Shown here: piece by piece, positions 1 through 44,577 of the stretch
How the letters are laid out: every line of letters starts with the position of its first letter
Numbering within the stretch: the stretch's first letter is position 1
Virus record (IMG/VR): IMGVR_UViG_3300002137_000253
Location: 1-44,577 of that record
DNA: 44,577 nt
Source: a virus
Direction: 5' to 3' (one strand)
Program-made: the position numbers and the translations under genes
The notes under the pieces: generated by a model
Databases searched by the model: none
Seen by the model: the letters and a program-made list of their open reading frames with translations, nothing else
Told to the model about the DNA's origin: nothing

Positions 1-1055
1 CTCCTTCCTCGAACTGGAACCTCGTCGGAGGATATTACGAGGGATCCTTTACGATACCCGCTAACCTGGTAGACTCTACTAAGCGCTATAAGATCGGAGT
101 CCTCTCCCCGGTATTAACCGATCCGGCGAGCGTCTTCCAGTACGTACAGCCCTACCTAAAGACTACGACTACGACGGCCGACGGGATTCAACCGCCTTGC
201 GACTTCGCTATCGAGGGAACCGTCCAGGACTACGACGGATCTTGGAGTACGACCTTAATCGAGAACGCCGCCCCAGGAGATCGCTATCGTATCTGTGCGA
301 AGATCGATAAGTCGGTATACGAGAGTTGCGCCGGTATCGGTTCATTCTGGAACGATATAGGGAGCTTTACGATGAAAGTCTACCCGGAGGGCTCTCCCCT
401 GGCGCCGATCTATACGAAGACCGTCTTTAGGGATCCACTTACAGCGAATGGCTTCCCGTTCGCGAAGAAGTTCTCCTACGAGGAAGTAGGCGACGACTTT
501 ACCGTATGCTTCGACTTTCGGGCTATGATCCTAAACTCCCAGGGACTCGCGGACTTCGCGAACGATAGGATCGTCTTCGAATGGCAATTTAAGTTTAACT
601 ACTACGGATCTCCTTCCTGGAGTACGATCTACCTCTATAAGTTTACGTTCGATTTTAACCAGTACGACAATCTCGTAACCTCTCCGGCTAGGAAGATCCT
701 CTCTATCCTTTACTTCGACGCGAATACCGGCCTACCTATCGGCCAGAGCTGTGATAGAGGCCGCGTACTTATCGAGATAAAACTCGACGCCGGACACGGT
801 TCGGACGGATCGAATATAAGAGTCCGGGGACTCCTGGATCGAGATACCTACGGCGTAACCCTTATCTCCGACCAGGCTCTAAAAGAGAGGGACGGATACG
901 TATCTCCGGAAGGCTTTACCCAGAGGGAGGACGATCCTATCGAGTATATCGACGAGTACTTCGACGTAAACGGAATGGCTCGTATGATAGTAGACCTCGA
1001 TCTTATCGACGATCCCCAGACCCGGAGAGTAATAGCGATCCAGAGACCAGTATAA
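1..1055 (+). CDS. Tail/virion protein, C-terminal part (cut by window start)
   Basis: Frame 3 is open from the first base and encodes the last ~350 residues of the 660-residue protein that is complete at 42332-44314. The ATG at 372 is internal, not a real start. The sequence is rich in aromatic and acidic residues and looks beta-rich; I recognise no enzymatic motif. Relative to the full copy it carries A/E, R/K, A/E, F/V and A/V substitutions, all within 403-463. Its place after the tape measure and tail-tip genes (reading across the circle) suggests a distal tail or receptor-contacting component; that role is inferred from context. Confidence 0.85.
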   Translation, partial: PSSNWNLVGGYYEGSFTIPANLVDSTKRYKIGVLSPVLTDPASVFQYVQPYLKTTTTTADGIQPPCDFAIEGTVQDYDGSWSTTLIENAAPGDRYRICAKIDKSVYESCAGIGSFWNDIGSFTMKVYPEGSPLAPIYTKTVFRDPLTANGFPFAKKFSYEEVGDDFTVCFDFRAMILNSQGLADFANDRIVFEWQFKFNYYGSPSWSTIYLYKFTFDFNQYDNLVTSPARKILSILYFDANTGLPIGQSCDRGRVLIEIKLDAGHGSDGSNIRVRGLLDRDTYGVTLISDQALKERDGYVSPEGFTQREDDPIEYIDEYFDVNGMARMIVDLDLIDDPQTRRVIAIQRPV

Positions 1056-1065
1056 GAATTGAGAG

Positions 1066-1094
1066 CCACAGGAGAACGATCTCGGGATCTGTGG
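1066..1094 (+). other. Intergenic RNA hairpin before the 394-residue virion gene
   Basis: CCACAG (1066-1071) pairs with CTGTGG (1089-1094), and inside it GAGA pairs with TCTC around an ACGA loop. An A-rich stretch follows, leading to the ATG at 1153. There is no T-tract, so it is not a standard terminator. It may be an RNA processing or stability element between two tail genes. The same structure recurs at 44325-44353 in the second copy of the overlap. Confidence 0.4.
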
Positions 1095-1152
1095 TAACTA
1101 TACCCGGGAAAAAAGAGATAACAGCCACAGCGCTAAAAAAGAATAAAATAAT

Positions 1153-2337
1153 ATGAGCCTCCAGTACGTAGACTTAACTCCAAGCCCAGAGACTCCGGCG
1201 GATACCGGAGCGACTACTCGATACCGACTTCTTCCTTCCCAGGTCGATTGCCCGGTATGTCCTATCGAGGTATGCGAAACCTGTTGCCCGGCCGAACTGG
1301 GAGCGCCTCATTACGTGGCGGACGGGGACGATATCCACCTTCAATTCTTTTTCGAGGATCTCGTTAACTCAGACCCCGAAAACCCTACTCTCGGATGGAG
1401 GAAGACCGGAGACTCTCCCGGGGACTACTGGCTCGAGCTAGGTCTATACGACCAGAACGGTAACTTAGTGAGCGCGAATATAGACTTCTTCGCCGACGCC
1501 TGGAGCGTCTGGCATAACGGGAGCCAGTCGGTACAGAACGTAGTTATTAAACTGGGGACACGCTTGGAAAATTATTCTTGCTTCCATTTCTGTGTAAAGA
1601 TCTTCTCCCCTAGCCTCGTCGAGTATATAACCGTCGAGCTAGTTACTGGAGCCCTACCGGATTCTAGCGGATACGAAGAGGGGGATACTATACTCGTAGG
1701 AGATGTTCTTTATACTATCGTAAACGGAGCTTGGAAAGGAAATGGAGTACAGACTCCAGGGACTTTGGTATACGAAGCTACTACCGGCCAGTGGTATACC
1801 GTAACCTCTCCAGGACTCGTAGAGAAGATCGAGCGCCCGGAAGTAGTAAGTAACCCTACCGGAGTATCTACGAACTGTTGTACGGCTCCCTATCGTAAGA
1901 TCCTATGCGAGAGCTCCGTCGAGGTCTGTACGGATAGAACTAGCGGGAAGGATTGTAAAGGAAGAGACTACTCTCGCCCTACTGGAGGAGTCCTTGGAGG
2001 AAGCCGCTCGAGCCAGTTCCAGTACTGTAAGCGCTTCCCTGGGTCTCTGGAGCCTATCGCTTATCCTGTTACTCGAGAGTTATCCGAAGACGGCGTACTT
2101 ATCCAGGGAGGATATAGCGAGAGAGCTCGACTACGTACTTCCGGGATCTGTCGATACGACGCGGAGGATATAGCGGCCGTCCTGGGATCGGAAGGCTTTA
2201 CTATCGACGGGGAGATCTGGGATACAGTAACCGACGTCGAACGGAATAACGAGAACGGGATCCTCTGGTATCTGGATATAACTCTAGGCCGCGAGATCTG
2301 CGAAGGGACGAAGGACTGTAACTTCTCCTTCGAGTAA
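1153..2337 (+). CDS. Cys-rich virion protein, probable tail/baseplate component
   Basis: A 394-residue protein of unrecognised family. Near the N-terminus is a Cys cluster (CPVCPIEVCETCC), with further Cys pairs around residues 240-275 and near the C-terminus. The middle has a stretch (GDTILVGDVLYTIVNGAW) that resembles one in the 605-residue protein at 13269 (RHILVGDTVWQAQNG), and both are followed or preceded by a PGLV motif, so the two proteins may share a small fibre-type domain. It lies between the distal tail protein and the putative tail tube gene. A structural role comes from context. The ATG at 1153 follows an A/T-rich leader typical of Bacteroidota. Confidence 0.75.
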   Translation: MSLQYVDLTPSPETPADTGATTRYRLLPSQVDCPVCPIEVCETCCPAELGAPHYVADGDDIHLQFFFEDLVNSDPENPTLGWRKTGDSPGDYWLELGLYDQNGNLVSANIDFFADAWSVWHNGSQSVQNVVIKLGTRLENYSCFHFCVKIFSPSLVEYITVELVTGALPDSSGYEEGDTILVGDVLYTIVNGAWKGNGVQTPGTLVYEATTGQWYTVTSPGLVEKIERPEVVSNPTGVSTNCCTAPYRKILCESSVEVCTDRTSGKDCKGRDYSRPTGGVLGGSRSSQFQYCKRFPGSLEPIAYPVTRELSEDGVLIQGGYSERARLRTSGICRYDAEDIAAVLGSEGFTIDGEIWDTVTDVERNNENGILWYLDITLGREICEGTKDCNFSFE

Positions 2338-2345
2338 AAGAAGAA

Positions 2346-2359
2346 TTTCATATCTTTAC
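2346..2359 (+). promoter_or_regulatory. Promoter, TTCATATCTTTAC type
   Basis: TTTCATATCTTTAC contains TATCTTTA at 2351-2358, close to the Bacteroidota -7 consensus TAnnTTTG. The same 13-mer occurs at 7946, 15091 and 32332, with close variants elsewhere, always before or near a gene start. It would give the putative tail tube gene its own transcript with a ~95-base leader. I see no convincing -33 box. Confidence 0.65.
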
Positions 2360-2371
2360 CCTGTTGATCTC

Positions 2372-2425
2372 TATACGTGCGTCCAGAGATTCGACTCCCC
2401 GAGGCGAGCCGCCGAGCCTAAGAAA
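2372..2425 (+). promoter_or_regulatory. Conserved 5' leader element, copy A
   Basis: This leader shares TATACG, then GTCCAGAGATT, then GAGCCTAAGAAA with the leader of the major capsid gene (9213-9264). In both, AGGC can pair with the GCCT of GAGCCTAAG to form a short stem. Here a GGCG-AGC-CGCC hairpin lies inside that stem. Only these two genes, both expected to be highly expressed, carry it. It may be an mRNA-stabilising or translation-enhancing leader. Confidence 0.55.
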
Positions 2426-2457
2426 GATACGGCGCTACTCAAAAACCCTATACGATT

Positions 2458-3012
2458 ATGGCTATTTATTGCCCTAGCGGATGCGCGTCGGTATTACCCG
2501 CCGCTCCCCAGTCCGGTTGTAATATCGTAACCCGCCCCGGAGGAGTCGGTCGCCTTATCTTTATGAAATGCGACGTCGAATTTACCGACATTACCGACTT
2601 GGCCGAGTGGTCTACGAAAATGGCGGCCGACGAGGTACACGCCTCCCCGGAGATTAAAGGATCAAAGCCCAAGGCTTCGTTTACGAAGAAGAAGGTCGCG
2701 TCCTGTCGTCCCGAGAAGGTGGTATCGGCTACGAAGTCGATCCAGTTTACGGACGCGAATGCGGATAACACCAACTTCGCGGACTACGCCTTTTGGAACC
2801 ATATCCAGACCAACGCTGAGACGTTACAGTTCGCATATATTACGTGCGACAATCTTCTCTACGGCTTTATCGGAGACTTCGCGATCGAGATCGACGATAC
2901 CCGTCCGGATACAGACCAGGAAGAGGCTCTCTTTGATGGGACTATCACCTGGGAAGGCCTCCTTATGGAAGTCCCTCAACAGATACCAGGACTGTACGAT
3001 ATCCTAGTCTAA
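2458..3012 (+). CDS. Putative major tail tube protein
   Basis: A 184-residue protein with its own promoter and a long leader shared with the major capsid gene, which suggests a very abundant virion protein. The sequence has the moderate size and alternating beta-strand look of tail tube proteins, with an acidic C-terminal half and an N-terminal Cys patch. I recognise no decisive motif. A head decoration protein is the alternative, but its position directly after the tail genes and before the portal favours the tube. The start at 2458 follows AACCCTATACGATTATG, one of a recurring set of start contexts in this genome. Confidence 0.55.
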   Translation: MAIYCPSGCASVLPAAPQSGCNIVTRPGGVGRLIFMKCDVEFTDITDLAEWSTKMAADEVHASPEIKGSKPKASFTKKKVASCRPEKVVSATKSIQFTDANADNTNFADYAFWNHIQTNAETLQFAYITCDNLLYGFIGDFAIEIDDTRPDTDQEEALFDGTITWEGLLMEVPQQIPGLYDILV

Positions 3013-3016
3013 CCCT

Positions 3017-4753
3017 ATGTTTGAGATAGACGACTATATCGCTCGCTTCTCTCGTTATCCCGTCCCAGTTGCTCGCGAGCACTGGGTTCGGGAGCACGAG
3101 AATGTAAGCGTTCACAGTAGAGCCCTAAAGCCTACTAAGCTGATCGATAAACGTAGACCCTTTGAGGACGACGGTATTAAGGAGTACCGGATAGATGCCT
3201 ACGAACCTATAACGGCCGATGTCTTCGGTCGGGCTATTAACAACCTTCAAAGAATTATGTCCGGGAGCCAGGTCTCCGTCGAGATCGATAAGGATCTCCG
3301 CGAGTACCTCGACCGCCCGGGCTTCGACGGCTTTGACTTCTCGACGTTTATCAATAAGAGAGTGATCCGTCGAATGATCGAAGACCCGAACGGCGTCCTC
3401 CTCTGGTGGCCTACCGGAAAGGGCGTAACCCTAGCGAACGATAAAGTCGACGTCGAGCCGAAGCTCATACTCTCTACTCAAATAAAGCATTTCGACGCGA
3501 ACGTCTTTACCTACCTCTCTAGCGAGAAGTCCCTGGTAAAAGTCCAGGAAGAAGGTAAGACCGTCGAGAGATACGAGGGGAAAGTCTTCTATATCGTAAC
3601 GAAGTCGAGCTACTATAAGTACTCCCAGTTCGGAGAAAAGAGTAAGGATAGGTTCGAGCTCGAGCTACATTACGATCATAAACTCGACGCCCTTCCGCTA
3701 GTAGTTCTAGGAGGCGAAGAAGCGGAAGAGATTAAGAAGAACGGCGATAGCCTGGTATATCTTAAGAGCTACTTCCACGCGGCCGTTCCATTCGCGAATG
3801 AAGCAATACGCCAGTTCAGCGACCACCAGGGAATAATGGTGACCTCCGCCTTCCCTATACGGGAGATCGAGGAGATACCTTGCCCCGAAGACGGTTGTAA
3901 TAACGGTATCCGGAGTATCGTCGACGAAGTTAACGGATCCGAAACAGTAAACCAGAAGGAATGCTCTACCTGTAAAGGAAAGGGCTATATCGTACCGATG
4001 TCTCCCTACGGCGTACTAACCAGGAAGAAAGGCTCCGGAATAATGGAGAAGGATAAAGATAGCAGCGCCCCGATGATGAGATATATCTCTCCTCCGGTAG
4101 AGATAGTAAGATATAGCGGGGAGCACTGGATGGAGCTCCTTAAAAAAGCGGAGAAGGCTCTCAATCTTCTTTTTATCGAAGAAGCCCAGAGCGGAAAAGC
4201 GAAGGAGATCGATAGAGAGGATAAGGTCGCACAGCTCGATAAGATAGGCGCGAACGTCTTTAAGAATATCGTCTATAACTCGATCCGCTTAATCGATAAG
4301 CTCCGTAACCTGGGAGCCGGTAAAGGAAAGAGTATATCGATAACTCTCCCTTCGACTTTTAAGACGAAGACGGAGCACGAGCTTATAGAGGAGATGGCAA
4401 CCCTACGCGATAAGAACGCCCCGAGCTTCCTACTAGCCCAGGCTACGATCGACTACGTAAAGAAGCGCTACTCTGGGAACCGATCGATCCAGAGAGCTAT
4501 CGACTTCCTAGCCCAGTACGACCCAATCTTCTACTTAACCCAGGCCGAGAAAGACGGGCTCCTGGCTTCGACTGTAATTACTGAGGAGCAACACGGTAAG
4601 AGTTTATACTCCTTCTCCGTCGTTACTTCCGTAGCTTCTGAAATGGGCGAAGAGTTCCTTACCGAATCCTTCGAGACTATCCAGAAGAAGGTCGACGCTA
4701 TACTCGTACCTATGATCCAGACCTCCCGGCCTCCTATCGAGCCCGGAACGTGA
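3017..4753 (+). CDS. Portal protein with zinc-hairpin insertion
   Basis: A 578-residue protein, in the size range of portals, placed directly before a MuF-like head protein, as portals usually are. The middle and C-terminal parts (residues ~360-450) carry the long helices and mixed charge typical of portal stem and wing regions. It has a DnaJ-like zinc hairpin: C289 and C294, then C316 and C319 in a CSTCKGKG motif (CxxCxGxG). That is unusual for a portal. The gene begins four bases after the previous stop and overlaps the next gene, which starts with GTG. The call rests mainly on size, position and general sequence character. Confidence 0.65.
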   Translation: MFEIDDYIARFSRYPVPVAREHWVREHENVSVHSRALKPTKLIDKRRPFEDDGIKEYRIDAYEPITADVFGRAINNLQRIMSGSQVSVEIDKDLREYLDRPGFDGFDFSTFINKRVIRRMIEDPNGVLLWWPTGKGVTLANDKVDVEPKLILSTQIKHFDANVFTYLSSEKSLVKVQEEGKTVERYEGKVFYIVTKSSYYKYSQFGEKSKDRFELELHYDHKLDALPLVVLGGEEAEEIKKNGDSLVYLKSYFHAAVPFANEAIRQFSDHQGIMVTSAFPIREIEEIPCPEDGCNNGIRSIVDEVNGSETVNQKECSTCKGKGYIVPMSPYGVLTRKKGSGIMEKDKDSSAPMMRYISPPVEIVRYSGEHWMELLKKAEKALNLLFIEEAQSGKAKEIDREDKVAQLDKIGANVFKNIVYNSIRLIDKLRNLGAGKGKSISITLPSTFKTKTEHELIEEMATLRDKNAPSFLLAQATIDYVKKRYSGNRSIQRAIDFLAQYDPIFYLTQAEKDGLLASTVITEEQHGKSLYSFSVVTSVASEMGEEFLTESFETIQKKVDAILVPMIQTSRPPIEPGT

Positions 4754-6462
4754 ACGACTTAATCGATCTAAATATCCGGCTAATGGACGACGCCGAAGCG
4801 CGTCTCCTGGGATCCATCGAGGAAGTAGAAGCCGAGATCTGGAACCGCGTGCGCGAGATCCTCTTCCAGTTTAAGACGAAGGACGGATACTTCGTGCCCG
4901 ACGAAATGAACGCGACCCTAGTTAACTCCCTAAAGCGGGAGCTCCGGACGATCTTAAAGAGTACATCCTTCCCTAGTAAGGTAGACGACTTCCTTGCGAG
5001 CTTCGACGAGATAGGGGAGAACGTCCAGGCGATACACCAGGATCTTAACGGGATCCGAGTACCTCAGAACCTAGTAAACCGCCAGAAGTTAATCGCGATA
5101 TCGAATACGATGGACAACCTTCTGGAGAGTAACGTATCCGCCCGCTTCGTAGATCCTATAAAACGGAGCCTATTTAACCACGTAAACTTCGGGAGCGGAG
5201 TCCTGGACGCCGAGGCTGATCTTCGCCGGACTATAATCTCACAGGGAGGAGACGCCGGTGTACTTCGTCGATGGGTTGGCCAGGTAGCCAGGGACTCGAT
5301 ACAGCAATACGAGGGAGGTATTAACCGGAAAGTCGCCGAAGAGTTCGGCCTTACTAACTGGATCTATGTCGGTGCGACTGGAGGCGTAACCCGTAAACAG
5401 TGCGCCCGTTGGATGCGTATCGGAACGATCGAAGGGAAGAACCTCCAGGCCGAGATCTCTTGGGCTCAAAAGAACGGTTCCGGAATGATCCCAGGAACGA
5501 CTCCGGAGAACTTCCCCGTAAACCGAGGCGGCTATAACTGTCGGCATTCAGCTTATCCGACCAGGGCGAAGGAAGAAGACCCGAAGGCGAAGCCTCCAGT
5601 AAAAAGGAAGACGCCGGCGAAGAAGAAGGAAGCGGCTCCGACCGTAGACCAGGATCGCGCTAAGTCGATGATCCCGAAAATAAACCAGAAGGCTATTAAC
5701 CCGAGCCTCCCGCTTCGCTTCTGGAACCTATTTAAGGAGCCCGTAAAGTATAAGACGAATAACTCCCAGGGCTCCGCTCTGGTAGAGTATAGAGGACGCC
5801 CGGATCTTAACTACGTACAGATAAACACTAAGCGACATTCGCAAGGGACGGAGAACTCTATCTTCGCGCACGAGTACGGCCACGCGCTACATCAACAGCA
5901 TAAAGTATTTGGTAACAGCTCCTACGGACAGGGGGAACCCTGGCCAGAGTTCGAGGCCGCCTTCGCGAAGTCGAAGAAGGATATCGGCCTGGGCGACCTG
6001 GACGAGATACCGGAAGCGGCGGCTAATATCCTCGCGAATATTTTCCAGGAAATAGAGGAGGACTATACCTTCGAGTTTATGGGCAACCAGATAACCAGGA
6101 AGCGGAGAATAAACCCTACCAGGAAAAGGATCGCCGAAGAGAACGGACTAAAATACGGGAGCTCGCTAGAGGCCGAACACTGGGGAGCATTCGCTGATAC
6201 GATCGAGGCCTTAACGGCTTCGAGATACGGATACGGACACGGATCGGAGTACTTTAGAGACCCGAAGGCCTCCTTCTTCGGGGGGAGTATGACTAACGGA
6301 GAACGAATGCAGAGAGCCGAATACTTCGCCCACGCCTTCGAGAATAGATGGTACGAAGCGAACCCCTATACGAAGGCTCTCTTCCCAGAGCTCCAGGAAA
6401 CGATGGTAGCCTGGGCGGACGAGTTCGAGAGACTTGTATACCTTAAAAGAGTAGAAGAATGA
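4750..6462 (+). CDS. MuF-like head protein fused to a zinc metallopeptidase domain
   Basis: A 570-residue protein starting with GTG, overlapping the portal stop. The N-terminal ~280 residues resemble the Mu gpF/SPP1 gp7 minor head family; the hallmark is NRGGYNCRHS near residues 258-267. A Lys/Pro/Ala-rich linker follows (about 275-300). The C-terminal half carries a gluzincin-type HExxH (HEYGH, residues 374-378) and a second acidic helix AEYFAHAFE near 523-531 that could supply the third zinc ligand. MuF proteins with C-terminal toxin or peptidase domains are known and are thought to be injected or to process virion proteins. Which applies here is unknown. There is no separate prohead protease, so capsid maturation is a possible role. 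Confidence 0.75.
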   Translation: MNDLIDLNIRLMDDAEARLLGSIEEVEAEIWNRVREILFQFKTKDGYFVPDEMNATLVNSLKRELRTILKSTSFPSKVDDFLASFDEIGENVQAIHQDLNGIRVPQNLVNRQKLIAISNTMDNLLESNVSARFVDPIKRSLFNHVNFGSGVLDAEADLRRTIISQGGDAGVLRRWVGQVARDSIQQYEGGINRKVAEEFGLTNWIYVGATGGVTRKQCARWMRIGTIEGKNLQAEISWAQKNGSGMIPGTTPENFPVNRGGYNCRHSAYPTRAKEEDPKAKPPVKRKTPAKKKEAAPTVDQDRAKSMIPKINQKAINPSLPLRFWNLFKEPVKYKTNNSQGSALVEYRGRPDLNYVQINTKRHSQGTENSIFAHEYGHALHQQHKVFGNSSYGQGEPWPEFEAAFAKSKKDIGLGDLDEIPEAAANILANIFQEIEEDYTFEFMGNQITRKRRINPTRKRIAEENGLKYGSSLEAEHWGAFADTIEALTASRYGYGHGSEYFRDPKASFFGGSMTNGERMQRAEYFAHAFENRWYEANPYTKALFPELQETMVAWADEFERLVYLKRVEE

Positions 6463-6662
6463 CAGACCTACAAAAGTACCTAATAGTCTACCGTAGCGAC
6501 TACCCTACGGCGGAAGATCCCGAGAAGTACTTCTTATCCCTGGGATACGATCTTCTCCTGGATATCCTTAAAGAAGCGGCCGGTCGCGAGATCGTCTTTA
6601 CCTACGAAACCCAGGAGGGGATCCACGTAACGGATCCGACTCCTACTATCTCCTACCGATGA
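6459..6662 (+). CDS. Small acidic hypothetical protein
   Basis: A 67-residue soluble protein with no membrane segment and no motif I recognise. Its ATG overlaps the stop of the MuF fusion (ATGA), and its own stop overlaps the next start, so it is translationally coupled inside the late operon. The position at the head of the lysis cassette is suggestive, but with no hydrophobic segment it is not a holin. Confidence 0.7.
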   Translation: MTDLQKYLIVYRSDYPTAEDPEKYFLSLGYDLLLDILKEAAGREIVFTYETQEGIHVTDPTPTISYR

Positions 6663-7015
6663 AGAACCTAACTACGATCCTCCTCGTCCTAATAGCGGGC
6701 GCGGCTATCTACTGGGGAGTAACCCAAGACAGGAAGGCGAAGGCCTACCAGAGAACAGCGATAAAGACCTACGTATCCTCTAAGCTCGAAGCCAAGGCTA
6801 AGATACGGGAGAGCGAGGAGATCCTGGACTCGTTAAAACTGGCCGGAGAAGCGGCCGAAGCGCTCCTACTGGAGTACCTAGAAGAAGCTAACCGGGAGGG
6901 CAACCTCCGTAAAATAAACCAACGCTATGAAGAAGACATCGACCGTCTGCATAATTTTAGCGCTATTGAGCTTGTCGACTTCGTCGAGGCTCAACGCGCA
7001 AAGCGAAAGCCTTGA
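6659..7015 (+). CDS. Rz-like inner-membrane spanin (i-spanin) candidate
   Basis: A 118-residue protein with one N-terminal membrane segment (residues ~5-20) followed by a long charged helical region. This is the layout of Rz-type i-spanins, which span the periplasm of Gram-negative hosts as coiled coils. Its 3' end overlaps the next gene by 89 bases in a different frame, as Rz/Rz1 pairs often do, and an amidase endolysin follows. The family call rests on topology and position, since spanins share little sequence. Confidence 0.6.
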   Translation: MKNLTTILLVLIAGAAIYWGVTQDRKAKAYQRTAIKTYVSSKLEAKAKIRESEEILDSLKLAGEAAEALLLEYLEEANREGNLRKINQRYEEDIDRLHNFSAIELVDFVEAQRAKRKP

Positions 7016-7358
7016 AGTATCCAGGACGGACTCCGTAACCTTCGCCCGAGAGACCGCTCTCTATATGGCTACCCGTATGCTCGACGCCGATAAAGCCGAG
7101 GCCGAGCTCCAGCAGTTTAAGATCGCGAACGCTAGCCTCTACTCCGCCGTCGACGCCCTGTATATCCAGGTCGACGTCTGTAAAGCGGAGAAGGTAGAGC
7201 TCGTAAGAATTAACGACGAGCTCCGTCTATCCGACGCTACTTGCGAAGGCCAGATACAAATCTGGGTGGACGAAGCTAAACGCCAGGAGAAACAGAAGTG
7301 GATCTTCGGCGGATCCGGCGTAGGCCTGGCAATCCTATCGATAATCTTCTCCCGATGA
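6927..7358 (+). CDS. Exported lysis-cassette protein with C-terminal membrane segment (spanin partner candidate)
   Basis: A 143-residue protein with an N-terminal signal-like sequence (MKK, hydrophobic core, cleavage likely after LNA near residue 24), a charged helical middle, and a hydrophobic C-terminus (~127-141, ending IIFSR). It starts inside the preceding spanin-like gene and overlaps the amidase start as ATGA. It lacks a lipobox Cys, so it is not a classical Rz1 lipoprotein. Signal plus C-terminal anchor recalls unimolecular spanins or a second membrane-linked lysis factor. The exact role is uncertain. Confidence 0.55.
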   Translation: MKKTSTVCIILALLSLSTSSRLNAQSESLEVSRTDSVTFARETALYMATRMLDADKAEAELQQFKIANASLYSAVDALYIQVDVCKAEKVELVRINDELRLSDATCEGQIQIWVDEAKRQEKQKWIFGGSGVGLAILSIIFSR

Positions 7359-7945
7359 GTAAGCCGAAGAAGTTCGAGTTCCTTATCTGGCATTGCACAG
7401 CTACCAGAGAAGGCCGGCCGGTAACGAGGCAGCACCTAGAAGAGTGGCATTTGAGCCCGCGAAACTTACCAGGAGGAGGAGTAAGGTATCGAGGTAAAGA
7501 CTACGGAAGTAGAAGAGATCTACCGAAGGACTTCCTAAACGGGAAACCGATAGCGGACTTAAACGGTCGCGGATGGGATCGCCTGGGATACTCGGCGCTC
7601 TTCCATATTAACGGGAAGGTCGAGATCCTCCAGGAATGGAACCAGGACGAATGGATCGACGCCGGAGAGATAACCTACGGAGCCTCTGGCTTTAACTCGA
7701 GGGCTCGGCATTTCGCATACGTAGGAGGGACAGATCTAAAGACTGGAGAAGCTAAAGATACCAGGACGCCGGAGCAGCTTCTAGCGATGGAGATCTTTAC
7801 CTATAACCAGATGGATCTCAATCCCGATTTACAGATTCTAGGCCATAACCAGGTAGCGAATAAGGGTTGCCCGTCCTTCCGCGTCCCCGACTGGCTCCGC
7901 TCTCTCAGTATACCGGAGAAGAATATCTACGACAAATGGGGATAA
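7355..7945 (+). CDS. Endolysin: N-acetylmuramoyl-L-alanine amidase (Amidase_2/T7 lysozyme type)
   Basis: A 196-residue zinc amidase expected to cut the MurNAc-L-Ala bond of peptidoglycan at lysis. Zinc ligands fitting the T7 lysozyme pattern are visible: H13 in LIWHCTA, H164 in LGHNQ and C172 in GCPSF. There is no signal peptide, so release would need a holin or spanin route. I start it at 7355, an ATG overlapping the previous stop, rather than at an upstream in-frame codon at 7298 that would sit deep inside the preceding gene. It closes the lysis cassette; a new promoter follows immediately. Confidence 0.88.
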   Translation: MSKPKKFEFLIWHCTATREGRPVTRQHLEEWHLSPRNLPGGGVRYRGKDYGSRRDLPKDFLNGKPIADLNGRGWDRLGYSALFHINGKVEILQEWNQDEWIDAGEITYGASGFNSRARHFAYVGGTDLKTGEAKDTRTPEQLLAMEIFTYNQMDLNPDLQILGHNQVANKGCPSFRVPDWLRSLSIPEKNIYDKWG

Positions 7946-7958
7946 TTCATATCTTTAC
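7946..7958 (+). promoter_or_regulatory. Promoter, TTCATATCTTTAC type
   Basis: An exact copy of the genome's promoter-like 13-mer (-7 box TATCTTTA) lies just past the amidase stop, 21 bases before the ATG at 7980. It should start the scaffold-capsid transcript. Confidence 0.65.
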
Positions 7959-7979
7959 GGAGAACTTTAATAAGTATTT

Positions 7980-8264
7980 ATGAAACAGATCGTGATCCTG
8001 GACAAAGAAACCGGGAAAACATTTAAGGCCTCAGAGGCCGCTTGGAAGTCTACCTACTCGACCATAAAGTCGAAGGCCGGGAAGACTCGCTACGAGATCG
8101 TAACTTCTGAGAAGAAGAAGAGCGAAGCCGCTACGGCCGCCCAATTGATCGAGCAGATCAAAACTATGGAGGAAGTGCCTCGCCTCCAGGAACTCGTCGA
8201 GGACTCACGTAAAACAGTTCGAGAAGCGGCGGAAGCTCGTATCGAAGAACTGGGAAACGAGTAA
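7980..8264 (+). CDS. Small charged helical protein before the scaffold
   Basis: A 94-residue, Lys/Glu-rich, predicted helical protein of unknown family. It is the first gene after a strong promoter and lies directly before the scaffold gene, with a perfect 7-bp hairpin overlapping its stop. A head assembly or DNA-associated role is possible from position only. Confidence 0.75.
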   Translation: MKQIVILDKETGKTFKASEAAWKSTYSTIKSKAGKTRYEIVTSEKKKSEAATAAQLIEQIKTMEEVPRLQELVEDSRKTVREAAEARIEELGNE

Positions 8265-8283
8265 GGAGCCGGAAATGCTCCTT
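8263..8283 (+). other. Intergenic hairpin before the scaffold gene
   Basis: AAGGAGC (8263-8269) and GCTCCTT (8277-8283) form a perfect 7-bp stem with a 7-base loop. It is not followed by a T-run, so it is more likely an RNA processing or stability element, or a leaky attenuator, than a strong terminator. It could lower scaffold expression relative to the upstream gene. Confidence 0.45.
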
Positions 8284-8299
8284 CTGTTAAAAACGGACT

Positions 8300-9175
8300 A
8301 TGAACGAGAAGACAAAAGAATTACTCCAGAAGCTAGGAGTATCGACCCAGACGATCGCCGACCTGGGAAACGAGGAGAAGGCTAAAGATCTCGACGTAAA
8401 AGAGATCCAGGCCGCTACTCTCCAGAACCTCCGGGAAGTTTTTAAGAACGACGAGGCCTTTACCTCTGAGCTCGAGAAAGGCTTCCGCGCCGGACTGTTA
8501 TCCTCGAAAGAGAATAAGCTAAAGAAGGCCTTCGCCTTCCTGGGACTAAACGATGAAGACTTCGATAAGCTCCCGGAGAAGACTAAATTCGACGACCTTA
8601 TCGGGCTTCTGTCTGTAAAGGCCGAAGAGCTAAGTAAGAAGGGAGCCGGATCGGGCGATAAGGATAAGGAGATCGAGAAGCTGAACGGACAGATCCGCGA
8701 GCTTAAAGAAGCGAAGAAGACCCTCGAGGAGGAGACGATCCCGTCGATCCGCCAGGAGGTCGTCCAGGAGCGTAAGAATATGAAAGTCGACGCCCTGGCT
8801 CGTAAAGCTCTCGGAAGCTACGAGCTCGTAATCGATCCGGACTTCGCCTTCGGTTCCGTAATGGGATCGATCTCGCAGAAGTACGATATCGAGCCCCAGG
8901 AAGACGGGACGGTAAAGATCCTCCATAAGGGGAAGGATACCGAAGCCTTCGACGAGAATAACCAGAAGCTCACGCTCGACGGTCTCGTCGGCTCTACCGT
9001 TAAAACCGCGAAGCTCGTAAAGGAGTCGAACGGAGGTAAGGGAGGGAAGAAAGGAGAAGGAGAAGGAGACGCCGGAGGCGGATCTGGATCTGGAGGAGGC
9101 AACTCCCGACTTCAAGGCCTAGACGCCGCGAAGGCGAAAGCTAAAGAAATGAAGGAAGCCGCCGGAGGAGAGTAA
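8300..9175 (+). CDS. Capsid scaffold protein
   Basis: A 291-residue, highly charged protein directly upstream of the major capsid gene. Residues ~120-155 form a strong coiled coil (KEIEKLNGQIRELKE and onwards), and there is a Gly/Ser-rich segment near 245-270 with a basic and helical tail after it. This layout and position fit the GP20-like or other siphophage scaffolds that copolymerise with the capsid protein and are then lost. No serine-protease motif is visible, so it does not appear to be a protease-scaffold fusion. A terminator hairpin overlaps the stop codon. Confidence 0.75.
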   Translation: MNEKTKELLQKLGVSTQTIADLGNEEKAKDLDVKEIQAATLQNLREVFKNDEAFTSELEKGFRAGLLSSKENKLKKAFAFLGLNDEDFDKLPEKTKFDDLIGLLSVKAEELSKKGAGSGDKDKEIEKLNGQIRELKEAKKTLEEETIPSIRQEVVQERKNMKVDALARKALGSYELVIDPDFAFGSVMGSISQKYDIEPQEDGTVKILHKGKDTEAFDENNQKLTLDGLVGSTVKTAKLVKESNGGKGGKKGEGEGDAGGGSGSGGGNSRLQGLDAAKAKAKEMKEAAGGE

Positions 9176-9198
9176 TCTCTTCCGGCTTCGGCCTTTTT
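9161..9198 (+). terminator. Terminator overlapping the scaffold stop
   Basis: GCCGGA (9161-9166) pairs with TCCGGC (9181-9186), and AGAG with CTCT around TAAT, leaving a GG bulge. A T5 run follows at 9194-9198. A short GGC-TTCG-GCC alternative stem lies nearer the T-run. It separates scaffold from capsid transcription, perhaps partially. Confidence 0.55.
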
Positions 9199-9210
9199 AA
9201 TACCTATCTC

Positions 9211-9264
9211 AGATATACGCACGATGTCCAGAGATTTTGAGGCCTCTCTCTCGAGCCTAAGAAA
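9211..9264 (+). promoter_or_regulatory. Conserved 5' leader element, copy B (major capsid)
   Basis: This stretch carries TATACG, GTCCAGAGATT and GAGCCTAAGAAA in the same order as the leader at 2372-2425. AGGC (9240-9243) and GCCT (9255-9258) can form a stem. No clear copy of the TTCATATCTTTAC promoter precedes it; the closest candidate is around 9203-9215 (TATCTCAG), so the promoter for the capsid gene is not certain. Confidence 0.5.
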
Positions 9265-9332
9265 ACGAGAGAAACCCGAGGACAGCGCCCGCTCCTAAGA
9301 AGAAGCCGGGCAGACTTCAAAATCTATTCAAG

Positions 9333-10370
9333 ATGAATATAGACGTAGCAGACTTTTGCGCTACCCTACAACAGGATCTTGCAGACCTAGCCGGTAATAA
9401 CTACAAGGCTATGGCTCGCGAGGCGACCGGCTTCTTTGACTCCCTGGTATCTCCAGATAACCGCGCGGGATTCTCACAAGAGCTCCAGCTCGACGGCGGC
9501 GACGGAAAAAACAAGCAAGTAATAGTTCGATATATCCAACCTGGAGTATACTCTGAGGCGGGCACTTCGGCTACGAACATTTGTACCGACGACGGCGAAG
9601 AAGTAACCGAGACACGAACGATCGAGGATATTACTCGCTTCCGCCGTTCTCCAATTCTAACCTTTACGAACGCCGCTATGCGCGACCTTTGCGATGCTCC
9701 TAGCGAGTACCGCGCGAAAGTACTCGCGACCCGTATGTCGGCTCTCGTTCGTTCGATCAATCGCGACCTTATCGGTCTAGCGAATGCGGCGGCCGGGACT
9801 CACCTCGGAGGCGATGCTCTCGCGAAGGACGTAAACCTTATCCAGGCTAGCGGTACCGGGCAGATCTCGGCAGACTATACCGGGGAGGTAGACCTTCTCG
9901 AAGAGATGGCAGACCTCGGAGTTATGAACCCTATCGTAGTAGGAGCGGGGAACCTCGCTAAGTACGCCCGCCTCCAGGGGATCGGTTGCTGCAACGACTA
10001 CGGCCAGGACTTGAGCCAGGTTGGAGACTTCTCCTTCTACCGAGATCGCGACGTACCGAGCGTAATCGCGTCGGCTAATAACTTCCTAGCGTATGCTCCA
10101 GGAGCTGTACAGCTCGTAACCTGGAACGCCAATAAGGGAGAGTTCGCTATGAACCACGATCACTTCGCTCATACGACGATGATCGACCCGGTAACGGGGA
10201 TCGAGTTCGACTTCGAGATGAACTACGACCGTTGCGATAAGGTATGGAAGATCGGCTTATCTCTGAATTACGACCTATTTACTCTACCGGTAAATATGTT
10301 TAAGGATGCAGACGAGCGCGACGCGATCAACTACCTCTGGCTCTTTAACGGAACCGAGACGGCTCCATAA
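9333..10370 (+). CDS. Major capsid protein
   Basis: A 345-residue protein directly after the scaffold, with its own leader and flanked by terminators on both sides, as expected for the most abundant virion protein. The acidic Ala-rich N-terminal region, the central beta-rich part and the tyrosine-rich C-terminus fit an HK97-fold capsid protein from a Bacteroidota phage. I see no catalytic motif. The start at 9333 follows an A/T-rich stretch with no Shine-Dalgarno sequence. Evidence for the fold is indirect; position and expression signals carry the call. Confidence 0.8.
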   Translation: MNIDVADFCATLQQDLADLAGNNYKAMAREATGFFDSLVSPDNRAGFSQELQLDGGDGKNKQVIVRYIQPGVYSEAGTSATNICTDDGEEVTETRTIEDITRFRRSPILTFTNAAMRDLCDAPSEYRAKVLATRMSALVRSINRDLIGLANAAAGTHLGGDALAKDVNLIQASGTGQISADYTGEVDLLEEMADLGVMNPIVVGAGNLAKYARLQGIGCCNDYGQDLSQVGDFSFYRDRDVPSVIASANNFLAYAPGAVQLVTWNANKGEFAMNHDHFAHTTMIDPVTGIEFDFEMNYDRCDKVWKIGLSLNYDLFTLPVNMFKDADERDAINYLWLFNGTETAP

Positions 10371-10398
10371 TAAGGACAGAGGCTAGACTCTAAATGAT

Positions 10399-10457
10399 AA
10401 AGGGAGCCCAGGCCTCCGCCGGGAGACTGGTAGAGCTGTGGCTCCCTTTGCTTTTTT
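10399..10457 (+). terminator. Strong terminator after the capsid gene
   Basis: AAAGGGAGCC (10399-10408) pairs perfectly with GGCTCCCTTT (10440-10449) over 10 bp, and a T6 run follows at 10452-10457. The loop can form an inner GC-rich hairpin. It lies just after the capsid stop, so most capsid mRNA should end here. Confidence 0.85.
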
Positions 10458-10480
10458 ACGAACCCTTTAACACAGTACTA

Positions 10481-10831
10481 ATGAATAACCGAGTAACCCT
10501 ATACCGCGAAGGGCTCCCTCTTCGCCTCCGCCAGGTCGGCCTCCAGGTACTTATCGACTCCGAGAAGGAGAACGTCCGTATCTGTGTAGATCCCGAGAAA
10601 ACGACTAGCGAGAAGGTAGCCTTCTTCGTAAGGACTCCACAGGGAAAGCCTAACCGCAGAGACGCCAGGATAAAGCCTATCGTCCAGAGAGCGGCCGAGA
10701 AGTACGGCGATAAAGTCGTAGTCGAGAACGGAGTTATCTCCCTTCCTTCTGAGAAGAAAGACGAGAAACCGGAGAAGACTACTACCAGGAAGCCGAAGTC
10801 TAGTAAGGAACCAGAAACTCCCCAGGACTAA
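10481..10831 (+). CDS. Small head protein, hypothetical
   Basis: A 116-residue protein of unknown family with a basic, Lys/Pro/Thr-rich C-terminal tail (residues ~87-116). I start it at 10481 because the longer frame from 10394 would run through the capsid terminator hairpin. Its stop overlaps the next ATG. The position between capsid and connector genes suggests a head component. The disordered basic tail could contact packaged DNA, but this is inference. Confidence 0.7.
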   Translation: MNNRVTLYREGLPLRLRQVGLQVLIDSEKENVRICVDPEKTTSEKVAFFVRTPQGKPNRRDARIKPIVQRAAEKYGDKVVVENGVISLPSEKKDEKPEKTTTRKPKSSKEPETPQD

Positions 10832-11820
10832 TGGAATGCGCGAGCGGCTTTATAGGTATCCGCCAGGCTTGCGCCTCGGCCGGAATGAGCGCCCCGAAGA
10901 GCGGCCTCTTTATAGAGGATCTCGAAGGGATAAGCGTAAAGAACCTCGAAGGGATAAACGGAGGGAAGTACGACGACGCCGTCGACCTGGTAAACAGGAA
11001 GACGATGCACGCCGCGCGGCTCGTAACCGAAGAGCTACGCGCTTATATCTCTCCGACCTTCCGGGAAGAGCTAGTCCTGGAGACTGGATTCGGCGGGAAA
11101 TTCGAGACGGAGGAAGAGTATACCGCGCTCCTAGATCTGGAGTACGGCCTTCGTGCTTCTATGATCAATAACAACCTTCGAGAGCTTCGCCTGGAGGAGA
11201 TATTCCTTTTATTCGAGGGAGACTTCTCTAAGGAGATCGAGATCTCGGACGGAGTAGCGACGATAAAGATAAACGAGGGCGGGACTTCTGTTATCGCGAA
11301 GGCGGGAGAAGTAACCAGGATCCCGGTAGACTTTGTCAGCTCGAACGGCCAGATCGATATCTCCTATAACGGACTAGGAGTAAGCTCCAGAAATGGAACT
11401 ACTTCGAGTACTCAGTTCCTCAGTAGTTGCTCTCACTGCGGCTCCCTGGGATTCGAGAACTTTACCGTAAAAGGGATCGCCGGAGAGAGCGAAGACGAGG
11501 AACTCTACGGAGTTCGCGCTCGCTTCTCTATCGATTGCTCTATGGAAAAGGCGCTATGCCTATCCCTCTCGCGTCTTAAAATGGCTATCCTCTACCGCGT
11601 AGGGATCGAGATCTTAAAGGAGTGGGAAGCCTCCGATCGTATGAACTGGCTAACCATTCATTCTAGAGACTGGGCTCTGGAGAAGCGAGCGGAATGGGAA
11701 GAGATAACCTACCCGAATTTAATGAAGACCCTCTCGAGTGGAGTAGCCCACTTCCTTAAGAAGGTAGATAAGAATTGCTTAAACTGTGGAGGAACGACTT
11801 ATGGCTACACGCACCCCTAA
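10831..11820 (+). CDS. Head-tail connector-region protein, hypothetical
   Basis: A 329-residue protein of unrecognised family. Cys pairs are scattered: CSHC near residue 201 and CLNC near 317. A long helical C-terminal region (residues ~240-310) has several Trp and Glu residues. It follows the capsid block and precedes a gp10-like protein, the usual place for adaptor or connector proteins, although its length is greater than typical adaptors. Its last 20 bases overlap a small basic ORF. Confidence 0.7.
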   Translation: MECASGFIGIRQACASAGMSAPKSGLFIEDLEGISVKNLEGINGGKYDDAVDLVNRKTMHAARLVTEELRAYISPTFREELVLETGFGGKFETEEEYTALLDLEYGLRASMINNNLRELRLEEIFLLFEGDFSKEIEISDGVATIKINEGGTSVIAKAGEVTRIPVDFVSSNGQIDISYNGLGVSSRNGTTSSTQFLSSCSHCGSLGFENFTVKGIAGESEDEELYGVRARFSIDCSMEKALCLSLSRLKMAILYRVGIEILKEWEASDRMNWLTIHSRDWALEKRAEWEEITYPNLMKTLSSGVAHFLKKVDKNCLNCGGTTYGYTHP

Positions 11821-11911
11821 AATACAGATCCAGATCCGGAAATTCGCTACGCCGAAAAAGACAGCGATTAAAGCGAAACCAGTAACCAAAAAACCTTGTA
11901 GCAAATGCTAA
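11801..11911 (+). CDS. Small basic peptide with C-terminal CxxC
   Basis: A 36-residue ORF overlapping both neighbours. It is rich in Lys and Thr and ends KKPCSKC. Its overlap pattern (start in the previous gene, stop overlapping the next start) matches the tight packing of this genome, which supports it as a real gene. The upstream context (ACGACTTATGG) is plausible but not diagnostic. No function can be assigned. Confidence 0.45.
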   Translation: MATRTPKIQIQIRKFATPKKTAIKAKPVTKKPCSKC

Positions 11912-12228
11912 TGATCCGATGTAATATCCTTCTCCAGATCCAGGATACTATCGGATCGGATAGCCTACTAGATAAAGGCCTGGAAGTCAACCCCTACGGA
12001 CTAACCGTATACGGCGCTCTCGTGGTCGTCTTGGCCGTTATCGTCTGGAGGCTTTACGTCGATCTTCATAAGGAGAGAGACGCCTCGAGAGATCTAGCCG
12101 ATAAGTCTATGGTGTTAATGACTAAACTCGAAGAGCGCCTCCCGTCGGTAAAGGAGTTCGCGGATATTAACCACCACCTGGATACGATACGGAAGACCGT
12201 AGACGAGATTCGGAACCGGGATAAGTAA
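11905..12228 (+). CDS. Single-pass membrane protein, holin-like candidate
   Basis: A 107-residue protein with one strong membrane segment (residues ~31-50, LTVYGALVVVLAVIVW) followed by a charged amphipathic helix to the C-terminus. This resembles small phage holins of the BhlA/UviB type in layout. No other good holin candidate is next to the endolysin, so this gene deserves consideration for that role. A virion-associated membrane protein is the alternative. Start codons at 11905 and 11911 are both possible in frame. Confidence 0.6.
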   Translation: MLMIRCNILLQIQDTIGSDSLLDKGLEVNPYGLTVYGALVVVLAVIVWRLYVDLHKERDASRDLADKSMVLMTKLEERLPSVKEFADINHHLDTIRKTVDEIRNRDK

Positions 12229-12235
12229 TACAGCT

Positions 12236-12694
12236 ATGAGTTGGAACCCTTTTAAGAATAAAACGACGCCGGCGATATCGGAAGCGATCGAGTATATCGA
12301 GAGACTCAACCATAAGATCCGAGTCCCTACTAGGTTCGACGAGCTCGGCCTGGATACTTCTCTAGTAGGATCGAAACATTACGAGAGAGTGCCTTCTCCC
12401 TACGTAGATGGGATAGCCTACTGGAAGGACGAGCCTACGGAGAGGAGTATAACCTTGCGCTGTGTCTTCGAGAAGGGCGCGTCTATGGCTCGACATTTGC
12501 ACGCCCAGGAGGTAGAGAATATCTACGTACTAAGCGGGAAGATCGAGCTCTTACTATTTAAGCCAGGGAAGACCGAGTCTAAGATAGTAGACGAGGATAA
12601 CCGATACTTCCGGATCCCTCCGCATTTACCTCATAAAGCATTCGCTCTCGAGACTACCGAGTTCCTTTGTACCTTTACGCTATGTCGGAAGTAA
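12236..12694 (+). CDS. Cupin-fold metal-binding protein
   Basis: A 152-residue protein with a complete cupin motif 1: G81, H87, H89, E94 and G101 in the G(X)5HXH(X)4E(X)6G pattern. A motif 2-like IPPHLPH follows at 127-133. Small cupins bind Fe, Mn or Zn and act as enzymes, sugar-binding proteins or sensors; the substrate cannot be told from sequence. It sits in the head-tail connection block, which is an unusual place for a metabolic enzyme. It might be a virion component or a late-expressed host-modifying protein. Confidence 0.75.
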   Translation: MSWNPFKNKTTPAISEAIEYIERLNHKIRVPTRFDELGLDTSLVGSKHYERVPSPYVDGIAYWKDEPTERSITLRCVFEKGASMARHLHAQEVENIYVLSGKIELLLFKPGKTESKIVDEDNRYFRIPPHLPHKAFALETTEFLCTFTLCRK

Positions 12695-13272
12695 AAATCG
12701 AAGACCTAGTACGAGAGCTCCGGGGAATAACCGAGAAGCTCGCCGACCCTTTAGCGAAAGCTACCAGGGAGGCCGCCTTTACCGCTATCGGAAACTATAA
12801 GCGGAGACTCTTCGCTAATGGCCAGGACTCGAACGATGGAAGGATAGGATCCTACTCGACGAAGCCTACCTACGTATCTATCGCCGGACAGAAGAGGAAG
12901 ACCGGATCCCAGATATCGAACGGGAAGCTACAAGGAAGAGGTAAGAACTCGAAGAAGCCTAACTTCGAGAACGGAAAGCCCCGGAAGAGTATGTACTTCT
13001 CCGGAGGATATAAAGAATTCCGCCAGGTAGTCGGAAGACAGGCCTCGAAGAAGGACTTCTTCCTATCCGGAGAGCTCGAGAGATCTATCCAGGTAGGTAA
13101 GACGGGGAAGTCCGTCGTTATCGGATTCCTTAAAGACGAAAAGTACGAACTAGCGACGAAGCTCGAGCGCCAGAGTAAGAAGGCCGTCTTCTCCTTTTCA
13201 GATAAGGAGGTAGATATAGCCCTGGATTTGGTAGAAGATAGACTCGTCGAAGCCCTTAATAAATTACTATGA
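12682..13272 (+). CDS. HK97 gp10-like / gpG-like head-tail joining protein
   Basis: A 196-residue protein with an N-terminal helix (residues ~5-45), a basic middle, and a segment FFLSGELERSI near 130-140 that matches the SG(E/D)L..SI signature seen in tail-completion and virion morphogenesis proteins. I start it at 12682 (MSEVKIEDL), which overlaps the cupin gene by 13 bases, instead of a codon 15 bases upstream. It likely helps join the tail to the head, and the tail-terminator-like gene follows with an ATG overlap. Confidence 0.65.
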   Translation: MSEVKIEDLVRELRGITEKLADPLAKATREAAFTAIGNYKRRLFANGQDSNDGRIGSYSTKPTYVSIAGQKRKTGSQISNGKLQGRGKNSKKPNFENGKPRKSMYFSGGYKEFRQVVGRQASKKDFFLSGELERSIQVGKTGKSVVIGFLKDEKYELATKLERQSKKAVFSFSDKEVDIALDLVEDRLVEALNKLL

Positions 13273-15086
13273 CCCACGATTTACTCCAGTACCTAGCTAG
13301 CGTAATAAAAACGAACCTCTCCTTCCTGGACGAAGTACAGTATCTAGGCCGTAAGTCGGTCGACGGCTATACTCTGGCCGATAATAACTACGTCGGGATA
13401 ACAGATAAGAGAGGACAGTACGGATACTTCCGGATCCAGGGAGAGCAAGATCATACCTACACGAGGACGGAGAACGCCGTAACCTCTCGCGGATCCTGGT
13501 ATAACGTAAAGGCTCCGCTCCGCCTGGTACTCGTCGTAGATCTTCGAGACTGTGGAGGGGTGCACAGCCTGGAGTCGAACCTGGTTAAAATCTTAAACTC
13601 TGCGACCTTCCCGCCTTCTAACTTCGGGCGCGTTACTCTAAACGTCCAGAGCTCGAGTACAGACTTCGAGCGGATCTTCCAGGAAGAAACCGACCAGGAG
13701 GATATCGTTTGGAACGATTCCTACGCCCTCGTCTCTATCGACTTCGAGCTAGTATATCTATCAAACGAATGTTGCCAGATCTCACAACCTAGCAACGGCG
13801 GATCTTGCGATCCTGGGCTCGTAACCCGAGAGAACCCGGATAACGGGCTCCAGGAGGAGTATTTTACAGTCCCTAGCGGAAGTACCCAAGAGCTCGAGGC
13901 TCCAGGAGTTCACGCCAACACCGAAGCGAACCCAGAGGCCGGAGCCTATACTATCGGTTGGCCGATCGTACTAGCCTTCGATACTCCAGGGGACGATCTA
14001 ATTATCCAGAACGTCGACCGGGACGGAGGCTTTACTCTGGTAGAAGTAGAGAGGCCGGCCTGTAACGACGATCCGGTAGAGATCTTCTTCGACGAGAGAG
14101 ACGGATCTCCCGCTTCCCAGGGAACGGTCTCCCCTGGAGCTACGTATATCGTACTAGACCAGAAGATAACCGATATCCTCGGAACTACCCAGGAAGTAGC
14201 CTACCAGGGCGAAGAGATAAGAATAGAGCACGATGCGGGAGATATCTCCTTCGATACTTCTACTCCTGGCCTGGTAAAGATATCCGTCGGATCCGCTCCG
14301 AGCGGGATCCTGTACTTTCCTACCGCTCCGAGTTTAGTAAACGAAAGACATATACTGGTAGGGGATACAGTATGGCAAGCCCAGAACGGCCGCTTCGACT
14401 ATACTCCTCCCGAGAACCCCGTAAGCGTAGCGGAGATAGACTACCTAGCTACCCAGGCGGATATCCGAGTAACTCCAGCAGCCGGAACCTTCTCTTTTTC
14501 TAAACTAGGAGAGACCAGGCTCAAAGAGAATAACCGATACGGAAATAAGTACCGCTTTACGGACGACGCCGGAAACCCTTCGAGCGCTTCGGCCGCGACA
14601 AATATCTGGGCGCACGTAAACTGGAGACAACATAACTGGGCGGGAGCTACGCCTTACTACGTCCGGGATCATTTAACGGGCTTCGCCTACGTAGTTCGAG
14701 GCATAGTAAGTAGTGGCAAGTATAATATAGACAACCTCGGAAACGGCGCTACCTGGGAGTCCTGGATAAACCATATAACGGTGAACTTTAGTATTGGATC
14801 TTATACAGATAAGGACTTCTTCGCTCCTTTTCACGGAGTAGGAGGAGCGTATATCGCCTTCTTTGCTAGCCATACCTGGGCGAGGAACTTCTTCTTCGAC
14901 CAGGCCTTTGCTAGCCGGTGCTACGGCTTGTCTGGAGATACTCCCAATAATACGCCGGCGAACTTCTTCGGATTCCACGATTCGGATAATGATAATTATA
15001 TCGCTTTTCAGATAAGTAAAGCGCTAGGCTCCGGCTTCTCGAATAGGATAACGGCTATTCATCCGATGAGGATCGACCGATCATAA
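13269..15086 (+). CDS. Tail-terminator-like protein fused to a fibre-like C-terminal region
   Basis: A 605-residue protein. The first ~165 residues look like a tail terminator: an N-terminal helix, a variable loop, then long strands ending in YALVSIDFELVY. A Cys patch follows (residues ~166-180). The rest resembles adhesins: a PGLVKISVG/ILVGDTVWQAQNG segment near 340-375, like one in the protein at 1153, then an aromatic, Asn- and Gly-rich C-terminal domain (about 430-605). The C-terminal third uses more AAT/ATA-type codons than its neighbours, which hints at exchange. The fusion is unusual, since terminators are normally small proteins. Confidence 0.6.
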   Translation: MTHDLLQYLASVIKTNLSFLDEVQYLGRKSVDGYTLADNNYVGITDKRGQYGYFRIQGEQDHTYTRTENAVTSRGSWYNVKAPLRLVLVVDLRDCGGVHSLESNLVKILNSATFPPSNFGRVTLNVQSSSTDFERIFQEETDQEDIVWNDSYALVSIDFELVYLSNECCQISQPSNGGSCDPGLVTRENPDNGLQEEYFTVPSGSTQELEAPGVHANTEANPEAGAYTIGWPIVLAFDTPGDDLIIQNVDRDGGFTLVEVERPACNDDPVEIFFDERDGSPASQGTVSPGATYIVLDQKITDILGTTQEVAYQGEEIRIEHDAGDISFDTSTPGLVKISVGSAPSGILYFPTAPSLVNERHILVGDTVWQAQNGRFDYTPPENPVSVAEIDYLATQADIRVTPAAGTFSFSKLGETRLKENNRYGNKYRFTDDAGNPSSASAATNIWAHVNWRQHNWAGATPYYVRDHLTGFAYVVRGIVSSGKYNIDNLGNGATWESWINHITVNFSIGSYTDKDFFAPFHGVGGAYIAFFASHTWARNFFFDQAFASRCYGLSGDTPNNTPANFFGFHDSDNDNYIAFQISKALGSGFSNRITAIHPMRIDRS

Positions 15087-15090
15087 AAAG

Positions 15091-15103
15091 TTCATATCTT
15101 TAC
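15091..15103 (+). promoter_or_regulatory. Promoter, TTCATATCTTTAC type, very close to a start codon
   Basis: An exact copy of the recurrent 13-mer, with -7 box TATCTTTA at 15095-15102. The ATG follows at 15108, only five bases after the box, so the transcript would begin at or within a few bases of the start codon. Confidence 0.6.
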
Positions 15104-15107
15104 GCCG

Positions 15108-15431
15108 ATGAGTTGCTTTAACTGTAATAGCGAAACCTGTCTACGCCTGGACGACTTAAGTACCTGTTCGGCCGGTATAGATCTCCAGGCCGGATGGACG
15201 AACTCCTCCGGATCCGAGAAGACCTATAAAGTAGTCTACTCCTTTAACGGATCCCAGTACTCGAAAGAGTTCGAGATCCCAGACGGAGACCTTGTAATAC
15301 TTCCTTCGGATCTACCGAAGGACTACGTCCTGGAGTTCTACGTCCTAGACGGAGAGACCCGGCTAGTAAAGACCGTCGAGTCTATCGATTATGATTGCTT
15401 CCGCCTTAAGCTATCCCTCGCTAATGTCTGA
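15108..15431 (+). CDS. Small Cys-containing beta-rich protein, hypothetical
   Basis: A 107-residue protein with an N-terminal Cys cluster (CFNCNSETC) and beta-rich remainder. It has its own promoter immediately upstream and follows the fibre-like protein. The Cys-rich N-terminus recalls those of other virion proteins here (1153, 2458), so a small structural or fibre-associated role is plausible. The transcript is probably leaderless. Confidence 0.65.
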   Translation: MSCFNCNSETCLRLDDLSTCSAGIDLQAGWTNSSGSEKTYKVVYSFNGSQYSKEFEIPDGDLVILPSDLPKDYVLEFYVLDGETRLVKTVESIDYDCFRLKLSLANV

Positions 15432-15894
15432 GCTCCTCCAGGATATCGTCCTCCTTTCTTTCTTCGCTCTAATCTCTGCGGCGACTACTTACTTCCTGGA
15501 CTTCTGTATCGGAAGCCCTTCCGAAGGAGAGATCCGTAAAGGGAGGATCTTCGGAGCCTACGGCCTCTGGATATATCGCAAGTATAACGAACGCGAGGAG
15601 GCTATAAAGAAGAGTGAGTCCCTGGCTATATCGAACTCGGAGAACGAGATCGAGTACTGTTATCAACCTACGGCGGAGGACAAGGCCAGGATCCGCCGGA
15701 AGCATTTATCTAAAGTGCGACGAGTAAACTACTATAAAGCTCTCGGGATCTGCTACGTCTGTTGGAACGTCTGGATCTCTTTTATCTACTTCGGGATCCT
15801 CTCCTGGATCCTACCGCTCTCCCCAGTAGAAGCCGCCCTTTATCTTATCCCTTTCGTCGTCCTGGCGAATTTAATCGTCCGAAAGCTATTTTGA
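15424..15894 (+). CDS. Membrane protein with several transmembrane segments, hypothetical
   Basis: A 156-residue protein with a hydrophobic segment at residues ~5-27 and two more near 108-150 (CYVCWNVWISFIYFGILSWIL and the C-terminal stretch). Between them is a charged loop, and a CxxC pair lies at the start of the second membrane region. I start it at 15424, which overlaps the previous stop. It is the last late gene before the early control region. Roles in lysis or superinfection exclusion are possible, but neither is shown. Confidence 0.65.
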   Translation: MSELLQDIVLLSFFALISAATTYFLDFCIGSPSEGEIRKGRIFGAYGLWIYRKYNEREEAIKKSESLAISNSENEIEYCYQPTAEDKARIRRKHLSKVRRVNYYKALGICYVCWNVWISFIYFGILSWILPLSPVEAALYLIPFVVLANLIVRKLF

Positions 15895-16073
15895 TAGCCA
15901 AATTTCGACGATCTACTACCTTACTTTATATCCTTACTTCGACGAAGAGATCCTTCTCTCTCGTTAATTTTCGCGTAAAATAATATTTGAGATAAATTTT
16001 ATCCCTGGTATATGGTTATACTCTGGAATATATTCTTACTATTGCAGAGTCGAACGATTAAAACAGCGAAAAA
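15895..16073 (+). promoter_or_regulatory. AT-rich early control region with two palindromes
   Basis: This 179-base gap is markedly more AT-rich than its surroundings. GATAAATTTTATC (15991-16003) and GTATATGGTTATAC (16008-16021) are two near-adjacent inverted repeats that could be operators. TACTATTG at 16037-16044 is one base off the TAnnTTTG -7 box and lies 30 bases before the ATG at 16074. The block starts the early/middle genes. The XRE-like protein at 18485 is a candidate binder. Binding and promoter use are inference. Confidence 0.5.
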
Positions 16074-16292
16074 ATGGACGCAAATACAGTAAACCAGAAC
16101 GCGATTATCCGCGTATATCCCGCTCTACCAGGGCGAAGCGGGAATAATTCTATCCTATCCTATAACGCGATCGTCGAACTAATCGGCGAGGATCTCTTCG
16201 AGAAGAACTTCTCTAAGTTCTGGAGTAGAGGCCTCGATAAGTTCGAGTTCCGTCTTCGTAGAGGTCTCCGCGTTCAGATCGTAGCTAAGTAA
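16074..16292 (+). CDS. Small early protein, hypothetical
   Basis: A 72-residue basic protein, first gene after the early control region, with no recognised motif. First early genes of phages often encode small host-takeover proteins, which is the only hint to function. The ATG follows an AAAACAGCGAAAAA stretch similar to that of other early genes here. Confidence 0.7.
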   Translation: MDANTVNQNAIIRVYPALPGRSGNNSILSYNAIVELIGEDLFEKNFSKFWSRGLDKFEFRLRRGLRVQIVAK

Positions 16293-16316
16293 TATCTAAC
16301 CGATAACCAGAAGAAG

Positions 16317-17093
16317 ATGGACTTATCTACCTACGACCTTATAGTAGTAAACAGCTCCGGAGGGAAAGACTCCGAATGCGCTCTATACGAAACCCTTCGC
16401 CAGTTAAAGATCCAGGGACTCCAGACGGAAGTCGTAGTATCCCACCAGGATGTCCAGGAGAGCGAATGGAAGGGAGTATGGGAGCTCGTTCTAAGACAGA
16501 GCGAGTACTTCGGTATCTCTCGAACCTTTAAGTCGAGAAGAGTAGATAAGAACGGGAAGGAAGAGACCCTACTCGAGTACGCGGAACGTCGCGGAGCCTG
16601 GCCGGATAGTACTAGAAGATGGTGTACCTCCGACTTTAAGCGCGACCCTGGTAATAAGATACTATCGAAGCTCGCTAACGAACTCAGAGCCCAGGGGATA
16701 GAGCGCCCTCGAGTCCTCCAGGTATTCGGATTTCGCTCGGAAGAGTCTCCGGCTAGAGCGAAGAGGCCGGTATTCGATAACGATAAGAGAGCTACCTCCG
16801 GGAAGAAGTTAGTCGATAACTGGCTACCGATACACGACTGGAGCGAGACGAAAGTCTGGGAGGTAATTAAGTCGGAGGGGATCCCGTACCACGAAGCCTA
16901 CGACCTGGGGATGCCCCGCTTATCTTGCGTCTTCTGCGTATTCGCCTCGAAGCACGCCTTAAAGATCGCCGGTAAGGCGAACCCCGAGCTCCTCGAGAAG
17001 TACGTAGAAGTAGAAAAACGGATAAACCATACCTTCCGAAAAGATACGAGCCTGGCGGATATCCAGACAGAGCTCCAGATAGAAAAAGTATAA
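16317..17093 (+). CDS. PP-loop enzyme, PAPS reductase/DndC-like family
   Basis: A 258-residue protein with the PP-loop SGGKDS at residues 14-19, a CTSDFKR motif (C103), a FGFRSEES motif in the middle and a CVFC pair (C204, C207). The set fits the phosphoadenosine phosphosulfate reductase superfamily, which uses ATP to adenylate substrates and includes sulfate reductases and the DNA phosphorothioation enzyme DndC. Phages often carry such proteins with unknown roles. No DndB, DndD or DndE is present, so DNA phosphorothioation by this phage alone is not supported. Cysteine or nucleotide metabolism is equally open. Confidence 0.8.
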   Translation: MDLSTYDLIVVNSSGGKDSECALYETLRQLKIQGLQTEVVVSHQDVQESEWKGVWELVLRQSEYFGISRTFKSRRVDKNGKEETLLEYAERRGAWPDSTRRWCTSDFKRDPGNKILSKLANELRAQGIERPRVLQVFGFRSEESPARAKRPVFDNDKRATSGKKLVDNWLPIHDWSETKVWEVIKSEGIPYHEAYDLGMPRLSCVFCVFASKHALKIAGKANPELLEKYVEVEKRINHTFRKDTSLADIQTELQIEKV

Positions 17094-17097
17094 ACCC

Positions 17098-17117
17098 GGA
17101 GGCCGTCGAACGCCTCC
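17098..17117 (+). other. Intergenic hairpin after the PP-loop gene
   Basis: GGAGGC (17098-17103) pairs with GCCTCC (17112-17117) around an 8-base loop. TTAAAC follows, not a T-run, so it is at best a weak terminator. It may modulate readthrough to the DUF932 gene. Confidence 0.4.
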
Positions 17118-17133
17118 TTAAACTATAACAGCG

Positions 17134-18255
17134 ATGGAAACAGTCGTAAAAAATGAGCTCCAGGAGAAGCTCGAGAAACTAATCTCCCAGAAACAGCCGA
17201 ACGCGATAGAACAGATCGGTAAGATCCGAAGAGACGCGGATAACCTCGTCGACTTCGTAGCTCCTATCGGTAAGACTAACCGACTCGGGAGTCCGATATC
17301 CTTCTCCTCGAACGGAACAGTAAAAGCCGAGATCCTTATCGCGGACGAGATCGAGAAGTACCAGATCCATAACCACGCCGTCGGACAGTTCGGAGAGAAG
17401 TTAGGTATCCCTACTCGATATCTTAAAGACCTCGCCGGATCCCAGGAACAGTGGGCGCGAGATCTAGCCGCGTACTCTCTTAACGAGACAGCCCAGTACT
17501 CGAGCCGGTCGCGCCTACTTATCCGCTCAGTAGACCAGGAGATCCGAGGAGTATTATCGGATAGCTACCGGAGACTCGATACCGGGAAGATCCTCGCCCA
17601 GTTCCTTAACGCCGTAGAAGGAGCCGGCGCTATACTCTTCGACGCGGCCTATACAGACACGAAGAGCTTCGTCGAGGTAATACTTCCGAGACCCTTCCAG
17701 ATCCAGACCGAGAAGAACGGCGACGTCGATCTCGTCTTCGGTATGCAGATATCGAACTCAGACTACGGAGACGGATCTCTAAAGGTATCCTCCTTCCTGG
17801 TTAACGGCGCTTGTTGGAATGGAATGCTATTTAAGTCTAGCTTAAACCAGATCCACCTTGGGAGACGTCTACCGGACGATCTTAAGCTATCCGAGGAGAC
17901 CTACCGTAAGGATACGGACGCCCAGGCCTCGGCCGTTCGCGATATTACCGGACAGCTATTACAAAAGGATAGGATCATAGAGCTAGCCGGGAAGATTAAA
18001 GGAGCGGCCTCCCAGGAGATCGATAGCGTAGAGAACGAGATCCGAAGACTTTCGCGCCTCGGCGGCGGAATGACGAAGGGAGAGCTCGAGCTAGTCGAAG
18101 ACCGCCTTAAGTATAACCGGAAGGAGGACGGTCTCGAGGGAAGCCTTACCCTCTGGAAACTATCGAACGCCGTAACGGCCGTCGCTAGAGATAACGAAGA
18201 CCAGAGAAGGAAGAGAGAGCTCGAGGAGATCGGCGCGGCTCTTCTGGAGCTTTAA
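17134..18255 (+). CDS. DUF932 phage/plasmid protein
   Basis: A 373-residue protein whose central region (residues ~75-235) matches the DUF932 family in overall pattern: an early IPTRYLKDL helix, RSVDQEIRGVLSDSYRRLD, and FGMQISNSDYGDGSLKVSSFLVNGACWNGM (split here as it is long; key residues D and G of the SDYGDGS turn, Cys-Trp-Asn near its end). DUF932 proteins are common in phages and plasmids near recombination or DNA-processing genes; their molecular function is unknown. The C-terminal third is helical and charged. A terminator-like hairpin follows. Confidence 0.8.
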   Translation: METVVKNELQEKLEKLISQKQPNAIEQIGKIRRDADNLVDFVAPIGKTNRLGSPISFSSNGTVKAEILIADEIEKYQIHNHAVGQFGEKLGIPTRYLKDLAGSQEQWARDLAAYSLNETAQYSSRSRLLIRSVDQEIRGVLSDSYRRLDTGKILAQFLNAVEGAGAILFDAAYTDTKSFVEVILPRPFQIQTEKNGDVDLVFGMQISNSDYGDGSLKVSSFLVNGACWNGMLFKSSLNQIHLGRRLPDDLKLSEETYRKDTDAQASAVRDITGQLLQKDRIIELAGKIKGAASQEIDSVENEIRRLSRLGGGMTKGELELVEDRLKYNRKEDGLEGSLTLWKLSNAVTAVARDNEDQRRKRELEEIGAALLEL

Positions 18256-18263
18256 TAAACTAG

Positions 18264-18310
18264 AGGAGGAGACCCAGGGGATCGTCTCCTGGGCTTTACT
18301 CCCTCCTTTT
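18264..18310 (+). terminator. Possible terminator after DUF932
   Basis: CCCAGG (18273-18278) pairs with CCTGGG (18288-18293), with outer GAGG/CCTC complementarity around 18264 and 18301 and a CTTTT tail at 18306-18310. The T-run is separated from the main stem by a long arm, so strength is uncertain. It may divide the first early genes from those that follow. Confidence 0.45.
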
Positions 18311-18323
18311 AACCCTATACTAT

Positions 18324-18488
18324 ATGAACAGAGAGAACTTGGCTAGATCGGCCGCATTTGAAGCCTGGAGGAAAAGTATCCGCCAGGGAAGGATTCAGAT
18401 CCTAAAGAAACTCGTCGACCAGTACGGCGAAGAGAATTACGAACCGGAGCTAGTACTGGCGATGCTCCGTAATAATTTCGACAGATGA
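18324..18488 (+). CDS. Small basic helical protein, hypothetical
   Basis: A 54-residue ORF starting at ATG 18324 after an AACCCTATACTATATG context, and ending in an ATGA overlap with the XRE-like gene. The sequence (many Arg, Lys and Leu, e.g. RQGRIQILKKLVDQYG) should form helices. The start context and coupling make it a credible gene even at this size. It might act with the downstream DNA-binding protein, but I do not recognise it. Confidence 0.6.
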   Translation: MNRENLARSAAFEAWRKSIRQGRIQILKKLVDQYGEENYEPELVLAMLRNNFDR

Positions 18489-18793
18489 CAGTAATACAGC
18501 GAGAAGAGAACGTACTCCGGATCCAGGAGGCGCTCGTTCATTATCACAGAGAAAGAGCTAGGAAAGGCCTAGTAAGAAAATCACAGAAGGAGATCGCGAT
18601 CGATATCTTCCAGGATCTTAAACCGGATACGGCGTACCAATACCTCTCGGGAATTAAGTACGGGAGAAGGATAGGATCCCTAGAGCCCAGGTATATCGCT
18701 AGGATCTGTACCGTAACCGGAGTATCCGCCGACTTCCTTCTAGGCCTATCTGAAACCGTAAACGATAAAACCTATGAAGAAGCTACTATTTAA
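18485..18793 (+). CDS. XRE-like helix-turn-helix regulator
   Basis: A 102-residue protein with a repressor-type C-terminal signature SADFLLGLSE (residues ~83-92), typical of the end of an XRE/Cro-CI HTH domain, and helices KEIAIDIFQDLKPDTAYQYLSG (key: KEIA..., TAYQYL) that fit the recognition region. It is a candidate regulator of the early control region at 15895-16073. No integrase was recognised, so it need not be a lysogeny repressor; a Cro-like early-to-late switch is also possible. Confidence 0.65.
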   Translation: MTVIQREENVLRIQEALVHYHRERARKGLVRKSQKEIAIDIFQDLKPDTAYQYLSGIKYGRRIGSLEPRYIARICTVTGVSADFLLGLSETVNDKTYEEATI

Positions 18794-19211
18794 TTTGCCA
18801 GAGTTCGAGAGCCGTATCCTGGGAGGAGTTAAGAACCAGACTATCCGGAGATCCTGGAAGGGAGACGTCGGACAGAACGTACAGCTCGCTATCGAAACCG
18901 AAGAAGGAGAGAAGGACTTCCTCCAGGTAGTTATCCTCCAGAAGATTAGCGTGTTCATCCTACCGAAGGAGAACCGCGTCTTCCTGGCCTGGTTAAAGTT
19001 CGGGACGATACAGCTCCAGACTAGAGAGCTCGTAGGCTCTGAGCTCGGGGAGTTTATTATCCGCGACGGCTTCTTCTGTATTACTAGCTTCTGTAATTAC
19101 TTCGCCGGGAAGGAGGACGCCTATCTGGAAGTCGACGGTATTAACTACGACGCCTACCAGGGAACCGTATACTCCTGGGGAGGAGAACCCTATAAACTTA
19201 CCGACCTATGA
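18774..19211 (+). CDS. ASCH-like domain protein
   Basis: A 145-residue protein with ILGGVKNQTIRRSW near residues 15-28, matching the (K)xQTIR signature of ASCH domains, which adopt a PUA-like fold and are thought to bind or modify RNA or nucleosides. The rest is beta-rich with several Cys. It overlaps the XRE-like gene by 20 bases and the next gene by 4. Function in phages is generally unknown; the family call is moderate. Confidence 0.6.
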   Translation: MKKLLFNLPEFESRILGGVKNQTIRRSWKGDVGQNVQLAIETEEGEKDFLQVVILQKISVFILPKENRVFLAWLKFGTIQLQTRELVGSELGEFIIRDGFFCITSFCNYFAGKEDAYLEVDGINYDAYQGTVYSWGGEPYKLTDL

Positions 19212-19651
19212 GCGCTCCCGTAAAATATACGTGCCCGGATATCGACGCTATCCTGGAGTCCCTCCGAGAGGTAGCCGAGTCTCTCGACTACTTCGATAAG
19301 AATATCGACCCGACGGAGATAGGAGAAGCTCCACAGGCTCTTATCGACGATCTCGATATTCAGAACCTACGCTATATACTAGAGTCCCAGGAAGGAGCTC
19401 TCGAGGACTTAAGAAGATCGAACGCCTCCCTCCGAGACTGGGGAACCGAGGAGGAAGAGAGGGCGGGCTCTGCGGAGTCTAAACTCGAAGACGCCCAGGC
19501 GGAGATCGAAGACTTAACCCAGGAGAAGGATAGACTCCAGTCTGAGATATACGTGCTTCGAGAGGAGAACGAAGCCTTAAGGCGGGAACTAGAAGACCGC
19601 CCAGTAATTAACCCGCCGAGGATCTCAGAGATCGCCAGGCTCAACTCTTAA
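19208..19651 (+). CDS. Coiled-coil protein, hypothetical
   Basis: A 147-residue acidic protein. Residues ~60-130 are strong coiled coil (heptads in EDAQAEIEDLTQEKDRLQ and neighbours), preceded by an acidic helical region. It is likely a dimerising accessory protein; no motif gives a function. It begins with an ATGA-type overlap. Confidence 0.7.
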   Translation: MSAPVKYTCPDIDAILESLREVAESLDYFDKNIDPTEIGEAPQALIDDLDIQNLRYILESQEGALEDLRRSNASLRDWGTEEEERAGSAESKLEDAQAEIEDLTQEKDRLQSEIYVLREENEALRRELEDRPVINPPRISEIARLNS

Positions 19652-19664
19652 ACCCTTATAGATT

Positions 19665-21008
19665 ATGAGATATCTACTAATAGAAAACGAAGGCGAGATC
19701 GACGCGAACGCCTTCCTCCTTATCGGAGCGTCGACTAAAACGAACCAGACCGAGAAGATCGGAGAGTTCGGAAGCGGAGCGAACTACGCTATCGCCTGGC
19801 TACTTCGGAATAACGTAGCCTTCGGAGTCTTCTCTGGAGAGCGTCGGATCGAGTTCGATACCAGGAAGAAGAACTTCCGGGACGAAGTCTTTAACGCTAT
19901 CGTAATAGACGGCCAGGAGACGAGCTTTACTACTCAGATGGGTAAAAAGTGGAAGCCCTGGTACGTCCTTCGCGAGTTCTGGTGTAACGCCCTGGACGAA
20001 GGTAACGAGCGCCGAGAGATCCTAAACTTTAACCCGTTCGGAGAACAGCCTAAAGGAGAGCCAGGTAAGACTCGTATCTATATCGAGGTATCCGAGGAGA
20101 TAGGCGAAGTCCTGGATAACTGGGATCTGTACTTCTCGAGCCATAGAGAGGACGTACTCTTCGAGGGCGAAGGCTTCCGAGTCTTTAGAGGATCTGGAGA
20201 GCTCAGAGTATACCGTAAAGGAATACTCGTAGAACAGAGGAAGGAAACGGCGACGGGCTTCCATATAGACTTCCCGGCTATCGATATAAACGAGAGCCGA
20301 GTAGTATCTGGAGACTGGGAGCTCCAGAACCGTATGCGCTACTTCTGGCAGAAGATCGCCCCGGTAGATCTTATCCGAGAGTTCCTTCGCTTGGTAGCGA
20401 ATAGCGAGCTCTGGGAAAGGACGGAGTTAGACTTCCGATACGGGACTGGCTTCGGGGATAACTGGAAGCTCGCTATCGAAGGCCGTCCGGTAGTAGGAGA
20501 CTCAGAGCTCGACGACTACGGAGATATAGCGAAACTTAATAACGCGATCGTCCTCCCTCAGAACGTCGCCAGGATCTTAATAGGGACGAAACAGATAGAG
20601 CACGTAGCGGGGAAGTACGGAGAGCTCGGGATCTTCCCGGCGGATCCTACCGAGAAGGAGCGCTTCGTAGTAGAAGAAGCTATCCGATCTCTAAACGCGA
20701 CCGGCTATAAGATAGACTTCCCTATCGAGTTCGCTCGCTTTAAGACGAAGGGGATCCTCGGTAGAGCGTATAATGGTAAGATCTACCTCTGTACTGAGGC
20801 TATCCCGAACGTCTTCGACGCGGCGACTACGATCGTAGAGGAGAACGAGCATTTAAAGACCGGCTTCCAGGACGAGACGAGAGAGTTCCAACAGCACTGG
20901 ATTAACGAGTACGTCCGCTTCCGACTGGCTTCCCAGGGGATAAGCGTAACAGGAGCCGAATTAACAGAAACACCGGCGGAGGAAGATCCTTTCGCCTTCT
21001 TATCTTAA
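19665..21008 (+). CDS. Conserved phage ATPase-like protein (Bergerat/GHKL-type motifs)
   Basis: A 447-residue protein. Near the N-terminus is KIGEFGSGANYAIAWLL (residues 31-47), similar to the Gly-rich lid motif of Hsp90-like ATPases, and REFWCNALDEG (103-113) resembles their N-box (E...NAxDE). The order is reversed relative to classical GHKL proteins, suggesting a permuted version. Near the C-terminus EENEHL (392-397) sits where a HExxH-like helix might be, but it lacks the first His. I recall similar unnamed phage proteins. Its start context, TTAAACCCTTATAGATTATG, is nearly identical to that of the next gene. Confidence 0.6.
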   Translation: MRYLLIENEGEIDANAFLLIGASTKTNQTEKIGEFGSGANYAIAWLLRNNVAFGVFSGERRIEFDTRKKNFRDEVFNAIVIDGQETSFTTQMGKKWKPWYVLREFWCNALDEGNERREILNFNPFGEQPKGEPGKTRIYIEVSEEIGEVLDNWDLYFSSHREDVLFEGEGFRVFRGSGELRVYRKGILVEQRKETATGFHIDFPAIDINESRVVSGDWELQNRMRYFWQKIAPVDLIREFLRLVANSELWERTELDFRYGTGFGDNWKLAIEGRPVVGDSELDDYGDIAKLNNAIVLPQNVARILIGTKQIEHVAGKYGELGIFPADPTEKERFVVEEAIRSLNATGYKIDFPIEFARFKTKGILGRAYNGKIYLCTEAIPNVFDAATTIVEENEHLKTGFQDETREFQQHWINEYVRFRLASQGISVTGAELTETPAEEDPFAFLS

Positions 21009-21021
21009 ACCCTTACAGATT

Positions 21022-22044
21022 ATGAAAACAGAACAGAACTACGAGATCGAAGACCTTATCGATATCCTCTTCGACGAGAAGCGACTGGTAAGACCAGAGC
21101 GCGAACTTTACCGCCTCCAGATCGACGGAGATCGAGTATACTATTACTTCGACGATAAAGGCGAGCCAGTCTTTAAGCAGAGCGTAACGACCGCGATCCG
21201 GAATAATACGCCGACCTCTCCCTTCCTTCTGAAATGGTACGCCGACCTCGGATGGGAAGAAGCTAACCGATACAGAGACGAGAGGGCGGCCTTCGGTACG
21301 TTCCTTCATATCCAGATAGAGCAGTTCCTAGTCCATCGCTTTATAGATCTGGACGAGGTAGACCGAGCTCTGGAGTCTTACGCCGAGATCGAAAGACTCG
21401 CCCCTGGATTCGCGAAGAAGCACTCGAGGGAAGCGAAGAAGGGGATCCTCGCCTTCGTAGCCTTCTACCAGGATTACGAGGTAGATCCTCTCGCCGTAGA
21501 GATATCTCTCCCTTCGGAGCTCTATAACCTGGCCGGGATGCTCGACCTAGTAGGGGAGATCTCGATCGAGGAGACCGGATACTGGGGAGAGGTCTATAAG
21601 TCCGGAGAGAAGAAAGGAAAGCCGAAGGAGACGAAGAAGAAGAACAGGATCCGCGCGATCGTAGACTTTAAGAGCGGGAAGAACTTCTACGATGATCACG
21701 CGCACCAGTTGGAGATATATCGCCGGATCTGGAACGAGAACTTCCCCGACTACCAGATCGAACGGATATTTAACTGGAGCCCGAAGGACTGGACGGGATA
21801 CTCTCCGAGCTTTAATCTTAAGGAGCAGACTACTAACCCAGTACTCGAGAAGCTCGATAATATCCTAGCGATGAACGAGATCGACCAGTCGAAGAAGAAC
21901 GCCTCCGCTACGATCTACGAGGGACAGCTATACCCAGGGACGGATCTCTCGACAGTCGTTAAAGTTATCGACTACCGAGATATCGTAAAGGCTAGAAAAG
22001 AGAAGAAGGAGAGTAACGATAAAGCCCCGAGCGATGAGATATAA
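21022..22044 (+). CDS. RecB/Cas4-like PD-(D/E)XK nuclease
   Basis: A 340-residue protein with the nuclease core: an early FGTFLHIQIEQF helix (around residue 92), GMLDLVGEI (~172-180, catalytic Asp), AIVDFKSGK (~213-221, the D...(E/D)xK part as DFK) and HQLEIYRRIW (~230), the QxxxY helix of RecB-family nucleases. Such phage enzymes usually resect dsDNA for recombination or replication. The next-but-one gene encodes a Gp3-like protein, a plausible ssDNA-handling partner. The gene uses a start context almost identical to its upstream neighbour. Confidence 0.75.
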   Translation: MKTEQNYEIEDLIDILFDEKRLVRPERELYRLQIDGDRVYYYFDDKGEPVFKQSVTTAIRNNTPTSPFLLKWYADLGWEEANRYRDERAAFGTFLHIQIEQFLVHRFIDLDEVDRALESYAEIERLAPGFAKKHSREAKKGILAFVAFYQDYEVDPLAVEISLPSELYNLAGMLDLVGEISIEETGYWGEVYKSGEKKGKPKETKKKNRIRAIVDFKSGKNFYDDHAHQLEIYRRIWNENFPDYQIERIFNWSPKDWTGYSPSFNLKEQTTNPVLEKLDNILAMNEIDQSKKNASATIYEGQLYPGTDLSTVVKVIDYRDIVKARKEKKESNDKAPSDEI

Positions 22045-22312
22045 AGCTATCGATCTACTGGACGGAGAGATATTAAAGCGATACCAGGCCGGAGCCGCCC
22101 CCGACAGTCGGGAGGCGGCGCTCGCCGTTATCGAGGCTCTCCTGGAGGATAAAGGCGAGCGTCTTCCTACCGGAGTACCTTCTATCGAGGAGGCTCTGGA
22201 TATCTTTACTAGGAAGCTAGTATCCCAGGCTCGCGAAGACTGTAACCTACGGAGCGCTATCCCGGAGTATATCCGGATCGCTTCTAAAAAAATACGAGAT
22301 GAGCAGAATTAA
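22034..22312 (+). CDS. Small hypothetical protein between nuclease and Gp3-like protein
   Basis: A 92-residue acidic helical protein overlapping the nuclease by 11 bases and the next gene by 14. No motif is recognised. The tight coupling with the two DNA-handling genes suggests it works with them. Confidence 0.7.
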   Translation: MRYKAIDLLDGEILKRYQAGAAPDSREAALAVIEALLEDKGERLPTGVPSIEEALDIFTRKLVSQAREDCNLRSAIPEYIRIASKKIRDEQN

Positions 22313-22988
22313 AAGACGCCCAGGGGAGGACTTTCAACTCCCTATTATCGGTAAACTGAAATGCGGATATAAACCAGAAGGAAAGAAGTACCCAGTATCG
22401 ACGGACTACTTTATCCCTAGCGGACTAGGAGCCGAGAGCTTCCGGAAGAAGTACGGAGATAAGGCTACGAAGATCCCTATCGTCTTCCTCTACTCTGGAA
22501 ACGAAAAACAGTGCGAAGAGCGATACGAGTACCGAGATAACTCCGGCAGCCTTTACGCCTACGGAGACGGGGAGCTCTTCTACGTCTGGGACAAAAACGA
22601 GTATAAGCTCTTCTTAAAGGACGACTTCCCGGAGATTATGCAGAAAGTCCACGAGAAGGTAGGAAACCCTAAAGGATGGAGCGTAACCCTTACCCTCCGC
22701 TTCGTTATTCCTACCCTTAAAGTCCTCGGCCGTTGGCAGTTGACGACGAAGGGAGAGGCCTCTAGTATCCCGAATATTATCGCCGCCTACGACACTATCG
22801 AGGAGCATAACGGAACGGTAAAGGGGATCCTATTTAACCTCTGCGTGTCCTTCGCGAAGAGCCAGAAGCCAGGAGAGAAGAGCCGATACCCGGTAGTAAC
22901 TCTCGTCCCGAATAACGACCCGGACGATATAGCGGATATCCGGACGGATTTATTAAGCCATAAAAAACTATTAAACCTTAACCAATGA
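22299..22988 (+). CDS. Gp3-like / ssDNA-binding recombination protein candidate
   Basis: A 229-residue protein. The N-terminal half (IGKLKCGYKPEG..., then TDYFIPSG, a KYGDKATKIPIVF strand and a YAYGDGELFYVW strand) resembles the phiC31 Gp3-like family, whose members occur beside phage nucleases and whose founder is a recombination directionality factor. There is no integrase here, so a directionality role is unlikely. A DNA-binding or annealing partner to the RecB-like nuclease two genes upstream is a better guess. Family resemblance is from pattern memory only. Confidence 0.5.
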   Translation: MSRIKRRPGEDFQLPIIGKLKCGYKPEGKKYPVSTDYFIPSGLGAESFRKKYGDKATKIPIVFLYSGNEKQCEERYEYRDNSGSLYAYGDGELFYVWDKNEYKLFLKDDFPEIMQKVHEKVGNPKGWSVTLTLRFVIPTLKVLGRWQLTTKGEASSIPNIIAAYDTIEEHNGTVKGILFNLCVSFAKSQKPGEKSRYPVVTLVPNNDPDDIADIRTDLLSHKKLLNLNQ

Positions 22989-23362
22989 CGAAGCCCTATA
23001 AGACCTGGAGAGCTATCCGGGCGAACTTCCTCTACGAAGCGAGGCGTATTAAAGTTCTAGCGAATAACCGCTTTATCTACGAGTACGGAGATCCTGGAGG
23101 AGGAGGTAGAAAATCATCTTATATCCCGACCTTCTGCGAGTTCTGCGATTGGATCGGAATAGAGAAGGAGCATATCCATACTTACACCGGGGACGGATGC
23201 GGAGACGTGGAAGCGATCGATAAATGTCCGAACTGTAACGCCTGGGAGCCTCGTCGATTAACTACCTGGAGGAAGTCCTGGGTTAACTTCTGGAAGAAGA
23301 TCGACTCCTATCTGGATCCAGGATACCAGGAAACGAAAACCAGAAAGCAGAAGCCCCTATGA
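22985..23362 (+). CDS. Zinc-ribbon-containing protein, hypothetical
   Basis: A 125-residue basic protein with two Cys pairs: CEFC near residue 50 and CPNC near 81, with several His residues between. This is typical of a small zinc ribbon. It overlaps both neighbours by 4 bases. DNA or RNA binding is plausible; no specific family is recognised. Confidence 0.65.
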   Translation: MTKPYKTWRAIRANFLYEARRIKVLANNRFIYEYGDPGGGGRKSSYIPTFCEFCDWIGIEKEHIHTYTGDGCGDVEAIDKCPNCNAWEPRRLTTWRKSWVNFWKKIDSYLDPGYQETKTRKQKPL

Positions 23363-23571
23363 AAGATATAACCAGAGAAGAAGAGATCCGATACTTACAG
23401 GTCGCGCTCGCGCTCCAGAAGATAGAAGTCGATCCAGTAACGGCCGACTCTATTATCGAAACCCTGGACTCACTCCGAGAACTCGGGGAGGACTTTAACC
23501 TTCGAGAGGTAAAAAGGATCGAGGACTTAATAGAAAAAAAGTATAACACCCGGGATACCTGGGAAAAATAA
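23359..23571 (+). CDS. Small acidic hypothetical protein
   Basis: A 70-residue, mostly helical protein with no recognised motif. It ends with an A7 tract (23534-23540) in the frame GAA AAA AAG, a classical slippery sequence; a -1 shift would stop after one more codon, so no fusion is formed. It is coupled to the previous gene by an ATGA overlap. Confidence 0.65.
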   Translation: MKDITREEEIRYLQVALALQKIEVDPVTADSIIETLDSLRELGEDFNLREVKRIEDLIEKKYNTRDTWEK

Positions 23572-23579
23572 CAGAACAG

Positions 23580-24140
23580 ATGAAAGTCTTAAACGCTATG
23601 GAGGCCGTCGAGAACCTCCTAAAAAGTAGGCCAGAGCTTCGGGACGACGACCGCGCTCTTATCTCCGCTATCTGGAAAATGGCCGCCGAAAATAAATACG
23701 GATCCTCTACCCAGGCCTTAAGCGCTCGCGCCTTCCTAGAAGACTACGCCGCCGGATATTATCCTTCGGCCGAAGCTATACGGAGATCCAGGGCGAAGCT
23801 CCAGGAGCATATCCCAGAGCTCAGAGGTAAGGACTACGAGAAACGTAAAGGAGGAAGAGAGAGATCCGCCCGCCAGGAGATCCGAGAGTATACCACTAGG
23901 AAGAGCTTCCAGGAAAGACTTAAAGAGGAGGCGAAGATTAAAGGGATCAATATAGGAGACCTCGGAGAGGCTCCTACGAATACCGCTATCTCTGTCTCAG
24001 AAGCCGCAAGGACTTTATCTAAAGCTGGCAAGGATAAGCTCCGAATGAGAGAAGCGATGAACCAGGAAGATAAAGGACTAGGACAGACGTCCCTCTTCCA
24101 TAAACTAGAAGCCGATGAAAGCGAAGAAGAGACCGAGTAG
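23580..24140 (+). CDS. Conserved phage helical protein, hypothetical
   Basis: A 186-residue protein. The first ~85 residues (VENLLKSRPELRDDDRALISAIW and on, with key RDDDRxLISAxW) resemble a short, probably DNA-binding helical domain common in phages of diverse hosts. The middle is basic and likely disordered, and the C-terminus is acidic. It sits among replication-linked genes. Function is unknown. Confidence 0.6.
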   Translation: MKVLNAMEAVENLLKSRPELRDDDRALISAIWKMAAENKYGSSTQALSARAFLEDYAAGYYPSAEAIRRSRAKLQEHIPELRGKDYEKRKGGRERSARQEIREYTTRKSFQERLKEEAKIKGINIGDLGEAPTNTAISVSEAARTLSKAGKDKLRMREAMNQEDKGLGQTSLFHKLEADESEEETE

Positions 24141-24330
24141 GAAAGGCGACTACGCCGAGTACTGGATAGATCCGGAACTATTTAAGAGAGTCCGCGCCTT
24201 CTATTACGGGGAGATGTTTAACCGTAGAGATGGCGGGAAGGTTAAAATCTACGTAACTGGATCCCGCGCTAAATTCATAGAGTTAACTTTCGGGACGAAA
24301 CTCGAGAAAATAAAAACAGATGAAAAATAA
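24115..24330 (+). CDS. Small basic hypothetical protein
   Basis: A 71-residue basic protein, starting 26 bases inside the previous gene and overlapping the next by 11. No motif is recognised. The high Lys and Arg content suggests nucleic-acid contact. Confidence 0.6.
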   Translation: MKAKKRPSRKGDYAEYWIDPELFKRVRAFYYGEMFNRRDGGKVKIYVTGSRAKFIELTFGTKLEKIKTDEK

Positions 24331-24781
24331 GAAGAACCCCTACGCCTACGGATGGACTTACTACCGTAGTAACGAGCCGAAGAGCTCAGTATTAAACCTA
24401 TCCGGAGAACCAGATCACGAGATTCTCCGTATCTATAACGCTACCGATAAGCCTCCACAGGTAGCGATTTCTATCCAGGGGAAGAAGTATACCTTACTAC
24501 TCAGATCTCCAGAGAAGGACGAAAACCCGGATCTCTCTCCAGGGACTAACGTGTTCGCCGACTTAACCAGAGCGGAGATATCTAGCCTCGTCTCCCAGGA
24601 GATTAAGGCCGCCGAAGAAGGATACCCGGAGAACGGTAAAGCGACTAGAGAGCCGCGTAAATTGAGCAGACAGGAGAAGAGGAAAATCGAGAGAGATAGA
24701 GAGAAGTACTACTCTAGGATATCAGTAGTAAAAACTATCGAGGCCGCTAAAGACGAAGGAGGGACAGATGCCGACTATTAA
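24320..24781 (+). CDS. Hypothetical protein with basic C-terminal tail
   Basis: A 153-residue protein. The N-terminal ~90 residues look globular and beta-rich; the C-terminus (from ~105) is strongly basic, with an RKLSRQEKRKIERDREKY stretch likely forming a helix. It overlaps the replication-initiator-like gene by 14 bases. No family is recognised. Confidence 0.65.
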   Translation: MKNKKNPYAYGWTYYRSNEPKSSVLNLSGEPDHEILRIYNATDKPPQVAISIQGKKYTLLLRSPEKDENPDLSPGTNVFADLTRAEISSLVSQEIKAAEEGYPENGKATREPRKLSRQEKRKIERDREKYYSRISVVKTIEAAKDEGGTDADY

Positions 24782-25514
24782 GAACTTCCGCAAGGATCGC
24801 TTTACGACGATCGATAACGCCGTACTGGAGCGCTCAGATCTTACTTGGAGAGCCAAAGGTATACTTACCTACCTGGTAGGGAAGCCGAAGGACTGGGAGG
24901 TAAGACTGGCCGACCTGGTTAACAGATCTAAAGAGGGGAGGGACGCCGTCCGCGCCTCTCTCTCTGAGCTTAAAGAGCTCGGATACCTAGTAACTATACC
25001 GACCCGGGAAGCCGGTAAAATCGTAGATAATGTAACCTTCGTATCGGACAGACCGGAGGATCTAGCTGAACTACTGGAAACCCGTCTACCGGATACCGAC
25101 AGACTGAAAAACCGAACTCCGGCAAAACCGAACTCCGGCAAATCCGATACAACTAATAAAGAATGTAATACCAACGAAAGATCTCTAACTAAAGACGAGA
25201 AGAAGCTCCTCGAGCTCCTTCCCGACGTCGATCTCGAGAAGAAGAGCTTATTTAAGAATAGCCAGAGCTTCGACTGGGAGATCTTCCGCCAGTTTTTCGG
25301 CGAAGAGTTTACCGGCGTGGATGTTCGTCATTACTGGGAAGCGATCGCTAACTGGAACGAGAATAAGAGAGTAACCCGGACGCCCGTCGGATGGATCCTA
25401 ACTATTAGGAACTCGATCGCCAGGGACGCGAAGAAGGGAGTCGCTAGAAGAAACTCGGAAGGACTGGCCGCCCAGGGCGAAGGTCTGGCCTCCTTCCTTA
25501 AACTAGGCCGATAA
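24768..25514 (+). CDS. Winged-helix replication protein (HTH_36/DnaD-like)
   Basis: A 248-residue protein. The N-terminal ~90 residues have the pattern of phage replication initiators: LSWRAKG-like DLTWRAKGILTYL, then DWEVRLADLVNRSKEGRDA and an ELKELGYL wing, fitting HTH_36. The middle (~100-145) is charged and repetitive (NRTPAKPNSGK). The C-terminal ~80 residues resemble the DnaD-like or helicase-loader end of these proteins. It probably binds the phage origin and recruits host replication machinery. The origin itself was not identified; in many phages it lies inside this gene. Confidence 0.7.
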   Translation: MPTIKNFRKDRFTTIDNAVLERSDLTWRAKGILTYLVGKPKDWEVRLADLVNRSKEGRDAVRASLSELKELGYLVTIPTREAGKIVDNVTFVSDRPEDLAELLETRLPDTDRLKNRTPAKPNSGKSDTTNKECNTNERSLTKDEKKLLELLPDVDLEKKSLFKNSQSFDWEIFRQFFGEEFTGVDVRHYWEAIANWNENKRVTRTPVGWILTIRNSIARDAKKGVARRNSEGLAAQGEGLASFLKLGR

Positions 25515-26389
25515 TGAAAGACCAGACGAAACAGATCGCCAGGCGCGAAGACTTAAGCGAGCAGATCGCCCAGGCGGGGATCTCGATCCAGAGGAGTAAA
25601 CTCCAGGCAATAAAACTATCCGAGAAGCCCAGGATCCCAGATATGGATCCCGTCGAATTTAAGACCGTAGGCGTAGAGCTCCTCCGCTATATCTGGAAGG
25701 ACTTCGGTATCCAGGGCACGCCCGAGAAGTACGACGAGATCCGCTTCCTGGACTTCCTTCTGGCTTATTACAGGGACTTCTCCCTGGAGGAGATTAAGCT
25801 AGCCTTCGAGTACTTTATTACTGGAGAGCTCGAGGGATACGTGCGAAAGGAGTTAAACCACTACGGCCGATGGAGTATACAGTTCGCCGCCGATATCCTA
25901 AAGGGATACCGTAGTTATAGAGGCCGAGCTATAAGCGATACCAGGAGACAGCTACCAGAGCCGAAGGAGATAGAGAAGACTCCGGAGGAGATCGAAGCGG
26001 ATCATATTAACTATTGCCGCTTTATCTATAACCAACTCGAGGGAGCTATCTCCAGGAAGGAGGAGCCACTGGCTTACTTCTTCTCGTCGTTCGTTCATAA
26101 GACTTTATGCGACGTCGGGATCCTGGAGCCTCGAGAGGTGTCCGATAAAGAAGTCGACGACGGCTTCGGGAAGTTCCTCGCCAGACAGGACGTAGATCGC
26201 TTCCAGAAGGACAGATACCGGAACGAGTTCCAGAAGGACGGTAAGATATCCGGGATCTTAAAGAATACAGTTATTAACCACGCGATCCAGAGGGATATCC
26301 AGAACCTAATTAAGGAGGGAGATATCGACGGGATCCGCGATAAATTTATAGCCTATGCGAGTAATAGGAATAGATCCCGGGAAAAGTAA
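25514..26389 (+). CDS. Replication-region protein, hypothetical
   Basis: A 291-residue, largely helical protein of unrecognised family, coupled by its ATG to the stop of the initiator-like gene and overlapping ruvC by 35 bases. This is the position in which many phages carry a helicase loader, but I see no Walker A motif, so a DnaC-type ATPase is not supported. The basic C-terminus (NRNRSREK) may bind nucleic acid. Confidence 0.6.
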   Translation: MKDQTKQIARREDLSEQIAQAGISIQRSKLQAIKLSEKPRIPDMDPVEFKTVGVELLRYIWKDFGIQGTPEKYDEIRFLDFLLAYYRDFSLEEIKLAFEYFITGELEGYVRKELNHYGRWSIQFAADILKGYRSYRGRAISDTRRQLPEPKEIEKTPEEIEADHINYCRFIYNQLEGAISRKEEPLAYFFSSFVHKTLCDVGILEPREVSDKEVDDGFGKFLARQDVDRFQKDRYRNEFQKDGKISGILKNTVINHAIQRDIQNLIKEGDIDGIRDKFIAYASNRNRSREK

Positions 26390-26891
26390 CGGAGGGATCG
26401 CGATATACGACGAGAAGATTAAAGACTGGGCTCTCTCCAGGCAGCCAGACGAAAACGAATGGAAGAAGATCTTCGACACCTGGGACAGAGAGACGACGAT
26501 AATAGCTATCGAGAAGCTAAACCTCCGGGAGGACGACAGGACGAGCCCGGCCTTCTACGCTATCGCTAATCTGGTACAGCAGACCGAGAGGCTTATCGCG
26601 ACCCTATCGACCCTGGGCTTCGACGTAGTCGAGATCTATCCGGTATCCTGGCAAAGTATCTGGAGGATACAGACGAAAGGAAAGACGGCCGACGAGAAGA
26701 AGTACGTATACCAGAAGATCGCCGTTAACCTAACAGGGAGGAAGGTCGCCCTCTGGGGATCCGATGCCGTCCTTATCGCTTACTACCTCCAGAAGAAGCG
26801 ATACGAGGATCCGAAATGGATCCAGGATAGAGTTGTCGGTGGTATTAAAAACCTTCATATATTTGGCCAGAATAAACCCGTAAACCCTTAA
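26355..26891 (+). CDS. ruvC-like: RuvC-like Holliday junction resolvase
   Basis: A 178-residue protein with the RuvC RNase H fold signature: IGIDPGKSNGG at the N-terminus (D7), IIAIEKLN (E53) and SDAVLIAYYL (D137) supply the acidic metal ligands, spaced as in RuvC resolvases. It should cut Holliday junctions or branched DNA before packaging. The start overlaps the preceding gene. A promoter-like motif near its 3' end (26854) could separately drive the ssb gene. Confidence 0.85.
   Translation: MRVIGIDPGKSNGGIAIYDEKIKDWALSRQPDENEWKKIFDTWDRETTIIAIEKLNLREDDRTSPAFYAIANLVQQTERLIATLSTLGFDVVEIYPVSWQSIWRIQTKGKTADEKKYVYQKIAVNLTGRKVALWGSDAVLIAYYLQKKRYEDPKWIQDRVVGGIKNLHIFGQNKPVNP
26854..26866 (+). promoter_or_regulatory. 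Promoter inside ruvC 3' end, driving ssb
   Basis: TTCATATATTTGG contains TATATTTG (26858-26865), an exact match to the Bacteroidota -7 consensus. TTG at 26833-26835 could be a -33 element, 22 bases upstream of the -7 box. The ssb ATG lies 30 bases downstream. Confidence 0.6.
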
Positions 26892-26895
26892 GACT

Positions 26896-27321
26896 ATGAG
26901 GACTAATAAAGTACAGCTCATAGGGAACGTAGGCAAGGATCCAGAGATCCACCGCTTCGACACGGGAAGCTCGAAGGCTTCCTTCTCCCTAGCGACGAGC
27001 GAAAAATACCGCGATAATAGCGGACAGCTACAAGAAAAAACCGAATGGCATAACGTAGTAGCCTGGGGAAAGACAGCCGAGAAGGTCGAGAAATACCTAA
27101 AGAAAGGCTCGAAGATAGGCCTCGAAGGAAAGATCGAGACCAGGAAGTACCAGGATAGCGACGGATCCGATCGGTATATTACAGAGATCAACGCCTTTTC
27201 TATCCTCTTCCTGGATACTAAGAACAGAGATAACGATAACAGGGGAGCTAACTACTCCCCGAGCTCCTCGAGCGACGCGCCCGCTCCTGGAGACGATCCG
27301 GAGGATGACCTCTACTTCTAG
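26896..27321 (+). CDS. ssb: Single-stranded DNA-binding protein
   Basis: A 141-residue SSB. The OB-fold pattern is clear: NKVQLIGNVGKDPEI at the start, then KASFSLATSEKY, KTEWHNVVAWGKTAEKVEKY, KGSKIGLEGKIETRKY and the C-terminal acidic tail (residues ~125-141), ending DDLYF instead of the host-type DDDIPF. The changed tip may still bind SSB partner proteins. It likely coats replication intermediates and works with RuvC and the RecB-like nuclease. It has its own promoter candidate in the upstream gene. Confidence 0.92.
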   Translation: MRTNKVQLIGNVGKDPEIHRFDTGSSKASFSLATSEKYRDNSGQLQEKTEWHNVVAWGKTAEKVEKYLKKGSKIGLEGKIETRKYQDSDGSDRYITEINAFSILFLDTKNRDNDNRGANYSPSSSSDAPAPGDDPEDDLYF

Positions 27322-27651
27322 GTGGAGGAACTCCGGAACCGTTTCTACGACCTTATCCGAAACCTACGAAGAGTACAGGCGCGATACTTTCAGCTTCGGA
27401 ATAAGGCAGACCTCGAGCTATCTAAGAAACTAGAAGCCCAGACCAGGGACTCGATAACCTGGATACAGAAGAACCCGGAACAGCTCCGGGATCCTCTAGT
27501 TCTCCAGGTGCGTAAGATGCTCGATAGCCAGACCCAGTACTATAACCAGAAGAGCCGCGATAACTTAACTCGATCGAAGACTCTCGAGAGAGAGGTCGAT
27601 AAAGCCGTCGCCGAGTTCTTCGACTCCCAGACCTCCCTCTTCGATGAATAA
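27322..27651 (+). CDS. Helical hypothetical protein with GTG start
   Basis: A 109-residue, highly charged, almost entirely helical protein. It begins with GTG directly after the ssb stop codon, so translation is presumably coupled. The C-terminal stretch SQTSLFDE resembles short partner-binding motifs of clamp or SSB interactors (QxxLF), which would fit a replication accessory role. That reading is speculative. Confidence 0.6.
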   Translation: MEELRNRFYDLIRNLRRVQARYFQLRNKADLELSKKLEAQTRDSITWIQKNPEQLRDPLVLQVRKMLDSQTQYYNQKSRDNLTRSKTLEREVDKAVAEFFDSQTSLFDE

Positions 27652-28111
27652 GCCCAGGAAATACGAGGCGCTCGTCCAGGTAGACCAGAACGGGAGGCCT
27701 AAGACATATAACCGGCGAGCCCTGGAGGAGTTCTTCGCTCTTAACCCGGGCGCTCGCTTTACAGCCGTCTATAAGAAAGTCGGGAACCGGAAGACCGATA
27801 AGTTACGGGCGTATTACTTCGCGGAAGTCGTACCGAAGTTCCAGATCGTACTCCGGGGACACGGCTATAATTTTACGAAGGAAGGGACGCACGACTTTAT
27901 TAAGCAATTCAGCCCAGTAATGAGCGAAGAAGTAGAGATCGACGGGAACTACTTTACGAAGGATAGAGGCCTATCGGACGACGACTTCGATACTAGCGAC
28001 TTCCTGGCTTATCTGGAGGATCTTAAACAGATCGGTGCGGAGACCTTCGGGATAGTAATTAACGACCCGGGCGACTTCGACGACCGGATAGATACAGAGG
28101 CCGATGAATAG
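27644..28111 (+). CDS. NinB-like recombination protein candidate
   Basis: A 155-residue protein with the segment KLRAYYFAEVVPKFQIVLRGHGY (key: R..YYFAEVVP, then GY) followed by HDFIKQF. It resembles small phage proteins of the NinB/Orf recombination-mediator type, in which this motif has the form NxxYYxxVxP. It lies next to ssb and a methyltransferase. The acidic C-terminus is long. The assignment is tentative. Confidence 0.5.
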   Translation: MNKPRKYEALVQVDQNGRPKTYNRRALEEFFALNPGARFTAVYKKVGNRKTDKLRAYYFAEVVPKFQIVLRGHGYNFTKEGTHDFIKQFSPVMSEEVEIDGNYFTKDRGLSDDDFDTSDFLAYLEDLKQIGAETFGIVINDPGDFDDRIDTEADE

Positions 28112-28718
28112 GACAGTAATACAGGCAGAAGCCCTCGCTTGGCTAAACGGCCAGGAACCGGATAGCTACCTCGCTATCGTAACCAGTCTCCCGGATCCCG
28201 AGGAGGTAGGTATATCGATACAGAAATGGAAGACCTGGATCGCGGCCGTAGCCGAGTCGATAGACCGAGTCCTGGATCCTCGAGGGATAGCCGTCTTTTA
28301 CCAGACAGACCGGAGAGTAAATGGCGAGATCCTGGATAAGAAGAGCCGTATATCGGCGGCCTTCTACGATTTGGGATACCGTACCGTCCTCTCGAAGATC
28401 GCCTTAACCCAGAACCCAGATACGACGAACCTCTTCCGACCTACCTATACGAACCTCTTCGCCGTATCGAAGAAGGCGACCTCCGGACAGGCTACGCCGG
28501 ATGTCTTCGGAGCCGGTAAGAAGGTATACCCGAACGCTACCGGACTAAAGGCGGCGACCGTCGCCCTGGAGTACGTAAGGAGCCAGGTCGGGGACGTAGT
28601 TATCCTCGATCCCTTTTGCGGCCAGGGCTCCATCCTTAAGATCGCGAACGATCTCGGCCTGGACTCTATCGGTATCGATATCGACGAGAGCCAGGTACTT
28701 AAAGCCCGGAAGCTATGA
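28104..28718 (+). CDS. SAM-dependent DNA methyltransferase with SLPD motif
   Basis: A 204-residue methyltransferase. The SAM-binding motif I, DPFCGQGS, begins at residue 169, near the C-terminus, and the catalytic motif IV, TSLPD (27-31), lies at the N-terminus, the beta-class order. SLPD replaces the usual (D/N/S)PP(Y/F) motif, so the target base cannot be predicted confidently. There is no obvious target recognition domain, so it is small. It could protect phage DNA against host restriction. It overlaps the genes on either side. Confidence 0.7.
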   Translation: MNRTVIQAEALAWLNGQEPDSYLAIVTSLPDPEEVGISIQKWKTWIAAVAESIDRVLDPRGIAVFYQTDRRVNGEILDKKSRISAAFYDLGYRTVLSKIALTQNPDTTNLFRPTYTNLFAVSKKATSGQATPDVFGAGKKVYPNATGLKAATVALEYVRSQVGDVVILDPFCGQGSILKIANDLGLDSIGIDIDESQVLKARKL

Positions 28719-28891
28719 AGATCCCTATCCGATACAGGCTACGCCGTAAAGGCCAGGGAGCGATCGGGGAGATTGAGGTAGACCTACCGGATCGGGAGTA
28801 TAGAGACGAAGACCAGAGAGTCGACGCGATCGACGACCTGGTAGTCGAGAAGCTCGGAGAGAGTCCGATCTGGTGGCGCGAAACGAAATGA
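28715..28891 (+). CDS. Small charged hypothetical protein
   Basis: A 58-residue ORF starting in an ATGA overlap with the methyltransferase stop and ending before a 92-base gap. It is rich in Arg, Asp and Glu with no recognised motif. The coupling suggests it is translated together with the methyltransferase. Confidence 0.55.
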   Translation: MKIPIRYRLRRKGQGAIGEIEVDLPDREYRDEDQRVDAIDDLVVEKLGESPIWWRETK

Positions 28892-28983
28892 AGCCCACAA
28901 ATCGACTCAAAAGATATCCGGTATAGAGAGCGCCGGGCTCGAAGCGAAAGTTCTCACAACGTAATTTTTATCCAAAATAAGTT

Positions 28984-29727
28984 ATGATTAACGGATATAG
29001 CAGAGTCGCCCAGATAACTGGAGGCGGCCTCGAGTTCGTACAGTCGAACGAGGTAAATAACCCGGGGACAGTAGACCAGAGGGAAACGAAGACTAGGGAT
29101 ACGGGAGTACCGCACCCGGATCTTAAGGAGAAGTTCGAGGATCTTAAGACCTTCTTCCTTCGATCTCTCGGACTGGATCCCTTTCCGGCTCTCTTCGCCC
29201 TGGATAAGTCGGAGACCCCAGGCGCTACGATTAAAGAGCGACAGGCTGTAAAGGATATCGCTAAAGTACTCGTGAAGCTCCAGTCGGAGATCCAGGAGAA
29301 GATCGAGATCCGAAGCGTATCTATCTCGGGAACAGAAGAGAAGCCGAAGATTATTATCTCCGGAGTAGTCGAGACCCCGAACGGGAAGAAGGCGGCCTTA
29401 AACACGCCCCTAATCGATACGAGTAGATCGACCTATGGCTTCGAGGAGTCCCTCCTGGAGAGAGTAGAGCAGCTCGTAGAGGAGGTAGAGAAGTATCGAG
29501 GAGGGAAGAGGCAACAGCTATCGATGGACTTCGGAGATGATTCGGATATTCAAGACGAAGGCCAGGCTCCGGACTTCTTCGGTAAGGAGGGAGAGCGTAC
29601 AGGCGATCCAGAACCAGGAGAACAGGCGGACGGATCCGATCTACCTCCGGCGAAGGAGAAGAATAGCCCAGTAAGACCTCGGAAGAAGGTAGCCGAGAAA
29701 GTCGATAAGGAGAAGGAAGTAGCGTAA
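28984..29727 (+). CDS. Hypothetical protein with long acidic-basic C-terminal tail
   Basis: A 247-residue protein. Residues ~40-160 look globular with helices and strands; the last ~75 residues are low-complexity, first acidic, then Lys/Pro-rich (PVRPRKKVAEKVDKEKEVA). A KRQQLSMDF stretch near residue 180 resembles a clamp-binding QxxLxxF peptide (QLSMDF), which might link it to the replication clamp. The family is unknown. An AT-rich leader and ATAAGTTATG context mark the start. Confidence 0.65.
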   Translation: MINGYSRVAQITGGGLEFVQSNEVNNPGTVDQRETKTRDTGVPHPDLKEKFEDLKTFFLRSLGLDPFPALFALDKSETPGATIKERQAVKDIAKVLVKLQSEIQEKIEIRSVSISGTEEKPKIIISGVVETPNGKKAALNTPLIDTSRSTYGFEESLLERVEQLVEEVEKYRGGKRQQLSMDFGDDSDIQDEGQAPDFFGKEGERTGDPEPGEQADGSDLPPAKEKNSPVRPRKKVAEKVDKEKEVA

Positions 29728-29728
29728 T

Positions 29729-30196
29729 ATGAAATTGCCTATCTCCCTCGACTCTCGAGAGGAGTACGATTACGTCCGGAACGAGCGAGGATACGAACCT
29801 CTCGCAGACTTCCGGACGTTTTCTTTACCTCCAGAACTGAGGTACGAGCTCCTCCTGGAAAAGTTCCAGAAGTATAACCCGAAACAGACCGCCCGCTTCT
29901 ATCGTTGGTACTGGGAAACCTACCCGGGAAGCCAGGATCCAAGGCGATGCGAGAACTGTAATACGCCGCTGCCTTTATACTCGGCAGTTTATGTATCGCA
30001 TATTCTTACTCGAGGGAGCTATCCCTTCGTCGAGATAGCCTACGATCCCCGGAATATAAACCTCCTTTGCTTCGATTGCCATAGACGATGGGAAGACCGT
30101 ACTCTTCGAGGAGATCTTCATATCTTCGCAGATAACCAGGCCAGGATCGAGACTATTAGGTCGGAGTTCCTGGCCGTATACACAAACAGATTATGA
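29729..30196 (+). CDS. HNH endonuclease
   Basis: A 155-residue protein with a zinc-bound HNH motif: C74 and C77, then H91 in VSHIL, an Asn in RNINLLC, and C114/C117/H118 in CFDCH. The nuclease probably needs a divalent metal. It overlaps the following methyltransferase as ATGA, which suggests the pair is expressed together, either as a phage restriction-modification-like unit or, if it is a homing-type nuclease, by chance. HNH proteins also assist packaging in some phages, but this one is far from terminase. Confidence 0.8.
   Translation: MKLPISLDSREEYDYVRNERGYEPLADFRTFSLPPELRYELLLEKFQKYNPKQTARFYRWYWETYPGSQDPRRCENCNTPLPLYSAVYVSHILTRGSYPFVEIAYDPRNINLLCFDCHRRWEDRTLRGDLHIFADNQARIETIRSEFLAVYTNRL
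30117..30129 (+). promoter_or_regulatory. Promoter-like motif inside the HNH gene
   Basis: TTCATATCTTCGC matches the recurrent motif with one transition class change (TTC for TTT), and -7 box TATCTTCG. It lies 64 bases before the ATG of the methyltransferase at 30193 and could boost it independently of the nuclease. Because it lies inside coding sequence, chance is possible. Confidence 0.4.
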
Positions 30197-31536
30197 ATAC
30201 GATTAAGATCCACAACCTCGGCGGCCTTCCGACTACTCCCTACCAGGCTCTCGAAGGTATCCAGGGAGACCTCTACGACTACTCCGGAGTAGAAGCCCTT
30301 ATCCGCTCGATACTGGAGAAGGGCTTTATCTTCCCGAAAATGGCTTGGAAGAGCGGGAAGAAGCTCTATATAATAGACGGCCATAAGACGAAGAAAGCGC
30401 TCGAGCTCCTGGAGGAACGAGGCTACGAGATCCCGGAGATCCCCTACGTCCCTATCCCGGCTAAGAATAAGAAGGAAGCCGCTCTTAACCTGGTACTCTT
30501 TAACTCGAAATTCGGTAAAGTCCAGGATCCTACCCGGTTCCTAAACGATAACGGGATAATGCGCGAAGATCTTATCGCCCTGGAAGAGATCCTTTATATC
30601 CCTCCCTTCGACCTGGATCGAATTATATCGCCGCCAGATCCGAAGGAGAGAGGTAGGAAACTTCTCGACGAGTTCGGCGCTCCTCCTTTTACGATATTCG
30701 ACGCGAAGCAAGGATACTGGCAAGAGAGGAAGGCCGCTTGGCTAGGCCTCGGGATCCGCTCAGAGCTCGGACGCGGGGAGAAGCTCCTCGGCTTCCCTAA
30801 ACAGATAGCAGAAGACCAGGGACTCGCCGCGACTTCGATCTTCGACCCAGTCCTGGCGGAGCTAATTTATACCTGGTATCTTCCTCGATTAAACGCTAAG
30901 ATACTAGACCCATTCGCCGGAGGATCTGTACGCGGGATCGTAGCCTATAAGCTAGGATTCCAGTATACCGGTATCGAATTACGCCAGGAGCAGATAGAAG
31001 CTAACTACCAGAACCTCGAGGAGATCTTCCCGGAAGAAGTAGCCGATATCTCTCCGACCTGGATACCAGGAGACAGCTTGGAGGAACTTCCGAAAATTAA
31101 GGAGAAGTTCGACCTCGTCTTTACCTGTCCTCCTTACTTCGACCTAGAGCAGTATAGCGAAGACCCGAAGGATCTATCCGCTATGAGCTTCCAGGAGTTC
31201 GAGGGAGTATACCGGGAGATCCTCCGCGCCTCCTTCGATAAGCTCATAGATAACCGCTTCGCCGTAGTCGTTATCGGTAACGTCCGAGATAAGAAGGGAG
31301 CCTTCCGCGATCTGGTAGGCCTAACCATCGATGCGGCCAGGAGCTCCGGCCTTATTTTCTATAACGACTGTATCCTGTGCACCGCTATAAGCTCCGCCTC
31401 TATGAGAGCTCGGAAATTCTTTACAGCCGCCAGGAAACAGACGAGGATCCACCAGAACGTACTAATCTTCTACAAGGGAGACCCGAAGAAAATAAAGGAA
31501 ACCTTTACGGAAGTATTAACCCTCCGCGACGAATGA
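30193..31536 (+). CDS. ParB-like domain fused to a DNA methyltransferase
   Basis: A 447-residue fusion. The N-terminal ~120 residues resemble a ParB/Srx domain: LIRSILEKGFIFP, then IIDGHKTKKALELL (DGHKT, 62-66) with the GHxR-like motif as GHKT. The C-terminal half is an N6/N4-type DNA methyltransferase: DPFAGG at 239-244 (motif I, SAM) and TCPPYF near 310-315 (motif IV). ParB-methyltransferase fusions are common in phages and usually modify phage DNA to evade restriction. It follows an HNH nuclease with a 4-base overlap. Confidence 0.85.
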   Translation: MNTIKIHNLGGLPTTPYQALEGIQGDLYDYSGVEALIRSILEKGFIFPKMAWKSGKKLYIIDGHKTKKALELLEERGYEIPEIPYVPIPAKNKKEAALNLVLFNSKFGKVQDPTRFLNDNGIMREDLIALEEILYIPPFDLDRIISPPDPKERGRKLLDEFGAPPFTIFDAKQGYWQERKAAWLGLGIRSELGRGEKLLGFPKQIAEDQGLAATSIFDPVLAELIYTWYLPRLNAKILDPFAGGSVRGIVAYKLGFQYTGIELRQEQIEANYQNLEEIFPEEVADISPTWIPGDSLEELPKIKEKFDLVFTCPPYFDLEQYSEDPKDLSAMSFQEFEGVYREILRASFDKLIDNRFAVVVIGNVRDKKGAFRDLVGLTIDAARSSGLIFYNDCILCTAISSASMRARKFFTAARKQTRIHQNVLIFYKGDPKKIKETFTEVLTLRDE

Positions 31537-31721
31537 CGAGGCTCTGGGCTATTATTTTCGGGAAGGATCCCTATGTCGAAGAATTCTACCTATGGAACCC
31601 TACGAGCGAGGAGTACGTCCAGGACGGATGCGGGAATACGATAAACTTCGAGACCGAGAAGAACGCGGAAGCGGCTCGAAAGTTATACGGGAAGGAGCTA
31701 GTCGTCCACATAAAGAGATAA
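31533..31721 (+). CDS. Small hypothetical protein
   Basis: A 62-residue protein. I use the ATG at 31533, which overlaps the methyltransferase stop, instead of an out-of-register longer frame beginning at 31377 inside the upstream gene. It has many aromatic and charged residues, and no recognised motif. It ends just before a promoter and closes the early/middle block. Confidence 0.65.
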   Translation: MTRLWAIIFGKDPYVEEFYLWNPTSEEYVQDGCGNTINFETEKNAEAARKLYGKELVVHIKR

Positions 31722-31734
31722 TTCATATCTTCGG
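31722..31734 (+). promoter_or_regulatory. Promoter, TTCATATCTTCGG type, almost on a start codon
   Basis: The recurrent motif, with -7 box TATCTTCG at 31726-31733, follows the previous stop directly. The ATG at 31738 comes 4 bases after the box, so transcription should begin at or next to the start codon. Confidence 0.6.
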
Positions 31735-31737
31735 CTT

Positions 31738-32133
31738 ATGAAAAAAGTAATTTTCGTCCTAGCCCTGGCCTTCTTTTTAATAGGAACGGCCGCCCCTGGA
31801 TTCGCTTCTCCCGAGGTAGGACATAACCACCAGACAAAAGAAGCCGCCCTCTCCCCGCTAGACGGGGAGCCTGTGAGTTATAGCCCTAGCTATACCATCG
31901 ACCAGAACCTACTCGCCTCCGTCCAGACGAAAGAGGCCGGAGGATCCGCCGCGAGTTCTAACGAGTCCGGGGAAGATCTGGACGAGATCGTCGACGACGC
32001 GATCGATCACTGGGAAGATAAACCCCTGGGGGAGCCCTGGCCTCTGTGGATCGGTTGGATCGTGGCCGCCGCGCTTATTATCCAACGAGCCTGGAAATAC
32101 TTCTCCAGTAAGAAGGAACCGGACGGAGAGTAA
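31738..32133 (+). CDS. Membrane-anchored exported protein, hypothetical
   Basis: A 131-residue protein with a clear signal peptide (MKK, hydrophobic core, likely cleavage after GFA near residue 24), a long acidic, low-complexity stretch, and a membrane segment at ~100-116 with a basic cytoplasmic-side tail. It likely sits in the inner membrane with its N-terminal part outside. It has its own promoter. Superinfection exclusion or lysis control are possible roles; neither is shown. Confidence 0.65.
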   Translation: MKKVIFVLALAFFLIGTAAPGFASPEVGHNHQTKEAALSPLDGEPVSYSPSYTIDQNLLASVQTKEAGGSAASSNESGEDLDEIVDDAIDHWEDKPLGEPWPLWIGWIVAAALIIQRAWKYFSSKKEPDGE

Positions 32134-32215
32134 ACGACTACAAAATACACGAGACTTGCCTCCTGGAGGTCTGTAAAACCTAAAGGAGAGGACGAGATCC
32201 TCGCGAGAAAATCCG

Positions 32216-32223
32216 TACATTTG
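32216..32223 (+). promoter_or_regulatory. Consensus Bacteroidota -7 promoter box
   Basis: TACATTTG is an exact match to TAnnTTTG. It lies in a 230-base gap, and the next open reading frame begins only after a terminator, so it appears to drive the structured RNA that follows. Confidence 0.6.
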
Positions 32224-32309
32224 CGCGACGATAGAGGGATGTCCATCCCTTCGCGTTGTTAAAAGTTCGACACGAGCGCCTCCCTTCGACAGGAGGCGCT
32301 CTTCTTTTG
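32224..32309 (+). ncRNA. Candidate small structured RNA
   Basis: Directly after a consensus -7 box, CGCGA (32224-32228) pairs with TCGCG (32251-32255) and, inside it, AGGGAT pairs with ATCCCT (32235-32240 with 32245-32250) around a GTCC loop. A short A-rich linker leads to a perfect 10-bp terminator hairpin (32274-32301) with TTCTTTT. There is no open reading frame of note. The transcription start should lie a few bases after the -7 box, so part of the first stem's 5' arm might be lost. The role is unknown. Confidence 0.55.
32274..32309 (+). terminator. Strong terminator
   Basis: GAGCGCCTCC (32274-32283) pairs perfectly with GGAGGCGCTC (32292-32301) around an 8-base loop, followed by TTCTTTTG. 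It ends the small RNA and insulates the next promoter at 32332. Confidence 0.85.
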
Positions 32310-32331
32310 TACGGTATCCAGTCCGGGATCT

Positions 32332-32344
32332 TTCATATCTTTAC
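32332..32344 (+). promoter_or_regulatory. Promoter, TTCATATCTTTAC type
   Basis: An exact copy of the recurrent 13-mer just downstream of a terminator, 20 bases before the ATG at 32364. It should drive the membrane protein and both terminase genes. Confidence 0.65.
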
Positions 32345-32363
32345 CTCTCAGATCTCGAACTTT

Positions 32364-32735
32364 ATGAAAATACCCAGAGCCTCCAGGCCGACCTCCGACT
32401 TATCCGCGATACGCACCTTCCTAGAGCAGAACCCGCCCGGAAGGATCGAGACCGCCCTCTTCTCTATATCTGGACTCCAGAGACGCCGACGCCGGACGAT
32501 CCTCTGGATACGGGGAGTACTCTTATACTTCCTCTTCCAATACGCAGAGAGCCGGGGATATACTTCCCTCCAGGAAGGGATCCAGGCCTTCGCGATAGCC
32601 TTCTACTCCGCCCTCGTTCTCTTTACTTTCGTAGCCCTCCAGTACGAAGGGAAAAGGATCCGTAAGATCGCCAGACTTACAGGGAAGAACTCTATAACCG
32701 TCGCCCGAGTAATGCGACGTAAAGAAGTAAGATAA
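32364..32735 (+). CDS. Two-segment membrane protein, hypothetical
   Basis: A 123-residue basic protein with two hydrophobic segments, about residues 46-60 (TILWIRGVLLYFLFQYA) and 75-92 (AFAIAFYSALVLFTFVAL), and a basic tail. I start it at the ATG 32364 after the promoter; the longer frame from 32256 would run through the terminator hairpin. It could be a holin-like or other membrane protein. It is the first gene of the terminase operon. Confidence 0.65.
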   Translation: MKIPRASRPTSDLSAIRTFLEQNPPGRIETALFSISGLQRRRRRTILWIRGVLLYFLFQYAESRGYTSLQEGIQAFAIAFYSALVLFTFVALQYEGKRIRKIARLTGKNSITVARVMRRKEVR

Positions 32736-32746
32736 CCAGACCGAAC

Positions 32747-33208
32747 GTGCCGAAGGAAACAAAAGCCACCAGAGCAGAAATACAGAGACGAGTCGACCTA
32801 TGCCTCTCCCAGATCCTTAACGGATGGACGGCGTATAGAATATCGCAGTACGTCGCCACTATGCGAGAACTTCGAGAACTGGGGAGAGTAACGAAGACGG
32901 ACGGCTACGATCCCTCTTGGGACTGGGACGTCCAGATCCGCCAGGTATACGAGTATTGCCAGAAGGCCGACGAAGAACTCGAGAAGATCCAGACCAGGAA
33001 GAGGAAGGTCTCCTATAACCTCTCCCTCGCTAGATGGAACGACTTCCTCCGGAAAGCTATAACACAGGGCGACCTAGCGAACGCCCGCTTAATACAGAAG
33101 GAGATCGATAAACTTACCGGAGTCCTCGAATTTGGAGCCGACGGCGGAGAAGCCGCTAAAGAAGAAGCCCAGATCCGACTCTCCGACGGAACCGTAATAA
33201 ACCTATGA
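32747..33208 (+). CDS. terS: Putative terminase small subunit
   Basis: A 153-residue helical protein with GTG start. An N-terminal helix-turn-helix-like region (GWTAYRISQYVA..., near residues 29-45) and a long central coiled coil (~65-110) fit the DNA-binding and oligomerisation parts of small terminases. The large subunit lies three genes downstream, so the two are not adjacent. The assignment is from layout and context. Confidence 0.6.
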   Translation: MPKETKATRAEIQRRVDLCLSQILNGWTAYRISQYVATMRELRELGRVTKTDGYDPSWDWDVQIRQVYEYCQKADEELEKIQTRKRKVSYNLSLARWNDFLRKAITQGDLANARLIQKEIDKLTGVLEFGADGGEAAKEEAQIRLSDGTVINL

Positions 33209-33717
33209 CCCGAAAGAACCAAATTATCCAGGCCTATAAGAAGAGCGGCCGACTCTCAGCTCTTATGCAGCTCGTAAATAAGAAACAGAAGCGAGAGCCG
33301 AACGTAGAGGAGTTCCTGGCCGACTTCCTCGAGTACTACGAAACTAGGCTCCAGGACGAAGCTCTCCTCGAAGAAGTTGTCCTATCCTCCGACCAGGAAG
33401 CGGAGCCCTTTTATATAACCTTCCCTATCGTATACCTGGACGCCGCTAGCGATTTATACGCGGAGCCACGGGAGAGAGCTCTATCGGACGAGGACGGGAA
33501 GCTAATTACGGGGAAGAAGACAGCCGCGATAGATAGTATCCTGGAGATCACGGAGGAGTACGGAAGCGAGGAGTCCGACGACCCTCCCTTTACGGTCGTA
33601 ACTATCCAGACCAGGACAGAGAACCGCCTCTTCCTAAGTCCTTTACCTTTGTCCGCCTTCCTCCGGGCTCTGGAGAACTACGGCTTCGGTAGTATAGACG
33701 TACAGCTCTTTCGATAA
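33205..33717 (+). CDS. Hypothetical protein in the terminase operon
   Basis: A 170-residue protein coupled to the small-terminase candidate by an ATGA overlap. The N-terminus is helical and basic (IIQAYKKSGRLSALMQLVN), the rest acidic and beta-rich. No family is recognised. A promoter motif lies just after its stop. Confidence 0.65.
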   Translation: MTRKNQIIQAYKKSGRLSALMQLVNKKQKREPNVEEFLADFLEYYETRLQDEALLEEVVLSSDQEAEPFYITFPIVYLDAASDLYAEPRERALSDEDGKLITGKKTAAIDSILEITEEYGSEESDDPPFTVVTIQTRTENRLFLSPLPLSAFLRALENYGFGSIDVQLFR

Positions 33718-33730
33718 TCTTTATCTTCGT
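33718..33730 (+). promoter_or_regulatory. Promoter-like motif before the secreted protein gene
   Basis: TCTTTATCTTCGT shares the -7 box TATCTTCG (33722-33729) with the recurrent promoter but has TCTT instead of TTCA ahead of it. It lies 23 bases before the ATG at 33753. Confidence 0.5.
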
Positions 33731-33752
33731 ATAAACTTAATATGCAGACCCT

Positions 33753-34382
33753 ATGAAAAATCTATGCGCTATCCTGGCCGCGATCGTACTATCGATCTCC
33801 GCCTACTGTCAAGAGTCCTACTACGTATACCAGGGAGAAGACTCCGTACTGGTAACTCTCCAGGAGCCGCTCCGGAGCTCCCTAGAGGTAGATCTTTATC
33901 ACTGTTACTTCTGGACGGACACGCTCGGCCAGGCCTTCTACGACTTCGACTTCTCTAGTAACGGCGTCGTCGATATCTCCGACTTCCTGGTATTAAACGC
34001 TACCTACGGCGGCCAGATCCAGACCCCTACCGTAATAGACTTCCTCGCCGCCTTCGGTCTACCCTCTACTCCTATCGACGCACCGGATCTTAATCTCTTC
34101 GACTTCGGATATCCAGGAGGAGGAGTATACTCTTCGGGCTTCCTAGCTACCGTACCGGAGGAGTACGCGGATCTACTATTCGAGAATAGAGTAGGAGTAT
34201 ACCCAGATTCCGACGACTTTATAGGCCAGTACACCCAGAGCGACGAGCTCTTCCCCGCGACCTCTTGCCCTCTCGAGGACTGGCTTCTCTGTATGCGAAC
34301 CTTTAAGAACTACCTCTTCGTCCTAGAACCAGGGAGCGGAGACGTCTACGTAGAGAGCTATTACTGGATCCGTTTAGATTAA
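33753..34382 (+). CDS. Secreted protein with a dockerin-like EF-hand motif
   Basis: A 209-residue protein with a signal peptide (hydrophobic core ~7-16, cleavage near residue 19) and a calcium-loop motif at residues 66-77 in which D66, S68, N70, G71, D74 and D77 follow the dockerin/EF-hand spacing. Such half-dockerin repeats (NGVVDISDFL) are common in secreted Bacteroidota proteins. The remainder is acidic and aromatic, with a few Cys. It may be host-derived and act on the cell surface, for instance to block superinfection. It has its own promoter. It starts at ATG 33753; an ATG at 33741 is out of frame. Confidence 0.65.
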   Translation: MKNLCAILAAIVLSISAYCQESYYVYQGEDSVLVTLQEPLRSSLEVDLYHCYFWTDTLGQAFYDFDFSSNGVVDISDFLVLNATYGGQIQTPTVIDFLAAFGLPSTPIDAPDLNLFDFGYPGGGVYSSGFLATVPEEYADLLFENRVGVYPDSDDFIGQYTQSDELFPATSCPLEDWLLCMRTFKNYLFVLEPGSGDVYVESYYWIRLD

Positions 34383-34386
34383 CCGT

Positions 34387-34614
34387 ATGGCGAAAAGAAA
34401 AACGATACCAGGGAAGGACGCCGTATACTTTAACCCGGATAAGAACGCTACCTACGAATACCGGACGGCCTATAAGGACGGGGAGACCTTCCCGGAGATC
34501 CTATACCAGGGGAAATGGTGGAGGCTCTGGAAGAACCCGGACAGGAATAACTCGTACCTCTTATCTGATCCAGAGGAACCAGGAGCGACCGGAACTATCC
34601 AAGCCCCAGAATGA
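34387..34614 (+). CDS. Small hypothetical protein before terL
   Basis: A 75-residue soluble protein with many aromatic and charged residues, no motif recognised. It begins 4 bases after the secreted protein's stop and overlaps the large terminase start (ATGA). Confidence 0.65.
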   Translation: MAKRKTIPGKDAVYFNPDKNATYEYRTAYKDGETFPEILYQGKWWRLWKNPDRNNSYLLSDPEEPGATGTIQAPE

Positions 34615-36023
34615 TAACCGTAGACCTCCAGAAGAACGAAAAGCAGCAAGAGCTATTTGACGTATGCCTCCAGGAGATAGAGAAGCATAACGAGATAGAG
34701 AAGAAGAAGGCCGAAGGCTCCCTACCCTGGGACTACCTCCGTCCTCTCGCTCTTATCTACTTCTTCTACGGCGGAGCTATCCGGGGAGGTAAGACCTTCG
34801 GGATCCTGGCACTACTCGTTCTAATCGCCTCCAGGATCTACTCCGGGAGCCGTTGGCACGTAGTACGGAAGTCCTACCCGGATCTACTCCGCTCTACGAT
34901 CCCTAGTATGGAGAAGATCCTAAAGGGGAAGCGCGTCCGATGGAACCGATCGACCTCGAACTATTACGTCGAATTTGAGAATAAGAGCCGGATCTACTTT
35001 ATCTCCGAGAACCTTAAACAGGATCCAGAGCTTACTAGCTTCCTCGGACTAGAGACGAACGGCTTCGTCCTGGAGCAAATAGACGAGCTCAGTAAGAAAA
35101 CCCTCGAGAAGGCTCGAGAGAGAGCCGGATCCTGGTACGACGTCTCGCCCTGTATCCCTCCTCCTTTTATCTTCTCTAGCTTTAACCCGACCTTCGGATG
35201 GCTTAAGAAGGATATCTACGACCGATGGATCTCCGGCGATCTCCAGGCTCCGTACTACTACCTAACGGCTCTCCCTTCGGATAATAAGCTCGTAACAGCT
35301 CAACAATGGGCGGCCTGGCGTCTCCTGGATCCGAAGAGCTACTCCCAGATGATCGAGGGATCGTGGGAAGTCGATATCGAGGGATCCTTTATGTACGCCT
35401 TCGACCAGAAGCTACACTTAAGGGACGGGATCCGCGTATCTCCGGCTAGGGATATCTGGATCTCCTTCGACTTTAACGTCGATCCTATGACCGCTATCCT
35501 CTTCCAGACAGACCACTCGACCTACTTCCGAGTCTTTAAGGAGTTCAGAGTCCCGAACTCGGATACCTACGACTTATGCGCCCGGATAAAGGCCTGGCTC
35601 CTGGAGAACGGATACCAGAACAGGATCCAGGTAACGGGAGACGCCTCGGGGAAGAACAGGATAAGCGGAGCGCGGGAGCATATTAACCACTACGAGATAA
35701 TACGTACAGAGCTAGGAGTCGCGGAGCAGTTCTTTAATATCCCAGGAGCGAACCCTTTTATCTCGGACTCTCGCGTCTTCTGTAATTCGATCCTGGCCAG
35801 ATTCCCGGAAGTATCGATCGACCCGGAAGGATGCCCCTACCTGGTAGAGGATCTCCGCTTCGTACTGGTAGGAGTAGACCAGGAAGGTAAGATCCGGATC
35901 CAGAAGACCGGGAAGAACCAGTACGCCGGAGTAGATAATTCTAAGCTCGGCCACCTCCTGGATTGCCTACGGTACGGTCTGCACGTTACATTGTCTAAAT
36001 TTATCCGGATCCCTAGATCTTAA
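34611..36023 (+). CDS. terL: Terminase large subunit
   Basis: A 470-residue DNA-packaging motor. The N-terminal ATPase has a Walker A-like GGAIRGGKT (54-62) and a Walker B VLEQIDEL with D158 and E159. The C-terminal nuclease has acidic residues at D287 (SFDFNVD), D344 (GDASG) and D451 (LGHLLDCLRYG), the RNase H-like triad of large terminases. It should cut and translocate phage DNA into proheads through the portal. The cut mode (headful or cos) cannot be judged from this alone. It is followed by a gap with a candidate small RNA. Confidence 0.92.
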   Translation: MITVDLQKNEKQQELFDVCLQEIEKHNEIEKKKAEGSLPWDYLRPLALIYFFYGGAIRGGKTFGILALLVLIASRIYSGSRWHVVRKSYPDLLRSTIPSMEKILKGKRVRWNRSTSNYYVEFENKSRIYFISENLKQDPELTSFLGLETNGFVLEQIDELSKKTLEKARERAGSWYDVSPCIPPPFIFSSFNPTFGWLKKDIYDRWISGDLQAPYYYLTALPSDNKLVTAQQWAAWRLLDPKSYSQMIEGSWEVDIEGSFMYAFDQKLHLRDGIRVSPARDIWISFDFNVDPMTAILFQTDHSTYFRVFKEFRVPNSDTYDLCARIKAWLLENGYQNRIQVTGDASGKNRISGAREHINHYEIIRTELGVAEQFFNIPGANPFISDSRVFCNSILARFPEVSIDPEGCPYLVEDLRFVLVGVDQEGKIRIQKTGKNQYAGVDNSKLGHLLDCLRYGLHVTLSKFIRIPRS

Positions 36024-36036
36024 TCATTATCTTCGC
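36024..36036 (+). promoter_or_regulatory. Promoter-like motif after terL
   Basis: TCATTATCTTCGC holds TATCTTCG (36028-36035), as in other promoter motifs here. No gene starts before the terminator at 36099-36142, so it would transcribe a short non-coding RNA. Confidence 0.5.
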
Positions 36037-36039
36037 AGC

Positions 36040-36142
36040 CACCAGATGCCGTAGAGATAACCGTCTGGGAGATTCTCATAATCTGTTTTCATTAAAGCAA
36101 GCCCGGTCGCGATAGTTTTCTATCCTTCCGGGCTTCGTTTTT
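36040..36142 (+). ncRNA. Candidate second small structured RNA
   Basis: After the -7 box, CCAGA (36042-36046) pairs with TCTGG (36064-36068), AGATT pairs with AATCT (36070-36084) around CTCAT, and a terminator hairpin follows. No plausible ORF is present. The layout copies that at 32224-32309: promoter, stem-loops, terminator, then a TTCATATCTT promoter. Function is unknown; a 5' leader remnant or attenuator for the tail operon is the alternative. Confidence 0.45.
36099..36142 (+). terminator. Strong terminator before the tail operon
   Basis: AAGCCCGG (36099-36106) pairs with CCGGGCTT (36128-36135), with an inner GATAG-TTTT-CTATC stem, and a T5 run at 36138-36142. It ends terminase-side transcripts and the candidate RNA. 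A promoter follows in the same bases. Confidence 0.85.
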
Positions 36143-36153
36143 CATATCTTCGT
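36141..36153 (+). promoter_or_regulatory. Promoter of the tail operon
   Basis: TTCATATCTTCGT overlaps the end of the terminator T-run; -7 box TATCTTCG at 36145-36152. It is 17 bases upstream of the ATG at 36170 and should drive the chaperone, tape measure and tail-tip genes. Confidence 0.65.
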
Positions 36154-36169
36154 ATCTGAAAAAGAAAAG

Positions 36170-36382
36170 ATGAACAGAACTAGAGTACAGACCTTTACCC
36201 TTCGGCTCCAGTATATCGGAGAGCCTCCAGTAGATCGCTATAAGAGAGCCTTCTACGCCTGGAGCGAGCCGCTTCCTGGAGGGATAACCTTCCGCGCACC
36301 TATCTTATTCTCTACTGGAGATGTCGCGATCGCAGAGATAAACAGACGTACCCGCTCAAATTTTAGCTTATGCCTCAACTAA
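36170..36382 (+). CDS. Small basic hypothetical protein, first of the tail operon
   Basis: A 70-residue basic, beta-rich protein with no recognised motif. It overlaps the tail chaperone gene by 13 bases. An A-rich leader without a Shine-Dalgarno motif precedes it. Confidence 0.65.
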   Translation: MNRTRVQTFTLRLQYIGEPPVDRYKRAFYAWSEPLPGGITFRAPILFSTGDVAIAEINRRTRSNFSLCLN

Positions 36383-37029
36383 TTACATTCGCCCTGGGAT
36401 CCCTTACCGTAATTGTACTCCTATTCGCCTGGAGGTACGGCCGACGCCTTTATCTTAAGAATAGACAGAAGGCCAGGAAGAAGAAGGCGCTCTCCAGATT
36501 AACGATAGAGCAGAAGGAGAGGTACGGAGTCGTAGAACTATGGGAAGACACTAGCGGCCGTACCTGGCTAGCCTTCGAGAACTCTACCCGTATGCCCGCC
36601 GCCCGCTCGATATACGTCGAGATCGCTACCCGCCAGACGGAGCTAAACCTTACGACCGAGCGCTTCCTCGAGTTCGTCGCCGCGATCGAGTTCCAGATGA
36701 ATAAGGGACAGTTTGTAAAGGCCGCCGAACTCCTCGGAGAGATGAAAGACCGTAGTACCTGGGCGTGCGAAGAAGAGACCCTTCTAACTTTAGCGAGCTA
36801 TTACTTCCTCCTGGAGGGAGAGGATCCCGTTAACGTATCGGACGACTGGACGAAGAAGAAGCGGGAGATATTTAAGACAGAACCAGAGGTGAGGGCTTTT
36901 TTTTTGATCGCCTCATACAGACTCATAAAGCAACTTTCGGATATTACCGAGAGCGATATCCTCGCATATTTAGCGGAGCACCAGGTAAAGAAACACCTCA
37001 GACAGAGAGGAGAGTCTACGCCGAGCTAA
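36370..37029 (+). CDS. Tail assembly chaperone (gpG-like), zero-frame product
   Basis: A 219-residue protein upstream of the tape measure, where G/T chaperones lie. The first ~35 residues include a membrane-like segment (ITFALGSLTVIVLLFAW) and a basic patch, which is odd for a chaperone; the rest is helical. At bases 36897-36905, a T9 run is read GCT TTT TTT TTG. A -1 shift there enters a frame that stays open through the next ORF to 37193, producing a 275-residue fusion like lambda gpGT. An internal ATG near residue 75 might be an alternative start. Confidence 0.7.
   Translation: MPQLITFALGSLTVIVLLFAWRYGRRLYLKNRQKARKKKALSRLTIEQKERYGVVELWEDTSGRTWLAFENSTRMPAARSIYVEIATRQTELNLTTERFLEFVAAIEFQMNKGQFVKAAELLGEMKDRSTWACEEETLLTLASYYFLLEGEDPVNVSDDWTKKKREIFKTEPEVRAFFLIASYRLIKQLSDITESDILAYLAEHQVKKHLRQRGESTPS
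36897..36905 (+). promoter_or_regulatory. T9 slippery site for -1 frameshift
   Basis: Nine consecutive T bases, the longest single-base run I see in the window. In the zero frame P- and A-site codons are both TTT, so a -1 slip re-pairs perfectly (T TTT TTT pattern). Polymerase slippage adding one U would have the same effect. The -1 frame has no stop until 37194. Confidence 0.7.
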
Positions 37030-37196
37030 TGCAGTATATCGAGTCGATTAACGAGCAGAACTTCATCCTCTCTGGGGAGTCTGTTCTGGAGAGCGATCGG
37101 CTTCTGGCTTTACCGACGGACGAGTATTACGCGAACCTCGATACCTTCCTCCGCGTCTCAGATAAACGGAAGGAAGCGATCGACTCGATAAAATAG
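37029..37196 (+). CDS. Tail chaperone second part (gpT-like), reached by frameshift
   Basis: A 55-residue ORF whose ATG overlaps the stop of the upstream chaperone. It lies in the -1 frame relative to it, and that frame is open back to the T9 site, so it is probably the C-terminal part of a frameshift fusion rather than a free protein. The acidic helical sequence fits the T domain that binds the tail tube or tape measure. It ends 5 bases before the tape measure start. Confidence 0.65.
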   Translation: MQYIESINEQNFILSGESVLESDRLLALPTDEYYANLDTFLRVSDKRKEAIDSIK

Positions 37197-37201
37197 TATA
37201 T

Positions 37202-40200
37202 ATGGCCATAAAAACTAGGAATGTCCTCTTTAAGTTCGATACAGAGATCGCCGGATCCCAGGCGAAGCTCGATAAATTAGCGAAGGATCTCGAGGACGTA
37301 GAGAAACAGTATAAAGGAGCGAAGGAAGGATCCCTCGAATGGGCGGAAGCTCAGAAGAAGCTAATCGGTATCCAGAGACAGCTAGGACTCGCTACGGACG
37401 AAAGTACGAAGAAGACCTCTAACTGGACGAAAACCTTAAAAGGTGCCGGACAGGCTATACTCGCCTTCGGAGGAGTCGCTACGATCGGCGCTATTATCTC
37501 GGACGCTGCGGTAAAGATAATCGACTTCGACCAGGCGCTCGCGGATCTCTCCGCTATTACTGGAGCGACCGGCGGAGATCTGGAATTTTTAGAGAATAAG
37601 GCGAAGGAGTTCGGGAAGACGACTACCGTATCCGCTACCGAGGCCGTCGAGGCGTTTAAGCTCGTAGGATCCGCGAAGCCGGAGCTCTTACAGAACGCCG
37701 AAGCTCTGGCCGCCCTAACCGCCGAAGCTATTACCCTATCGGAGGCCGCCGGATTCGATCTACCTACCGCCGCCGAGTCCCTGGGCTCCGCTTTGAACGC
37801 CCTAAACCTCCCAGCCTCAGAAGCCGGGAGAGTTATTAACGTACTAGCCGCCGCCTCTCAACAGGGATCGAGAGAGATCCCATTCGTAACGGACGCCTTT
37901 AGTAAGTTCGGAGGTATCGCCGCCCAGGCCGGCGTCTCTATCGAGAGCTCCGCCGCCGCCGTAGAGATCCTCGGAAAAGTTATACCAGACGCCGCCGTAG
38001 TAGGAACTAACCTACGGGGAGTACTCGTGAAGCTCCAGGTCGCCGCCGCCGAAGAGGGTAGGCAGTTCGAGGGACTTAACGAGGAGCTCGACCGATACGG
38101 GGATAAAGTCCAGGATATTACCTTCCTTAAGGAGACCTTCGGGGAAGAGAACCTTCTAGCCGCCCAGACCCTTATCGCGGAACGGGGAGCTCTCCAGGAT
38201 CTTACCGAGTCGATAACAGGAACGAACTCGGCCTACGAACAGGCCGAAGTCCGTACCTCTACCCTACGGGGAGCTCTGACTCGTCTACGTAACGCCTGGG
38301 AAAGTATCGTACTCCGCTTCGCCGGAGGATCCGGAGCCGCCTCGAAGGCTATTACCGCTCTGGCGGATAACCTGGAGACGATCGTAAAGGTAGTCGCCTC
38401 AGTAGTCGCCGGGCTCGTTACTTACCGATTAACGGTCTCAGCTATAACATTAGCCCAGAACGTAGCCAGGATCGCGACCGCCGCCTATACTACCGTAAAG
38501 ACTCTCTTTACTGGAGCAACCCAGGGAGCGACCGCCGCGACGAAAGCCTTTAACACAGCGCTAAAGTCGAACCCTATCGGCCTCCTTGTCGGAGTACTTA
38601 CTACGGTAGTAGCCCTTCTCTGGGACTACGGAGACGCCTCCGAGGACGCTACGGAGAAACAGAGGGAACTAAATGAAGCCATAAAGGAAGGACAGAGACT
38701 TCTAGGCAATACCCAGGATCTCCAGAAACAGGCCGACGCCGTCCGTACTTTTAACCGGGAGCAGACCGAAGCCTTCCTCCAGAGGATCGACCAGGAGCTC
38801 GCCGCCGCCGAAGCTAAGGGTGCGAAACTATTAACCCTGGAAGAGGAGACCAATAATAAGATAGCGAACGCTATCGGAGGAGACCAGGGAGCCAAACTTC
38901 GAGCTATTAACGATCAAATCGCCGCCGCTATTTCGGACGGCGTAAGTAGATACTCCGAGTCCCTGGAGTCTCTCGAGTTCCAGAGATTCCAGATACTCGA
39001 AGCGAACCAGTTAAAGATCGCCCAGGCCGGCCTCCAACAGATTAACCTTACCCAGGATACACAGGAGGGACTTACTCAGATAGAGCTCGATCAACTCCAG
39101 ACGAGACTCCGGAACTTTAGACAGCTCGGAGAAGAGCGCCTCGCGTTCCTTAAGACTCTAGTAAAGGAAGAAGAGGATATCGCGGAGAACGCCGACGCCG
39201 TTCGTCCTGGTACGATAGCCGCCCTCCAGGAGGAAGTAAATAAGCTCCGGGACGAAGTAGTTAAGGAAGTAGAGATCGGTAGCGAAGAGTTCGCCGACGC
39301 GATCGAGAGGTACGTAATAGCCTCCGGTAAACTGGAGGAAGTACAGAGTAACCTCCGGAAGGTAGAGCCCGTCCAGGAGGGAAGCGTCCGCGCTCTAGCG
39401 GAAACCGTTAACGCCCTCCGGACAGAGGTAGAGAACACGAACGCGGAGGCGGAAGGATTCGACGGACTGGTATCCAGGCTCCAGGCCGCCCAGGACGAAC
39501 TAAAACAGCTCCAGGATCAAATTAGAGGATCCCAGACTGGAGGAGCGGAGACCGATAACCTAGCCGATGCAGATCTTAAGGAAGCGGAGAGGAACCAGGT
39601 AGCCCTCGCTCAGATCTACCAAGAAGGAGAGATTCGGATCCTGGATATAAAGCTCGCATTTGCGAAAGCTCGCCTCCAGTTACTCAAAGACTCTGGCAAG
39701 CTCGAGACCGACGAGTACGAGAGACAGATTAACGAGATAACGGAGCTAGAAGCCCAGAAGGGAGTCGCTATACAGAACTCGAACCAGGCACAGATCCAGA
39801 GCGATAACCAGAAGACCGCCGACCTCCTGGATAATATCCAGATGGTACTCGACGCCGCCTTCGCGGCCGCCCAGACTCTCGTCCAGATAAAGCTCGACGA
39901 GGTACAGCAACTTATCGGACTCCAGGAGCAGAGAGTAAACGAAGCCCAGGAGATCGCCGACCAGGGGAACGCGGAAGTCCTGGAGGCGGAAGAGAAGAGG
40001 CTCGACGATCTTAATAAGAAGAGGGAGGAGTTCGTTCGTAAACAGCAAGCGCTCGCGGCCGCTCAGTTAATAGCCGAGTCCGCTCTAGCTATCGCGAAGG
40101 CCGCCGCCCAGGGAGGAGCCGCCGCTCCCTTTACGATCGCGGCTACTATTATAGCTCTGGCCGCCGGTCTAGCCCAGGCTCGAGCTCTGGCTTCACAGAG

Positions 40201-40567
40201 CGCGTTCTTTAAGGGAGGATATACCGGGGACGGAAGCCCCTACGAGGAGAGTACAGCGCTAGGATCTAGGCCGTATATCTACCATAAGAAGGAGTTCGTT
40301 ATGGATCACGTCGTTACTGGTATCGGAAGGAATAAGGAGATCTTCGACTGGATCCTTAAAGGTCGCGTCGACCTGGCCGAAGCCTTTAACCAGAAGAGCG
40401 TAATTATAGCCCAGGGCGGAGGTATCTCCGAGTCTAAAATGGACGAGCTTATAGCTACGATCCGGAACAAACCAGTATCGAGCCTATCGCTCAGTAAACA
40501 GGGAGTCGTTAAGATCGTAACCGATGCAGCTAAGAAGTCTAACCGAGTAAATAGGAGAACGACGTGA
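37202..40567 (+). CDS. Tape measure protein
   Basis: A 1121-residue protein, the longest in the genome. Residues ~100-280 match the TP901-type tape measure core: DFDQALADLSAITGATGGD, ATEAVEAFKLVGSAKPELLQ and VINVLAAASQQG are in place. It has a membrane segment pair near 395-470, long coiled coils through ~500-950, and an Ala-rich hydrophobic stretch near 955-1000. It sets tail length; at about 1.5 Angstrom per residue the tail should be roughly 170 nm. The stop overlaps the next gene's GTG. Confidence 0.93.
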   Translation: MAIKTRNVLFKFDTEIAGSQAKLDKLAKDLEDVEKQYKGAKEGSLEWAEAQKKLIGIQRQLGLATDESTKKTSNWTKTLKGAGQAILAFGGVATIGAIISDAAVKIIDFDQALADLSAITGATGGDLEFLENKAKEFGKTTTVSATEAVEAFKLVGSAKPELLQNAEALAALTAEAITLSEAAGFDLPTAAESLGSALNALNLPASEAGRVINVLAAASQQGSREIPFVTDAFSKFGGIAAQAGVSIESSAAAVEILGKVIPDAAVVGTNLRGVLVKLQVAAAEEGRQFEGLNEELDRYGDKVQDITFLKETFGEENLLAAQTLIAERGALQDLTESITGTNSAYEQAEVRTSTLRGALTRLRNAWESIVLRFAGGSGAASKAITALADNLETIVKVVASVVAGLVTYRLTVSAITLAQNVARIATAAYTTVKTLFTGATQGATAATKAFNTALKSNPIGLLVGVLTTVVALLWDYGDASEDATEKQRELNEAIKEGQRLLGNTQDLQKQADAVRTFNREQTEAFLQRIDQELAAAEAKGAKLLTLEEETNNKIANAIGGDQGAKLRAINDQIAAAISDGVSRYSESLESLEFQRFQILEANQLKIAQAGLQQINLTQDTQEGLTQIELDQLQTRLRNFRQLGEERLAFLKTLVKEEEDIAENADAVRPGTIAALQEEVNKLRDEVVKEVEIGSEEFADAIERYVIASGKLEEVQSNLRKVEPVQEGSVRALAETVNALRTEVENTNAEAEGFDGLVSRLQAAQDELKQLQDQIRGSQTGGAETDNLADADLKEAERNQVALAQIYQEGEIRILDIKLAFAKARLQLLKDSGKLETDEYERQINEITELEAQKGVAIQNSNQAQIQSDNQKTADLLDNIQMVLDAAFAAAQTLVQIKLDEVQQLIGLQEQRVNEAQEIADQGNAEVLEAEEKRLDDLNKKREEFVRKQQALAAAQLIAESALAIAKAAAQGGAAAPFTIAATIIALAAGLAQARALASQSAFFKGGYTGDGSPYEESTALGSRPYIYHKKEFVMDHVVTGIGRNKEIFDWILKGRVDLAEAFNQKSVIIAQGGGISESKMDELIATIRNKPVSSLSLSKQGVVKIVTDAAKKSNRVNRRTT

Positions 40568-42327
40568 TTGTAACGCTAAACGGAATAAATGTAAACTCCG
40601 GAGGGATCGACGGCCTGGATAAGATTAAGGTAAAAGTCCGGAGGAAAGACGAAGAGCAGAAGCTCGCGAAGAGCTTTACCGGGGAGCTAATCTTCTACGG
40701 TAACGGCTTCGAGATAATACGCCAGGAGCTTATCGACGATCCGGCGGGGAAGTTTAACCAGGTCGCGATTAAAGTCTTCGACGACTGTTGCGAAGGAGCA
40801 GATCCAGACGAGCCGATCCTAGTCTTCGAGGGGATCCTACGCGGGGACTCTATCGACTGGTGCGAGGGCGAATGCTTCGTTAAAGCCCAGGCCTTCGAGC
40901 ATACAGCGGAGACTCTAAAGTTCGACTGTGTAAAGTCTACCTTAATCTACGATAACTGGAACGGGATCCAACAGGAGGCACACCCGAGGATGGTATACTG
41001 TAACGAGATGCGCCCGAGCGGCCTCCAGGACGTTATCCTTATCTTCGGAATTATCTTAAACATTATTTTTATAGCAGTAACTCCGGTTGTATTTGTCGTC
41101 TGGCTTATAGTAGAGATCCTTAACGTACTTATCGGCGTAATTAACGGGATAATCGACGCGATAAACACCATCCCGGGGATCGATATAAATAATATAAACG
41201 AGGTAGACATCGACGGATCCGCCGACGATAACCTACTCCAGGTCTGGGCGGATCTTATCGACCAGATGAACGAGTCTATCCTGGGATGCGGCCGCGAGCA
41301 CCCGAGCCCATTAGTACGCCGCTATATCCAGAACGTATGCGATAAGTGCGGGATCGCCTTCGAGTCCTCGATTTTGAACGATCCGGAGAGCGACTACTAC
41401 AATACGGTATACTTATCGGCTCCGGTAGAGAAAGGAACCAGGGACGAGAACCAGACTTGGATCTCTGAGAACGCCCCTATAAAGACTTTAGAGGGACTAC
41501 TCCAGGATATTAAGCTACCCTTCTCCGCCGACTATCGGATAGAGAACGGCGTCTTAAAGTTCGAGAGGGAGGACTTCTTTTGGAGCGGGGAGACATTCGT
41601 GTCCTACCAGAATATCGTCGCCCAGGGGAGGCTCACCGAGAAGGTATGCTACTCCTGGAGAGACGAGGACGCGGCCGCCTTCGGACGGTTCCAGTACTCG
41701 GACGATCCGGTCGACTGGGTGGGGAACGAAGCCCGCGATCGGTATAACGATATAGTCGAGTTCAATCAACCGTATAGCGAGCTCCAGAGCGGAGCCCGCG
41801 AGATCTTTATGCCCTACGGTATGGCTAGAACTCGTACCGACGGGATAGATCGCGACGTCCTCGGAGATTATTCCTGGTGGATCCTCTGGACTTCTATCCT
41901 CCAGGAATTTGAGAACGCTATGGTTATGAACTCCGGAATTGCCTTTCAGCCGAAGCTCTTAATCTGGGACGGACAGAGTATAAACGCCGCCCAGATAAAG
42001 CGCTTCCCTACTCCAGGGGACGACGTTCCTACGGACGAGAGCTTTAACTCTCCTTACTGGTTTAACGAGAATACTCTGGCTCCGAATACTGGGTACGGCC
42101 AGGACTACGAGAACGGGAGCTTGTACGCGCGTTTCCACGCCTGGAAGCATCCGAGAGTATTAAACGATCGAGGCCTGGAGTTTACCTTCGCCTTCAAATT
42201 TAATTGTTCGCACCTCCTTAACCTGGACGTCTTTAAGCTCGTCGACTTACCGGTCGGCCAGGGACGGATCCAGGAGATAGAAATAGATTTTGAAACAAGA
42301 TTAATGACCTTATCCGGAAAAGTATAA
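40564..42327 (+). CDS. Tail-tip/baseplate hub protein with hydrophobic hairpin
   Basis: A 587-residue protein that starts with GTG overlapping the tape measure stop. The N-terminal ~140 residues are beta-rich with an acidic Cys patch (DDCCEG and CEGEC). Residues ~155-200 form a very hydrophobic stretch with two likely membrane helices (IFGIILNIIFIAV and FVVWLIVEILNVLIGVI). The rest looks globular, with GCGREHPSPLVRRYIQNVCDKCGI near 238-262 giving a CxxC pair. Position suggests a distal tail or hub protein; the hairpin may insert into the host membrane on DNA entry. Confidence 0.65.
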   Translation: MIVTLNGINVNSGGIDGLDKIKVKVRRKDEEQKLAKSFTGELIFYGNGFEIIRQELIDDPAGKFNQVAIKVFDDCCEGADPDEPILVFEGILRGDSIDWCEGECFVKAQAFEHTAETLKFDCVKSTLIYDNWNGIQQEAHPRMVYCNEMRPSGLQDVILIFGIILNIIFIAVTPVVFVVWLIVEILNVLIGVINGIIDAINTIPGIDINNINEVDIDGSADDNLLQVWADLIDQMNESILGCGREHPSPLVRRYIQNVCDKCGIAFESSILNDPESDYYNTVYLSAPVEKGTRDENQTWISENAPIKTLEGLLQDIKLPFSADYRIENGVLKFEREDFFWSGETFVSYQNIVAQGRLTEKVCYSWRDEDAAAFGRFQYSDDPVDWVGNEARDRYNDIVEFNQPYSELQSGAREIFMPYGMARTRTDGIDRDVLGDYSWWILWTSILQEFENAMVMNSGIAFQPKLLIWDGQSINAAQIKRFPTPGDDVPTDESFNSPYWFNENTLAPNTGYGQDYENGSLYARFHAWKHPRVLNDRGLEFTFAFKFNCSHLLNLDVFKLVDLPVGQGRIQEIEIDFETRLMTLSGKV

Positions 42328-42331
42328 AGAT

Positions 42332-44314
42332 ATGCCCGCACCAACCGCCGCACTCAGCTATAACGCCCACCTATGGGAGCCCGACCTAGTAGTTCCAGGG
42401 ACTACGAACTTCGACTACGGAGCCGTATCCCAGGGCTTCGTCCATCGTTTAACCCTAGACCTCTCGGGAGACCACGCGAGCGGGAACCCGTTCGAGATCG
42501 ACGAGGCCGAAGTCTTCGTCTCCTTCGCTTCTTTTATCGACGTCGGCAGCTTCTGGTATCCTCGTGGTACTTCTCCCCGGGCGGGCTTCTTCGGGCTAGT
42601 TCCTTCTGGCCTTACTCCTGGAGACGTAATACCTCTCCGTCCTGTTAACCTCGGAGATCTTCCGGACTCCCTCGCCGTCTTCGGAGGAGTCCCTGGCTCT
42701 CCTATCGCGAAGATCGTATACGTCGACGCTACTACTCTCCGGATAGAGCTCGATACCCAAGCGAATACCGACCTCGGGGAGTACTTAAGAGCCCAGACGG
42801 TTAAACATTCGGAGTTATTTCGGAAGCCTTCGAGGCGCTCTTCTCTGGATGATAATACTCTAGTTTCTGTCTATAACGAGGAGAAAGCTCTCGGGATCCA
42901 CGTAATGGTAGAAAAGGAAAAGGAGAAGATCCGATTCGAGAGACACTTCCCGCTTCGCTTAAGATGGTGGAACCAGGATATCGACGGCCAGGATATTACT
43001 ACCGGCTTCGAGGTAAAGATAAAGAGGAACGAAGGCGCGGGCTTAATCGAGTTCGATACTCTGAGCTCCTTCGTAGATAATAAGATCGAGATCCGGATAG
43101 AGAAACCGGCGGCCGGCTTAAAGCTAGGAGCTTCGGAAGTTCGCGTATGGGAGGAGCACGAAGGGAAGAACGCGAAGGACTGGTTCCTGGATACTAAGTA
43201 CAGTCAAGGGACTCTCTTAACGACCGTCTTATCCACCCAGATCGACGGCCTTATATGGTCTCCTTCCTCGAACTGGAACCTCGTCGGAGGATATTACGAG
43301 GGATCCTTTACGATACCCGCTAACCTGGTAGACTCTACTAAGCGCTATAAGATCGGAGTCCTCTCCCCGGTATTAACCGATCCGGCGAGCGTCTTCCAGT
43401 ACGTACAGCCCTACCTAAAGACTACGACTACGACGGCCGACGGGATTCAACCGCCTTGCGACTTCGCTATCGAGGGAACCGTCCAGGACTACGACGGATC
43501 TTGGAGTACGACCTTAATCGAGAACGCCGCCCCAGGAGATCGCTATCGTATCTGTGCGAAGATCGATAAGTCGGTATACGAGAGTTGCGCCGGTATCGGT
43601 TCCTTCTGGAACGATATAGGGAGCTTTACGATGAAAGTCTACCCGGAGGGCTCTCCCCTGGAGCCGATCTACACGAAGACCGTCTTTAAGGATCCATTGA
43701 CAGAGAATGGCTTCCCGGTCGTGAAGAAGTTCTCCTACGAGGAAGTAGGCGACGACTTTACCGTATGCTTCGACTTTCGGGCTATGATCCTAAACTCCCA
43801 GGGACTCGCGGACTTCGCGAACGATAGGATCGTCTTCGAATGGCAATTTAAGTTTAACTACTACGGATCTCCTTCCTGGAGTACGATCTACCTCTATAAG
43901 TTTACGTTCGATTTTAACCAGTACGACAATCTCGTAACCTCTCCGGCTAGGAAGATCCTCTCTATCCTTTACTTCGACGCGAATACCGGCCTACCTATCG
44001 GCCAGAGCTGTGATAGAGGCCGCGTACTTATCGAGATAAAACTCGACGCCGGACACGGTTCGGACGGATCGAATATAAGAGTCCGGGGACTCCTGGATCG
44101 AGATACCTACGGCGTAACCCTTATCTCCGACCAGGCTCTAAAAGAGAGGGACGGATACGTATCTCCGGAAGGCTTTACCCAGAGGGAGGACGATCCTATC
44201 GAGTATATCGACGAGTACTTCGACGTAAACGGAATGGCTCGTATGATAGTAGACCTCGATCTTATCGACGATCCCCAGACCCGGAGAGTAATAGCGATCC
44301 AGAGACCAGTATAA
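42332..44314 (+). CDS. Large distal tail/virion protein (complete copy)
   Basis: A 660-residue beta-rich protein with no recognised enzymatic motif. It follows the tail-tip gene by 4 bases and precedes the Cys-rich virion gene. The N-terminal half contains WFxR-type repeats of aromatic and acidic residues; residues ~430-470 are where the two copies of the overlap differ (A/E, R/K, A/E, F/V, A/V). A role in receptor contact or baseplate building is likely from context. The ATG at 42332 is preceded by an A-rich stretch (AAGTATAAAGAT). Confidence 0.8.
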   Translation: MPAPTAALSYNAHLWEPDLVVPGTTNFDYGAVSQGFVHRLTLDLSGDHASGNPFEIDEAEVFVSFASFIDVGSFWYPRGTSPRAGFFGLVPSGLTPGDVIPLRPVNLGDLPDSLAVFGGVPGSPIAKIVYVDATTLRIELDTQANTDLGEYLRAQTVKHSELFRKPSRRSSLDDNTLVSVYNEEKALGIHVMVEKEKEKIRFERHFPLRLRWWNQDIDGQDITTGFEVKIKRNEGAGLIEFDTLSSFVDNKIEIRIEKPAAGLKLGASEVRVWEEHEGKNAKDWFLDTKYSQGTLLTTVLSTQIDGLIWSPSSNWNLVGGYYEGSFTIPANLVDSTKRYKIGVLSPVLTDPASVFQYVQPYLKTTTTTADGIQPPCDFAIEGTVQDYDGSWSTTLIENAAPGDRYRICAKIDKSVYESCAGIGSFWNDIGSFTMKVYPEGSPLEPIYTKTVFKDPLTENGFPVVKKFSYEEVGDDFTVCFDFRAMILNSQGLADFANDRIVFEWQFKFNYYGSPSWSTIYLYKFTFDFNQYDNLVTSPARKILSILYFDANTGLPIGQSCDRGRVLIEIKLDAGHGSDGSNIRVRGLLDRDTYGVTLISDQALKERDGYVSPEGFTQREDDPIEYIDEYFDVNGMARMIVDLDLIDDPQTRRVIAIQRPV

Positions 44315-44577
44315 GAATTGAGAGCCACAGGAGAACGATCTCGGGATCTGTGGTAACTATACCCGGGAAAAAAGAGATAACAGCCACAGCGCTAAAAAAG
44401 AATAAAATAATATGAGCCTCCAGTACGTAGACTTAACTCCAAGCCCAGAGACTCCGGCGGATACCGGAGCGACTACTCGATACCGACTTCTTCCTTCCCA
44501 GGTCGATTGCCCGGTATGTCCTATCGAGGTATGCGAAACCTGTTGCCCGGCCGAACTGGGAGCGCCTCATTACGTGG
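43260..44577. repeat. Terminal direct repeat, copy 2
   Basis: This is the second copy of bases 1-1318, with nine mismatches confined to 43603-43722. It closes the circle. The hairpin of 1066-1094 recurs at 44325-44353. Confidence 0.9.
44412..44577 (+). CDS. Start of the Cys-rich virion protein (cut by window end)
   Basis: This is the first 55 residues of the protein that is complete at 1153-2337, repeated because the window overlaps itself. The sequence is identical to the first copy, including the N-terminal CPVCPIEVCETCC cluster. Confidence 0.85.
   Translation, partial: MSLQYVDLTPSPETPADTGATTRYRLLPSQVDCPVCPIEVCETCCPAELGAPHYV

Follow-up and report, generated by a model that had tools for sequence, protein, structure and literature searches.

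The ORF-less stretch at positions 32216-32309 of this virus record is probably the 3' end of the transcript of the ORF at 31738-32133, together with a terminator that would insulate this transcript from the late operon. The window is the whole stretch of DNA that was analysed, a record of 44,577 bases. For the strong parts of the unit, a plain 3' untranslated region and a terminator are explanation enough, and the site between the two small genes appears to be mostly ordinary phage gene punctuation. We propose that the promoter at 31722-31733 would transcribe the ORF, and that the RNA would continue through a 3' untranslated region containing a short hairpin and end at the terminator at 32274-32309. 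The phage-type promoter at 32332-32343 would then start the operon leading towards the terminase gene, and the inner hairpin would be a 3' untranslated structure, possibly persisting in a stable 3'-end fragment. Such an arrangement would fix an operon boundary between this ORF and the downstream genes. The sequence signals and their non-randomness are observed directly, and their use by RNA polymerase is what we infer from them. The features of the junction are:

31722-31733, + strand: phage-type promoter TTCATATCTTCG of the ORF at 31738-32133 (box at 31726), assigned by motif
31738-32133, + strand: ORF of 131 amino acids with a signal-peptide-like start and a hydrophobic C-terminal stretch (membrane features read from the sequence by eye), no family match
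32216-32223, + strand: TACATTTG, a generic Bacteroidota -7 box with an exact TAnnTTTG, doubtful as a promoter
32224-32255, + strand: hairpin, its inner stem well supported by pair probabilities and its outer stem not
32274-32309, + strand: intrinsic terminator with a perfect 10-bp stem and a TTCTTTTG tail
32332-32343, + strand: phage-type promoter TTCATATCTTTA of the downstream (late) genes (box at 32336), assigned by motif

The perfect 10-bp terminator hairpin of the sequence-only reading was confirmed letter by letter at 32274-32301. Its arms, GAGCGCCTCC (32274-32283) and GGAGGCGCTC (32292-32301), form 10 pairs, 8 of them GC, and the TTCTTTT tail follows directly, as expected of an intrinsic (Rho-independent) terminator. 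Its stability lies in the top 0.06% among all 38-nt windows of the genome, and it has the most GC pairs among the terminator-like sites in the scanned regions 1-19000 and 27000-44577. The terminator and the inner hairpin keep pair probabilities of 0.83-1.0 in every context, and both fold equally well within the full 31738-32308 transcript, which favours the reading as a 3' untranslated region. This terminator is predicted to be a real stop signal for transcription. As a separate observation, TTCGACAnGAG occurs twice in 32266-32296, one copy running into the 5' arm of the terminator and the other leading from the terminator loop to the 3' arm.

The two flanking promoters (boxes at 31726 and 32336) match the phage's own motif and, with the strong terminator, favour an operon junction. 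The -7 motif of this phage, TTCATATCTTYR, is strongly enriched in intergenic DNA: the 1,475 intergenic bases contain TATCTT[TC][GA] eight times on the + strand, while TTCATATCTT was counted seven times on the + strand and never on the - strand. Sites of TTCATATCTTYR start at 2347, 7946, 15091, 31722, 32332 and 36141 (also 30117), on the + strand only, with no evident -33 element. Eight intergenic sites score 18.5-24.7 against the matrix that they themselves trained, which accounts for part of their high scores; two + strand sites outside the training set, at 30121 and 41040, score 18.5 and 17.5, and both lie inside ORFs. The new promoter placed 23 bases beyond the unit was also borne out, with TTCATATCTTTA starting at 32332, 23 bases after 32309, and belonging to this motif, and it is predicted to be a real transcription start for the genes that follow. 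This gives a little-known family of Bacteroidota phages a well-supported promoter motif.

The unit had been credited with start and stop signals of its own, and here only the stop is strong. The exact -7 box, TACATTTG, is indeed present at 32216-32223, but it is unlike the phage motif, scoring 7.6 (rank 58 of 86,486) against the 18.5-24.7 of the eight motif sites, and boxes of the TAnnTTTG class show no enrichment across the window (8 observed, 8.9 expected). None of 300 Markov sequences contained a TAnnTTTG box with a terminator of at least nine pairs after it, and, with the terminator taken as given, such a box falls in a 100-nt zone of intergenic DNA of this kind with a chance of only 1.4%, so TACATTTG cannot be dismissed. 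This box stands against a simple operon junction, as does the distance of 140 nt between stop codon and terminator, which is long for a compact genome and leaves room for a separate element.

The hairpin had been described as a nested stem-loop, and its inner half survives. The inner stem, AGGGAT (32235-32240) with ATCCCT (32245-32250), belongs to a hairpin in the top 1.1% of genome windows for stability, and the 86-nt unit is in the top 0.4% (z = -3.5). In contrast, the outer stem, CGCGA (32224-32228) with TCGCG (32251-32255), has a pair probability of 0.05-0.20 in every context, and its 5' arm lies upstream of the expected start. The sigma-A box of Flavobacterium psychrophilum occupies -12 to -5 (PMC9723704); this spacing, transferred from another genus, puts the start near 32228, and it agrees with the phage's own promoters, where a start codon lies 4 and 5 nt after the boxes at 31726 and 15095. 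An RNA starting at 32228 would lack all but one of the five bases in the outer 5' arm, weakening the 5' hairpin from -14.9 to -10.4 kcal/mol. Given the published spacing, the promoter TACATTTG and the nested hairpin as described would thus not belong to one RNA.

The wider genome gives the setting of this site. Since 1,318 bases are repeated at the ends of the record (1-1318 and 43260-44577, 9 mismatches), the genome probably has a circular or circularly permuted form of about 43.26 kb. Eight of the nine mismatches cluster at 403-463, and the repeat probably marks where a circular map closes, with variants from the population. The assigned genes are all on the + strand, which also favours the operon-junction reading:

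3017, + strand: portal, PHROG match
7298, + strand: amidase, PHROG match
9333, + strand: capsid gene, role assigned from gene order and conservation
34611, + strand: large terminase subunit (terL), PHROG match
37202, + strand: tape measure, PHROG match

Capsid scans returned 56 IMG/VR loci and one locus in an uncultured Bacteroidia genome, the latter supporting a Bacteroidota host; the closest capsid relative has 47% identity. No nucleotide relatives were found in the phage collection searched, nor any relatives in IMG/VR scans with terL and the two flanking ORFs as queries, and a methyltransferase scan found relatives for the methyltransferase gene alone. The region upstream of terL is without conservation among the capsid-scan relatives.

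Instead of a 3' untranslated region, the unit might be an independent small RNA of about 80 nt, starting near 32228 from TACATTTG, ending at the terminator and acting on host or phage RNAs or proteins, a reading that we consider possible but doubtful. An exact sigma-A type box with only that 1.4% chance lies 50 nt before a strong terminator, and the unit has the terminator of its own and the lack of an ORF expected of an sRNA. In B. thetaiotaomicron, high-confidence intergenic sRNAs are likewise marked by a transcription start site plus a terminator (PMC7366714), and the window holds a second ORF-less unit at 36024-36144. Against this, TACATTTG departs from the phage's promoter motif, the outer stem begins upstream of the expected +1, and neither a homolog nor a target signal was found. 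The 230-base gap (32134-32363) has no homolog in 49 related virus records or the Bacteroidia genome, except for a 19-base match (E 0.06) to query positions 212-230, outside the hairpin unit; these records have a capsid identity of 47% or less and several are fragments without the region, so the absence of the element is weak evidence. The inner hairpin pattern matched no IMG/VR contig in a search that may leave out near-identical records, and Rfam gave the unit no match at gathering score, with four weak matches far below the family cut-offs. When duplex energies of the hairpin and linker with the phage translation starts were compared with shuffles, 33% of the shuffles were as good or better. 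Of the phage-encoded small RNA first proposed, the stop signal and the next promoter therefore stand, whereas its start signal is weak and it is without homolog or target signal.

The second unit has the same layout:

36024-36144, + strand: second ORF-less unit, with promoter TTATCTTCG just after terL, about 100 nt, a terminator and promoter TTCATATCTTCG

Counted with its second promoter, the arrangement spans 36024-36169. Its first box fits the phage motif, and with this better promoter it is a better candidate of the same kind than 32216-32309. A counterpart, TTATCTTTG, lies at the same place after terL in a relative (G003), with an ATG four bases on; the body of the unit (36036-36095) is not unusually stable (z about 0). 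If RNA is made from the units at 32216 and 36028, both would be candidate phage-encoded small RNAs in a phylum with few known. That the terminase block is bracketed by two ORF-less units whose RNAs regulate or gate late-gene expression seems unlikely to us, and we found no precedent for such a scheme in Bacteroidota phages in the limited literature found. Also unlikely is a promoter-leader-terminator gate, in which the leader RNA or a phage protein would let polymerase past the terminator into the late genes. At the lambda late promoter and the HK022 put sites, polymerase is let past a terminator into downstream genes, and lambda 6S RNA and HK022 put RNA are short ORF-less leaders ending at a terminator upstream of late genes. 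Here, too, both units closely precede late structural and packaging genes. Unlike in those systems, however, a phage-type promoter (32336, 36145) directly follows each terminator, so that read-through is not needed, and no antiterminator gene was identified; among the relatives, promoter boxes ahead of terminators do not clearly exceed the chance level (7/47; control mean 4.3, maximum 9).

It is very improbable that the stretch is coding, with the downstream protein beginning at TTG 32256 and not at ATG 32364: the TTG frame is open over 32256-32735, but it would cross the perfect terminator and the promoter at 32332, and we rejected it because the extension has codon log-odds of 0.03, whereas the neighbouring genes reach 0.28-0.34. 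The original statement of no ORF is therefore right in essence. A seven-codon ORF, MSIPSRC at 32239, was also considered as a leader peptide, and no support was found for it.

Elsewhere in this phage family, the capsid gene and gene 2458 appear to have leaders with an H-type pseudoknot, both in the window and in the relatives G001-G003. The instances are:

2402-2434, 9240-9272 and 9279-9311: leader pseudoknots in the window
L058:4182, L051:3109 and L052:2989: leader pseudoknots in relatives
L108, L111-L114, L116, L118, L120 and L122: pseudoknots in capsid leaders

The layout is nGGn, a loop with stem 2, nCCn, an A-rich linker and the stem 2 partner. In nine instances, which are not independent in that those of G001 and G002 resemble each other, the second stem forms 5-7 pairs with its own partner, compared with a mean of 3.9 for swapped partners, and there are compensatory changes between phages. 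With strict pairing, 13 of 47 distinct capsid leaders carry the pseudoknot (0.34 in Markov controls), several of the 13 being close relatives. Rfam gave no family match for the window's capsid leader; the pseudoknot may be an element of translation or autoregulation. It shows that covarying leader RNAs are detectable in this phage family, unlike the element at 32216-32309. No copy of the pseudoknot was found in the gap 32134-32363. In another relative (L100), a GAGGAGTC...ACTGGCACnCAAT hairpin with a T-rich tail occurs in two copies before genes (4761-4783 and 11387-11409), one of them directly upstream of the capsid gene.

Known systems resemble this site to different degrees. DicF, SprY, c4 and AsxR are phage-derived sRNAs with transcripts and targets (PMC12197685); the idea of a short structured RNA from a phage genome is the same, whereas the present unit is a candidate read from sequence and no target was found. 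The intergenic and 3' UTR-derived sRNAs of Bacteroides thetaiotaomicron (PMC7366714) share the TAnnTTTG-type box and the terminator around a short ORF-less stretch; here, in contrast, neither conservation nor a target signal was found for the candidate RNA, and the promoter is weak against the phage's own set. Finally, the site has the same GC-rich perfect stem, T-rich tail and new promoter within 30 bases as phage operon junctions in which an intrinsic terminator is followed by a promoter; it differs from them in the 140 nt ahead of its terminator, which contain an additional hairpin and a generic -7 box.
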